Both the position numbers and the translations under genes were made by a program. DNA of 64,000 nt, from positions 1 to 64,000 of the forward strand of contig KV918808.1 of the NCBI GenBank assembly GCA_002049455.2, in the 5' to 3' direction. Origin of the DNA: Porphyra umbilicalis (lineage: Eukaryota > Rhodophyta > Bangiophyceae > Bangiales > Bangiaceae). The notes below the pieces were generated by a model that saw nothing but the letters and a program-made list of their open reading frames with translations, did no database searches and was not told the origin of the DNA. Below are positions 1 through 64,000 of this stretch, in pieces (positions within the stretch are counted from its first letter, which is position 1; each line of letters opens with the position of its first letter).

Positions 1-655
1 GGGAAGCAGCGGTCACCCGGTGATGAGGTTGTGGTTTAAGACCAGCCATGCATCATTCAGGGACTCAGTGTGCGTCTGCTTTCAACTTGTGAAGACTCTG
101 TGTTTCGTGGTTGTAGTGAGCGTGGACCATGCAGAACCATCCAACTGGTGCAAAAGAGTTCCAAATCGGCCTCTGCGGCGTCGTAGAGGCCGAATTGCAA
201 CTCTTTTGCAAGAGTTGGAGTGAGGGATTTTTGGGAGAACGGCTGTATGTAAACTCTTGTTACCAGCTGAATGTTTTGGTACCTAGGTCGCGCTTCCTTG
301 CAGCATGATGAAATCAGTTCTCTCCAGATCATGTCGTAGACTACTGTGAGCGACATCTCGTCACAAGCTGCATGATCATGGGACACTTACGGACCATATG
401 GTAAGTATTTTGAAACCGTCTCTCATCAGGTAGATGCAAGTGATGTCGCCTTTGCATTCGCTCCTGGTGATTGTTCCGACCTTACCGAATGCAAGAGACT
501 GGCGATCCACTTTATGGCCGATCGAAAGCCATGAGCAAGACCCCGCTTGAGATGAAGCTGTCCCTCGCGGGCGCAGAAGCAAGTCTTCATCTTGCCGCCA
601 CGACTGCCCTCCCACGTGCCAAGCACTATCCTGCGCGCTGTCTTCGAACGGCAGT
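1..655. other. Left edge, no recognised gene
   Basis: Open frames here are short, overlap on both strands and show no family motif. The only structure I see is the hairpin at 150-209, listed separately. This stretch is the upstream region of the tyrosine recombinase gene that starts at 656. Confidence 0.5.
150..209. repeat. 60-nt imperfect hairpin
   Basis: Arms 150-174 and 185-209 are complementary apart from a 5-nt internal loop (161-165 against 194-198). The outer stem is 11 bp (GCAAAAGAGTT pairing with AACTCTTTTGC). The inner stem is 9 bp (TCGGCCTCT with AGAGGCCGA) and the terminal loop is 10 nt. It could be a foldback element remnant, a structured RNA or an element terminus; nothing in the sequence decides between these. 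Confidence 0.7.
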
Positions 656-2073
656 ATGACGTCCACGGCGCCTGGGGGTGTTCCTCGCTCGTCCCACCTG
701 GACGGATCGCAAGATGGTCGGTCAAGCACCGCCCGCAATGTTGAGTGGCTGAGCCTCGCGCCGAGTGCAAAAGATTATGATCCTGTGGCCTCCACTGCCG
801 CGGCTATCGAGACGGCCCGGTCGCAAAGCAGCTCCAAGGTGCAGAAGAGGACACGCAAGAAGTACCTTGATTTTTGCTTCAAGGTGGGTGTGACCCCCAC
901 CAAGGTCGATGCTACTACTGCCGCGCATGTTGCAACGTTCTACAAGGTGCGCACCAAGAACTTTGAGCTCGGGATCTCGACGTCCGAGCACATCTTCGCC
1001 CAGATGACGCTGTTTTTCACCGAGCTCGGCCGAACTGGGCGTTGGTCTACGGGCGAGATTGACGGCAAGGTTTTCGTCAATGGTAACCCAAATGACAGTA
1101 AGGCGGTTGACGACATGAAGCGGGCGCACAAGGTCAAGCTCGCTCGTGATGGACGTGTCACGCTTCCAATGGACCCGCTGGAGTATGGGCACATATGTGC
1201 CTACTACGATCACTTTATTTCCGACCAAGACAGCATCTCACCTGAGCGGCTGGCGCAGTTCGCTGCCATGATGACGGCGACTTTCCTGATGATGCGGTTC
1301 GATGAGGTGACCAAACTTAAGTACGTTCACGCGGGATCGAGTGTGGAGGCGTCTTGATGAGCGGGCGGACGTGCTCTCGTGCCGTGCTGGGCACCGATTG
1401 CAATGTTCGCTTCTGTATCTCTGAGCCGCACGTCTGATGTGATGGGAGCGAGTCTTCTTTGCACGTATTGAACATGCGGTCATGGTGGGTTGCTCCACGA
1501 AGACGAACGAACGTCATGCAAGCAGAAGACGTGCGCGGCAATCTGGTCTTTCGGATTAATTTTCTGGACGGCACGAAGACGTCGACATCGGGACGGCAGT
1601 ACCACCTTGAAGGGGCGCCAGGACTGGCGGGAGACCCACGAGTGGACCCTGTTTTGGCGATGGCCATGTACCTGATGCTACGCGGAGACGCTAAGGGGTT
1701 TCTCTCTTGCCCCTTCAAGATGCTACCCTGCGGTGCGTGGGAAATGTCAGCGCACACAAGGCTCAAGGACAGCGCGTTCCTCGAGTCCATGCGACGGGCA
1801 CTCGACGAGGCAGGAGTCGACTCGTATCGGTTCTTGGGTACTCACTCATGCACGCGCGGTGGCGCGCAGCTGTATCGTCTGCTAGGCGTTGCCGACGCCG
1901 AAATCAAGGACCGCGGTGGCTGGCATACGATGTCGGCGTACTGGGCTTACGTGCCAGCATCGAACTGGCTCGAGAGGCGGTTCACCTACACGTCACCTGC
2001 TGCAGCGCTTGCCGACGTCATCATTAACGGCGGGGAGGTCCCCGAGTGTGTGCACAAGAGCATAGACTTGTGA
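656..2073 (+). CDS. Crypton-like tyrosine recombinase, spliced
   Basis: This looks like a DNA-cutting recombinase of the tyrosine (phage-integrase/Crypton) type, which would act on element ends in the nucleus. Exon 1 (656-1320, ATG at 656) holds an N-terminal SAM-like core-binding region and the first catalytic Arg in MMRFDEV (codon 1295-1297). Exon 2 carries the rest of the site: H-x-x-R in GTHSCTRGG, then RGGW and the nucleophile Tyr in AYWAYV. All expected catalytic residues are visible. The exons are in different frames. A donor GTACGT at 1321 and an acceptor AG near 1447-1448 (about 128 bp) would restore the frame; this acceptor is inferred. The stop is TGA at 2071-2073. No GCR1-type C-terminal domain is seen. 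A RecQ helicase remnant begins 340 bp downstream on the same strand, so the two may be cargo of one element. Confidence 0.75.
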
Positions 2074-2412
2074 ATTGTTGGTGTTGATGAGTTAAAGGTC
2101 CAGGGCTCCGCGCGTCATCTCGTGGCTGATCTCATTTCACGTCACGTGATTGTAAACCGTTCTCTCACACCTGACGTGTCGTTACCTGATTACGAATTGC
2201 TTGATGAACACAGGACTTGCAAATATGGTACCCAGCGGATACATTCGCGTACCGGATCCATTTTTCTCACGACGTGAGAGCTCTGATGACATTTTTTTGA
2301 CGCGATGGTCCGACGTCCTGCGGCCGGCGGTTGTCAAGTCTTTTGGCTCTGTTCATGCGGCGACACACGCTGATCGTCGTGACATTTGCTGCTTGACTCG
2401 TCGCCGATAGCC
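2074..2412. other. Spacer between recombinase and RecQ
   Basis: These 339 bp separate the TGA of the recombinase from the ATG of the helicase on the same strand. I see no ORF, repeat or clear promoter motif. It may hold the 3' end of one transcript and the promoter of the next. Confidence 0.5.
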
Positions 2413-4595
2413 ATGGAGCGCTCGCAGATCGAAGCAGCTGCCCTTCTCTCCCTCGAGCGCCAGTTTGGTCATGAAAGCTTCCGTCCTGGGCAGCTAGAGG
2501 CTCTTCTTCCTCTGCTTGACCAAGATCGCCCACGCGCAGAGGTCATCTCCGTGAATGCGACGGCATCCGGGATGGTACGCCCCGTCGCATGGTCTTTCGT
2601 GTCTTACTTTACGTTTACCTTGTGTCATTTTTTTTCCTTGTGCAGAAGGCCACCTGCTCAAGTTCATCTGCCGAGTGTACTGTGGTTCTAACGACAGTAT
2701 TGCTGCACATGCACGTCTTTCTCTCATGCTAGGGTGGACGACCACTTTCGGCCTGGCTGCTGATCTTCTGCATCAGATGGATCGATCTCTAAGTGTCATG
2801 CTGGTGCCTCTAGAGGGGCTCAGCCGCCAGCACGCTGATTCTCTGAACAAAGTGGGCGTGTCTGCGATGGCAATGACTTCATCGAGCACGAGTGACGAGC
2901 GGCTTCTGTGCAAGTCCATGATCATGGACAAGCGGCTTTGCGCCCTGTTGATTTTTCCGGAGTTGCTGTGTCACGTCCCCTCCTTCCGCAAGCTTTTGAA
3001 CGACCGAGGAATCGCGCTGCTATGCTTTTATGAGGCCCACCTGTACAACGATTGACACCTGTGCCGGCCGACGATGGCAATGGGAGCATTGCTTGTCCAA
3101 GCGCAACGTCGAATTGGGCTCACGGCCACCATGCGGCGCCGCGACCAGCAGCCGGTCATTCGACGAATGAGCATGTCGTCGCCTATAGTCCAGCGAGGCC
3201 CATTCCTGAGAAAGAACCTGCTCCTGCATGTTGTCAAGAGGCCGGCGGCTCTGACCTTTGGCCGAGTGTCGCTTGCGAGGCGTGTGGCGACGGCGGCGGA
3301 ATATAAGTGGCGCATTGCCCGTGCTCTTCGGCTCTCCATCAAGGCACGCGCCCAGCAGGGCAACACGATCATCTACGTGCCGTCCCGTGCTCTGTTCGAA
3401 GATGTGTGCAAGGAGCTTGTGCTTGCCGCGGCGCAGCAGCGGCTCGGTGCGACTGGGGCGGCACTTGCTTTTCGTGCGTACCATGCGGGGCGGACCGACC
3501 GTGCCGAGGTGGAAGACCTCTTCTTAACGACTCGTGGTGTCGTCGTCATTGCAGCTATTGCCTTCGGTCTTGGCGTTGACTGTCCTCATGTCCGTGTCAT
3601 TCTCCATCTCGTACGTTCTTTCAGTCCTCTGGTACTTGTTTCGAGTTGCGTTGTGACGTAATCCTCTTTTTCTTGTTGGACGATTGGTGTCGATTGGTCT
3701 TGTCTCGAGCTGGGTCTCTGTGCTTGAAGAACAAGACTGACGACACATGCTTACAATTTGGAACATTAGCGGTTGCCTCTTTCTGTCCTGGAGTGACGTT
3801 TGTTCCTTTGTGTGCTGCACGCGCGTTTTCACTTCGTGTCTATCCTAGGCTGGAGCGAGGTCAGTGGCAGAGTACGCCCAGCAAGTGGGTCGTGCCGGTC
3901 GTGACGGTGAAGACGCGTACTGCGTCTGCTTCTACAATGCAGATGACAGCGAGAGTACCCGGCGCAGCATCGAGACGACACCTCTTCCGATGTCAACGAC
4001 GGTAGCACTCATGCGCAAGATTTACGAGTGCACGACACCTCTCGGTCCCACGTCGTTCCTTCATTGGGCGGACTACCACAGGGCTGGCATCGACGCGGAC
4101 GACACGAACGCTATTCTTGCTGCCCTTTGCCGCACAGGCTTGGCGCTCGCGGGAAGGACGCAGCGGGCTCGCATCGCGGCGTTCCAAGGCGCAAATTCGA
4201 CGCTGCAGCCATGGCCTGTGCTGTCTACGTTTGCTAACGCGTTGTGGAAGCATCACTTTGAGCCCAGGTTTGCGGCTATGACTCGCAACCTGGCCGTTCG
4301 ACGCGATGTTTGCGACGTTTGTGCGGTGGCTCCCTTCTTGGAGCTTGGAGCAGGAGGACCGACGGCAGTTCATGACGCCCTGGAGGATCTGGCCGCTGTT
4401 GACCTCGTTGACATTGACTACAGCGATGACTACCCGATGGTGCAGCCGCTGGCAGTCCTCGACCAAAAGGATCCGCGAGATGCCGGGCGTTTGCTGGAGA
4501 GGTCAATGAAGACTTCTGCCAAACAGCAGATCGCTGTTCTTGACGAGGTGCATACCTCATTTCGGATTTTTAGACTTTTCTGTTCGCACAGTTGA
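2413..4595 (+). pseudogene. Decayed RecQ-family DNA helicase
   Basis: RecQ proteins are ATP-dependent 3'-5' DNA helicases. The start at 2413 opens with the RecQ motif-0 signature (FGHESFRPGQLEAL). Exon 1 ends at 2574. Intron 2575-2645 is GTACGC...GCAG with a T-rich tract. A second intron, 3611-3848 (GTACGT...CTAG), joins in phase. Motifs in order: Ia/Ib around 2790-2850; motif II as FYEAH where DEAH is expected; motif III GLTATMR near 3120; motif IV IIYVPSR near 3370; motif V AFGLGVD near 3565; motif VI QQVGRAGRDG near 3885; and a zinc-binding remnant CDVC near 4310. Damage: Walker A reads SGMKAT instead of GSGKS; motif II has lost its first Asp; exon 2 needs a frame change near its start; and TGA at 3053-3055 replaces the Trp expected after DEAH. 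ATPase activity is unlikely. Subtelomeric and element-borne RecQ copies are common in fungi and protists. Confidence 0.8.
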
Positions 4596-5601
4596 TTGGA
4601 GCTCTTCGCATGCCGATGTTGAGAGCAGATTGTGTGCAGGCACAGTGGCTGTTCGCCCTTAGAAAAAGCATGACCATTGCATCGAGACTCCCAGGTGCGT
4701 GCTTTCAGAATTCTTGTCCGCCTCCGACGCGAGTGCGACTGCGGCATCGACGCTCGATGGAGCCCCGCAATGGTGTCCTCGTCGGGTGTGCCTATCAGCC
4801 ACATGGTGCAGTGTCCGCATTGGGATATGTCGCAATCAGCGTCCAAGCCGTGGCGCAGTGCCCGCGTTACGATATGTCGGAAAGAGAGTCGAAACTGTCG
4901 GGGTGGGCAGTCATGCTCCGTTTCACCTGTAGCTTGTGCCGGCGGATAGTGCAGTTCGGCACTAGTAGGTCGTTGTGCTACTCAAGGAGGGGACGAGCAC
5001 GAACTGCAACGTTCCTGTTGATCTGGCACACAGAAGCACAAGCTGTGACGCCCGTCTCAGGAGCACAAGTTGCCGGTCGCGGAACAAGCATGCGCGCGGG
5101 TAAAAGCTGTCTCGTGCGTGCCCTGCTCGCGAGCAGACCCCGTTCCTGGCCGCCCTGGACTTTCTGTGCCGTTGCAATATGACCACGCGCCTGTGTCGTG
5201 CTGCTCCGCTGCAGTGCACACCAGGCTGGTTTGGACACTCAAGGGCTTGGCTCCGAACATCAGCACAGCAAATGCCGCCATCAGGCGCTTATGGTCAGAT
5301 CCGCACTTGATCTGAAGTACAAAAAAGTCCAAATGAAGTGCACGATCGCGTCTCTAATACAGGGCGTATCCGGTTCGCACGCTCACTTACGAGGCTGATC
5401 GACTGATCCGGCCGTCCGGCTAAGTGCAATCGAGCTCGTTAAGGCAGCGAGTACCTGTCATCCATGTCACGATCGCCCAGATTGAGGCCGTCAGAGGACC
5501 CCCTCTGGGTAACGTCTTCAGGAGCCTGTAAGCCAATTTCTGCTTCCCGAACGGGTCTAACCCCCAGTTACTCCATGTGCCGCCGACGCCACCGCCGACG
5601 C
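4596..5601. other. Intergenic, no recognised gene
   Basis: Only short overlapping frames without motifs are present. One notable detail is a near-duplicate around 4807-4833 and 4855-4881 (CAGTG[TC]CCGC followed by GATATGTCG), about 48 bp apart. The right end abuts the solo LTR. Confidence 0.45.
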
Positions 5602-5998
5602 TGTAGCATATATCTGCTCCCAATTGGCAATTGGCCACGAGAAGCCCACTTGACTGGCCGAATCCACGAATTTGTGTGACTCGGCTTGTGGCACGCCCTT
5701 TAGGGGGGGTTACTTCCGCATTGTTTATTTTTTATTGTTTGTTTGCTTGTCTGTCTTTTTTGTCTGCCGGCACTCATTACGATCGCTTGTGATCGGACGG
5801 TCGATCGAACGGTGCCCTCGTTTGTATTAAATCACCGTGGGTCCTGGGTCGCCGTCGTGGGCACCACCCGGCTCCCCATCGGCTGCCCTTCAACAACAGG
5901 TCTTCTTCCTCGCCGCGACGGCGATAGGACTCGCTTTATTGCGTGGCTACGGTCGGTCTCAGTACACTGGTAATTGAACTAACGTTATAAATTCCACA
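5602..5998 (+). mobile_element. Solo LTR, gypsy-type (inverted relative at 60.5 kb)
   Basis: The segment begins TGTAGCATAT and ends ...TTCCACA, as an LTR should (TG...CA), and is 397 bp long. Its reverse complement recurs with clear similarity at 60535-60922, beside a Ty3/gypsy pol on the minus strand, which identifies the family. Shared blocks include the opening TGTAGCATAT, a central GATCGGTCGATCGA-like stretch, and GTACACTGGTAATTGAACTA near the end. No internal coding sequence adjoins it, so it is probably a solo LTR left by LTR-LTR recombination. Flanking 5-mers GACGC and GCCGC differ at one base, so the target duplication is uncertain. Confidence 0.75.
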
Positions 5999-8439
5999 GC
6001 CGCCGTGGCCGCAACGTCGTCAAGCCCGCCCGCGCCATCTGCAAAGCCGCCCGCGCCGTCGGCAAGGCCGATCGCGCCGTCGGCAAAGCCGCTTGCGCCG
6101 TCGGCAAAGCCGCCCGCGCCGTCGGCATGCCCACCAGTGCTGCCGTTGCCGTCCATCTCTCCCTCACCCGGCGCCGGCGGCGCGCGCCATGGGAGCTAAA
6201 GCCACCGCCACCTCGGCGGCTCTTTCCCTCCCTCCGCCACGCCCGCCCCATCCACCGTTGAATACCCAACGAGCGCGGCGGCGCGGAGTCCCCCGCAGGC
6301 GTCTCCCCCCAACGGGGGCCACGGCCCCCCCGGGGGTCACCCGCACACTGATGGTCCACCCCCCCCCCTCTGCCCACCCCCACCCTCGCACCCGCCGCCG
6401 CCGATGCCGCGGGGGCGGCGGCAGCCTCCACCAAGAACGTGCGGCGCTCATCCACAGCGATGCGGTAGCTCGTGGCGGCGGCCACCGCCTGGTGCGCGTG
6501 GCCAGCCGGGGTCCCGCCTGAATGCCCGCCGATAGGCGGCGCACGCCCCTCTCTCAGCGTCCGCCGACGCGTTGAAAACGACGCGCCCCCCGCGCCGTAT
6601 GGCGTGGTCGAGCTCCACCCCCCCCCCGCCAATTGGAGAACATCACCACCCCTAACGCGGGCGCGGCCACATCGACGGCGGTGGCCCGCAGCGGCTGCGC
6701 CGAGCCGTCGGCGACCGCCGTGGCGGCGTGGCACCTGTACGCAGGACGCTTCCCGCGACTGCTCCGATGAAGCTTGCCCCCATCACCACCATTCATGACA
6801 CAGCAGCACAACCACAGCCGGTCCGACGTCAGCCACAGCCGTACGCAAGCGACACCACTCCATGACGTGCCATGCGACCACCACCCTCCCCTCCCCGCGG
6901 CTCCCACATGTGGTCGACGTACACTCAAACGCTCGCGCCAGTGCCCAGGCCGCCCCAACTGCCGCCCCATGCCGTTGACGAGCGACCTCAAAGCCTGCAG
7001 CTCGGCTTGTTGCGGGAACGGACGCGACCACGGAGACCGCCACGCATTCAGCGCCGGCACGACCCCCCGTTTGAAAACTCAAGACGGACACCTCCCACAG
7101 AGCCCCCAGGGCCCGATTTTTTGCCAACTGCCGCGGACTTTTGACGTCATGGCCATTCGTGGCCGCTTCCACCTGCCCCCACGACCCTGCACCTGCCCTC
7201 ACGTAACTTTTTAACCAAGATCTGCTCCCTCGGACCGTTCGGACGATGAAGATGTCGCCACCTGTAGCAAACTCATGCGATGGTCGGGCGGACCTATGCG
7301 CTTCTTTCCATCGTCAAGCGACAAACTGGGGACGTTGCCGGACAACGTAGGACGCAAAAAGGCCCACCCGGGACGGTTTTGGTCAAGTACTCCCGTAACG
7401 TGGACTGCAAAAGGCAACTTCTTTTTCAACGTGCGGGTGTGTATATTAATAGTACAGCCATTCTCCATTCCTGTAGGTTCCTTTCTTATCCAGGGGTGGA
7501 TACAGTCTTTTTCCAATGCTGTTCTCCCTCTATGGCGATCGTACGATCAGAAAGTAGCCCACACATTTCGTGCAGAAGACGATGATCGGGAGCCACGATC
7601 GCCGTTGATTGTACCGTAGAGGCCGGTCGACCGCGTTCTTTGCTATCCCCCCCTGGACAAGAACTGAAGCGACAAGAATGGAGAAAGACTGTAGCAACTG
7701 AAATAAAGTCTATTCGATTCTATTCGACACCTGGCGTTTTGGAGTCTATGGCAGATCCCTAAAAAACGGGCCCTCCTCGTTATTCCGACGCAGAGGGGGA
7801 AAACGTGCTGTCAGCAAACGTGCGGGACGCTGGGCCAATGACATTCGCGAATCAGTGGACCGATGAGAACGGTGGCAACATCTCACGTGGTTATCCTTGG
7901 ACAGTTTCGTGCAAGGGCAAACAAATGAGGTCGCGAGGCCACTTTGGGGGAGCGGCCCGCAGCCGTCCGTTTGAGGATGTCACTCGAAGGCCCCTGCGTG
8001 TTTTTGCATCCCAGGGCTGCCAGGCCTGCTTCAGAGACCTCGCAGCTGGTGCCCGTTTCGCGTAGCAGCTCAGGACGAGGCTGACACTGGTCGGCCCCTC
8101 GACGCTTTTTGCTGAGTGACTCCTCTTTTTGCACGTCGGTACGACTTTCCCCAATCCCATGTACCGGATCTTACAGGTTACACGTCGCGGGGGACACTTT
8201 CTCTTTGTGTCCATCACCGCGTCGTCGTGCCCCGTCTCGTTTGTCCCTCCACGCCGTGGTCCCCCACCGCCCATCTGGACCACCAGGACGAAGGCGCACC
8301 TGGCGTTGGTTTGAAGGCGATGAAGGTCATCGCCGTATCCCCATCGACCCACCTTTTCCGCCGTCATAGCAGATGACGCCCTAACCTGGGCCTGGCGTCA
8401 GCGTTTCTGGTATGCTCAGGGGCTGAAAAAGACGGCCGT
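5999..8439. other. GC-rich intergenic region with no supported gene
   Basis: Long open frames occur on both strands because the DNA is GC-rich, but none has a recognisable domain. The region contains a 21 bp minisatellite at about 6035-6130, pyrimidine-rich stretches around 6240-6380, and a less GC-rich tract at 7400-7800 with a duplicated CTATTCGA motif. I see no RNA gene. Confidence 0.45.
6035..6130. repeat. 21 bp minisatellite
   Basis: About five copies of a 21 bp unit close to AAGCCGCCCGCGCCGTCGGCA follow directly after the solo LTR. In the plus-strand frame the unit reads as a seven-residue repeat of the APSAKPP type, but the same array is open in other frames. I treat it as a DNA repeat rather than a gene. 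Confidence 0.8.
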
Positions 8440-9250
8440 TTGGCCTGTCCATACTCGCATGTACTGCCCTCCCTCGCCCTCCCCTCGTCCCCGTCATCAA
8501 CGGGACGGCGTCCCTCGCCTGCGCTTCCCCCCACATCCCTTCCCCGCCCTCCCCACGTGCCGGCCGGCAACGGGGCTGCCGCACGCGCCTTCACTTCCCT
8601 CCCCCGCCCTCCTCTCGTGCCAGTCGACAAAGGGGCCTCACTCGCCTGTACGGGCTGCCGCACTCGCCTGCACTTCCCTCCCCTGACCTCCCCTCGTTCC
8701 AGTCGGTAAGGTGACGGCCTTACTCGCCGGTTGCATCCCGCCCTCCCATCCAGCGGTAGACGCGGCGGCATCGTCTGTTTGTGGGAACAGTGGACGCGGC
8801 GCCTCTGGCGGGTGAGACCTTAGGCTGGGCACCACCGCGTCGTGCCTGCCGGTCTCCATCGGCTGAGGCTGACGAGCACAAGACACACCCCCGCCGTGCC
8901 CCTCGGCGGCCGCCGGCCGACCGGCATCGACGACGACCGGGCACGCCCGCGTCGTGCCCCGCGGTCGACCACCGCGTCGTCCACCGCGTTGTCCCCGTCG
9001 GTCGCCATCTGCTGTGGCCAACGGGGACGGCCGTGTCGTGCCCCTTGGTCGACGACAACGTTGTCCCCGTCGGTCGCCGTCGGCTGTCGCTGACGGGCAC
9101 GCCCGCGTCGTGCCCCTCGGTGGAAGCCGGCCTGCGTCTACGAAGACCGGGCACGACCGCGTCGTGCCCCTCGGTCGACCACCACGTCGTCCCCGTCGGC
9201 CTACATTGACAGGAGTCGGCGATCGTGTCACACGACCGCGTCGTGCAAGT
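8440..9250. repeat. GC-rich degenerate tandem repeats with recurring hairpins
   Basis: Between 8440 and 8710 a pyrimidine-rich block (CACTTCCCTCCCC-type) recurs three or four times. From about 8870 to 9210 a second, degenerate repeat recurs, built on GTCCCCGTCGGTCGCC and GTCGTGCCCCTCGGT. Three copies of a stem-loop with 7 bp arms GGGCACG/CGTGCCC and a 7-nt loop lie at 8939-8959, 9095-9115 and 9149-9169. Long open frames on both strands here reflect composition. No domain is visible. Confidence 0.7.
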
Positions 9251-9511
9251 CGCCTCGCTCCGTCTTTTGAGTCCGTGACGTACTGATGCGCATTCTTCAA
9301 AGAGGTCGGTTGCGTGAGGGAAATCGTCGGGGACCGTGTTTGGTGAGAGAGGCCAGGCGTCGGTTGCTGCTCCGGTACCCTCGGTTGCTCAAGGGCCCCG
9401 CCCGTTGACGCTGCGGCTTTTTGGGGGAGTCGGCTCAGCGAAGAGGCGCTCAACGTCCACCCGCGCGTTCTCGTCACTCTCGGCGGCTGTGGCCACTTGC
9501 AGCGGCGCGCC

Positions 9512-10546
9512 ATGTACAGCATCGAGGTGCGCTTTGTCGCACTGTCTATGCTACACAACAATGTTCCTCGTGCAACGATCCACAAGAACATTGGCGTCCG
9601 CAAGTCGACGCTGAAGTCCTGGGCGACCTACTATCGGGATCACGGCTCGCAATGGCGCAACCCCGTCTACCGCAATTTACATGCTAGCAGTTGCTGGTTT
9701 GACGACCGACTGATGTCTGCGTTAGTGATGCTCGTTCGCAAGAACCCCCGGGCGCTGCTTCGGGAGCACGCGGCCACGCTCAAGGCGATGCGGGACCATC
9801 CCAGCGGGGAGATTGTGGGTCTTCGATGTTCTCAGAGCACCGTCGACCTGCACATGCGTCGACTTGGCTCTACCCGCAAGGTCGTGTTTCGACACTTTCG
9901 CGAGTCGTTGGAGCCTGTTCGTAGAGCGCACGTCGTTGCGCGACGGCGCATCCCGCGTCGGTGCATCGTCTCCGTCGACGAGACGCACACGGATGGTGGA
10001 GACATTTTTCGGCGGTATGGCCGCGCACTTGCACACGAGCGCACCCGTGAGCGTGGTCGGGATCCGAGAACGGTCCCCCGTACGAGCACAACCATGGCGG
10101 TGTCTGCGAACGGCCGCATTCTCGGCTTCCAGTCCGTCATAGTGCTCGACGGTGGGCTGAAGGCGGCCGACTCGCGTCTCTTCCTGCAGCTGCTTATCCC
10201 GAAGCTGGGCGTCTACGTTCCCGGTCATCCATGGCACCTGCAGGCGTCCAACTGCGTTGTCATGTTTGAAAATGCCCCCATCCACACCATGGGTGGCGAC
10301 CCGTTCCTTGCGAACAATGGTGTGCCGTTCTTGCGGTTGCCGGCGTACAGCCCCGACTTGCAGCCCATTGCAGGTCGTCTCAATCATCTCAAGGTCATGA
10401 TTCGAAATCTAGTGTGCGTTCAACCTGATCTTTTGGACAATCCACACCTTTCGCAAGCCCGTGCGGCGAGATATATCACTCGACGTCAGGTAATTGGACA
10501 ATTCGACCGGGTGGACAAGGTCATTGATGCGGTGCTGTCCCAATAA
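9512..10546 (+). CDS. Tc1/mariner-like (DDE_3) transposase with altered catalytic residues
   Basis: The ORF runs from ATG at 9512 to TAA at 10546 (344 residues), about the usual size for a Tc1/IS630-type transposase. The N-terminal 60 residues form a helix-turn-helix DNA-binding region (TIHKNIGVRKSTLKSW). The RNase H-fold catalytic core follows. The first Asp is present in VSVDETH. The second block, normally DNAPIH, reads FENAPIH (Asp to Glu). The last block, normally SPDLNPIE, reads SPDLQPIA (Glu lost). The frame is otherwise uninterrupted, unlike most neighbours. I found no terminal inverted repeats in the flanks. It may be a recently inactivated transposase or a domesticated DNA-binding derivative. 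A family with an unusual active site is less likely. Confidence 0.8.
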   Translation: MYSIEVRFVALSMLHNNVPRATIHKNIGVRKSTLKSWATYYRDHGSQWRNPVYRNLHASSCWFDDRLMSALVMLVRKNPRALLREHAATLKAMRDHPSGEIVGLRCSQSTVDLHMRRLGSTRKVVFRHFRESLEPVRRAHVVARRRIPRRCIVSVDETHTDGGDIFRRYGRALAHERTRERGRDPRTVPRTSTTMAVSANGRILGFQSVIVLDGGLKAADSRLFLQLLIPKLGVYVPGHPWHLQASNCVVMFENAPIHTMGGDPFLANNGVPFLRLPAYSPDLQPIAGRLNHLKVMIRNLVCVQPDLLDNPHLSQARAARYITRRQVIGQFDRVDKVIDAVLSQ

Positions 10547-12099
10547 AGAGATTGTTGAACCAATCGATCGTCGTCGGAAAACGATTTGAATCAGAGGAAA
10601 GTCCTCTCCACTGCAGAGCGCCTTGCGCTGCGAGGCACGGTCGAGACACGCGACCAGCACGCTTTCTGTGCTGTCTCTCTCAACGACGCAGTGAGACGGG
10701 TTGGGGGCATGGATGATCATCGTTTCCATCCGTGTTTAACTATGTTTCGAGCGATCGGACGGAGCTGTGGCCATGGAGTATGATCGCCCGCCATCCGTTT
10801 TTGATTCCAATCGATCGATCAGCGACGTACCCGTCGAGAAGAACTGCAGAGCTGCCTGGAGTGCAACACTCAGCTCGCTCCCGCGTCCGCCTGGGCCCGT
10901 CGTGCTTCTGCGGGCCTCTTCCGCCACGCTCTGGGGCGATGGCGCCGGCGCCGTTTGCTACTTAGCTGTCTGATGCGCGAGGCAGTTTCGACATGATGGC
11001 CACTGTTCCCGTGGGATGTGATGACGTGCTGGGGGCCCTGCATCAAAGCAGTCAAAAGCCAATCAGGGCCAAAACGCAGCGGTGACAGACTGTTGATGCT
11101 GCGCGTGGAGCGCGCGCGAGCACGCATCAGGCTTCAGGATATGGTCTACAGCTTTGTCTCATACGGGTCGGACACTCTGACAACCCCGTGACCGTTCTCG
11201 ACGGCAGCAAGGTGGAACTGGGCGCAGGGGCGAGTCTTCATCAGGGGCTTTGGAATCAGGCACTTTTGGTAGCATTAGGATATAATCCACATCCCCTCAC
11301 ATGCACTCTGGATTGAGTATTTGACGAGGTCATATATCCAAAATCAGATCTTGCTGGGACGGACAGAGTCAGGATCAATATTATAGTCGGATATTCAATT
11401 AGTACGATTTTGGACATAGTTAGGATAGACAGATTGAATATATTCTCTTGGATGATGGATCTGGAAGAAGACTAAAATTGAAACGAAATGAAATGAAAGG
11501 AGACATCTCTCCAGGTACTGTCGTTCCACAAAAAACCTAGCACTCCGGCGGGATCAATAGTGCCCTCGACATCTCACATGTGCCTCTTTTGCGATGCAAC
11601 GCTCTCGATTTTGGACCGGCGCTCTCGAAAATCCCTTAAACGTGACCAATCCCCGATTCCAGGAGACGCTCAGCGGTCTCGGGGAGCCTTGACGTGGGGG
11701 ACTTGAGATTTCTGAAACAAACTTTCGGGGACAGCCGACGACGCGCCCGACTTCGGCGTTCGTGGCAGGTCCATTGCAGACATGGCTCCAGAATGTCGGC
11801 CGCGTTCACAGGTGGTGGGCACTACCGCGCATGCCGGAAAATTGTTGCCTCGATAGTTCCCACGGCTTTGCGCTCTCATTGGCGCCAGGGTCTACCAGGC
11901 ACTTCCCACTTTGTCGGTGATCTGGTACACCAATGAGAGAGCGCCAGAGCGTCTCTATTGAGGAAGGGCCCATCAATAGATACCCCACTTGTCACCGGCT
12001 CACGGACAGCGTGGAGGCAGGTCACGACTCAACGGGTTGGTGCCGTCGGAATCCTTCACCTTTCTCGGGAATGGCCTCATCAGACGCGGGCTGCTCTGA
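10547..12099. other. Intergenic with an AT-rich island
   Basis: No convincing gene. About 11270-11480 is clearly richer in A and T than its surroundings and contains repeated GGATAT/ATATCC-like words. The right end leads into the large palindrome. Confidence 0.45.
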
Positions 12100-13613
12100 C
12101 GAACGAGGCAGCACATGACAGCAATGAGCCCTCCATCGCTGTTTCTGGCTCCCCACATCGTGGAGCCGGACCCATCGGCCATTCTGGCTGGTCTCCCACT
12201 GGCGGGCGTGCCAGGGGTCACATGTCCCGTTGGAATATTCAGAGCGCGGAGGCGGGCCCGTCGGCCAATTTGGCTGACGGCCCAGTGCGAGGTGGACAGA
12301 GACCAGCAGATCTCCTCTTGCGCGCTATTTTGGGACGATGGCAAGTCCATTGCAAAATCATCGGGAATCGCAGCATATCTTGATCCTGCTTTGATCCCTG
12401 AACAATGGCCCGACGGTCGAGATCATGGGCCCGTTCTCGGTCGCTCGAAATTGCATTCTGAAAGTTGTGAGGAGCCGGGCGCACATGTCGACCGGACGAC
12501 GGCGTCGCCGATCCGGTCCTCGTCGCCACCGCGATCCGCAACCACCCCCCCCCCCCCCCCCCCCCCCCCCCCCACCGCTGCCAACGCGATCCGCACCCCC
12601 CCCCCCCCCCCGCCCCCCCCCCCCCGCCCACCGCCGCCGTCGCGGCCGGCGCCGGCGCCGCTCCCCCCCCAATCTCCATTCGCCCGTCACCGCTGTTGCT
12701 GCTCTCGTCTGGCGTCCTCGCCCTTTTGCACGTTTCGTTTTGTCCTCTGGCTCTTTCACGTCGCTGTCTATTCGTCGCCTGGAGAAATACAGTACTCTCG
12801 CTGTTGTTTCTTTCTTTGCCACCTGATCTTGGAGCTTTCGCTACAGGACACAACACGGAGTCCCCGCAGTTGAATGCAACGCATCTTTCTCGACAACGTC
12901 CCTCATGGCCCGTTCCACAACTCTCATAACATACTCGCTCAGAGCGAGAGGAAGATGAGCCCTCGCACCAGTACGAAGAGGCCACAAACAACAACGCCAG
13001 CCCACTTATTCCCTAGACAACAACACAGCAAAAAAAAGGCAAAAGAGAACACCAAAAAGGCAGCCACAGCGGTGATTGGCACCAAAGGGGGAGGGCGGGG
13101 GGGCGGCGCGGGCTGCGGACACGACGGCGGCGGACGCGGGGGGGGGGGGGCGGGGGGGGGGAGGGGGGAGGTTGCGGATCGCGGTGGCGACGAGGACCGG
13201 ATCGGCGACGCCGTCGTCCGGTCGACATGTGCGCCCGGCTCCTCACAACTTTCAGAATGCAATTTCGAGCGACCGAGAACGGGCCCATGATCTCGACCGT
13301 CGGGCCATTGTTCAGGGATCAAAGCAGGATCAAGATATGCTGCGATTCCCGATGATTTTGCAATGGACTTGCCATCGTCCCAAAATAGCGCGCAAGAGGA
13401 GATCTGCTGGTCTCTGTCCACCTCGCACTGGGCCGTCAGCCAAATTGGCCGACGGGCCCGCCTCCGCGCTCTGAATATTCCAACGGGACATGTGACCCCT
13501 GGCACGCCCGCCAGTGGGAGACCAGCCAGAATGGCCGATGGGTCCGGCTCCACGATGTGGGGAGCCAGAAACAGCGATGGAGGGCTCATTGCTGTCATGT
13601 GCTGCCTCGTGTG
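12100..13613. mobile_element. 1.5 kb palindrome, candidate foldback element
   Basis: Arms 12103-12542 and 13171-13610 are reverse complements of equal length (440 bp); every part I compared is identical. The 628 bp centre starts with runs of C (29 at 12545-12573, more to about 12660) and ends with matching runs of G (about 13083-13170), so the pairing extends further inward. The middle holds a short unique segment. A direct TCTGA occurs three bases outside each arm (12095-12099 and 13614-13618) and could be a 5 bp target duplication. Mirror-image open frames in the arms (for example 12115-12873 plus and 13670-12939 minus) encode the same sequence and have no known domain. An assembly foldback artefact is a real alternative. 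Confidence 0.8.
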
Positions 13614-16600
13614 TCTGAGCACCCGAAGTCTTTGAGCACAAAAGCGGCTTTGAGATTTGTTCATTGACACGTCACTGGTTCTCAGCCACGTTTACACGAA
13701 ACGAGGAACATATGGGTGGTACTTTTGATCTCGGCTGAGCGCTAGTTTTTTTGTGGAACGAATGTACAGTCTTACATGAGATTTACATACGCGTTTCTCT
13801 TCACAAGCCTTTGTCGCGATGAACCGCCGTCAAGAACCATTTGGTTGTTGGAACTGATTTGAGTGGTACAGCGGTCCTCGTCAGTAGTGATCGTTGGAAT
13901 TCTCGTGTGCTCACCCGGGGGTGCCCGTTCGGAATCTCGCGCGGGCCGTTCACAACAAGGCAAGCGGTTTCAGACACGGGACAGTACTGCTGCTCCCCGA
14001 ATTTTGTCCTGGGGGACAGAGTCAGAGACTGCCTGTGAATAACAGCACTCTACTGGTCTAAAACGACAGTGAGAGGGCATCGAAGCCAATAGAAAGCCTG
14101 CATTCAGTGCCAGGACCTTGCATCCAGCAGAACTCACTGTTTGTTGCCGCTTGATCCGATTTTCATGGCACGGAGCAGGCTGCCCACGCGAGATCTTGAG
14201 ATTTGCTACTGTCTCCTTGCCAGAACTGCAGCAAAAAAGAGGAGCTGATGTCGACTTCCAGGCTGGATGGGCACATGTAAGCAATCAGGAGCACCAAGTC
14301 AGTCCCAGTGGCGAATCTGATTGGTGGAGAGAGTCGGTCCGCAAGTCAGTCTCTGTCCACCAGGACTAAATTTGGGGATCAGCAATACCGTTCGGGAACT
14401 TTCCGGCAAGATCGCCTCTTGGCACTGCCAGATGATGGCGGTTGAACAGGGTGGGGAGGCATCCCCACGCGCCAGCACTGCGGCGCAGAATATGTAAGCC
14501 GGATCAGGCAAGGTGGAAATTCGATTCAGATTATATTATATCCGGCCTTTGGAGAGTCATTCAGGCACAGTATATCCGGCGGTAAATGAACAGAGTACGA
14601 TATGGATACGCGGCTGCGGCATGGATTGTGGATTATTACGAGTATAATGTGCGGATATGTCTGGCTCTACTTTATCCGACTCAGGCCCTGGTCTTCATGT
14701 CCCGGCGCTGACCACAGGAGGTGGAATGCGCCTTTGTTGGCATGCGGGGAACGCACCTGGAGGCGCACGCGCGCAGCTGGGTGCACCAACATGCGGCCAA
14801 GTCAATCAAGTTGATGCGCCCCAACTTGTTTTTGATAACGTGGTGGAATTCCGGTGGAAAAAGAAGTTCGAACCGACCTGAGGCGTTGGGAAGGCCTCCG
14901 TTCGTCACAGGATGGACACGCAGGGGTCCAAACCTGGCGCATTCGGTTGTTACGATCGTGCAGCGTCTCAAAACGAAGAAAATTTGAAGAAAGTGGCCGA
15001 GCTCACACGAGTCGAGCGATGCCTCTCGCGTCGCCGATCCGCCGCCAGACGTTGTGATGGCTGTCGGTCGCACTGACTTCGTCGATCCGGCATCGTCCCC
15101 ATCACCGTCTCCGGCCGCCGTTATCATCTCGACCACTCTTGTTTCCCTCGCATGGCCTCGATACCGTCGGTCCAGTTGCAGTCGCTGCCATAGCTTTTCT
15201 TAAGGTCACTGCTATTTCCGTCGCGCACATCAAGCGGCGTCCTCTCAACGATGCTTGATGGCTGCGAATTGCTGGTGTACGTTCCAGTTATGGGGGTGAT
15301 TGCATCCAACCGTGTGTTGCGTTGTTGTGACAAATAAGATAGAACGGCGGCACTCGGGCGCGAACTGAAGGGGATCGAGGTCTGCAGCGCTACACGGTCT
15401 CTTTGCTACAGGTGCATGTGTCGCTCCCCCAATGTCTGCCGTCAACCTGTACGGGTGAAGAGCACAACACTTTCTCGGGACGTTGCAGTGCGGGCAGACT
15501 GCGGCATCCGAGACGGACATGGGAAGCGCTCTGGCTTCTGGTCCTTTTTTCATCCTAACGAGACCTCATTGCTGCCTCTATCGCGTGCTGTGTTTCCTTG
15601 TGTCACGTGTGGTGCAGTCTCTCTGTCTCGTTCCCTTTTTTCATGCCTCAGTCAGGGCGATCATTTTCGTCAGGGCCAGGGTGGATCCTGGGGCGACCTT
15701 GGCCGCAGAATTCCGCCCTGGCTTTGTTGACGCCCGCGAGGCCGCAGGAGACGTTGTCTACGGTGCCACCATGGTGGCGCTCCCCGGGTCCCGCGAGCCG
15801 GCGCCAGCGCGGCCGCTGGGGCGCCCGGTGTGAAGGCGGGGCTCATCCTGAGCAGCGACGCGCGTGGGGGCGCCACGAGCAGTGCGCAGGGGAGCTGGCG
15901 TGGGGGAAGAGTCGCTGTCGGAACTGTATGCGTCCACGGCCGCCGCCGCCCACGGGGGTAAGTGCGGCGGCCACCCATGATCTGCAGTCTGCGACGCGTG
16001 GACCTAGTGGTGGGGCAGTACCGGGGCGGCTCGACCAGGCAGTAGGCGCGACCCGAGTTCCATAGTGATAATAGAAGTGTGCCTTATTGTCTTGTCTCAC
16101 GACGCTTTGGTAAAAGGTATTGAACACGGGGAACAAGGGGCACAGAGGTCACAGGGTTCAGCGCACGTCGAGTTGTCACGCGCTTTGTCATGCGATATGG
16201 AAGCAGTTTCGAGCTTGGGCCATTCACGTGCTGGACACCGAGGCTGTCGGGATAAACGCGCGGTTGTTGAGGTTGCGCCCGTCTCCTCCACTCCGTCACA
16301 CGCCTCCGGCATCCCCGCCCTGCGGGTCGGGATCTCCGACAGCGACGGTTGTGTCCCCCATACCCAACGTTGGTCAAAAAGAGGATGCACCGGTGACGTC
16401 TTCGCCGCCCGTCACAGCAAGAGTACGATGTGAACGAGCGGACGTGGTTTTGGCCAGCGTTGTAGAAGCCCGGAGGGTGGGCGGGGCACCCACCACCTGA
16501 CGGATTTTGGTGGCGGCCGTCGCTGTCGTCAGGAAAGTTCCGGTCTGTGGTAAGTGGCCAGGGGGGCTGGCTTTGGGACTATCGATGCCAATAAATTGTC

Positions 16601-18879
16601 GTGCAAGGGTGTCTGCGAGCCTCCCACCAGTCGCCGCCACCGCCAGTAGTGCACGCGGGCAATGCACGCGGACCCTTCACTGGACCTCCGCCGGAGCGGT
16701 CATATGCAATGCACTCCCGTACCGTCACTTGCCGAGTCCGCGCGATGCGATGCCGCGATATCATGTGCATTCGACTTCTTCGAGTCTGCGTGTTGCGCTA
16801 CTGCTGTTGATGTCAGCAGACCATCTGGCGGGAGCTGCGGCGGTGCTGCCTGCTCAGTACTGTGCGAGGACCACACTTCAAGTCAGACTGGCTCCTCGAC
16901 GCGCAGTGCGGCCTTTGTTCTGGCTGACGATGCGAGCAGGGAGCGGCGGGATGGCTCCGTCACTCTCCTCACCTCACCAATGGGGGAAGGAAAGACCGCT
17001 ACTGTGACAGTGGAGAGGCGACAATGGCGAAAAGCGCGTGCTCCTCGAGCAAGCCGATTCTCTGCGGCGGCGGGCCGGGTCTTGGGCACGATTCAGAAGT
17101 ATGGAACTACTCCACGCAGCTTGCACCGTATTAATTAATATCTCTACCTCCCACCTTTCTCGATCCCGTCGCCGTCGCGGCCTTTACCACGCCGTTGCGG
17201 CCGCTACCACTCCTTCGCGGTTCTTACCATCGTCTCTAAATCCTCTTCACCTGAGTCGCCGCCGCCAGCCAAGGGGACACATGACGATGTGCCATTGTCA
17301 CGCAGAGTGCGCCGCGTCGGAACCACACCCAATCGCCATGTTGCTGATCACCATCGAAGTGGCTCGAGGCGGTCGGGCTGTTGTTGAGGAACGGAGGTGG
17401 CAGGTCTCACCGATATCGACACGACACTAGCGAGAGCGAAAAATCAGGTCGGTGATGGGACAACCACAGGGTCGATGAGACAAGAAATGACATACCATCT
17501 CACATGTCGCGTCCGTCACGGTCATGCATGAGTGGTACGAAGCAGTGCTCCAAATCGTACAGTGTATCGGATGGTCTCAACAGCACTGTCGAAGGCAACC
17601 GCCGTCAACCAGCGCGAAGGAAGAAGCAAGTTGAGGGATAACGTGGTGCGAGCGAGTGACGATCGAGCGAGTAACGGCGGGACCGGCCCGGACGACGACG
17701 ACGAGGGACAGCCAGGGAGCATCACGCCCTTACAGTGCTGAATTGAGGGGCCTGATTCTGACCAATCAAAAGGCAGCGTGGCCAGCTCGGAGACCCGCCA
17801 GGTTCTTGCATGCCGTCCTGGAGGCGACTCTCCTGCGTCGGCTGGCAGAAAAATGCGAGAGATGCACGCGGAGCGACGTTTCGGTTGAGTGTTTCGACGA
17901 TCGCCACTTCGAACACATGGACATATCGTGGGATGCGCCGCCTGTGCTCGATGGGAACGCACCAAATCCACCATCTCGGAATGCGACGTGTACATTTGAC
18001 ACTTGGAATGATCTGACTTCACGACCTCAGACTCCGCTCCGCACTTGGAGGCCCACATGGGGGCCGGCATGTTTTGGGGCTCACCAGACTGGGCTGACGG
18101 GAGACAAGCATGACGTTGTGGTGTATTCTTGAATGGGCCAGCGTAAGGCTGCGTGCCATGTGAAGCAAGTGCACGATACGCTCTACTGACACTCAAGTTG
18201 TTACGTTTGTCGCTCCCTTCATGAATGACGCAAGAGCCAGTTTCCGAGGTCCACATTCGTAACATGCTGCGGTATCGCGCTAAATTTCAGAGTTTGTACC
18301 CATAGCACCCGAACGATGGTAATGGGCAGTGCGGCTTTTTCGTGCCCCTTTCCCTTTTGAAAAACGTCGACGGTCTTGTTACGATCGTTTGGACGTTCCG
18401 AGGGTTTGGTCAATCGTTTTTGCGTTTCGTTGATTGACGCAGAGACCATTGCTCAAATTTACATGACGATCGCGGACGTATTCAGAGTAAATATTTCACA
18501 TGGAATGAAACACGTTTGTTGAACGTTGGAAGATTTTGAGTCGACGATAACATTCGAACCATCTCCATCGTGCACAGGTGATGGCTGTCTTCGTCTCCTT
18601 TTGTGGCGTGCTGCCACAGTCCCCAATGAGCGTTGATGGGCGTCCCCATGTCGGCGACCGTCTCACACGGTCCTCGTCTCCCATGGTGGATTGTACCCTC
18701 GGCCCCTCTCGTCGACGACTATAACTCGACACGCTCGTTGCGGATGCGGAGATTCCTATCTTATCGACACTGCCTTTGTCCCTCACGGCCCACGGGCGAG
18801 TTCGCGGTCTCCTTCACTCCTCTCCCCCTCTGTGCTGTTGGTGCGCCCCCCTCGTCCACTTGTCTCTGCTGCTGTTCGC
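13614..18879. other. 5 kb with no supported gene
   Basis: Open frames are mostly under 170 codons, overlapping on both strands, with no recognisable motifs. The longest (minus, 17522-18265, 247 codons) is serine/arginine-rich with scattered Cys and I do not recognise it. An antisense frame at 17656-18132 is also unassigned. A short threefold repeat of about 20 bp (GCGGCC...TACCA) lies at 17165-17235. ATCCGG-rich AT-leaning sequence lies at 14520-14700. Confidence 0.4.
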
Positions 18880-19275
18880 GAGCCACCCATCCACGCGTTT
18901 CTGCCGCCCATGGGCGCGTCTCTTCCCCCCGTACATATTCCTCGTACGCGCGTCTCCTCCCCCCGTCTGGGTTGCGGGTGGGCGCATCTCCTCCCACCGT
19001 CATTGCCACACATGAGCGCGCGTCCTCCGATCGTCTGCGCCGCCGTTTGGCGCGTCTCTTCCCCCCTTCTGTATTTCTGGTACGCGCGTCTCCTCCTCAC
19101 GTCTGTGCTGCGGGTTGGCGCGTCTGCTCCCGTCGTCTTTGTTGCGGGTGGGCGCCTCTTCTCCAACCGTTTGCGCCGCCGTTGGGCGCGTCTCTTCCCC
19201 CCGTCTGTGTTTCTGGTCGGTGCGTCTCCTCCGCTCGTTTGTACTGTGATGGGCGTCTCTTCTCCAACTGTGTCT
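18880..19275. repeat. 33 bp minisatellite
   Basis: Roughly eleven to twelve degenerate copies of a 33 bp unit related to GCGCGTCTCCTCCCCCCGTC plus 13 bases. Because 33 is a multiple of three, several frames stay open; the plus frame reads as an 11-residue repeat of the RLLPPSGLRVG type. No start, signal or domain supports a gene. Confidence 0.75.
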
Positions 19276-19582
19276 GCTTGCACGGTCGAGGCCGATGCCG
19301 TTGACACGGCACCGTGTATGTGTCGGCGGTCATGTGGGGGGGGAGATAGGATAGAGTAGAGGTCAACGGACGCCGCTGTTCGGTCACATTTGTCGTCGAG
19401 TAGTGTCCAGAAAACGGAAAAGAGCATGGCATGCGACATCAGAACAGCGTATGCAATGACTGAAAATTGCATACATCCCCATGAGGCAAGCTACAGGCAA
19501 TAGCACAGCATGGTAAATTGTCAGCGCACAACAACAGAATGAAGAGCGGGCGGAGCGCACCGGGCGCATCCATCACAGAGCA

Positions 19583-20545
19583 TCACGAGGAACAAGCGGG
19601 GCTGCACGTGTGTCGCGCAAAAGCCGCCGCCCTGTCAAGCAGCCTCTCGCATCGGCGGCCCTCAAACAGCACTTTGGCTCTCGGCGGCACGACGACGGTC
19701 GTGCCGCCGCTGACCTCATCGGCAGGCCCATCACGCCCGCTCGATTGCGTGCGGAAAGCGATGCTCCACCCGGTCTCTTCTCCATCCGCAGCTGCGACGT
19801 GCCGCGACCCAATGGCCGCTCCGTCCTCCCAACGCCGCTTGAGACTTCTCGAAGGGGCGACAACAGCCAGCGTTCCACTGGAACGAACGACGGGTCGGCT
19901 TCGGCCGTCGTGCTGGCGCCCTGCGAATGCACGAGCGAGACAAGTCCGGAAAGCGCCCGCACCCGGTGAAGAGGCATGGCGACCATCGTCTGCCGGCTTT
20001 GTGGCTACACGAGAGCAGGGCGCCTGCTGGGCGTCGCCTTCGTCGGTCTCGCCGTCCGCTCCGTCCTGACGCGGCGCCGACGATTCGCTGTCGTTCGCCG
20101 ACTCCTCTGCGTCTGCGGCTTCGGCCTTGGCCGCCGCCAGAAGACCAGCAAAGTTCTCATCTTCGTCGCCCGTCCGACGAACCTTGTCCAGAGCCGCCCG
20201 CAGACGCGGCACCAGAGGGGCGTTCTCGTGAATCCGTCCGGCGCTTCGCAAGCGCTCGACCGCCCGAAAATGACGATGGCCGCTCACGTGCGAGGAGAGG
20301 ATTTTGGCAGCGTCGTTGTGCAGCGCGTACAGAATGCAGGCCCAGGGGTGCGCGGCAGAGGCGCTTGCAAGAACCGCCGCAGCTGCCTCCAGACGGCGAT
20401 GCTCCTTTCCACGGACTTGCTCAGCGAAGCTAGCCGGCCCCGTGAGCGTCATTCCACACAGAAGACACTCAGTAAATCCCGGGATGCTCGGAATGGACGG
20501 CGGGAAGGGTCCAGGAGGGGGAAAAGGGGGGTGGGTGGCAGCCAT
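19583..20545 (-). CDS. Protein with two degenerate U1/matrin-type zinc fingers
   Basis: The ORF is 320 codons from ATG at 20543-20545 to the stop at 19583. A proline-rich N-terminus (residues 1-23) precedes two modules with the spacing C-x2-C-x12-H-x5-H typical of U1-like/matrin fingers, which bind RNA or DNA. Module 1: Cys27, Cys30, Gln43 where His is expected, His49 (ending RGKEH). Module 2: Cys70, Tyr73 where Cys is expected, His86, His92 (ending SGHRH). Each finger therefore lacks one ligand. The rest is low-complexity: an acidic, Ser/Ala-rich segment around residues 145-180 and a basic region further on. The gene is compact and unbroken. The left LTR of the family-2 copia element begins about 130 bp upstream of its ATG and may supply or disturb its promoter. 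A nucleic-acid-binding role is inference. Confidence 0.6.
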   Translation of the reverse strand: MAATHPPFPPPGPFPPSIPSIPGFTECLLCGMTLTGPASFAEQVRGKEHRRLEAAAAVLASASAAHPWACILYALHNDAAKILSSHVSGHRHFRAVERLRSAGRIHENAPLVPRLRAALDKVRRTGDEDENFAGLLAAAKAEAADAEESANDSESSAPRQDGADGETDEGDAQQAPCSRVATKPADDGRHASSPGAGAFRTCLARAFAGRQHDGRSRPVVRSSGTLAVVAPSRSLKRRWEDGAAIGSRHVAAADGEETGWSIAFRTQSSGRDGPADEVSGGTTVVVPPRAKVLFEGRRCERLLDRAAAFARHTCSPACSS

Positions 20546-20675
20546 GGCAAGGCGGTGCGCGCAATGGTGGGAGAAAGGGTGCGGTAAGAGGAGCGGCCAA
20601 GCGCGGTACCCGGTACGCGCAGATGACCACGTGCTCGTCGAAGGTTGGTGGTGCGTCGAGGATGTAGCAGCAGAG

Positions 20676-21073
20676 TTTGAAGTGAGCGGTAGGTGGGTGC
20701 ATGCGATGCTATACTCGAGAGCGGTCTGAGGCGCGAGGCCAGCAGGCTCTTAAACCCTCCGTGTGCCTCTCTCGCCACGTTCTGCCGGCGCACACCCCGC
20801 CAGCGCAGTGCTCCCTCCCTTGCAGGGTACAAGCTTCCACCATCCCACAAATCGCGACGCCCCTCGATGAACCCACGACAATCTCCCCGAGCTCAGCTCC
20901 AAAAGGAGCTGCCCTCAGTATGCAAGTACAAGTAATTACATCAGACACATACAGCAATGCATGACAATGGCACAGCCAAACAAGCCGATGACCGCATGAG
21001 TACTCCCGGAATTAGCCAGGCAGTCCGCGGTAACTCCGACTTACCTGCGCGGGCTTGGGAAGCTGCCTCAACA
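20676..21073 (-). repeat. 3' LTR of family-2 copia
   Basis: 398 bp, homologous along its whole length to 26176-26573. It carries small differences from the 5' LTR, including loss of the terminal CA dinucleotide. It lies about 130 bp upstream of the zinc-finger gene. Confidence 0.9.
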
Positions 21074-21838
21074 CTCCCCCAGTGCCCCACAGTCCGCGCC
21101 ATGGACGCTTCGTCACGGCCACAGTGCGAGATCTTCCGCCAACAGCCGCGATCGAGAAAACGGCAAAGTCGATTTCATCGACTTCGCCGAAATCGGCTCG
21201 ACTTGCTGAACGCAGTAGGCCTACAGCTCCCAACGAGTCGAGCCGATTTCGGCCGAGTAACATCGACCTCCGACGAAGTCGCCAAAAATCACCAATGACG
21301 TGAAGCAGACGTCGAGGTGAGTACAGCGCACCCGGGCGCGCCTCGAACGGAGACGATCCGGCGCATCGGCGGCCCGTCAAAGTGCGGGCGTAAACGCAGC
21401 TGATCGACTTGGCCGAAATCGGCTCGACTCGCTGGGAGCAGTTGGCCTACTGCTCCCGGCCAAAATCGGGGCCCACTACTTCCTGCCAAAATCGACCAAA
21501 TTCGACTTGAACCAGACTCGATTCGGGCCCGTCGGGAGCAGTAGGCCGATTGCTCCCGGCCAAATGCAACTTCTACAAAATATAGACAAGGGCGACCATC
21601 GCGAACCCGCGGCTGCGCCACTGGACGTCCCCAGTGGCGCTACAGCGCCCCAGGACGGTCCCAACCGGCCGTCCCCCGAGTTTTCGCCCCGCGCGACCGC
21701 GCCTCATCGCGGGCTCCACGCAAGTGGACGGTAGCGCAACCGTCCACGGCCGACACCGGCCCGCAGCAAAGTCGACGGGGGTTGCTGCCACGAAGCCGGG
21801 GCTGCGCCACTGGACGCCACCAGTGGCGCCGTGGCGCC
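21074..21838 (-). other. Hairpin-rich 3' region of family-2 copia
   Basis: Between the pol stop and the 3' LTR there are at least six perfect stem-loops. They are 21186-21253 (18 bp arms, 32-nt loop), 21434-21457 (8 bp), 21534-21557 (7 bp), 21615-21640 (10 bp GCGCCACTGG, 6-nt loop), 21724-21747 (9 bp GTGGACGGT, 6-nt loop) and 21804-21829 (the same 10 bp stem as 21615, different loop). Several share words such as GCCGAAATCGGCTCGACT and GGGAGCAG. No ORF is supported. They could be RNA elements for packaging, export or end formation, or nested foldback insertions. Confidence 0.8.
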
Positions 21839-24800
21839 TCAGCACTCCCCCAAAGGGAGGTCGCCAAGCTCGGCGGCCTGCGCAACCGCGCCCAGGTCTT
21901 CACGAACCCCGACGGCAGCCCGGAAAGCCGTGAACGCTGGCGACGGCGGCGGCTTGGTGAGGCCATCCGCCGGCATTTCGACGCTCGGGAGGAAGTAGAG
22001 GGTCACATCCCCACGCGCCTGGTAGTCGCGAACCATGTGGTAGGCGACGTCGACATGCTTGGTCCGCCCCGTCTCCTCAGGGTTGTTGAGCAGCGCCAGG
22101 CAGGACTGGTTGTCCTCCCCCATCGCCACGGCTCCACCGTCGACGCCCAGAGCCGACATTAGCTTGCGAAGCCACAGCGCCTCCTTGGTCGCCATTGCGG
22201 CGGCCACGTACTCGGCGTCGGCCGTCGAGGTGGCCACGGTCGACTGGCACTTACTTGCCCACGCAATTGCCCCGCCATTGCAGATGAAGAAGTAGCTGGT
22301 TATCGACCGATGACCGTCGATGTCGCCGGCCCAGTCGGCGTCGACAAACCCTTGCAGCGGCTCGCTGCCGCTGTAGACCACACCCAGGCGAGTCGTCTCG
22401 CGCAGGTTGTGCAGAACCCCTTTGGCCGCGCCCATGTGGTCCTCCTCATGGCAGGACATGAAGCGCGACAGCACCCCCACGGCGAAGGAGATGTCTGGCC
22501 TTGTCGTGGTAGACAGGTAGAGGAGGGAGCCGACCAACTCCGCGTATCGGTTGCCCTCTGGCATCAGGCCCTCCCCTTTCTTGATCAGCTTGACTCCCGA
22601 CGCCATCGGCGTCTTGTATGGCGTCGCCTTGTCCATCCCGAACGCCTCCAGCAGCGTCGCGGTGTGCCCCGGGTTGCTCAACGTCAGAGTCTTGGCCGCC
22701 CGGTTGCGCATGACCTTCATGCCGGTAAAGTCCTTGACCTCTTCCATGTCGCGCACCTCAAACTTGGCAGACACGGAGCGCTTGACGGCCTCGACCCAAG
22801 CCAGCTTCTTGCCCGCCACGATCAGGTCGTCGACGTACACGAGGATGAAGATGCACCCGTGCACGGGGTGGGGCCACTCATAGAGGCACGGGTCCACCTC
22901 TGACCGGACCGCCCCCATCTCTTTTGAGCTCTTTTTCGAGCTTGATGCCCCACAGCCGCCCGGCCTGCTTTGTCCCGTAGAGCGCCAGGTTGAGCCGACA
23001 CATCTCCTCCAGCCCCTTCGGATCGACACCGTCGGGGAGTTCAATGTCCATCTCCTTGTCCATGTTGGCGTTGAGGAAGACTGTCTTGACGTCGACAAGG
23101 CGAATCTCCCAGCCCATGGCTGCCGACACAGCAAAGAGAGCACGTGTCGTGGCTGCGTTCGGTACCGGAGCCCACGTCTCGTGAAAGTCTCTTCCGGGCT
23201 CCTGGTTGAACCCTTGGGCCACGAGTCAAGCCGTTTAGCGCGTGAGCTTGCCCTCCGCGTCGTGGTTGATGTCGAACACGAATCGCGTCTTGATGGCCTC
23301 GTGATTCTTGTTGTTCCCCTTGGCCTTGGACCAGGTGCCAAGGTGCTTGTGTGCCGCCACCTCCTCCTTAAATTCTTGCTTCCACAGCGGCTAGTCAGGA
23401 CGAGCGCGCGCCTCCTTCTCGTTTTCAGGCGGCTTGTGCAAGTCTCAGCCCGCTTCAGCCGCGGACGCGTTACCGCTTGCCAGGTACGCCTTGAGTTCCT
23501 TCTCCCACCATGTTACATTGGGAGCTGGATTGCGCATCGAGCGACGAGGCCCCGGTGTGAGGCTTTCACTGGCCGCAGGTGCTTGAGCAGCTGCGGGTGT
23601 CGAGCCACCGACGCCGTCCTCGTCATCCTCCTGCCTATCGCCAGCAAAAGAGGGAGAACCGACTTCGTTGTCGCTGTCAGAGGGGTCGTCAAGGGAGTAC
23701 CTGTCCTCTCGTTTGCCTTCTGCGCCGAGCATGACCATTGACCCTCCCGTGGCGCCATCCTTGTCGCCGTCATATTCCGCAGTCAGCCGGGGACCAGCGC
23801 TTGACCCGACTGCTGACGTCTTGACCATTGCCGGGTTCTCCTCCATCAGCACGTCCCGACGCTCAAAGACTTGGTTTGTCCCGTCCTCGAGGATGCGGTA
23901 GGCCTTGCCACCGACAGTCTAGTCGACAAAGCGGCCGACGTCGGTCCTTGGCTCCAGCTTGCGCTGCTGCTTCCTCGGCTTCAGCGCCCACGCCCGACTC
24001 CCCCAAACGCGGAACTTCGCGACGTTGGGGCGTCGACCCTTCAAGCCATCGCGCGGCGTCACATCGAGCCCCGCCTCGGGAGATCGGTTGAGCACATGGA
24101 CGACGGATGCCAACGCCTCGGCCCACAGCTCTTCCTCCGCACCGGAGTTAAGCAGGGCAGCACGCACGCGCTTCATCAGCGTGCGGCTTACCCGCTCCGC
24201 CTTGCCGTTCTGTTGCGACTTGTACGGCGCCGTCATCTCAGACGTGATGCCCTTATCCTCGTACCACGCCTGAAGATCGTTCGTGACGTATTTCTTCGCA
24301 ACTTCGTGACGGACACGCTTCACTTTCACGCCCGTCAGCTTCTCAAGCTGCTTTAAGCGCGTCTTGAGCACCTCCGGCGCCATCCCCTTTTTCTTGATAG
24401 GCGTAGCCGTGATGAACCCCGTTGAGTCCTCCAGCGCCGTCAAAAAGAAGAGGGAGCCACCCAGCGACTCAGTGAGTGGGCCACCAATGTCGGTGTGCAC
24501 CAGTTCGCACTTGGTTGTCGCTGTCGACGAGCAGGGGCTGGGCGACTGAACCATCTTTCCGTCCACACACGGCACACACACCGTGCCAATGACGCGCGTG
24601 GCGTCTGCCACTGACGACGGCATGCCGTCGACCATTGTGGCCGCCCGCTTGAGGTTCTCCAACCCCAAGTGGTTGAACCGACGATGCCACAGCTCCGCCT
24701 CTCCAGCGATGCGCGTCGATGCCGCGCACGCCGAAGCCTTGACCGGCGTGACCTTGAGCACGTACTGCTCCAGGTCGTTGACTTTGCCGACAACGGACGC

Positions 24801-26018
24801 CTTGTCGAGCACTCCGCTCGAATAGACAGCATCCCCGTCGCTGAGGATGTAACAGGCGTTTCCGACTAACACTACCGCACCACGATTGCGGTCAACCGCT
24901 CGAACCGGGAGCAGGTTGCTGGTCAGGTCCGGCACGGGCATAGCCTGTCCGAGCACCATGCGCGTCTTGGTTTTGACCATGCCAACGTCCATGCATACGT
25001 GGACGTGCCCCTTGATGGGTTCCTTTTCGCCGTTGGCCAATGTGACCTCGGCCCCGCTTCCCGCCGTCCGGACGGTAAAGCCCTTATCCCCAGCGCCCAT
25101 GTTGTTGGTTGCGCCAGAGTCGAGCACCCAAATTGATGAACACAGGGAGCTCCTGCGAGCCTTGCTGCTCCCGGTATTTTCAGTAGAAGCAGTGTAGGCC
25201 AGAGCGGCACCCACGTGGGGCCCGCCGCCGTGACCGCCTTCACGGCCAGCACCGCCATGCTTGCCCTTAACCTTGGCCTCGTCCGCCTTCTTCTTGTGGC
25301 AGTCGCGCTGCATGTGTCCCTTATTGTTGCAGTAGAAGCATACGACCGACTTCTTGTCAAACGGTTTCTTAGGCGCCGCTGCCGCAGAGGCTTGTGACTT
25401 GACAATGCCAGGAGGCTTGGAAGCGCCGACAGGAATGCTCCGCTGCTCGACCTGAAGCAGTTTAGCCGTCACGTCCGACATGACGAGCTTGGTGTCCTCG
25501 TTCTCCAACACCGTCCTGAGCATCCCGTACTCTGCCAGGAGCCCTGCCAGGACACGCAGCGCAAGCGTGTTGTCGTTTACAGGGTTTCCAAGCATGGCGA
25601 GCTCGTCCCGGAGCATCTTGGCGCGCGACGCAAACTTGATGATGTTCTCGTCGCCGCCCTTCTTGAGGCTGCTCATCTCGTCAATGAGCCGCAGCAGCTG
25701 CGCGTTGTCTCGCGCCTCGGACATGACCTTGAGCGCGTCCCACGCCTCTTTAACCGTGTCCACTGACGTGACCGTGTTGAGGTGCACGGGCTTGACCGAC
25801 ATCTGGATGGTCGCCAGCGCCGCCTCGTACATGGCGTCTCACGCGTCGACCACCGGGTTGGACTTCTTGTCGTCGGACGAAGATGCCGGTCGGTCCGTCA
25901 AGACCGCCGCCCAGAGCTTCTCCTTCTTGAGCTGCGCACGCTGGTACGTTGCCCACACCTTGTAGTCGTCGTCCAGCGGCGCGAACCGCGGGCCGCCATA
26001 GCGGCCGTGGTCTGCCAT
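21839..26018 (-). pseudogene. Family-2 copia gag-pol polyprotein, interrupted
   Basis: ATG at 26016-26018. Order: gag with intact CCHC knuckle (CFYCNNKGHMQRDC), protease (WVLDSGATNNM), integrase (H-H zinc region LWHRRFNHLG, then CVPC), reverse transcriptase (LVYVDDLIVAG) and RNase H (DADWAGD...STADAEY). Integrase keeps the first Asp (HTDIGG) and the Glu (NGKAER), but the block around the second Asp, normally a DNGG/DGGKE motif, reads RHEVAKK. Breaks: TGA at 25839-25841 replacing Trp in the VVDAWDA region; TAG at 23919-23921; TGA at 23445-23447; TAG near 23391 replacing Trp before PLW; TAA and TGA near 23230 in the conserved LVAQGF block; and a frame change near 22910 inside reverse transcriptase. 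Copia order (integrase before RT) is clear. Confidence 0.9.
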
Positions 26019-26162
26019 GTTGACGACCTCGGCACCGCACAGCGCCGCCCTAACAAGGTAGGGACCAGAACACGCCCGCCCGACCTTGGAACACACCGCG
26101 ATCCCAGCGACGTCGTCTCACCAGCGACCGCAGGAAAGACGACGGTTGCCCCCAGCGACTGC

Positions 26163-26175
26163 TGGGCCCATAACC
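26163..26175 (-). other. Primer-binding site of family-2 copia
   Basis: Adjacent to the 5' LTR, the element strand reads GGTTATGGGCCCAGC. This matches the complement of the anticodon arm of eukaryotic initiator tRNA-Met (GCUGGGCCCAUAACC) rather than a tRNA 3' end. Drosophila copia is known to prime from a cleaved initiator tRNA-Met at this region. Confidence 0.8.
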
Positions 26176-26573
26176 TGTGAAGTGAGCAATGGTTGGGTGG
26201 ATGCGATGCTTTACTCGATAGCGGTCTGAGGCGCGAGGCCAGCAGGCTCTTAAACCCTCCGTGTGCCTCTCTCGTCACGGTCTGCCGGCGCACCCCCCGC
26301 CAGCGCAGTGCTCCCTCCCTTGCAGGGTACAAGCTTCCACCATCCCACAAATCGCGACGCCCCTCGATGAACCCACGACAATCTCCCCGAGCTCAGCTCC
26401 AAAAGGAGCTGCCCTCAGTATACAAGTACAAGTGATTACATCAGAGACATACAGCAATGCATGACAATGGCACAGCCAAACAAGCCGATGACCGCATGAG
26501 TACTCCCGGAATTAGCCAGGCAGTCCGCGGTAACTCCGACTTACCTGCGCGGGCTTGGGGGGCTGCCTCAACA
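26176..26573 (-). repeat. 5' LTR of family-2 copia
   Basis: 398 bp, ending TCAACA on the plus strand (TGTTGA at the element start) and beginning TGTGAAG (element end CACA). It pairs with 20676-21073. Confidence 0.9.
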
Positions 26574-27260
26574 CCGCCGTCATCGCCAGGATGCATCGGA
26601 TAGTGGTGAACTTCAAGTCGCGCAGCGCCAGGATCATCTTGATCCGCTGGCGCCAGTCGTGGAAGTTCTTTTCCGTCAACTTGTCAATTTTGATGCCGCC
26701 CATGCCGGCAGCGCCTCCGTCCATGATGTCGACTTGTCGTAGCGCCCGACCTTGCCGAGCCGTGCGCCTTGACCGTCACGTCCTTGAACCACCCTGACCT
26801 CGTCCTCTTCGCACTTGCCGCGACCGCCACGACACCAGCTGGCACACCTTGCTCTTGTCACAGCCCCGGCTCTGGGCCAATAACCTGTTGAAACGCAGTG
26901 GAGGCAGGGGTTGGGGGACCACGGTGAAGTGGTTGAGTGGCTTGAGCTTGTGTGTGTGTGTGCAAACGTGCTTGGTTGGTTGTCCTAAGGTTCGCCCGCC
27001 TCTCCCAATCGAGAGCACCTCTCAAATAGTCCCCACCGGCCCAAGTGCTCCCCCTTCTTGCGCCCACACCGACGCCCACGCCCTGGCACCAAATCGAATC
27101 ACTCACCAAATCAAAAACCACTGAAGCAAAGCGAAGACAAAATCCAAACATGCCAAAAGTAACGCCCCAAGATCGCCCAGCACGAATGTGTGCAACTTGA
27201 CCACGTCTTGCAAATGTACCATGCGGGGTACCATAATGGTCACCGACCATCATCAATCCG
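26574..27260 (-). mobile_element. Deleted 5' end of a family-1 copia element
   Basis: On the minus strand this holds the distal part of a family-1 LTR (starting at 26886 on the plus strand with TGTTGAAACGC; outer end unclear, about 27260). The same priming site follows at 26872-26885 with one substitution. Then comes the gag start at 26722-26724 (MDGGAAGMGGIKIDKL). After 37 gag codons the frame passes straight into a reverse-transcriptase fragment (KFTTIRCILAMTA), skipping about 860 codons found in the full copies at 42-51 kb. It ends at the family-2 LTR. It is useful because it keeps Trp in FHDWRQR where the full-length copies have TAG. Confidence 0.8.
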
Positions 27261-27559
27261 CGAACCGCCAGTGGACTCGACGACGAGCATCACAGTTCAA
27301 CACGCTGCGGCAGCATAGTTCTTCCCGCGCCGCGTCCGATCTGAAAAATGGAGCGCCGGCGCGGTGTGCGGCTGTTCTGCCGTATGCGCCGCCGCATGCT
27401 GGGTTTCTGTGACGATCGTCCCCTGCACACGCCATCCTGCCCGTGTCTGTGGGCGGCGCGCACTCGGCCCATATCAGAGGCTCCACTACGAGCAGCTGGG
27501 GCCGATGCGCCACCACCTCAAGCTGTGCAACCTCCTTTCCTTGGTCCACTGCCGTCACG
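27261..27559. other. Short spacer before the 60 bp minisatellite
   Basis: About 300 bp with no supported gene. The open frames that enter the minisatellite from here carry no recognisable domain. Confidence 0.4.
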
Positions 27560-28330
27560 ACCGCCGAGCCCGCATCTTGAAGACCCGCGTCCCTCCGCGT
27601 GGCGGCCGCCGCCGATGCGGCCGCCCAGCCCATCCCGTCAAGGCCCGGGTCCCCCGAACAGGCGGCCGGGACCGTGCCTGCCGCCAAGCCCGCCCCTCCA
27701 AGGCCCGCGCTCTTCCGACTGGCGGCCGCCGCCGCAGCGGCCGCCGAGCCCGCTTCGTCAAGGCCGGCGTCCGCCCGGTCGGCGGCCGCCGCCGCAGCGG
27801 CCGCCAAGCCCGCCCCGTCAAGGCCTGCGTCCGCCCGATCGGCGGCCGAGACCTTGTCGGCCGCCAAGCCTGCCCCGTCAAGGCCTCCGTTTCAACATTG
27901 AACGGCCGGGCCTGTGTCGGCCGCCGAGCCCGCCCCATCAAGCCCCACACTCTTCCGACTGGCGGCCGCCGCCGCAGCGGCCGCCGAGCGCGCTTTTTAA
28001 AGGCCTGCGTCCCCTTAATTGGCGGCCGGCGCCCGCGCGGCCGCCGAGCCCAACTCACGCATGCCAGCCGTCGCGAGGCGGGCAGCCACTGGCGAGCCCA
28101 CCTGGAGCAAACGCGCCCCGTACCCAAGTCCGGCCGTCATCATCGGGTCCGAGGAGCCTTCCTCATCAAGGTGCATCTGGGTCAGCCTGGCGGCCGCCCC
28201 CGGCGCGGCCGCCAAGCCCACTCTGTCAAGGTACACCCTCTGCAACCCGGCGGCCGTCGCCCTAGTGGCCGCCGAGTCCCCCGAGCCCGCCGCGTCAAGG
28301 ACCACCTCCACCGACCTCGCCACCTGTCAG
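27560..28330. repeat. 60 bp minisatellite
   Basis: About a dozen units of exactly 60 bp, each centred on GGCGGCCG(CC)GCCG...GCGGCCGCCGAGCC...TCAAGGCC. All frames stay open because the unit is 20 codons long. The plus frame reads as Arg/Pro-rich repeats (RPPSPPRQG type) and the minus frame as Ala-rich repeats. Neither has independent coding support. Two GCGGCCGC octamers occur in many units. Confidence 0.85.
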
Positions 28331-29325
28331 AACGTCTAGTCCGCCAAGTCTCTCGGAGCAAGCGTGGCCACAAACACCACCGGTTGCCGCGGGGGAACTG
28401 CAAGAGATGCAGGAGCTTTCCCGCAGAGCGCACAATGGGGAAGCGACGGCGCGATGGCTACTGCGGGAGGGCAGTCCGGACTGCGTGAAGGAGAGCAATG
28501 GGTGGGGGGCGCGGCGGCACGGGCGGCAGCAGATGGGACAAGGTCATCTGCCGCCTCCTCGGCCGCGGCCGGCGGGGCCGCCGATCGGGCGGCCCCCGAC
28601 GCAGCCGCCACGGCCGCTGTCCGACGCGCTGACGAAGACGTCGCGGCTTCTTCAAGCCGCAGCGGCTCGGCCGCGGATACAACCTCGTCGTGAGGGGGTC
28701 ATCGGGGCTATGGCGAGGCCGCGGACGTGGACATGCACTCGGCGGACCAATGGGCGCCGGCAGACGCGCTGAACGCGGCGTCGGAGATGCTTTCTTCGAC
28801 GCCGAAGCCATGCTTGCAGACCGCAGCCGCGGGGCGGGAAGGCGCGGAGCACTCCAAGGGCGCTGCCCTCTTGGCGGCCGCGGTGCAGGGGTTGCATAGG
28901 TGCGCGGGGCTGAACAGGCTATCGCTGCAGCCACTACCAGTCTCCTGGCCATTGAAGCTGCACGAGGTAATGGCTTTGACGCAGAATCTTGCAGCGCCGC
29001 GTCGCCCAGCCGATCACGTCACGGAGCGGCCGCCTTCGTGGCCGCTGACGGGAGCGGAGCTGCCAACACAGCCGGAGCTGCGCCCGCCGACGGCGCCCGC
29101 GGCGGCGGAAGCGAAGTCGGCGATGGAGGGCATGCACCACCCGCCGACCCAGGCGGGGTCGGACATGAAGGGGGTGCTGCGGCCGCCGGTGGTGGCGGGG
29201 ACGGTTGCGGGCCCCCTTCCTCCTCAGCGGCCGCTGCCACAGCCAACGACGTCGCCGCTGGCGACAAAGAGTCCCCCACCGCCAGGGGCAGAGGACGCGG
29301 CCGCGGATGTACCGAGGCAGAGTGA

Positions 29326-30761
29326 GTAGCTCTCTGCGAGGCCTGGTTGGCGGTGGCCCGAGACCCGGTGGTCGGTACCGATCAGAGCCGAGCAACCTTT
29401 GCCGCCGCAATCGTCAACGGGTACAAGTCCCATTGCCCGATGGGCCCTGAACGCAGGGCGCGCATGGACACCGCCATCGACCGCGAACTGCGCTATTCAG
29501 TTTTCAATACCGTTCAACGCTTTTCATCTTCTATGGTGGCCGTCGGGCGTCGCCAGATGACGAAACTTTTGACCGAAGAGGACCTGATACGCATGGCCAC
29601 CGCGCACTTTGACGCCGAGAACCTGTATGATGCCGTGCAGTGGACGACAACAACGGGGACGCGCCGGTCTTGGTGGGGAAGAAGGGCCGCACGAGAGGAG
29701 CCGATTGGGTCAAGAGTTGGACGGTCATGCGCAAGTTAGACAAGTTCAGCGGCGCGTCGGGGGCGGCCGCCACGGTGGCCGCCGCCGCTTGCGGCCGCCG
29801 TCCTGTGCCTGAAGGGGGCGTCGAGGACTTTTCGGACGACGACTCGAGCTCCCCGGTCGGCAGGCGGCGCGGCCACTTCCAAGAGCGGCCTATCAGTACG
29901 AAGGCCGCCGAAGAGGCGGCCTTGAATGACTTTGCTATCCGAAGAGAGGCCGCCACGACGGCGGCCACCCTCGAGTCCCTGTCTGAGACGGCAATCGAGC
30001 GCGCCGACATCGACCTTTGGAAGGCCAAGGACGTGCGTGAGACGGGTGAGGCGGAGCAGCGGCGCAATAACGAGATGGAGCGACGGGTTCTGCTCTCCAA
30101 CGCCAGACTTCGCAAGGCCAAAGCCGCGGAGGCACGGGTCGCTTTCCGCTCGGCAACAACGGCGCCGTCTATTTCAGGCACCTCTGCAGCCGCTTCCGCG
30201 GCCGCTGAGGCGGCGGCGGGTGCGGCCGCAGGTAGGGCTCCAAGTGCGGCCGCATCGCCAGCATCTGGAGTTTCTCCAAATGGCGGTGCGGCCGCGTCTC
30301 CCGGGTCTGGTGGAGCGCTAGTTTCTCCCGGCGGCGTGGCTGATAACGGTGGCGAAGCGGCCGCGTTGGCGCCGGCCGCTGACCACACGGTCGGGTCCCC
30401 GGCGTCTGGCGCAGCCGCGAGTGCGACCGCATTGCCTCCGTCTTCATCTTCTCCGAGTGCCGGCGTCGACGCGTCGCCGCGTTCCGGCGCATCACCAGCC
30501 GCGGCCGCACGCGCGGGCGTTGCCCGCCGCGCTGCGGACTTGGCCGGTGTCAGCTCGGGAAAGCGGAGGAAGGAGCGAGGCTGGAACCCGTTGCAGACCA
30601 AGCAGGCCCGCTTCACGGCGGCCCGGAACATCGTATCGGGTCCAAGCCGTTTCATGACGCCGCGGCCACATAATGCGGCCGCTAGCGAATCGGGCGACGA
30701 CGAGGAGGATGCTGCCTGTGGTACTAGTTGCAGAGATTGCGCGGATGGTGATTTGGCTTGA
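29326..30761 (+). pseudogene. Harbinger ORF1: Myb/trihelix-like DNA-binding protein, broken
   Basis: In Harbinger elements ORF1 binds the element ends and helps import the transposase. The frame opens with ALCEAWLAVARDPVVGTDQS, the trihelix/SANT-like core of these proteins, and runs through RMATAHFDAENLYDA to about 29640. The family's next block, WVKSWTVMRKLDKFSG, is in another frame (29640-30761), so there is one frameshift between 29640 and 29710. This second part carries ERPISTKAAEEAAL, matching the RP-x-G-x-KAAKEAA block typical of these proteins, then a charged helical segment and an Ala/Ser/Pro-rich tail ending at TGA 30759-30761. Upstream, TGA at 29323-29325 separates it from a Gly/Ala-rich open frame (from about 28900, ending RGRGRG) that was probably its N-terminus. 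Confidence 0.65.
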
Positions 30762-30983
30762 GTTGTATACCTGTTGACATTTGGGACGGTGGGGTCTCTG
30801 CGAGTGTGGAGCAGGGGCTTCGGAATTATGATTCGGATAAAGCACCGTCCTGTAAGCAGTGGCTTCCGGCTCGCAGCAACATCTTACTTTCATCAGTATT
30901 TCCTCGAAGAGTCTGAGCATGAGGTGAGCTTTCCAGCAGTGTCTTGCGTTTTGCTCTCACATTGGATGGCGAGAAGGTTCCAA

Positions 30984-31013
30984 CGGATATATCCGGATGT
31001 ATCTGGATATATC
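30984..31013. repeat. Three tandem decamers GGATATATCC-type
   Basis: GGATATATCC, GGATGTATCT and GGATATATCC lie head to tail. The outer two are perfect palindromes. Related ATCCGGAT words follow at about 31030. This sits 220 bp downstream of ORF1 and could be a binding site cluster or a short satellite seed. Confidence 0.7.
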
Positions 31014-31639
31014 CCAAATTCTGCTGAAAAATCCGGATTCTGAAAGGCCCTGGTGTGGAGTGCTCTACTACTGCATCGACTATTGCACGGCAATCATACA
31101 CGGTTTTTTTTTCCCCTTCGCCGCGTTTTTTTTTTTCCTACGCACCGACTCTGTCCGACCCTGCGACTCCGTCTGAGAAGCGAGCACGGCACAATCCTCT
31201 TACTTGTACACCAGTCATGCTGAAGTATGAAAGTATAAGCCACTCGCGAACATCCGCTTACGCCAGACAGAGCGGCGGCCTCGTTTGTCTTGTTAGATAA
31301 AACGGAGGCCGTCCACGAGACTTTGCTATCCCGGGTCGGCGTGGTGGTGTCCGCCGACGTGCCAATGTGTGAGGAAAAAAAAAAGCCATGATAGCAAAAA
31401 AAAGAAACCGTTGAACGCTACAGATATGGCTTCAGAAGTAACCTGCGATCAACGAAGATATGGGCCGCCAGGCCGTCGCGGACAGAGAAGACCTCAGCTC
31501 TATCCGTGGCGGTCTGGCGCGCCCGCAACTGTAACAGAAAAGAACCCGGCCGGGAGTCGGCGCCGCCTCAAACCACAAGAGCATGCGGCAAAGCTGGCAA
31601 ACGGAGAGCTGCGGCCACCGCGGCGGCCGCATCAGCGGC

Positions 31640-32330
31640 CAGTCCTGCGGCTGTGAAACCACCTCCTGCGGCTGCAGGCGGACCGACAAAGCAGGCGGCC
31701 GCGGCGGCGGCGCCCGCACCAGCAGCTCCCTCTCCGCCACAAAAGCCCGCTTGCGAGTCGCCGCCGTCGGCGGCCGCCGAGCCACCAACGTCGGCAGCCA
31801 CGGCGGCGGCGGCCGCACCACCAGCTCCGTCTCCCCCACGCACGCCCGCTAGCGTGTCGCAGCCGGCGGCGTCCGCCGAGACACCAAAGTCGGCGGCCGC
31901 GGCGGCGGCGCCCGCACCACCAGCTGCTTCTCCTCCACGCACGCCCGCTGGCGAGGCGCCGCCGGCGGCGGCCGCCGAGCCGCCAAAGTCGGTTGCCACG
32001 GCGGCGGCGCCCGCACGACCAGTCGCTTCTCCGACACGGACGCCTGATTACGAGTCGCCGCCGGCGTGGGCCGCCGAGCCACCAAAGTGGGCGGCCGCGG
32101 CGTCGGCGCCCGCTCCACCAGCTCCTCCGCCGCTCCACACGCCCACTGGCAGGCCACCGCCGGCGGCCGCCGCCGGGCGAACCAGACCGGCGGCCGCGGC
32201 GGTGGCACCCGCACCATCAGCTTCTCCGCCACCGCCAGCGCCTGCTGGCGATCGATCGCTGGCGGACGCCACCGCGGCGCCAAAGCTGGCGGCCGCGGCA
32301 GCGGCGCCATCGGCACTAGCTCCTCCCTGC
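31640..32330. repeat. 99 bp minisatellite
   Basis: About seven copies of a 99 bp unit (33 codons) containing GGCGGCCGC and CACGCCCGCTGGCGA-like blocks. Units are aligned at, for example, 31817 and 31916. Plus-strand reading gives an Ala/Pro-rich repeat (SPPRTPAGEAPP type), minus-strand reading an Arg/Pro-rich one. It lies immediately past the end of the Harbinger transposase. Confidence 0.85.
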
Positions 32331-32473
32331 CCAGCTGCGCCGGCGAAGGGGTCTCCGCCGGCGGCCGCCGCCGATTCGACATCGCCGGCGGCTGCCGCAC
32401 CAGATCCCGTATCACCAGCCCAGCCGACGTCGCCTGCGCCACCAGCATGGCCATCATCGGCGGTGGCCGCAGG

Positions 32474-33692
32474 TTACCCATCCCTTGCGGCCGCCGGGGT
32501 CGCCATGTGCTCATGAGCGACATACCGGCCACGCCTGTGCTCCACTTCCATGTTGTGCAGAATGGTGGCCGCCTTGCCGGCAAGCATCATCTGCTCGACA
32601 GAGCCGGATCGGCCAGGGTGCAGAAGCATGTGGAAACTCGCGGTCAGAGCCCCGTAGAGCCGCTCGACTTCCTTGCGCAGCGCTTCCTGGAGCCGGTTGA
32701 AACTTTCTGTCTGCGGGTGTGATGGTGTTGGGGTACGGAGAAACAAAAAATGGATACTTGGGATGAACACCGTCAGTAAGATATTACAAAAAACGACGTG
32801 AACGACCATTGACACAGAAAGAGAAAGACTTCGGCGGTGACACACCCTCCACCACATCTAAATACAACGGTGAGATGCGTAACACGTTGAGGACATTGAG
32901 GCTCCCCGGCGCCCCGATAAAGAAATGACAGATGTAAAGGTCCTCATCACAAACCGTCTTCATGACAATGGAGTGCCCCTTCTTGCGGCTCTGATACTGC
33001 CAAGCAAGCCCATTTGGGCACGCGGCCCACTCCCTGGGCGAGCAATCGAGGCTGCCGATGCATCCCGGCATGCCCCGTGCTGCGTTGCGCTCCAGCATGC
33101 GCTTGACCTTATCGTCGTTAGTAGGCCGCAGGTAGACGGGCTCTCACTGCTCAACAATAAGCTCAATCAGCTTCTTCGTGGCCACCTCAATTGTAGACTT
33201 GGACAGCCGGACATACTCTTCCGCATGATCATACGACTCCCCGTACGCGAGGACACGAAATGCGGCCACCAGCTTCTGCAGAGCGTAAGCTTGTGGCCGC
33301 CCCGTCGCATTGATGCTCTGCCGCCATAATGGCCTGTCCCGGATGGCCTCATACATGCGCATAAAAACAGACCGTGGCACACGGAAGCGACGCTCAGACG
33401 TCCTTTTTCCATATACAGGCGGCTGCCCATCCACACCAAAATATTCCCGCATGATGCCGCGCATACCTTGGTCAAAATCACGTAGCCGGATGGCACGCTG
33501 CCCGGCAACAGACCCGACAGAACGCCGTCTGCGCGCTCGCTGCGCCGCATTCCTGCGATGACCGCGCATCAGGAACAGAGATGGCGCTCCAATGACGGCC
33601 GCAAAAAGCTCGTCAGCGGAGCCCTCCGAATGCCCGCGGCCGTCATCGCTCGATGACCTAGACCCAGCATCAGTGGACGCGTCCATCTTCAT
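32474..33692 (-). pseudogene. PIF/Harbinger transposase (DDE_Tnp_4/Plant_tran type), broken
   Basis: The start at 33690-33692 leads through a charged N-terminus into the family's core (FRVPRSVFMRMYEAI, LVAAFRVLAYGESYDHAEEY). TGA at 33144-33146 interrupts it. The frame resumes with ARGMPGCIGSLDC (first catalytic Asp kept) and HFFIGAPGSLNVLN, where the second catalytic Asp of the usual PGS-x-ND block is Val. TAA follows at about 32784 within the GRSRRFL-YLTDG block. A frameshift near 32695 moves into NRLQEALRKEVERLYGAL (catalytic Glu kept) and ILHNMEVE, ending at 32474. Two stops, one frameshift and one lost catalytic residue mean it cannot act. Confidence 0.85.
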
Positions 33693-36600
33693 CCATAAGT
33701 GCAGCCGACGTCACGAGAGCTAGAGCGGCCGCAGAAGCAGCCGCAAAGGCGGCCATCAACACGGCCGCTCACTGCCGCTCACGGCCGCTGCGCCGGCGAC
33801 GGAGACGGGCAGAACGGGGAAACGGAATGGACGACGCCGACGACGGCGGTGCCGCAATTGCGCTCTTCCCGACGACGATGGTGTGATCGACGCGCCGCTA
33901 GTGGCGAGCGCACCGCTTCGATCTGTCGCTCCGCGCCCCCCTCCCCAGAGAAAGCGCAATTGCCAGGTCCCCGGCGGCCGCGTGACTAATAATGTGTGCT
34001 GCGCGGCACTGCCTGAAAACCCCCGTGCTCGGCCCAATCCCGCGGGTGCGGCTGCGCGCGGATAGTCACATGCCGGCTTCACAATGTTGCGCTGCGCGGA
34101 ATCTCCCCCCGATTGGCTCCCAGCGCAGGTTGGCGGCACCAGCATCGCGTCAACTTGGGGCCACCCCGCCAAAGAATCCCGCTGCACTACCGCATTGGGG
34201 CCGCGCGCCAACCCATGCGACAGTGCCTCTAGGCGGCCGCCCCCCCCTAAACAAACCGTTCAGCCGTGGGGAAGCCGACCCAGAATCGCGCGTGGCAGCG
34301 GATGTCCACGAGGATAAACCGTGTCCCGCCCGCCCCCCCCCCCACAGGGCCCGACAATGAGCACCGCCTGCGCCTCGAACGGAATCTGTCGCCACTCGTT
34401 ACAGCATGCTCATGAATATCAGACCTCGAGACGCCTGTGCGATCTTCAACGCAACTTGTGTTTGTCTGCGATCGTCCCGATTTGAGTGTTTGACCCCCGT
34501 TTGAACACAATTGTAGAGAGATTCGGTTCGCAAAACGTTCGGAAATGCACAAACGACTGCCCAAACGCCACACTGCGGGTCGGTATTTCATCGCCGGGAT
34601 GGTTCTCAATTTTCCGGCTTGTAGATCTATGACGAGTAGACGCGAAAGAATGTTTTGAGATAACCATGCACAGCTCCTGTGAGATGGCCTCAGCATGATT
34701 TCGCAGGATCATGTGCACAACAGTTTCGTGGATCAGCGAAAGACCTTCATTTCATATTGCCTGATTCTCGAGTGACCTCTGTGATTCGGCAGTTCTTCTC
34801 TAGCTTTTCTGGACTCATTCAACGGATCATCTTCGGGACTGATTCTGGGATCGTTCGAGAAGCAGTGTCATCCTGACCCTCAGATCATCTCGGGGACTGT
34901 CATTGGAAAAGAATGTGAGGACTTGTTCAACTGATTGTCTGACTGCCTCTTCTGCAAACAAAGTGTCTTCGTATTCCGTCAACAGCGTGCACAAAAACCT
35001 TTTGACGCTCCATCCGTTCAGACCAATGCCCATCGTGGAATTTGACATATCACTGGTGAGCTTGTGTATTGTGGTGTGAGTGCTCTTGACCTGTACTGAA
35101 CCGGGGGATTTCCAGTTCGGGACGTGCTGTGTTAGGACGATAGCGGACGAGATTGCCATTGGGCTGAGAACGAATTTACTGCGCGTGAAGTAGACCCAAT
35201 CATTGAGAAATCGGGACCGGGTGCGTCCGGGACTTGACGGTACTCTCGTTGTGGAAGCCGACGCATCTTTACCCAGTTCCCATCTTCTCTGCGCCAAGAA
35301 ACAGTGTGTCGGTCGCACGACTACCAAGTCACATTGAGGCTCCCTCTGCACACCCTTCGTGGCCAAGAAGCGACGCCCCATGGGCAGGTATTGCTGTCTG
35401 ATCGGTTTCGGCAGACCCTTCTCACGACGTCACTCGAAGTTGTCCAGGCTATCATCGACGATCGAGTCCTTGAGGCAGGAAGCTAGATCCATCTTGCGCA
35501 CTCGTTCAATCAATCTATGACGACGATCTCTAGGATGATTGTAATGAGACACCAGGATAGTCCTGAGCACGATCCCCAGGATGATGTTACTACCACTTAG
35601 GACAGTTCTCAGCACGATACGCAGAACGATCAGAACCAGCGAATCGGAATGATCCTTCATGAGCATGTGGCAGAAACTTCGCCGGACAATTGCCGGATCT
35701 GCATGTGCTGTTGTGAGGATTATTCCCACTGAATATCGGTGCAAACGGTCTTCGAGCACTTCTGAACTCCACTGCGGGCTCTGTCTCCAAGATCAACAAC
35801 ACAGTGGGCATAATTTGATCGCATGATGAATGTGCGACAGTTCTGTGAACCGTCGGTGGGCGTGTTCGAGTCTGGCAGTTCTCAGTTTTAAGGAATCGGG
35901 GACAAAACGCTGTGCAGTGGTATGGTCGGCCGATGGAAAAAAGCGAGTCTCCTGCGAACCAGCGCCATATTATCCGGTTGAACTCATATCTGGCTCACCA
36001 GTAGCTCGGTTCGCGTATCTGGTTCGCGACGTTGGTGGGATGCACGGGGAGACGGATGCTCGTCCTTATTTGATCCTAGCCACAAAATTAAGGAATTCAC
36101 AGTATAGGCCTGCGGCCCGATTTGCTCACGCAGCCACATCGATTCTGGAGGTCGGCGTGACGCGAAATCGGGATCGTCCCCCAGTGCTCCGCAGATCAAG
36201 TGGAGGAACTCCCCAGGGTTTTCCGGTGGACCGTCCTGGCCTAATCTAAAACTGAGAATAGGATAGGGCGAGATCTTTGACGCAAGACCGTCCTGAAAAC
36301 AGTCCCGACGGTGGCGTTCGGACTTTACCCAGGATCATCCTTGAGATCAAACGAGGATCACTTGAGGACTGCTTTGCAGATGGTCTGCCGGATCAAATGG
36401 AAAACCAATCGGCGCCTTGATCGCTGCGGGGGCCAGAAATGGCTGGCCAATGAGCGCACGGAGGCCATCCGCCGGTGGTCCACCTTGAAGGACGTGTCCT
36501 TCGTACCCTTCCTATTGTCAGAAAGGGGGATCGTTGCAGAGTGACCGAGCCGGGAATCTGCCGAGCAGCTCCAACTCGTGCCGATCAGAAGATCAGAGCC

Positions 36601-36831
36601 CCCCTCGCCATAGGTACACCGAGGTGAGCCTCCGTGGATGCTTGAAGTACCACACCGCAGTCGCATCGCGCCGGCGTCCCGTGCCTTGGGCCCTTGATCT
36701 CGCTGTGTATCCCCGTCAAACAGGCCCTCTGCCGTGTCCCTCTTGGTGCTCTCACGGGCGTGCGTATGCGGTGTGGACGTGCAGTATCGGATACTGTGCT
36801 ACGCACGCAAGAGCCCCCTTTTCTGGTCGCC
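33693..36831. other. Intergenic, no supported gene
   Basis: 33.7-34.25 kb continues the GGCGGCC-rich flank of the Harbinger block. From 34.4 to 36.3 kb there are many degenerate copies of words such as GGATCATC, AGCACGAT and CCAGGATGAT (for example 35552 and 35598, 46 bp apart), which suggests an old repeat. The longest open frame (minus, 34827-35381, 184 codons) matches nothing I know. Confidence 0.4.
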
Positions 36832-39800
36832 ATGAAGCGTCGCAGGCGCCGTCCACGAGGTTCTGCGCTTTTCAATCTCACTGATGCCAACCTGATTCAT
36901 TTGCAATCACATCCCACGAACTCGGATGCTGCAGAGCTAGATGTCGGCCGTGAAGGCGACGGTAGAGGCTCGGCAGGCAGACCCCAACCTGTCCCTGGCA
37001 GAGCGATACAACGAGCGCCCGATATGGAGGAGTACGACGACGTCGCCCTGTCATCAGAATCTGAAGCAGACGCTTACCCATCAGACGACACAGAATGTTC
37101 GAGTGCATCTGAGCACCCTGATGAGGGGTTTGCAACACGTGGCGAGTTCTTATGTTATGGGTACCTCTATGGGCGAGTGCGCGTGACGCTCAGACAATAC
37201 TACATGGTGCGAGAGGCCGAGAAATCCTTTATTCCGCAGGATGAGTGGCACTCGAGGTGGCGCTAAGGCAGTTGCGCAAGCACCTGCTGAAATCTGCCAG
37301 AGCACTGCGAAGAGAAACGACCACACGTCAGATTCCCGTTGGCAAAGGAAGACCCTTGCAAGAACTGCCCGACGCAGTCCTGTCGTAAATTGCTTTCTCT
37401 GAGCGCGTAAAGCGGGACTTTGGAGATCCCAAGACGGCTGCAATTTTCCACAGTAAAGGGGAATCGGGCATGGGCACAGCTGAGCGGCCTGCAGAGTTTT
37501 ATCAGACTGTATTGGCAAGAGTTCTCACGAGGTATAACGTGAAGAACGTCCTGTTCCGAGACCGGTACAGGTACGTCATTGGATGTATCGCCCAGGTCTC
37601 TTTTGATACAGCTACGACGTTCAAGGCCAGTCTGACAAGCACGGCCATTGCTTGGGATGGCAGCTTCCCCACGTCCGCGTCCTCGTATGCTCCCCAGAGC
37701 GCACTTCGACTTCGGGACTTCCTCGCGCGGTTTTCTGCTTTTCCTGATTTCGTACCGCCCGTGAGCTGGGCATCTTGCTTCACTGAAGAACGCAGGTTTA
37801 CTCTGCGGTTCACGCGGTCCGGTGGCGTACTGGTTCTTGTCTTGAAAGCTTCAGCCATGATCGAACAAGGCTTGTGGTCCGCCTTAACGTGACTACGGCA
37901 ACTGGAGCTCTCGCCGGCGGCAGAGCCCCAAGAGTGTGCTCTCCTGGAAAACGACCCCCACACACTGTGCGCTTCATTGTAAGGTGATGAATTAAACGTA
38001 TACAAGCGTCGACGGGGAAGCCTGGAGGGCTGCTATGGAGCAAACACATCTCCCAGCATCAAGGATCGTGCGTTTTCTGTTCGTCCACTGTTCTATTTTC
38101 CACCAGGAGCCAACCCAGACGCACTGCTCAAGCGCGTGGTGGAAGACGTACTCCTCACGAGCAAGGAAGGTATTCACGTGTTTGATGCCTTAAAACAGCA
38201 GAACGTGATAGTTCGTGTGTACCTGGGTCTTGGTCTCTTTGATTTCTTTATGGCTGCAAAGTTTTCCAACTCGGTCGGTGCCCTAGGCAGAGAGCACTGC
38301 ACTAGCTGCGACATTGTCCAATTGAAGACCACTACAGCTCGAAAAGAGCGAGCCATGAGCAGCATGACCTATTTTGACTTTCATGACTTTCGTTACTCTC
38401 GAACGCAAGAGCGAACTGCGCTTATCATGTCGGCCGTGAAGAGCTCCCCACTGCTGTCTGCGGAATCCGTGAAGGATGCACTGCTTCTTCATGGCATATC
38501 CGATAATTCCGGCAGCCTGATCATGCGTCTTGAAGAGGCACGGGGTCCCGGGAGTTTTGACATACACGAGCATGTGGTTGTAGCTCCCTCACACCAACTC
38601 TACTACAACATCGGGTCAAACCTTTTAATGAAAGCCTACGATGCCTTATCTGTGGAGCAACGGGACTCATTCACAAAGCAGATGCGTCGCTGTGCGAAGT
38701 ATGTCCCGACGCACACATTCTTGTCGTCGTTTGAACCCGAAACGATGGGTGGCACAACCCTCTCAATGTCAGATTATGCAGTGCTGCTCACGATGAGCCC
38801 GACTGTGCTGCAGTACTTGGGTCATCCTACCGCCACATCGCCACACGCAGTTGCCGCTCTCAGTGCTTTCCATGCCCTCCGACGGTTCTTTACCGCACTT
38901 TTTTACCTCCCAACAGCTGCCTCGGAGGGCGAGGAGGCCGTGCGAACGAGGCCCACTGTCGCTGAGCTCCAAGTTTTTGGCGAGAGCCTCATGATTGAAC
39001 TGCGTCGGCTGGCGCCATTCAACGGGTCGTGGGCGCAACCATCTGTGCATCGTTTACTAAAGCTCTTGTATCGCACTCTCCCGCTGGTGCAGCTCGGGCC
39101 GGCCATATGTGAGCTCATTTTGGAGAGGTTTCACCAGCTGGCAAAGCGTGAGGTGAGCCAGAGCAGCAGCTGGAACCCCGCTGAGTATGCCATACAGAGG
39201 TGGAGAGACACAGAGCAGTACTCCCGAGTGCTATCTTTTCCAGGCAAATATGGAATATCCGCTTTATGGCTCATTAGAGAGCGTCGGCAAGTCAAATGTG
39301 GGTCGGCGGCGTAGATCGAGGACACGTTTCGTGCCACGTAGCAGCCGATACCCACTTTTGGAACCCATTTGTGGCTACCTGGGTCATTCGATCCACGCCA
39401 AATACCGGTCGGTGAGGGCCACGTGGCCACACACGTGGCGCTAGTTGTGCCTCCACCGCTCGTCCCAGTCCGGGCTTGGCGCCCACCACGGGCGCTTGTG
39501 TCTCCATTTTTGGGTGTATCGAGAGGGCGCATCATCTTGCATCGTACAAGCTGCCTTCGTCAGCCGGCACCATACCCCCGCCGATGCCGTCACCCCCCCA
39601 CCCCCCCCAACGCCCTTAACTGCCGGCGCCCCTCCATCCAAAACTCGCACTATGCCCACTACATCCCCCATCTCTATCGACCGCCGCCCTGTCATATGGT
39701 CGGCCGGGGCGTCTCTCCAAGGGGGAAGGGGTGATGGTGCTTGGGGTGGAGGTCAATGGGACGCTGCTCGCACAGAGGTCGCTGCAGTGCCTTTGCCGTA

Positions 39801-40227
39801 GATGTGGAGAGCTCAACTCGTGTCAACCGTTATTTGGACACTTGCCGACGCTAAATGTGGGGAAGATGTAAGTACATCCGACGTGGGTCGGCGACCCACA
39901 TTCTACCCACATTTGATACTTACGCCCGACTCGCCGACGCTCTCTATTGGTAGACAAGGCAAGCAGCTCAAGGTCGTCTCTTTCTACAGCCTGGGTCCGA
40001 GCAGAGGTAATGCCGCCACAGTGAATGATGCTGGGCATGGCATGAACGCTGTGCGCACGCTCCTGGGGCCCAAAGAGGATGTTTGGAAGAGGATGCGCCC
40101 AACGTGGCCCTCACACTTTGGCGGAAGGCCGCAAGGAAATAGCGATCGATTAATATCGGAGAAGGGTCCACAGTGTCCATTGTTGACATTCTACCGGAAG
40201 AGCCCGGCTCTGGAACGACAGACATGA
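36832..40227 (+). pseudogene. TNP2/DUF4218-like (CACTA- or Plavaka-type) transposase gene, decayed
   Basis: ATG at 36832 begins a basic then strongly acidic N-terminus. After a frame change near 37245 one frame runs to 40227, broken by TAA 37386-37388, TGA 37890-37892, TAA 37980-37982 and a 670 bp MITE at 39276. Family-like blocks are PLFYFPPGANPDALL near 38090 (compare the 'PGP-x-x-P' region of TNP2), FDFFMAAKFSN with EHCTSCD near 38240-38310, and QPSVHRLLKLL...QLGPAICELILERFHQLAK near 39040-39140, which matches the 'IH-LLH...GP...E' block of DUF4218-type transposases. The assignment rests on motif order and spacing, so it is moderate. With the MITE and one ATT copy removed the frame stays open for another 93 codons, to TGA at 40225-40227. 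Confidence 0.5.
39276..39945. mobile_element. 670 bp MITE with 3 bp target duplication
   Basis: Terminal inverted repeats AGAGAGCGTCGGC[A/G]AGTC lie at both ends, followed inward by related AAATGTGGGT blocks. ATT flanks it on both sides (39273-39275 and 39946-39948). A 3 bp duplication fits PIF/Harbinger-type or CACTA-type mobilisation. It has no coding capacity. It interrupts the TNP2-like gene in phase, and precise removal restores the frame. Confidence 0.85.
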
Positions 40228-40735
40228 ACGACAAGCGATTTGGTCGCGTCTAATCCATTGCAACCGTCGACGGCGAGCTTCACGTTGTTTCAGAGCCATG
40301 GAGTGTACCGCACATGGCCTTCTCCGTCTTGAGCGAGCCGGCTGTCGTCGCTGTTGACGGAACAGCTGATGTTACCATTGTCACTGCCGACCGCGTCGGC
40401 CAATTGGCATTTGTGCTTCCTTGTGGGCAGCGTCATGTCAGGTTTACCGAACGTTCGGGCTTCCAATTTAAGAGCGGGTGACTGAGAGTGATTTGTGTAT
40501 TTTATTCCTCTCTGGCGTGTACGTCGGACTCGGCTCATGGTTTGATTACTGTACTGCACTAAACACAATGAGCAAGGGTCCTACAATGGACTGAAGAGCA
40601 AATGAGAAGAAGTTGATGAATATTCCAACAGCCTATGTGTGACAGCCAGCAACTTGAGGCAGTTCGAAGAAACATACATAGTGCGCATGGAGAAGCCAAA
40701 ATCAAGAAGCATAGAAAACACATAAATGTCATCGC
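40228..40735. other. Spacer between convergent gene remnants
   Basis: About 500 bp between the TNP2-like remnant (plus) and the JmjC remnant (minus). No gene, repeat or clear terminator motif is seen. Confidence 0.5.
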
Positions 40736-41984
40736 TCATGCATTACGTCCCACTGACAGCTTCTTCAATTCATCCGCCAAGAGGTACGTATAGCTGTTCG
40801 AGAGCCGCTGCACCACCACCGGAGCATGGCAACCAATGAGACGCCTCTGCGCCGGACAGCCGTGGCGAAGTCGATCGTGCTCGCTCCCGAACATGATCGG
40901 TGCGCAGCGCAGACAGCACAGAGGAGCAGTAGGTCCAGCTTCTTCTCCTAGCTGTTCAATGCACGTTGGGCAGACAATGACAGAGCGCCAAACGACTACA
41001 CCGCAATGAGGGCAAGACGTGCCATCAACTGAATAGTCTGTGACTGATCCCGCATCCTCATTGGGCAGCACCAAGGCTGTCCCGTTCGGCTGTACGGAGT
41101 TGTGCACGATACATTCGTCACGTCCATGGATGCCCGCATCATGTCGACGATGGTGGCCTTCCTGCCAGCCCAGTCTGTGTCTGGTCCCATCTGCAAAAAG
41201 GCCTGCGTATCGTCAAGGTACTTTCCCAGGTACGTCACCATGACTTTGATATCCCGTTGGAACTGTTCTGGCTCTGACGAATGATGCGTTTTCGCGTCGC
41301 CGCTCCACCATTCCCCAGCAGCGAGCTTCTGGGTCGCAAGCACCAGCAGCTTTTCCAAGTAGATGTGGATAGTCAGCTTATTGCGCCAGTGCTCGGCCTG
41401 TTCAATTGCGTGAGAAAACCTGGCTGTGCAGGCATTGTTCACGGCGGTGGCCACGTTTGGTCCCCCATTGAAGCCGCTGTAGAGGACGCCGTAACCCGTG
41501 ACATCAGAGTCCCAAGGCTCCATCATGTGGAATCCAACTCGTACACCACGAGCCAGAAGCAGCGTTGCAGGCCGCATGCACGCCTTCGCAGCAAGAACTG
41601 TCCGTACGTCACCGCCGGCCGCTTCCAATACAACCGGGTACATAAGCTCTCGCATCACGTGCTCCGCGAGAGGGCGTTCCGACGCCGGGATGAACCACCA
41701 AAACTTTCTCGCTCCGGCCTGCAAGTACGAACATGATTGCAACGGACTGTCCTCAACGTGCCAGCTAAAGTGAGAGCCTTGGGACCCAACGTACAGCAAG
41801 CTCGTGTTGATACCTTCGTATGTGGACGCTGCGCCAAGCATAGTGTGTTGATTCAATGTGCGAGGGTTCCCAAATCGCTGACGAGGCGGGCAAGCATCGG
41901 CATGAGCAGTACACGCAGGGTCACCGAGACTCCTACTGCACCCATCCTTGTTGGCAGGTGACATGTCTGAAAGATGGTACACAT
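40736..41984 (-). pseudogene. JmjC-domain protein, C-terminal part (split by copia array)
   Basis: JmjC enzymes are Fe(II)/2-oxoglutarate oxygenases, many of them histone lysine demethylases. Visible here: GINTSLLYVGSQGSHFSWHVED with the Fe-binding H-x-E (codons at 41758-41760 and 41752-41754), then SCSYLQAGARKFWWFIP, and LYSGFNGGPNVATAVN where families have YHSGFN, so the third Fe ligand His is replaced. After a frame change near 41107 the frame continues with a Cys-rich tail (CPHC, CPTC, CCLRC, ending near 40736), reminiscent of the C5HC2 finger of JARID/KDM5-like proteins. The 5' side ends exactly at the copia target duplication (41980-41984); its upstream part lies at 52209-53080. Confidence 0.8.
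41980..41984. repeat. 5 bp target-site duplication (left)
   Basis: CACAT immediately precedes the first LTR and recurs immediately after the third LTR at 52209-52213. Confidence 0.85.
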
Positions 41985-42528
41985 TGTTGAAACGCAATGG
42001 GGCTAGGGGATGGGGGACCACGGTGAAGTGGTTCAGTGGCTTGAGCTTGTGTGTATGTGTGCGAATGTGCTTTGTTGGTTGTCTCTCCAAAGCGCCCCTC
42101 TTCCCATCAAGGGCACTCCTCAAGTAGTCCAAGTCGGAGCACTCAAGCCCACCACGCAGCCCAAGCAGCTCGCCCGCGCACGCGCCCGCCCACACTCTAA
42201 ATCAAAACGCTCACTAAATCAAAACATCAGGGATCAAAGCAAAGCCCACGCAAATCAAAGCATCAGAAGCGCTAGAACAAAAAATGTGAATTCGCAAAAG
42301 TTTCACTCAAAATCGCACGGGTACAAATGTCGAATGCACCAGCGGTCACCAAACCGCGAGGAAGTCGCATGGGTAGCCTATTGGGAAGTAGGCACCCACT
42401 CTCATTCAGCGTGACCTTCGGGTCGCGTCCGTGAGTCGGGGGTTCGAACCCTGTCAATACCTGGTTTCTTGAATTTTACTTTTTACAGCAGGAGGGCCTA
42501 CAGCGGCGTTGAGCATGACGTTCCAGCA
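41985..42528 (-). repeat. LTR 1 (outer, 3' LTR of copy 1)
   Basis: 544 bp. It differs from LTRs 2 and 3 near its left end (for example CGCAATGGGGC against CGCAGTGGGAA, and GGTTCAG against GGTTGAG) but matches LTR 2 in the right half. Confidence 0.95.
42376..42460 (+). other. tRNA-like module inside each family-1 LTR
   Basis: In order: a D-arm-like stem-loop at 42376-42393 (GCCTA-TTGGGAAG-TAGGC), a 7 bp stem with a TTCG loop at 42410-42427 resembling a long variable arm, and a perfect Pol III B-box word GGTTCGAACCC at 42441-42451. The acceptor stem does not pair and the T-stem is imperfect, so it is not a functional tRNA. The same module recurs at +4840 and +9680 (the third copy with changes). 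It could be an old tRNA or SINE capture. Confidence 0.5.
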
Positions 42529-42709
42529 CGCCCCGTTGCTTGACGCCGCCTGACAGCTAACCGCCCGTGAAGTACTTGTCGAGAAGGAAGTCCGCCTGGA
42601 ATCTTGACGTCCCAAATCCGATGCCGCCTGTCATGGCCGCCTTGGAGTTGCAATGTACTTGCATCCTGCTTTACTTACACCCTCATGTACTTATGGCGCG
42701 TACTTGAAG

Positions 42710-45700
42710 TCAACACCTCCCCATCGTCTTGACATGCTTGTCTTGCTTGACCTTGGCGAGCTCCTTCGTCATCGGGTCTGCCGCCATCTCGTTCGTTGGG
42801 CAGTGCTCGAGGATGACCTTGTCCGTCGTGATCGCATCCCGCACAAAGTGGTAGCGAATGTCAATGTGCTTGGTGCGCTTGTGGTCGACGGGATTCTTGG
42901 CGAAGTCGATGCAGCCGCTGTTTTCGACCTCGATGTTAACCGGCCCAACCAAGTTGCCCGACTGCGTCACGAGCATGGTGACGCGTTGGATGAGCTTGTC
43001 GAGCCAAACAGCTTCCTTGCTGGCCTCGCAAAGAGCCATGTACTCCGCCTCCTTGGTAGATAGTGCCACCATCTTTTGCAACTTCGTAGCCCAGCTGACG
43101 GCCGCCCCGCCAAAGACGAACATGGAGCCCGTCGTAGACCGACGCGTCTCGTAGTCACCTGCCCAGTCGGCATCGCTGAAACCTTTGAGGATGCCCGACG
43201 CGGACTTGTTGTAGGCCAGGCCCTTGTCGACAGACCCCTTGACATATCGGAGGACGCGCTTCACAGCCGCCCAGTGCTCCTTCCCGTAGCCCGACACGAA
43301 ACGGCTTAGCTTGCCGACCGCAAAGGCGAGATCAGGACGCGTCCCGACCATCAGGTACATCAGGCTTCCGACGGCCTCGCGATAAGGAAGAAACTCGTCG
43401 CTCTTCTCCGACTTAGCCAGCTGCAGCGCGACCTCCAACGGAGTCGCGATCGGGTTGCACTCCGCCATACCGAACTTCTCGCGCACTTGTCCCGCGTACT
43501 TGCCCTGCGAAAGCTTGAGGGTGTCCAACGTCTTGTCACGGCTGATCTCTAGCCCGAGGATGACCTTGGCCTCGCCCAGGTCCTTCATCTCGAAGCGCTT
43601 GCGAAGCGCCTTCTTGATTTTTTGAATCGCCTCCATGCTTGACCCGACCAGAAGAAGATCGTCGACGTACACCAGGACGATGATGATCTCACCGTCATCC
43701 ATCTGGAGGTAGAGGCAGGCATCCGGGGCGATGTTGTCAAACCCTTGCGACTTGAGGAAGGCGTCGAGCTTAGCGTACCACATCTTGGGGGCTTGCTTAA
43801 GCCCATACAGCGCTTGGAGAAGACGGCACATCTTGTCCGGATACGTGGGATCGACGTATCCCTCCGGCTGCTCCATGTAGACCTCCTCGTCAAGGTCGCC
43901 GTTCAGGAAGGCCGTCTTGACGTCCATCTGATGCAGCTCCCACCCGTTCGCCGCCGTCATCGCCAGGATGCATCGGATGGTAGTGAACTTGGCCACCGGC
44001 GCAAACGTCTCGTTGAAGTCAAGCCCCTTGATCTGCCGGTTACCCATAAAGCACAGGCGCGCCTTGTGCCGCGTCGTGTTGTTTTCGACCTTGTCCAGCT
44101 CGTCCTTGACCTTGTAAACCCACTTGCCCTTGAGCACGCGTCGTCCGACCGGGCGATCCGTCAAACGCCATATCTTGTTCTTGCGGATAGAGTCCACTAC
44201 CTGGTCCATTGCGGCCCGCCACTTGGTCTACTCTTGTCCTTGAACTGCTTGCCCATACGTCATGGGAGCCTCATGAGCAACGAGGCTCACTGAACGCCAG
44301 TACTCAACCGGCGGCCTCCGCGATCTGCCGCTCCGACGCAGCGTGTCTTGAGATCCGGCAGAACCTTGATTGGCGTCTGCCGATTTGTCCGAGCCATCAT
44401 CTTGCTGGTCGTCTCCGCCGTCATCTTCAGCGTCGACGTCTTGGTCGTCTTCAGCGTCGACGTCTTGGTCGTCGCTGCCGGCATCCAAGCCCGTCTCGCC
44501 TTTCACGACTTCGTCCACGGGTGAGTCCTCTGGAACATCTACAACCTTGCTTGAGTTGTTCTCGGAGAAAACGACGCTTCGCGCCTTGACGACCTTGCCG
44601 TCGTCGAGGATGACCTTGTACGCCGTGCTGCCGTCGGGATAGCCCACGAAAATGCCCTTTGCCGCCTTGTCTCCAAACTTGCCATCGACGTGGCTCTTGT
44701 GCAGTACCACCCAGCATGTTGACCCAAACACCCGCATGTGGCTTACGTCGGCCTTGTTTCCGGTCTATAGCTCATGAGGCGTCTTGTCTACGGGAAGCGC
44801 ACGGCTGGTGACGCGGTTCTTGATGTAGACCGCCAACTTTATGGCATCCGCCCAGAGATCCTGGTCGACGTCCTTGTGTCGCATCATGGTGCGTGCCATC
44901 TCCACGAGAACTCGGTGGAGTCGCTCAGCAACCCCGTTCTGCTGCGGCGTGTCGGGCACCGTCGTCTGGTGCGTCGTGCCGTTCTCATCGTGAAGTGCCT
45001 TGAATGCGGACGAAACGTACTCGCCGCCGTTGTCGGACCGGAGCACCTTGATCTTGTTGCCGGTGTGCAGCTGTGCGTTGGTCAGCCACTTCTTGTACTC
45101 CGCGAGAAGATCGCTCTACTTGTGCAAGAAGACCACGTCCGTCCAGCGGGAGAAGTTGTCGTTGAACGTGCAGAAGTAGACCACTCCGCCTCGAGAGGGT
45201 TCTGACATAGGTCCACCGAGGTCCGAGTGCACGAGCTGGAGCCGCCTGGTCACACGAACGCCTCTTGCGCTGGGCATAGGCGTCATTGCCGCCTTGCCGT
45301 ACACGCACGGCTCGCAGATGTCCTTGACCACCATGGAAGGGCGCTTGAGTCCGTCTACGTCCTTGTTGTTGATCATCCTCTTGACGCCGGCCACGTTCAC
45401 GTGGCCAAGACGCTCATGCCATAGCTGCAGAGAGGCCACCGCAGCAACATCCGACGTAGGGGCCATGTCCAGGTGGGAGAGCCCGTTCTTACGCGTCCCG
45501 CACGCAGCAGTCTTCTAGTTTATCTTGATGATGGACATACCGCGCTTGAATGACACTTCCGCACCGCGTTCCTCCATCATGCCGACCGACATGAGAATGA
45601 AGCCCATAGTAGGAACATGGAGCACCTTCTCCAACTTGATCTTGCGCGTCTTGCCGTGAACGATGACATTGAGCACGACGGTTCCGACGCCCGCCGTGGC

Positions 45701-46660
45701 CACGGACCCCTTGTCACCCATCGTGACTCTTCGTCCCGTGGTCGTCTTGTAGTCATCAAAGCACGCTCGCATCCAGCACATGTGTGCAGACGATGCAGAG
45801 TCGACAAGCCACGACTTGGAAATGTCATCGTTGTCATCCGCGTTGATAACGAGACAGATGGCGTCGTCGCTGTCGCTACCGATATCAGCCGCAATCGCGG
45901 CCACCTTGTCCTGTCTCTGCTTCTTGGCCTTGAGCTCTGGGCAATCATGAGCGATGGGCCCAAACTTGTGGCAGTAGTAGCACTCGATCTTGAAAAGGTC
46001 ACCACGGCAGCCTTGATCTTGATAGTTGGCGCCGACGAGTGCCATGTCACCAATGCGCTTGATCGCCGGTGACTTTCCCACCTGACGCCGTTCCTCCTGA
46101 AGCAAGCGGCTTTTGACAAAGTCGAGGCTTAGCTTGTCCTCGCCCTTGGCGTCTAGAGCCACCAGCAGGTTCTCATACTTTGACGTCAGCCCGTTGAAAA
46201 CGCTCATGGCGACATCCATCTCCGTCAACTCGCCGCCCATGGCCTTGAGGTTCTCGCCGAGGTTGCGCACGCGGTTGATATAGCCCAGCATGCCCTCGCC
46301 GACGTTCATCGCGACGGTGTAGAATTCGCGTCGCGCCTTCAGCTTGTTCATCAAACTCTTGCGCTGGAAGACACCTTGCAGCGTCGACCACATTTCCGCC
46401 GTCGTCTTGCACCCCGACACGTGCTCGAGCTGCTCAGACCCAAGGGTGAGCCCGATGATGGCGCTCGCCTTCGTGTCTCGACGCTTCCACACCGCCAACT
46501 CGCGGTCCTCCGCGTCCGTCGGCTTGCCGTCTTCGTCGAGCATGTCGTCCAGATCGCGCAGCGCCAGGATCATCTTGATCCGCTGGCGCTACTCGTGGAA
46601 GTTCTTTTCCGTCAACTTGTCAATCTTGATGCCGCCCATGCCGGCTGCGCCACCGTCCAT
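42710..46660 (-). pseudogene. Family-1 copia gag-pol polyprotein, copy 1 (five in-frame TAG)
   Basis: One frame of about 1317 codons from ATG 46658-46660 to 42710, interrupted only by TAG at 46589-46591, 45515-45517, 45116-45118, 44765-44767 and 44228-44230. There are no frameshifts, TAA or TGA. Domains: gag; knuckle CYYCHKFGPIAHDC, in which the expected His after Gly is Pro; protease WLVDSASSAHM; integrase with WHERLGH, CEPCVYGK, HSDLGG, SDNGGEY and NGVAERLH (complete DD35E set); reverse transcriptase YVDDLLLVG; RNase H SDADWAGDYETRRSTTGS. The first TAG aligns with Trp in the local relative at 26.6 kb (FHDWRQR). The fourth falls at the usual Trp of the copia PYELWTG block. Confidence 0.9.
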
Positions 46661-46811
46661 GATGCCTGCTTGTCGTAGCGCTTCCCGATCTTTCCGAACC
46701 TTGCGCCTTGACCGTCACGTCCTTGAACCACCTTGCACTCGTCTTCTTCGCACTTGTCGCGAACGCCGCGACGCCGTCTCGCACACCTTGCCCTTGTCAC
46801 AGCCCCGGCTC

Positions 46812-46824
46812 TGGGCCCATAACC
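46812..46824 (-). other. Primer-binding site, copia copy 1
   Basis: TGGGCCCATAACC on the plus strand directly abuts the LTR start at 46825. It matches the anticodon arm of initiator tRNA-Met. The same site is at 51652-51664 for copy 2. Confidence 0.8.
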
Positions 46825-47368
46825 TGTTGAAACGCAGTGGGAATAGGGGATGGGGGACCACGGTGAAGTGGTTGAGTGGCTTGAGCTTGTGTGTATGTGT
46901 GCGAATGTGCTTTGTTGGTTGTCTCTCCAAAGCGCCCCTCTTCCCATCAAGGGCACTCCTCAAGTAGGCCAAGTCGGAGCACTCAAGCCCACCACGCAGC
47001 CCAAGCAGCTCGCCCGCGCACGCGCCCGCCCACACTCTAAATCAAAACGCTCACCAAATCAAAACATCAGGGATCAAAGCAAAGCCCACGCAAATCAAAG
47101 CATCAGAAGCGCTAGAACAAAAAATGTGAATTCGCAAAAGTTTCACTCAAAATCGCACGGGTACAAATGTCGAATGCACCAGCGGTCACCAAACCGCGAG
47201 GAAGTCGCATGGGTAGCCTATTGGGAAGTAGGCACCCACTCTCATTCAGCGTGACCTTCGGGTCGCGTCCGTGAGTCGGGGGTTCGAACCCTGTCAATAC
47301 CTGGTTTCTTGAATTTTACTTTTTACAGCAGGAGGGCCTACAGCGGCGTTGAGCATGACGTTCCAGCA
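46825..47368 (-). repeat. LTR 2 (shared middle LTR, mosaic)
   Basis: 544 bp, serving as 5' LTR of copy 1 and 3' LTR of copy 2. Near its left end it carries LTR 3 variants; from about 47,060 rightward it carries LTR 1 variants. It also has one private change (AAGTAGGCC). Confidence 0.95.
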
Positions 47369-47549
47369 CGCCCCGTTGCTTGACGCCGCCTGACAGCTAA
47401 CCGCCCGTGAAGTACTTGTCGAGAAGGAAGTCCGCCTGGAATCTTGACGTCCCAAATCCGATGCCGCCTGTCATGGCCGCCTTGGAGTTGCAATGTACTT
47501 GCATCCTGCTTTACTTACACCCTCATGTACTTATGGCGCGTACTTGAAG

Positions 47550-50500
47550 TCAACACCTCCCCATCGTCTTGACATGCTTGTCGTGCTTGACCTTGGCGAG
47601 CTCCTTCGTCATCGGGTCTGCCGCCATCTCGTTCGTTGGGCAGTGCTCGAGGATGACCTTGTCCGTCGTGATCGCATCCCGCACAAAGTGGTAGCGAATG
47701 TCAATGTGCTTGGTGCGCTTGTGGTCGACGGGATTCTTGGCGAAGTCGATGCAGCCGCTGTTTTCGACCTCGATGTTAACCGGCCCAACCAAGTTGCCCG
47801 ACTGCGTCACGAGCATGGTGACGCGTTGGATGAGCTTGTCGAGCCAAACAGCTTCCTTGCTGGCCTCGCAAAGAGCCATGTACTCCGCCTCCTTGGTAGA
47901 TAGTGCCACCATCTTTTGCAACTTCGAAGCCCAGCTCACGGCCGCCCCGCCAAAGACGAACATGGAGCCCGTCGTAGACCGCCGCGTCTCGTAGTCACCT
48001 GCCCAGTCGGCATCGCTGAAACCTTTGAGGATGCCTGACGCGGACTTGTTGTAGGCCAGGCCCTTGTCGACAGACCCCTTGACATATCGGAGGACGCGCT
48101 TCACAGCCGCCCAGTGCTCCTTCCCGTAGCCCGACACGAAACGGCTTAGCTTGCCGACCGCAAAGGCGAGATCAGGACGCGTCCCGACCATCAGGTACAT
48201 CAGGCTTCCGACGGCCTCGCGATAAGGAAGAAACTCGTCGCTCTTCTCCGACTTAGCCAGCTGCAGCGCGACCTCCAACGGAGTCGCGATCGGGTTGCAC
48301 TCCGCCATACCGAACTTCTCGCGCACTTGTCCCGCGTACTTGCCCTGCGAAAGCTTGAGGGTGTCCAACGTCTTGTCACGGCTGATCTCTAGCCCGAGGA
48401 TGACCTTGGCCTCGCCCAGGTCCTTCATCTCGAAGCGCTTGCGAAGCGCCTTCTTGATTTTTTGAATCGCCTCCATGCTTGACCCGACCAGAAGAAGATC
48501 GTCGACGTACACCAGGACGATGATGATCTCACCGTCATCCATCTGGAGGTAGAGGCAGGCATCCGGGGCGATGTTGTCAAACCCTTGCGACTTGAGGAAG
48601 GCGTCGAGCTTAGCGTACCACATCTTGGGGGCTTGCTTAAGCCCATACAGCGCTTGGAGAAGACGGCACATCTTGTCCGGATACGTGGGATCGACGTATC
48701 CCTCCGGCTGCTCCATGTAGACCTCCTCGTCAAGGTCGCCGTTCAGGAAGGCCGTCTTGACGTCCATCTGATGCAGCTCCCACCCGTTCGCCGCCGTCAT
48801 CGCCAGGATGCATCGGATGGTAGTGAACTTGGCCACCGGCGCAAACGTCTCGTTGAAGTCAAGCCCCTTGATCTGCCGGTTACCCATAAAGCACAGGCGC
48901 GCCTTGTGCCGCGTCGTGTTGTTTTCGACCTTGTCCAGCTCGTCCTTGACCTTGTAAACCCACTTGCCCTTGCGCACGCGTCGTCCGACCGGGCGATCCG
49001 TCAAACGCCATATCTTGTTCTTGCGGATAGAGTCCACTACCTGGTCCATTGCGGCCCGCCACTTGGTCTACTCTTGTCCTTGAACTGCTTGCCCATACGT
49101 CATGGGAGCCTCATGAGCAACGAGGCTCACTGAACGCCAGTACTCAACCGGCGGCCTCCGCGATCTGCCGCTCCGACGCAGCGTGTCTTGAGATCCGGCA
49201 GAACCTTGATTGGCGTCTGCCGATTTGTCCGAGCCATCATCTTGCTGGTCGTCTCCGCCGTCATCTTCAGCGTCGACGTCTTGGTCGTCTTCAGCGTCGA
49301 CGTCTTGGTCGTCGCTGCCGGCATCCAAGCCCGTCTCGCCTTTCACGACTTCGTCCACGGGTGAGTCCTCTGGAACATCTACAACCTTGCTTGAGTTGTT
49401 CTCGGAGAAAACGACGCTTCGCGCCTTGACGACCTTGCCGTCGTCGAGGATGACCTTGTACGCCGTGCTGCCGTCGGGATAGCCCACGAAAATGCCCTTT
49501 GCCGCCTTGTCTCCAAACTTGCCATCGACGTGGCTCTTGTGCAGTACCACCCAGCATGTTGACCCAAACACCCGCATGTGGCTTACGTCGGCCTTGTTTC
49601 CGGTCTATAGCTCATGAGGCGTCTTGTCTACGGGAAGCGCACGGCTGGTGACGCGGTTCTTGATGTAGACCGCCAACTTTATGGCATCCGCCCAGAGATC
49701 CTGGTCGACGTCCTTGTGTCGCATCATGGTGCGTGCCATCTCCACGAGAACTCGGTGGAGTCGCTCAGCAACCCCGTTCTGCTGCGGCGTGTCGGGCACC
49801 GTCGTCTGGTGCGTCGTGCCGTTCTCATCGTGAAGTGCCTTGAATGCGGACGAAACGTACTCGCCGCCGTTGTCGGACCGGAGCACCTTGATCTTGTTGC
49901 CGGTGTGCAGCTGTGCGTTGGTCAGCCACTTCTTGTACTCCGCGAGAAGATCGCTCTACTTGTGCAAGAAGACCACGTCCGTCCAGCGGGAGAAGTCGTC
50001 GTTGAACGTGCAGAAGTAGACCACTCCGCCTCGAGAGGGTTCTGACATAGGTCCACCGAGGTCCGAGTGCACGAGCTGGAGCCGCCTGGTCACACGAACG
50101 CCTCTTGCGCTGGGCATAGGCGTCATTGCCGCCTTGCCGTACACGCACGGCTCGCAGATGTCCTTGACCACCATGGAAGGGCGCTTGAGTCCGTCTACGT
50201 CCTTGTTGTTGATCATCCTCTTGACGCCGGCCACGTTCACGTGGCCAAGACGCTCATGCCATAGCTGCAGAGAGGCCACCGCAGCAACATCCGACGTAGG
50301 GGCCATGTCCAGGTGGGAGAGCCCGTTCTTACGCGTCCCGCACGCAGCAGTCTTCTAGTTTATCTTGATGATGGACATACCGCGCTTGAATGACACTTCC
50401 GCACCGCGTTCCTCCATCATGCCGACCGACATGAGAATGAAGCCCATAGTAGGAACATGGAGCACCTTCTCCAACTTGACCTTGCGCGTCTTGCCGTGAA

Positions 50501-51500
50501 CGATGACATTGAGCACGACGGTTCCGACGCCCGCCGTGGCCACGGACCCCTTGTCACCCATCGTGACTCTTCGTCCCGTGGTCGTCTTGTAGTCATCAAA
50601 GCACGCTCGCATCCAGCACATGTGTGCAGACGATGCAGAGTCGACAAGCCACGACTTGGAAATGTCATCGTTGTCATCCGCGTTGATAACGAGACAGATG
50701 GCGTCGTCGCTGTCGCTACCGATATCAGCCGCAATCGCGGCCACCTTGTCCTGTCTCTGCTTCTTGGCCTTGAGCTCTGGGCAATCATGAGCGATGGGCC
50801 CAAACTTGTGGCAGTAGTAGCACTCGATCTTGAAAAGGTCACCACGGCAGCCTTGATCTTGATAGTTGGCGCCGACGAGTGCCATGTCACCAATGCGCTT
50901 GATCGCCGGTGACTTTCCCACCTGACGCCGTTCCTCCTGAAGCAAGCGGCTTTTGACAAAGTCGAGGCTTAGCTTGTCCTCGCCCTTGGCGTCTAGAGCC
51001 ACCAGCAGGTTCTCATACTTTGACGTCAGCCCGTTGAAAACGCTCATGGCGACATCCATCTCCGTCAACTCGCCGCCCATGGCCTTGAGGTTCTCGCCGA
51101 GGTTGCGCACGCGGTTGATATAGCCCAGCATGCCCTCGCCGACGTTCATCGCGACGGTGTAGAATTCGCGTCGCGCCTTCAGCTTGTTCATCAAACTCTT
51201 GCGCTGGAAGACACCTTGCAGCGTCGACCACATTTCCGCCGTCGTCTTGCACCCCGACACGTGCTCGAGCTGCTCAGACCCAAGGGTGAGCCCGATGATG
51301 GCGCTCGCCTTCGTGTCTCGACGCTTCCACACCGCCAACTCGCGGTCCTCCGCGTCCGTCGGCTTGCCGTCTTCGTCGAGCATGTCGTCCAGATCGCGCA
51401 GCGCCAGGATCATCTTGATCCGCTGGCGCTACTCGTGGAAGTTCTTTTCCGTCAACTTGTCAATCTTGATGCCGCCCATGCCGGCTGCGCCACCGTCCAT
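47550..51500 (-). pseudogene. Family-1 copia gag-pol polyprotein, copy 2 (same five TAG)
   Basis: This lies 4840 bp from copy 1 and is almost identical. TAG codons are at 51429-51431, 50355-50357, 49956-49958, 49605-49607 and 49068-49070, all shared with copy 1. Residue differences between the copies are few (for example Ile/Val before KLEKVL, Asn/Asp in FND[N/D]FSR, Leu/Arg in RRV[L/R]KGK, Thr/Ser in SWA[T/S]KLQK, Gln/His in KVK[Q/H]DK). All domains match copy 1, including the Pro in the zinc knuckle. Confidence 0.9.
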
Positions 51501-51664
51501 GATGCCTGCTTGTCGTAGCGCTTCCCGATCTTTCCGAACCTTGCGCCTTGACCGTCACGTCCTTGAACCACCTTGCACTCGTCTTCTTCGCACTTGTCGC
51601 GAACGCCGCGACGCCGTCTCGCACACCTTGCCCTTGTCACAGCCCCGGCTCTGGGCCCATAACC

Positions 51665-52208
51665 TGTTGAAACGCAGTGGGAATAGGGGATGGGGGACCA
51701 CGGTGAAGTGGTTGAGTGGCTTGAGCTTGTGTGTATGTGTGCGAATGTGCTTTGTTGGTTGTCTCTCCAAAGCGCCCCTCTTCCCATCAAGGGCACTCCT
51801 CAAGTAGTCCAAGTCGGAGCACTCAAGCCCACCACGCAGCCCAAGCAGCTCGCCCGCGCACGCGCCCGCCCACACTCTAAGTCAAAACGCTCACCAAATC
51901 AAAGCATCAGGGATCAAAGCAAAGCCCACGCAAATCAAAGCATCAGAAGAGCTAGAACAAAAAATGTGAAATCGCAAAATGTTCCCTCAAAAGCGCACGG
52001 GTACAAATGTCGAATGCACCAGCGGTCACCAAACCGCGAGGAAGTTGCATGGGAAGCCTATTGGGAAGTAGGCACCCACTCTCATTAGGCGTGACCTGCG
52101 GGTCGCGTCCGTGAGTCGGGGGTTCGAACCCTGTCAATACCTGGTTTCTTGAATTTTACTTTTTACAGCAGGCGGGCTTACAGCGGCGTTGAGCATGACG
52201 TTCCAGCA
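51665..52208 (-). repeat. LTR 3 (outer, 5' LTR of copy 2)
   Basis: 544 bp. Its right half is the most diverged of the three (for example AAATGTTCCCTCAAAAGCG against AAAGTTTCACTCAAAATCG, and AGGCGGGCTTAC against AGGAGGGCCTAC). Its left end matches LTR 2. The target duplication CACAT follows at 52209. Confidence 0.95.
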
Positions 52209-52213
52209 CACAT
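52209..52213. repeat. 5 bp target-site duplication (right)
   Basis: CACAT, matching 41980-41984, at the outer edge of LTR 3. Confidence 0.85.
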
Positions 52214-53080
52214 CCACGGGATCAAGGGCTCCTCCCATCTCAGCCCTGTCTTTGCATGCAGCTGTGACTCATCGTTCCCAAGTCGCGCTGGGATCGTTCA
52301 CACTGGCAAGGAAGCGCGTCACACCGAAGTTTCGGTAGGCGGCTTGAAGGGCGTTTGCACTCACACCGACTTTGGCTCTGAGTTCCACACCTGAAATACG
52401 ATTTTGCCTTTCTGATGACAGCTGTGCCCTGAAGTCTGTGCGCTTGACGCTGAGGTCAGGCGCAGGCCTACCAGAGAATGATTCGCACATTACGGTAGGG
52501 AGCTGCGGAAAGGTTTGAAGGCGCACTCTGAGATTGTCCCCGGAATGTCGCTTTGGCAGTCGAATAGAGACGGGATGCCTCTCGCGTGCTACTAATCGGA
52601 ACACGTCCGCGCCAAATTGCCTGATGATGCACTATTCGACCGAATCAGTCCGTGCAATCTCAACTCAGGAACAGAATGTAACTCAGTCACAGGAACGGAG
52701 TAGAAATCCTTGGCACGTCGCGTCGGAGACCCAAGCACTTGCGCAAACATTTTGTCACCACCGCGTCCGTCCTTGGGCTTCCCGCCCGCATCCATGGCAA
52801 TTTTCCTGCAAACAGTGGCGTCAGGAGCTTCTTGGCTGGTACCCGGCATTTGCTCGTGGAGTTTCTCTGGCGATGTAGGATGTCTTCTGGCAACTCCAGG
52901 CTTCTGAATGCTCTGTATCGGTGCGAGAGTTGCGCTGGGGACTCCCTCAATTCCTCTGGCCATGTCGTTTGAGGGAAGAGTGCCGGCCATGACGTTTATG
53001 TCATCTGCATCAACGCTAGACAACGAATCATCGCGCCGTGAGGCGAGAGCCACGCACAGCAAAGAAGGATCACTGACCAA
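52209..53080 (-). pseudogene. JmjC protein, N-terminal part (split by copia array)
   Basis: Immediately right of the array, the minus strand reads ...ALDPVDV up to the duplication and then continues in phase with VYHLSDMSPANK on the other side (41.98 kb) when one CACAT is removed. Upstream it contains one TGA (52269-52271). Its open frame (52604-52269) is joined by a frame change to another (53080-52592) rich in Ser and charged residues. No separate domain is recognised in this part. The assignment to the JmjC gene rests on adjacency, strand and phase. Confidence 0.55.
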
Positions 53081-53159
53081 AAGACCGACTTTCGCGGCGG
53101 CGCCACACCATGGTCCCTCTACAAGCCCACGGACTCCTGTGCTGGGCCCTTAAACCGGG

Positions 53160-54470
53160 TGACACCGTGCACCGCCATCGTCGCGTCGAACATGATGTAA
53201 CATACCAACGGCAGCGCAACCGAGAACCTGTGCATCGGCGGCAGCGCCAGTGAGTCCTCGTGCATACACATCACCACCGCCGTCTGTGGCGGCGGGACTA
53301 CTCCCGTCTTGCTCAAGCACCCGACCACCGTCGCCGCCTCTGCCGTCTTGGCCATGTCCTTCACAACGAGTGTCGTGTCGATATTGAGTAACTATACCAA
53401 CGGCAGCATTACCACGAGCTCGTGCGTGAACCGCAGCACGGGCGCGTTCTTGTGGTTGCACCTCATCACCGTCACCATTGTCGCGTCCGTACTGTGCAAC
53501 AACACCAACAAGAGCACCACCACGAGCGCAGGCGTCAACGGCTGCACCATCGAGTCCCCGTGCCTCCACTCCGTCACTGGCATCATGTTCGGGTCCCTCT
53601 TGAGCGACAACAACAACCGCAGCACCACCACGAGCGCGTGCATCAATGGCTGTATGATGAGGTCCGGGTACCTTCACTGCACAACCGCAATCCTTGCCGT
53701 GTTCACCTTTGGCAGCACAGCCACCGGGAGCACTAGCACGAGCGCGTGCATAAACGCTTGCACAACCACTTCTCAGTGCATCCACTGCATCACCTCCGCG
53801 ATTTCCACGATCATCTTGAGCAGACACACCATCGGCAGCACCAGCACCAGCATGTGCATCGACGCGTGCACCTTCAAGTCCGCGTACCGCCAATTCACCA
53901 CCACCACCATCGTCGGGTTCATCTTGAGCGACCACCTCATCGGCACCACCAGCAGGAGCGCGTGCATCAACGCGTGCACCACCCAGTCCGCGTACTGCCG
54001 CTGCACCATCGCCACCATCTTCGGGTCCATCTTGAGCAACCACACCAACGGCACCACGACCACTAGCGCGTGCATCAATGCCTGCACCCCCAAGTCCGCG
54101 TACCGCCGCTGCTTTATCGCCGCCATCGTTGCGTCCATCTTGAGCAACCACACCCACGGGCGCACCAGCACGAGCGCGTGCGTCAATGCGCGCACGACCA
54201 AGTCCGCGTTCTGACGCTGCACCATTGGTACCATCGTCGCGTCCATCTCGAGCAGCCGCACAAGCGGCAGCACCTTCACGATTGCGGGCATCAACGCTTA
54301 CACCAACGCGTCCTCGTGCCTCACCTGCGTTCCCGCCGCCATTGTCGTGTCCATCTCGAGCAACCACACCACCGGCAGCACCAGCAGCAGTACCGCCGCC
54401 AGGCCCCCATGCGTCGCCGATCACCCCACGAGGGACGATTCTTGAACGCCCCTGAGGGGAACTTCTGAGC
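53160..54470. repeat. 108 bp minisatellite
   Basis: About eleven units of 108 bp (for example starts at 53943 and 54051). The plus frame (53309-54214) is a 36-residue Thr/Ser/Asn-rich repeat with regular Cys (SACINAC...RC) and repeated N-x-T/S. The minus frame (54472-53150, 440 codons) is a Gly/Ala/Asp-rich repeat with VVAQDG and GARVDAR blocks, faintly like ankyrin spacing. A third frame is also open. I cannot decide which, if any, is translated. Confidence 0.75.
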
Positions 54471-54520
54471 ACGAGATGCGCATCAGTCCGACACTCGTTT
54501 TCGACGCCGGCAGCTGGGCC

Positions 54521-56787
54521 TCATTCGTTGCGATATTCGATCCCACAACCCCCATCCCCGACACTGTCACTATCTTGACGGCGTCTCATTGCTCCACTGC
54601 TGTTGCCCTTGCGATTGCCGTAATGCGCACTGTTGTTTCCGGAACCGTCTTCGTCATCCGTCAAGTCATTTAGCGCTTCTTCGCCGTCGGCGACCTCGTC
54701 CTCAGAGAGGTCATAGCCGTTCAACAGCTCCTCGCCGGGATCCTGCTGCAAAAGAATCGTTCCACCGAGTCAGTGGGCTTCCACGATGCGTCGAACCAGG
54801 CCGCGCAAGCGCCGAGGGGCATGGGCCCTTTGCCATTGGGGCCCATTGTCACGACGTAGCAGGTCTGGTGCTGCTTGCGGTTTTGCCGAATGCCGCAAGT
54901 ACACTTGTGCCAGCAGGTGGTCCGCCGTGTGAGCAATCTTTCCTCCAGGAATCGCCACACGGCGCACGGGAAAACGCATCCGCAGGCACCCGTTGACACG
55001 CATCCGCATTCCGAGTCAGTCCCTGGTACGTAGGTGGGTTTGACGAATCGCAGCACTCAACAACCGGAAGAGGCCGTCCACAACGTCAAAGTCGACTTGC
55101 GCGGCGCTTCTGGTCTCGCAGGTGATGATCAGCACAACTGCGGCGCCATGAACGGGAGCTGCATCAAGACCGGTCACGGTCTGCACGACAGAGAAAGCGA
55201 CCAAATGGAGTTGGCGCACAACCAAGCCCGACCATCCCCGACCGCTGTACACTGGCATGATGATCGCGCCCCCCCTGAACACAAGGCAGTCGCGTTACAC
55301 TTTAACCGCCCGGTTGACGATCAGGTAGACATCAGTCAAGGCGTCCTTCACGTCCTCTGCGTCTAGCGCGGAGAGAACGCGGACGCCACCGTGCACTCCA
55401 CCGCTGTCAGCCCAGTACAAAATCCACAGCAGCATGCCATCCATCATGCGCTTGGACATGTCCTCGCCCTCTGCCAGCGACCCGACATCCGCTGTTGACA
55501 GCTGGAGCCGCCTTTGGGCGCGCTCCGGAAAGAAAAACAGCGGCACGACAGGTTCCACTGCTCTCGGCAGAGCGTTCAGGCCATCGCTTGCTCCAGCCGC
55601 CATTGGCAAAGACGGCGCACCATGCGGCGTTGGCGGCGCAAAAGTTGTTACCGTTGCGACCGACTGCGGGTCCCCATCGTGGCTGGTCGTGTGGCGGCGG
55701 CCCTTCGCAGGAGTTGGGAGTGGCCGCGCAGGCGGCCGCCGGCGAGCGCGCGACGCAGCCGGTGCATTGCACTTGGTTGCACGAGGCAAGGCCCTAGCGT
55801 TGAGGATCGGAGCAGGAGGCAGGGCGACAGATGGGGCGGGCCACGGGGCTGGGCGGGAGGCAAGAGGGGGGGAGCGCTGCACCCCCCAAAGCACTGGCCC
55901 TTGAATGCGTGAGACGCCAGTGCCTGCCTCACAAGGAAGCTTGCGGCCGAAGTGTCGGCAGGACTCGGCGGACCACCGCCGTCGTTCTGCAATATCCTTT
56001 CAGCTGAAGCAAATAGCGAATCAATGGCCTCCACGTCGCCACAGCCCCCACGGCACTGACTCAGGATCTGCATCCGTTTGAGGCTCGGAAGATGGTCAGG
56101 TCCCGCGAGTTCCAAGGCCGAGAGAAGCATCCGCAGGTGCAAGGCTGTAAGGTCGCCCACTCGACCAGTCAAAACGCGCCGCACATCGTTGATGATGGCG
56201 ATCACTTCTGATCCAGACTGGGTCCGGTCGCCACAGGGTGCCGGCGCATACGACCGGGTGGGCCGGACGGCCGGCTGGCGATTGCGTCGCGGTGGCGTCG
56301 CGCCGCACGCGCTGACCCGACCGCTGCCGCTCAGGCCTCGTGAAGGATGATGTCCCCCGACAGCGGCTGAGGCACTGTCCGCAGCCGATTCGAGCCGCGA
56401 CCCGCCACCATCCCCGCGTCGAACAGCGTGTTAGCGGCCGCCGAGTCGATTGAGGCCCGTGTCGGCCGTGCCGCGGCCTCTCTCGCGACCGCCGCCGCGA
56501 CCTCGAACATGGCCACGACCTGCCACGGGCGCAATTTCGCGACCGGTGCCGAGGAAAGTCAATGCGGCCCGTGCCGCAGTGTGCTCGGCCCGTCGCGCCG
56601 CCGCAACCGCACCTCGCTCGACCGCATGCGCCGCAATGACAGCCCGGGCGGCTTTCTCAGCCACCCGAGCAGCTTCTGCATTCATGGCCTCCGCCTGTTT
56701 CCGGGCGCGCGCCACTTGACGACGCTGGTTGCGACTCAATTCGCCCGGAATAGGCCCAAGGGGCTCTGAGGCATCGCGCTCATCCAT
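54521..56787 (-). pseudogene. Decayed gene, possibly Ulp1/C48 protease-like
   Basis: From about 56787: a helical Ala/Arg/Glu segment (EAARVAEKAARAVIAAHA), then an RGG-type tract (GRGHVRGRGGGRERGRG), TAA at 56431-56433, and in the same frame a leucine-rich block (LTALHLRMLLSALEL) that could be a degenerate SAP motif. A frame change near 55890 leads to DMSKRMMDGMLLWILYW. TAA at 55295-55297 is followed in frame by AIIMPVYSGRGWSGLVV, which resembles the I-x-P-x-N...HW-x-L-V-V core of Ulp1 proteases with the His replaced. Then follow a Cys-rich stretch (near 55000-54850) and an acidic tail (EEALNDLTDDEDGSG). Ulp1-like domains are carried by several eukaryotic transposon groups. The protease identity is tentative. 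Confidence 0.35.
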
Positions 56788-56829
56788 AGTCAGCTGTCAA
56801 GAGGACAGAGACAATCGGAAGTGGTCCAA

Positions 56830-57300
56830 GAAGACCGCCCACCCGGCGTGGCGGCCACTCGTCAATCCCAGCGGTTGGCCCAAGATAGAGAGACACAGTC
56901 CGCGGTACCACAACAGCGCGCTCGCCCGCGTGGGCAATCGGCAGAAGTTTCAAAAGCACCCACCGGTGGGGTGGCGAGCGAAAATCGAACAGTCACGCCG
57001 GCCCGCTTCGCGTGCCGGCGACGTGCACAGCCAGTGGTTGGCCTAAGAAAAGAGACACAGCCCGCGGCTCCACCCAGTCCCACTTGCCCTAATGGGCGAT
57101 TGGTAACGGTCCCACGAGCATCCACCGTCGGGGTATCGAGTGAGAAAACACAGTGAAGACCGCCCACCTGGCGCGGCGGCCACTGCAATAAACCAGCGGG
57201 TGGCCCCAACAAGAGGGGCACAGCCCGCGGCTTCACGGACACCCGATCGCCCGTAGGGGCGGTCGGTCGCGGTCTGGCCCACACCCTCTGGCGGGGTAGC
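56830..57300. repeat. Tandem repeat of about 165 bp, three copies
   Basis: Copies begin near 56833, 56995 and 57160. Each has a [AT]GACCGCCCACC-like start, a CAGCGG[TG]TGGCC block and GACACAGCCCGCGG. Copies differ by small indels. Confidence 0.65.
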
Positions 57301-59081
57301 GGGCCTCTCATCACAAGGGTGTGCCCACAAAAAAAAGCAAAGGGGGGAAAGGGGGAAGCGGGGGGCGCAACAACGAAAGGGGATGGAGAAGTGGGAAATA
57401 AGAACAAGAGAGGAGGGGATGGAGAAATGAGTCGTGAAGGAGAATGAGTGGTGGTGCAGACAAGGTGACGGCACGACTGTGACGGCGCTTGTCGGTGGCG
57501 GCGACTGGGTGTGGCGGTCTCTGAATGCAGTGCGTGCCGCGACTGTGCTCGCCAGAGGGTACTGTGCGTGCCGCAACCGGGCGTGGCAGTCCGTGGGGAG
57601 CGGGCCACGACCTGGCGTGACCGGGGCAGCCGCGCGTGTGCCTGAGACGCCGTTCTCGCCCCGTCACACACCGGATACATGCGGTACCCCGATCTAGGCA
57701 CGGCGTGGAGGGCGCGGCGTTCGATCTGGGGTCACCTGTCGGCCGCGGCCGGGTGAACCCGTCCCGCAACGGATACGTGCGGAACCCGAATCTGGGCGCG
57801 GCGTGGAGGGCGCGGCGTCCGATTTGAGATCACCCGTCGGCCGGGGCCCGCTGAATTGGAAGCTGTGCAATCTCCAACAGTATTGTCAGTCAATGCACAG
57901 ACAGTTCCACGCATGAAATCAAGTACTGGTCATCGAAGACTACAGAACTGTACGACCTTGACGCATGCAGCACGTACTGGATCCTCGGCCTCGCCCGACC
58001 GGCCCGCTGGACTAGAGTATATGGGCTTCTTTCGCCATCATGTGCTTCCAATTTTCGTGATAAGTACTACACGCAACGGAAAATATGTAAATTTATGGTC
58101 GTCGCGAACGGCATGTCCCGCCGGAGAGCGGCAGCCTGCGTCGCTCTCGCGCTGTATCCGGCTTATCCAGGATAAATGTGCCTGCTCAGGAGATCACCTG
58201 CGGTGCAGCTCCGCCCAGCGCCGTCTGCATCCAACCTGTCCGCTGTGTGCGCTGTGTGCGTACATCCTCTCTTGGACTGATCTCCAACGTGTTTCGTGGC
58301 ACTCTCTTTCTTTCTCCTCAGAGTACTGCGGGTTGACTGAGGACCTGTTACGGTTGCACGGAGACCTACTTTCACTGAGACTCTGTTGCGCTTGAGAAAA
58401 CACACACGTTGACTGATGTACTATCGCGGATGCGGAGCTCACACCTGGACTGAGACGACGGGACGCTTTTGCGAGGAAAAACGTTGAACGAGAAGGCATC
58501 TTGCGCGTCGAGTTGATGCCGAGTAGCGGGGCTGATGAAGCTCCTGATGCTCCGCCGCCATCCCCAGGTGTCAGTGGTGCCCTATTCACTAGTGGCTGGA
58601 CTGCACATGGAGTACGTTGACCACTTGACTCGATAGCTTTGGGCCAATGGTATGAGAGAGAGGTGCTCTGCGATCTGTGACTATCGTACCACGAATCGCA
58701 CCGTGTCTAACCTGTACACATCGTCGTCGTACTCGTGCCTTCCTGTCCACGTGTTGCATATTTTGCTGTACCAGGATGACCTGATTGTTCTTTTTTCACG
58801 ATACGCGCAGGCCATGTTAAGGAAGACTTCCAATGGAACTGTGAGCCCCGGAACGAATGGAAGCACCGCCGACTCGCCCGAACACAATTGCCTCTCATGG
58901 CTGGCCCCCCTTGGACAACTGAAAGGCCCCAATAGAGACTGAACTCGCCCTCTCCGAGCAGTTAAGACCGAAGCGGTTGAGAAGCATGCGAACCACATTG
59001 ACTACACCACAAGTGGCTGGCCGGGCCATCAACGTGCTGTCAAAGTGGCTCTGAAGAAGGGTCTTCGTACTCGCTGTGTGG
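57301..59081. other. Intergenic, no supported gene
   Basis: No coding motif is recognised. It contains a purine-rich strand at 57330-57440, the 98 bp duplication at 57672, and otherwise unremarkable sequence. Confidence 0.4.
57672..57846. repeat. 98 bp direct duplication
   Basis: CGGATAC[AG]TGCGG begins two adjacent copies at 57672 and 57770. Shared blocks include GGCGTGGAGGGCGCGGCGT and TCACC[CT]GTCGGCCG. Confidence 0.8.
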
Positions 59082-60541
59082 TATTGCAGACCGCCCAATT
59101 TTGGCCGATCCGAACAGGAACACAAGCACAAGGGGGACGAAAACAAGAGTGCGAAGTACGGACTGACAGCCTTTAAGGACCAAATCACAGTACATCTCAG
59201 GCTCTATTTTTGGAAACATCTGAGTGAGAATAGAGCTGTCAGAGAATTGATGAACGGGGGGCTGCCCTGGCTCCCCTTCTACGGGTGATTTGGTCCGAAC
59301 ATGACTCGAAAAGATCTGAAGGTCGCACAAGGTGCACCGCACTATTGTCGCAGTGCACGTCTCTCAGGCCATTCTGCCTGGATCTGGCCTGTCTTGCCGA
59401 ACTTCGGGGCCCCGGAGCCCGCATCTGATGCGGATCCGAGGCGAAACGCCCGAGAAACGACGAGAAACAACGAGAAACGAAGGGAAGCGACGGGACTGCG
59501 AGGGGGCCCGAATGACCTGGGTCGGGCCGCAGCACACGCCGACTGTCGGAAGGGGACCCTCTTTACAGCTCCACACCTGCTGATTGGCTGGGACGCAAGA
59601 TCCTTGCACATTTAATTCGGTCGCTGATTGGCTGTCCGTTGCTGCTCGCGCGTTGTCGTCTTCGTCTTCGCCGCGCTGCTGTCCCCCCCCCCAAGTGGCG
59701 CAACAGTTGGGATCATTGCTCACGCCCCGGCAAAAGAGGGGGAAAGACTTCCCACGTAGCGGGAAAGTGACCAAAGGGGGAAGAAAAAGACGGCGCGTCT
59801 GCCTGTGTTGTTTTTGAGTGCGATCCAGTGCATGCGCAGATTTGACTCTTCACGCCCTCACACCCCCACCGCCACTGTCCACGCCGCTCGCCAGAACCCC
59901 CCGCTGAGCGTGAACCAGAATGCCCCATGTTTCCCAGACGCGCCTACATGGACGGCGGACACAAACAAGGGAGGGGGGGGGGCACATGGACGACTCAAGC
60001 AGAGAGTACAGGCTGATGACACACCATGTTCACCACCGATGTCGCGCGCTACAGGGAAGGGGCCAAAATTTACAACAAAAGCACACAGAGACAAGCAGCA
60101 CAGCATCAACGATCGCGCCTGCCGCCATGCAATGAGCACCCGTGCGCCCCCCCCCCCCGTCCCCGCCCCCCCCCGAAAAGAGAAGCGGACCCCCTGGAGT
60201 GTGCGCGAACGACGCATACCTCCGTGAGACACCCTGTCCCAGCAAAAGGGCGACAGCTGCCCGCGATCGGCGGAGCGACGGGGGCGCCGGCGATAGTGAC
60301 GGGCGGGGGCAAGCGAAGGGGGGGGGTGGGGTGGTGCGGCGCAGCTGTCGGCACGACGGCGGCCGGGTCCCCGACCGCCGGCTCTTGTACCGGCTCCAGA
60401 TTCAATTTAATTTACTCGCCGACTTGCTGTGAAACATGCCTGGATAAATGCGATATAAGTGCGCAGTGATCAAAAATGTTTGAAAACACATGAGCGCTTG
60501 TGTTCTTGTTCGGATCGGCCAAAATTGGGCGGTCTGCAATA
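59082..60541. repeat. 46 bp inverted repeat, arms 1.37 kb apart
   Basis: Arms 59082-59127 and 60496-60541 pair with one mismatch (TATTGCAGACCGCCCAATTT inward). The right arm overlaps the outer end of the gypsy LTR (60535). The interior has poly-G/poly-C tracts and a short ACGAGAAAC repeat near 59460, but no supported gene. It could be the termini of a non-autonomous DNA element. Confidence 0.65.
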
Positions 60542-60922
60542 TTAATAACGATAGTTCAATTACCAGTGTACTGAGACCGACCGTAGCCAAGCAATAATGA
60601 GAGTTCTATCGCCGTCGTGGCGAGGAAGAGAGACCTTTTGTTGAAGGGCATCCGATGGGGAGCCGGGTGGTGCCCACCACGGCGACTCCGGACCCACGGT
60701 GGTTTAATACAAACAACGGCACTGGTCGATCGACCATTCGATCAATCGATCGTAATGATTGCCGGCAAACAGATAGGACAGGCAAGCAAACAAGAAAGTG
60801 AGCAATGCGGAAGTAACTTCCCAAAGGGCGTGCCACAGGCCAATTCCCACAATACATGGGCTTTGGCCCGTCAAGGGGGCCACTCGTGGCCAATTGCCAA
60901 TTGGGAGCAGAGATATGCTACA
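60535..60922 (-). repeat. 3' LTR of a Ty3/gypsy element
   Basis: In element sense it begins TGTAGCATATCTCTGC and ends ...ATTAATATTGCA, 388 bp. It is the inverted relative of the solo LTR at 5602-5998. The pol remnant to its right has the same orientation, so this is the 3' LTR. The 5' LTR lies beyond the window. Confidence 0.8.
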
Positions 60923-62521
60923 TACCACCAACACGAGTTTCGAACCTTCCCGGTGAGATCCGAGAATGGTGGAACCCGATTGGGCCATCGCGGACTCTCA
61001 CGGGGCCGCGCGGGCGTAGCTGCCCGGGCGGCGGGAGTCGCGAAGGGGCGCCGATCCGTCCCGATCGGGGAGGGTTGCCGGTTCGCCGGCGTCTGCCGCG
61101 ACGGACCGATCACGCACGCGCGTGCGTGCGTGGCAGGCAGCTTGATCTGCTGGTCATATCGACGCTTGCGCGTAGGCGTCCCGGCGCGGGCGATTCCACG
61201 CGTGTGGGTACGTTGGTGTGGGGGCGGGCGCGGGGGCCAGGGTGACGACCCGTGTTCGCGGCGGCGCGTCGAGCAGCACGTGCTGGGGTGACCATCGTCG
61301 GTGCCGTGTGGCGCCAGCTTCGTCGGAGTTTCACTACCCCGGCGACAAGGCGAAAGCCGGGACGCAGGTTCGTGTTACCGAGGGGGGGGGGGGGGGGGGG
61401 GGGGGGTGCGTACCCTGCGGCCGGTTACCACCGTGTCTCGTGCGGGTCTGCGTTTGTCGGCACGGGGCCATCTCGTGTCATCTAGCTAGCGCACAGTTTG
61501 AGGCCTAACGGCAAAGCTTGAGTTGGGGCGCTCTACCGCGAGGTGGCCAACGGCGCGGTTAAGGACCCGGCGAGTGTGGGGGGGGGGGGGGGGGGAGCCG
61601 GGCGGCCGGGGGCGACGTGCCCGGCGGCGGCGGCGCGCCACGGCGGCAAGGGCGACAAGGGCGGCAAGGTCGGCAAGGGCGGCAAGGGCGGCAAGGCGCA
61701 AGGACGGCAAGGTCGGCAAGGGCGGCAAGGGCGGCAAGGCGCAAGGACGGCAAGGTCGGCAAGGGCGGCAAGGGCGGCAAGGCGCAAGGACGGCAAGGTC
61801 GGCAAGGTCGGAAGCGCGAGCGGCGCGCCCTGCGGCAAGGCACGAGGGCGGCAAGGCGGCACGTCCGGCGGTGCGAGCGGCGCGCCCGGTGGCCAAGCGC
61901 GGCGGCGGCAAGGGTGGCACGCCCGGCTAGGCGGACGGCGCGCCCGTTGGCCAAGCGCCGCGGCGGCAAGGGCGGCGGCGCCGGAAACTTTCCTTGCGGC
62001 GCGGGCGATATTTGCCTTGCGGCGAGGGTGACAACGGCTGGCGGCGCGGGCGACTTGCGTTGCGGTGAGGAAGAGGGTGGCAACGGCCGGCGACGTGGGC
62101 GATTCGCCTGGCGGCGCGGTTGATCACAGCCGTTGGCGCGGGCGATTCGCCTTGCGGCGCGGGCAAGGGCAGCAACGGCCGGCGACGCGGGCAGTTTGCC
62201 TTGCGGCTACGTACAGAGGCGGTAAGCGTGTATACCCAGGTACTAGCATGGTTGACCTTGCAGCGATGGCGGTGGACGGCGGCAACGCCAACGGCGAGGC
62301 GCACATGGCTCACGCCGTTGCGGGTGACGGACCCGATGTCGATCGGTCCACCGACTCGGAGATATATGTCAGCCTCAGTCTCGTGGCTCGTTCTACGCGC
62401 ACGTTGGCCCGACCGAGGTGGTCGATGGGATCTCGGTCATTGATGACAAGAGTCTGTACGACATTTGCGTCATCAACCGCGCTCGCGCGCACATTCGGCG
62501 TATCTACTTCGCAGTTTCCCG
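60923..62521 (-). other. Long 3' untranslated region of the gypsy element
   Basis: About 1.6 kb between the last gypsy ORF and its 3' LTR. It has G runs of 25 (61382-61406) and 18 (61578-61595), a 43 bp tandem repeat (61640-61825) and, at 62030-62220, degenerate copies of GGGCGATTCGCCTTGCGGCG. No gene is supported. Confidence 0.55.
61640..61825. repeat. 43 bp tandem repeat built of GGCAAGG words
   Basis: Units starting GCGCAAGGACGG recur at 61696, 61739 and 61782. Each unit is itself composed of 9 bp CGGCAAGGN subunits, showing two levels of expansion. Confidence 0.8.
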
Positions 62522-64000
62522 TCAGTCATTAAAGCGAGTTCGGAAGTGGCAGGCCAGCATGGCACATGGTGTGGGATTTGCATCCCTCGCATCCGTTGAT
62601 GAAAGTACTTGGTACTCGAAACGTGCGCGTATGGCGGTAGCGTACCTACTTGTGTTGGTCCATTGTGGTATGACCACGGTTGCTTCCTCTGTGGTCGTCA
62701 CTAAGCGTCGAAGGACTGAGTCCAAGTGCTGTACCGTGGGTACAAGAAACCGGTTGCGGAGCACTGGTACAGCGGGATCGCTCCCGATCAGTGCCGCCTG
62801 CGCGGATTTCGGCCACACATATGTGTACGGGCCATAAACACGGTTCAGCCGAGCGAAATGCCGCAAGGCAAGTTGAAGATCGTACGCAATGTTGCGCGTC
62901 ATGGACGGCAGAGTGGACTTGAGCCACGCGACAGGAATAACCTGCTTAATTGCGACGGCTGTACTTGACTCTGTCCACGAGACGTCGGCAAGGATAACTC
63001 CGTCACCGGTAACATGGACATGTTCGATAGTGGGTATCCACGTGGAGTCCATGACGATGTTGGCCACGGTTGTGAGCCCGGCCTGTCGGCGAGTTCGTCG
63101 CGTTGGCGTTTGCCACTCGTACCCCGGTATATACTTCTTCTTCTGTCAAAGGAAACCGCACCACCAGGTTGCGGGGGAGGTTCTTCAGGGGTTCCCAGGT
63201 GTCGTCCTTCGACCCGTACGCGAACCAGCGCACCTCAGCGCTATAGCTGTCACCCTTTTGGCGTAAGCCTAGGAGTTTGTCGATCACATACTCATCGGCA
63301 GTTGCGGGCGTGACTTTCGTTGGTCGAGACCATGTAGCAGGGGATGTGAAACCGTGTCCGTCGTCGTTGGACGAGAAGCTGGGGTGCCATTGTCTCTGCT
63401 AACACGTTTTTCGTCGCCGTCAATGTCAATGACAAATGTGGAGGCGTCCGCGTCTGCGTCAATGACCACGAAGGGTCCGATGGCTTTGCTTTGCAGCTTG
63501 TTTTGCCGATCGTGGTTGGTCGTGTATACGTAGTCGCCGGTCTTGACGTCTGCATGGCGGGTTGCGACCCGATGGTCGAAGTTACTTTTGTAACGTTGTT
63601 GCGTCTTACGCAAGGCCTCGACTACAATGGGGATCTGCTTGCGCAGGCGGGCCATGAACTCGCGTTTGCGAGCTAGGGGTGACCCGTCCTTGAGCGTTCC
63701 CTTATTGGTAAGCGGAGTGCCCGTGGGCAAGTTGCGAACCGTGAGGTTGGGGATCCGCCTTGGGATAACGAGCTCAAATGGGGCGATGCCCGTCGACCGA
63801 TGTGGTTGGATATTATACGCCATGGTGATTACCGGGAGTAGCTCATCCCATCGTGATGGGTCGTCGGCGACGTAGTGTCGCAGCTGAGTAGCCATGGTAC
63901 GGTTATACCGTTCAACTTGCTCATTGGTTTGGGGATGATACGCCGTGGTGCGAATTGTTTCAATGCCAAGCATTTGTATCACAGCGATGAAGAAGCTCGA
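62522..64000 (-). pseudogene. Ty3/gypsy (chromovirus) pol 3' end: integrase, chromodomain and an extra domain
   Basis: The frame enters from the right edge with the integrase C-half: TTAYHPQTNEQVERYNRT (catalytic Glu in VERYNR) and the GPF-type block near 63470 (KAIGPFVVIDADADAS). A frame change near 63380 leads to EYVIDKLLGLRQKG...WFAYGSKDDTWEPL, a chromodomain that in this group steers integration to chromatin marks. A second frame change near 63090 leads to a 180-codon block (63067-62522) I do not recognise, containing YVWPKSAQAALIG and TVVIPQW. The element continues beyond the window; the 3' LTR is at 60535-60922. Two frame changes make this copy defective. Confidence 0.8.

Follow-up and report, generated by a model that had tools for sequence, protein, structure and literature searches.

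How does an LTR retrotransposon come to lie in a genome as a tandem array? The origin of such arrays was called unresolved in 2025 in the text of PMC11899658. Old elements, whose LTRs have diverged, hold a built-in test of that origin: the polarised variants of the middle LTR, and the ratio of LTR divergence to internal divergence. Here, this test is applied to an array, called C48, within 64,000 nucleotides of Porphyra umbilicalis contig KV918808.1 (the window).

Structure of the array and its insertion site

A first-pass annotation had described three 544-bp LTRs and two internal regions with a period of exactly 4840 bp, enclosed by a single CACAT duplication. The coordinates agree with this description throughout, the duplication abutting 41985 on the left and 52208 on the right.

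41980..41984, CACAT target-site duplication (TSD), left copy; flank matches at paralogous empty sites overlap by these 5 bases
41985..42528, minus strand, LTR1, the 3' LTR of the minus-strand element and leftmost LTR of the array, 544 bp
42529..46824, minus strand, internal region 1, with five in-frame stops in its gag-pol frame, 4296 bp
46825..47368, minus strand, LTR2, the middle LTR, a mosaic, 544 bp
47369..51664, minus strand, internal region 2, with the same five stops as region 1, 4296 bp
51665..52208, minus strand, LTR3, the 5' LTR of the minus-strand element and rightmost LTR of the array, 544 bp
52209..52213, CACAT target-site duplication, right copy, directly after LTR3

LTRs and internal regions thus alternate within one TSD pair, the arrangement that defines a tandem LTR retrotransposon array. 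The insertion target belongs to a dispersed JmjC-coding repeat, of which 19 paralogous copies without the insert were found (85-94% identity).

The element is of the Ty1/copia type. Its frames match both RVT_2 (E 5.9e-74) and Retrotran_gag_2 (E 2.1e-33), its LTRs have TG...CA ends, and its target duplication is 5 bp long. RVT_2 is preceded by the SH3-like integrase segment.

42710..44209, minus strand, reverse transcriptase segment (RVT_2), E 5.9e-74
44228..44737, minus strand, integrase SH3-like segment, E 4.6e-17
45515..46573, minus strand, copia-type gag and Pol beta-barrel segment, domain match

Adjoining the LTR, at the place where a tRNA primer-binding site would stand, is GGTTATGGGCCCAG, a putative counterpart of the half site for the initiator tRNA in Drosophila copia. 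Searches for tRNAs and against Rfam returned nothing informative, and Pfam searches with nine other open reading frames of the window gave one weak DDE_3 match and nothing further of use. Among the best 120 of 7907 matches to the reverse transcriptase, most were unnamed metagenome proteins. The LTR family has at least 40 matches, scored from 710-743 candidates. In a second copia family, the 40 scored of 264 candidates included no pair on the same strand at about 5.5 kb.

The gag-pol frame carries five in-frame stops, all TAG, common to both C48 units. At the five places, other family matches have a stop in 0/40, 1/38, 0/36, 0/12 and 0/16 cases. The first lies just upstream of the first ATG in the remaining gag frame, and may therefore precede the true start. 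Decoding of TAG as an amino acid was considered and is an unneeded assumption: three units of another array of the family (C29) are open over 1251 codons in the frame that carries the five stops in C48, and the units of two more (C189 and C127) have TAA and TGA stops.

The middle LTR as a mosaic

Pairwise, the LTRs of C48 differ at 6 (LTR1-LTR2), 16 (LTR2-LTR3) and 20 (LTR1-LTR3) of 544 positions. The first-pass annotation held that LTR2 matches LTR3 near its left end and LTR1 on the right. This is what the alignment gives: LTR2 equals LTR3 at LTR sites 13, 18, 19 and 50, and equals LTR1 at each of the 14 variable positions from 240 through 514. With R for a base like that of LTR3 and L for one like that of LTR1, the order along LTR2 is RRRR L R, then 14 L.

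The exchange had also been localised, with a switch at 47,040-47,060. Here the alignment that the annotation proposed as a check gives a different answer. Site 217 (window 47041), which it did not list, is like LTR1, and conflicts with site 231 (47055), which is like LTR3. The mosaic order is there, but a single switch requires at least one exception. Two intervals, LTR 50-217 and 231-240, fit equally well with one exception each, and a switch between 217 and 231 would cost two.

46875..47040, likelier switch interval, LTR 51-216; requires one later change at LTR1 site 231
47056..47063, alternative switch interval, LTR 232-239; requires one later change at LTR3 site 217

An exact rank test of this order against chance gives p=1.3e-4; merging neighbouring changes raises this to 8.4e-4. 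The firmer sign of a mosaic is in the family-rare bases of LTR2, which on the left are shared with LTR3 and on the right with LTR1. Its derived base is common with LTR3 at site 18, the single shared derived site on the left, and with LTR1 at 307, 423, 424 and 514; site 240 is more weakly polarised, and 316 is not polarisable. Shared derived bases that flip sides rule out a star-like history of the three LTRs without exchange.

Other arrays and controls

The predicted order, in which a middle LTR is right-like at its left and left-like at its right, is found in three arrays, C48, C29 and, weakly, C189; C127, a composite array that lacks matching TSDs, was excluded from the test. C29 has four LTRs and three units. 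On the left, its LTRs 2, 3 and 4 have sites 8, 26 and 48 in common, along with a base inserted at 28; on the right, its LTRs 1, 2 and 3 have 272 and 286 in common. Site 505 is out of order, and requires one later change. C189, which adjoins an assembly break, has a clean switch, with 423, 492 and 504 on the right and site 17 as its one left site. The rank test gives p 2.4e-3 for C29 and 0.14 for C189 (not significant alone), and 3.7e-5 for these two combined with C48 (8.4e-4). The shared rare bases of the three arrays are all in the predicted order, with no exception. Their switch intervals are compatible with one common position, overlapping at about LTR positions 180-216, or at 232-239.

Controls came from single elements. 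Twenty partner windows yielded 13 full-length LTRs (used as pairs), 4 partial LTRs and 3 with none. Nine single-element LTR pairs, each combined with 53 other LTRs, make 477 triples, and 2 of these share rare bases with both outer LTRs. The rank test was run on the 461 triples left after those with <6 informative sites were dropped (these come from 9 of the 13 pairs, and no more than 159 of the 461 are able to reach p<=0.01). In the predicted direction, none reached p<=0.01 and 6 reached p<=0.05; in the opposite direction, the numbers were 46, all from C209, and 54. C209 is one of the nine single-element controls, and its sites are as unevenly spread as those of C48, in the opposite direction. 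Because mutations cluster, the rank p-values are optimistic.

An unrelated LTR put in the place of the middle one gave p<=0.01 in 0/52 cases for C48 and 0/51 for C29. These LTRs come from a 55-LTR set that excludes alignments <530 bp and includes LTRs of other arrays, which means that the 52 cannot be counted as independent. For C189, none of the 52 was able to reach p<=0.01, so this control is uninformative.

Insertion, decay and duplication

In all three arrays, the outer LTRs differ far more than the internal regions: 20/544 against 8/4296 in C48 (p 1e-13), 14/546 against 9/4280 in C29 (p 1.5e-8), and 7/545 against 0/4300 in C189 (p 2e-7). This excess, together with the five nearly locus-private stops common to both units, indicates that the duplication in C48 came after insertion and decay. 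If internal divergence is set against that of the outer LTRs, the duplication would have about 5% of the age of the insertion. The eight internal differences, none of them an indel, were polarised against six units of three other loci, and fall 3 to unit 1 and 4 to unit 2, with 1 ambiguous. Two independent or nested insertions are ruled out by the one TSD pair and the shared, nearly private stops.

Origin of the array

Both parts of the test point to an array that was formed after insertion, through recombination at the resident element. We put at roughly four in five the probability that C48 is the product of unequal recombination between LTRs there. As the single TSD and the empty paralogous sites show, one Ty1/copia-type element entered the JmjC-coding repeat copy once, in minus orientation; its two LTRs diverged, and the gag-pol frame gained the stops now seen. 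Homologous recombination would have followed between LTRs of two copies of the locus, presumably on sister chromatids or homologues, offset by one element length. The product would carry a middle LTR newly fused from the left of LTR3 and the right of LTR1, together with a second internal region; each unit has gained three to four private changes since.

Unequal crossover had been the first-pass reading as well. The order that it predicts is found in three arrays, and the divergence excess and shared stops agree with it. The mosaic alone, however, is no proof of a crossover between sister copies, because cDNA of the locus, a reinserted popped-out circle or misjoined alleles give the same order.

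The last of these, two alleles of one element misjoined by the assembler through an LTR, is unlikely. The array is genuine as assembled, though a sister array, C189, does lie at an assembly break. But within the one assembly a search with the C48 flanks gave no second contig that carries them (the next-best matches are 94% identical on the left and 93% on the right), neither the window nor the other loci checked contain N letters, both units have private substitutions without indels between them, and C29 has four LTRs.

Somewhat less likely still is that RNA of the locus was reverse-transcribed, and a one-LTR circle recombined into the internal region of its own parent. The new LTR would then take U3 from LTR1 and R-U5 from LTR3, an origin that follows from the LTR replication cycle, and for a minus-strand element such as this the mosaic order would be the same. 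Three switch intervals that fit one fixed position are also what a U3/R border would give. Against this, the product must find its own parent, rather than another copy of the family, in three separate arrays, and a C48 parent with in-frame stops would probably depend on help in trans. Recapture of a cDNA circle is only disfavoured, because reverse transcription also makes a U5(LTR3)/U3(LTR1) mosaic. What mosaic order alone cannot separate, the scatter of switch points can. It is improbable, as a general rule for the family, that arrays are enlarged through its own cDNA circles or through recombination focused at LTR ~180-216 or 232-239, as opposed to crossover at random places.

Very improbable is an array formed by any route whose LTR ends were later homogenised by gene conversion among units. 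Conversion within the array would leave only the outermost ends untouched, the out-of-order sites 217 and 231 could be a small patch, and the one-sided clustering in C209 hints at LTR exchange in single elements too; but more events are required than with one crossover, and the private differences of C29 are distributed over its three units (about 4, 5 and 3). Insertion as a ready-made tandem would explain why a lone TSD pair encloses the whole array, but is practically excluded: it expects equal divergence of LTRs and internal regions, which the counts for C48 refute unless internal regions underwent extreme later conversion, and outer LTRs identical at birth, which leaves the middle one no derived bases to share first with one and then with the other.

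Comparison with known arrays

As described in PMC11899658, the tandem elements TLI1 and TLI2 of rice and other plants likewise have three LTRs, two internal regions and one TSD pair, and TLI2, like C48, is nested inside another repeat. Gypsy elements form more such arrays than copia elements in that account, whereas C48 is copia. Its authors are undecided between tandem insertion and recombination for TLI1 and TLI2; in C48, the polarised LTR variants oppose tandem insertion. The terms "mosaic", "chimer" and "recombinant" do not occur in its main text (term search), and a literature search over titles and abstract openings, with most subscription papers outside its scope, turned up no description of a middle LTR with mosaic structure.

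Tandem arrays of Cassandra have been discussed in terms of LTR recombination and unequal crossing-over (PMC7215508, PMC4717578). As these papers present them, Cassandra arrays and tandemly arrayed TRIMs are without coding domains, whereas C48 is a full-size copia element with gag and pol remnants. In yeast (via PMC11899658), integrase-independent integration into resident copies gives tandem elements whose final structure is of the same kind. There, an incoming copy enters the resident element; the middle LTR of C48, in contrast, has private variants of both resident LTRs. The structure of C48 is thus of a known kind, and its mosaic helps to discriminate the two proposed origins of such arrays, adding evidence to a question that was described as open in 2025.

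A single insertion site

Bases 1-64000 of the contig studied here (C48) come from an assembly of 83.8 Mb in 665 contigs. The first-pass annotation had described three 544 bp LTRs, two internal regions and an exact 4840-bp period, enclosed by one CACAT duplication. The coordinates of the assembly bear this out, and CACAT stands at both array ends.

Parts of the C48 array
Start 41985, minus strand: LTR1 (L1), left outer, 544 bp
Start 46825, minus strand: LTR2 (L2), middle, 544 bp
Start 51665, minus strand: LTR3 (L3), right outer, 544 bp
Between them, minus strand: two internal regions, 4296 bp each; array period exactly 4840 bp

Read from right to left, the element has gag, then an integrase SH3-like segment, then RVT_2, so it lies on the minus strand. 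LTR1 is therefore the 3' LTR, and LTR3 the 5' LTR.

The target is itself a repeat. Both flanks match 19 other places at 85-94% identity without an array between them (three of these, on C35, C189 and C368, are truncated or broken up farther from the insertion point). In 18 of the 19 places the left and right flank matches have exactly the five duplicated bases in common (two checked directly); in one, on C175, the overlap is four bases. Thus, the entire array occupies one insertion site. As to a possible assembly artefact at C48, no second contig with its flanks at more than 94% was found, and neither the window nor the other loci checked contain Ns.

The target repeat is dispersed, may be a mobile element or a gene family, and holds a JmjC-domain ORF (40996-42195, minus; flank stretches 41400-41984 and 52209-52800), which the array enters, in this copy, on the N-terminal side. 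Beyond the 19 places, further copies of the repeat stand near 70-75% identity.

Sister arrays

Searches were queried with the middle LTR plus the internal sequence on either side of it and listed 40-41 matches from about 740 candidates, so that counts are lower bounds. Each query returned the same set of full-length junctions, at least five at at least four loci (C48, C29 with two, C189 and C127).

Other loci of the family
C29: array of four LTRs and three 4280-bp internal regions, CGTCT on both sides
C189: array of three LTRs and two identical 4300-bp internal regions, flanks CCCGG/CCTGG
C127:98753-120298: composite array of seven LTRs, with five shorter units (~2.7 kb each) next to a single 4286-bp one; no matching target-site duplication pair
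C209:47862-53217: single two-LTR element

C189 is the weakest array, because contig C35 terminates within a copy of its start: the ends of the two contigs overlap over 6288 bp at 100% identity, and the break falls inside an array. In C127, the LTR at 103583 connects the two kinds of unit and is divergent on its right side, as would be the product of an exchange between two different insertions.

The window holds a second copia element (20678-26477, 5.5-kb LTR spacing). In contrast to the first family, the 40 copies of this one that were scored included no tandem array. Elsewhere in the window, direct repeats at 27483-28279 and 31665-32357, with 60-bp and 99-bp spacing, overlap long open frames and possibly encode repeat proteins. 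A weak DDE_3 transposase-like match, under the curated cut-off, lies at 9497-10546 on the plus strand.

Doubling after decay

The outer LTRs of C48 have diverged by 3.7%, against 0.19% for its internal regions (p = 1e-13), a contrast also seen in C29 and C189. LTR pairs of 13 single elements carry 1 to 20 substitutions; C48, with 20, is therefore at the old end of the family range. Five in-frame stops are identical in both C48 units. Among other family matches, some from overlapping loci, these stops occur in 0/40, 1/38, 0/36, 0/12 and 0/16; the first may lie upstream of the true gag start. This divergence contrast and the common stops place the insertion, ageing and breakage of the element all before its doubling. 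The eight internal differences between the units are substitutions only (three derived in unit 1, four in unit 2, one ambiguous).

All five stops are TAG. A changed genetic code is unneeded here, since sister loci carry TAA and TGA too.

The middle LTR

Per 544 positions, L1 and L3 differ at 20, L2 and L3 at 16, and L1 and L2 at 6. L2 agrees with L3 at LTR sites 13, 18, 19, 50 and 231, and with L1 at 217, 240, 286, 307, 316, 317, 321, 329, 382, 390, 423, 424, 434, 509 and 514; a change at 144 is private to L2. The mosaic proposed in the first-pass annotation, L3-like on the left and L1-like on the right, thus holds but for one out-of-order pair, 217 (L1-like) and 231 (L3-like). Its switch near 47,040-47,060 had omitted site 217 and does not stand; with 217, any single switch takes one exception.

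Either the switch lies between 50 and 217, with a later change of 231 in L1, or between 231 and 240, with a later change of 217 in L3. Both are workable, because the odd bases at 217 and 231 are derived and each is limited to one outer LTR. By interval length, the first would be ~20 times likelier. At the internal rate, simple arithmetic gives ~1.5 later changes expected over three LTRs; the variants call for two (144 plus either 217 or 231).

Direction of change was set against 52 other LTRs of the family, in which site 240 is polymorphic; site 316 could not be polarised. Without 316, nine derived bases fall in the L1 line and ten in the L3 line, the split expected when two LTRs age in parallel. 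L2 has a derived base in common with L3 at site 18, and with L1 at 307, 423, 424 and 514.

Origin of the mosaic

Were the right LTR of one copy to cross over with the left LTR of another, the product would read left LTR, internal region, an LTR right-like and then left-like, internal region, right LTR. This predicted order is the order seen in C48, and it recurs in C29 and C189.

A rank test of this order gave p = 8.4e-4 (merged) for C48, 2.4e-3 for C29 and 0.14 for C189, or 3.7e-5 combined. Among 461 control triples (LTR pairs of single elements with other LTRs), none reached p<=0.01 in the predicted direction, and 46 did so in the opposite direction, all from C209. The rank p-values are therefore too small, either because mutations cluster or because single elements undergo exchange. 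In C209 the private changes are unevenly distributed, those of the left and right LTRs lying on opposite halves in an order opposite to that of the arrays; either conversion between the two LTRs or chance may account for this.

A second test was limited to rare bases (frequency at most 15% among the other family members) that the middle LTR has in common with one outer LTR. From left to right, C48 has one right-like base and then five left-like; C29, four right-like and then two left-like; C189, one right-like and then three left-like. All three follow the predicted order. In 2 of 477 control triples the middle LTR has rare bases in common with each of the outer LTRs, one of the two in the predicted order.

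The unequal crossover between LTRs favoured at first pass thus predicts what is seen, but so does cDNA of this locus. In the LTR replication cycle, of course, a new LTR gets its U3 from the 3' LTR and its U5 from the 5' LTR; here, U3 would come from LTR1 (right part) and U5 from LTR3 (left part). The three switch intervals have two stretches in common, about LTR 180-216 and 232-239, and position therefore does not yet separate this route from crossover. The cDNA route requires, in each of three arrays, that the product go back to the parent it came from, and in C48 the starting parent would be broken. These demands make this route very improbable. Recombination that puts a popped-out circle back amounts to the same LTR-by-LTR exchange, carried out in two steps. 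A branching order without exchange fails to give L2 derived bases in common with both L3 and L1, unless site 18 changed twice.

Comparison with plant arrays

A term search of the main text of PMC11899658 for a mosaic, chimeric or recombinant LTR found none, and none appeared among the titles and abstract openings covered by other literature searches. According to that paper, tandem LTR-retrotransposon arrays are common in plants; it leaves undecided whether tandem insertion or recombination is their origin.
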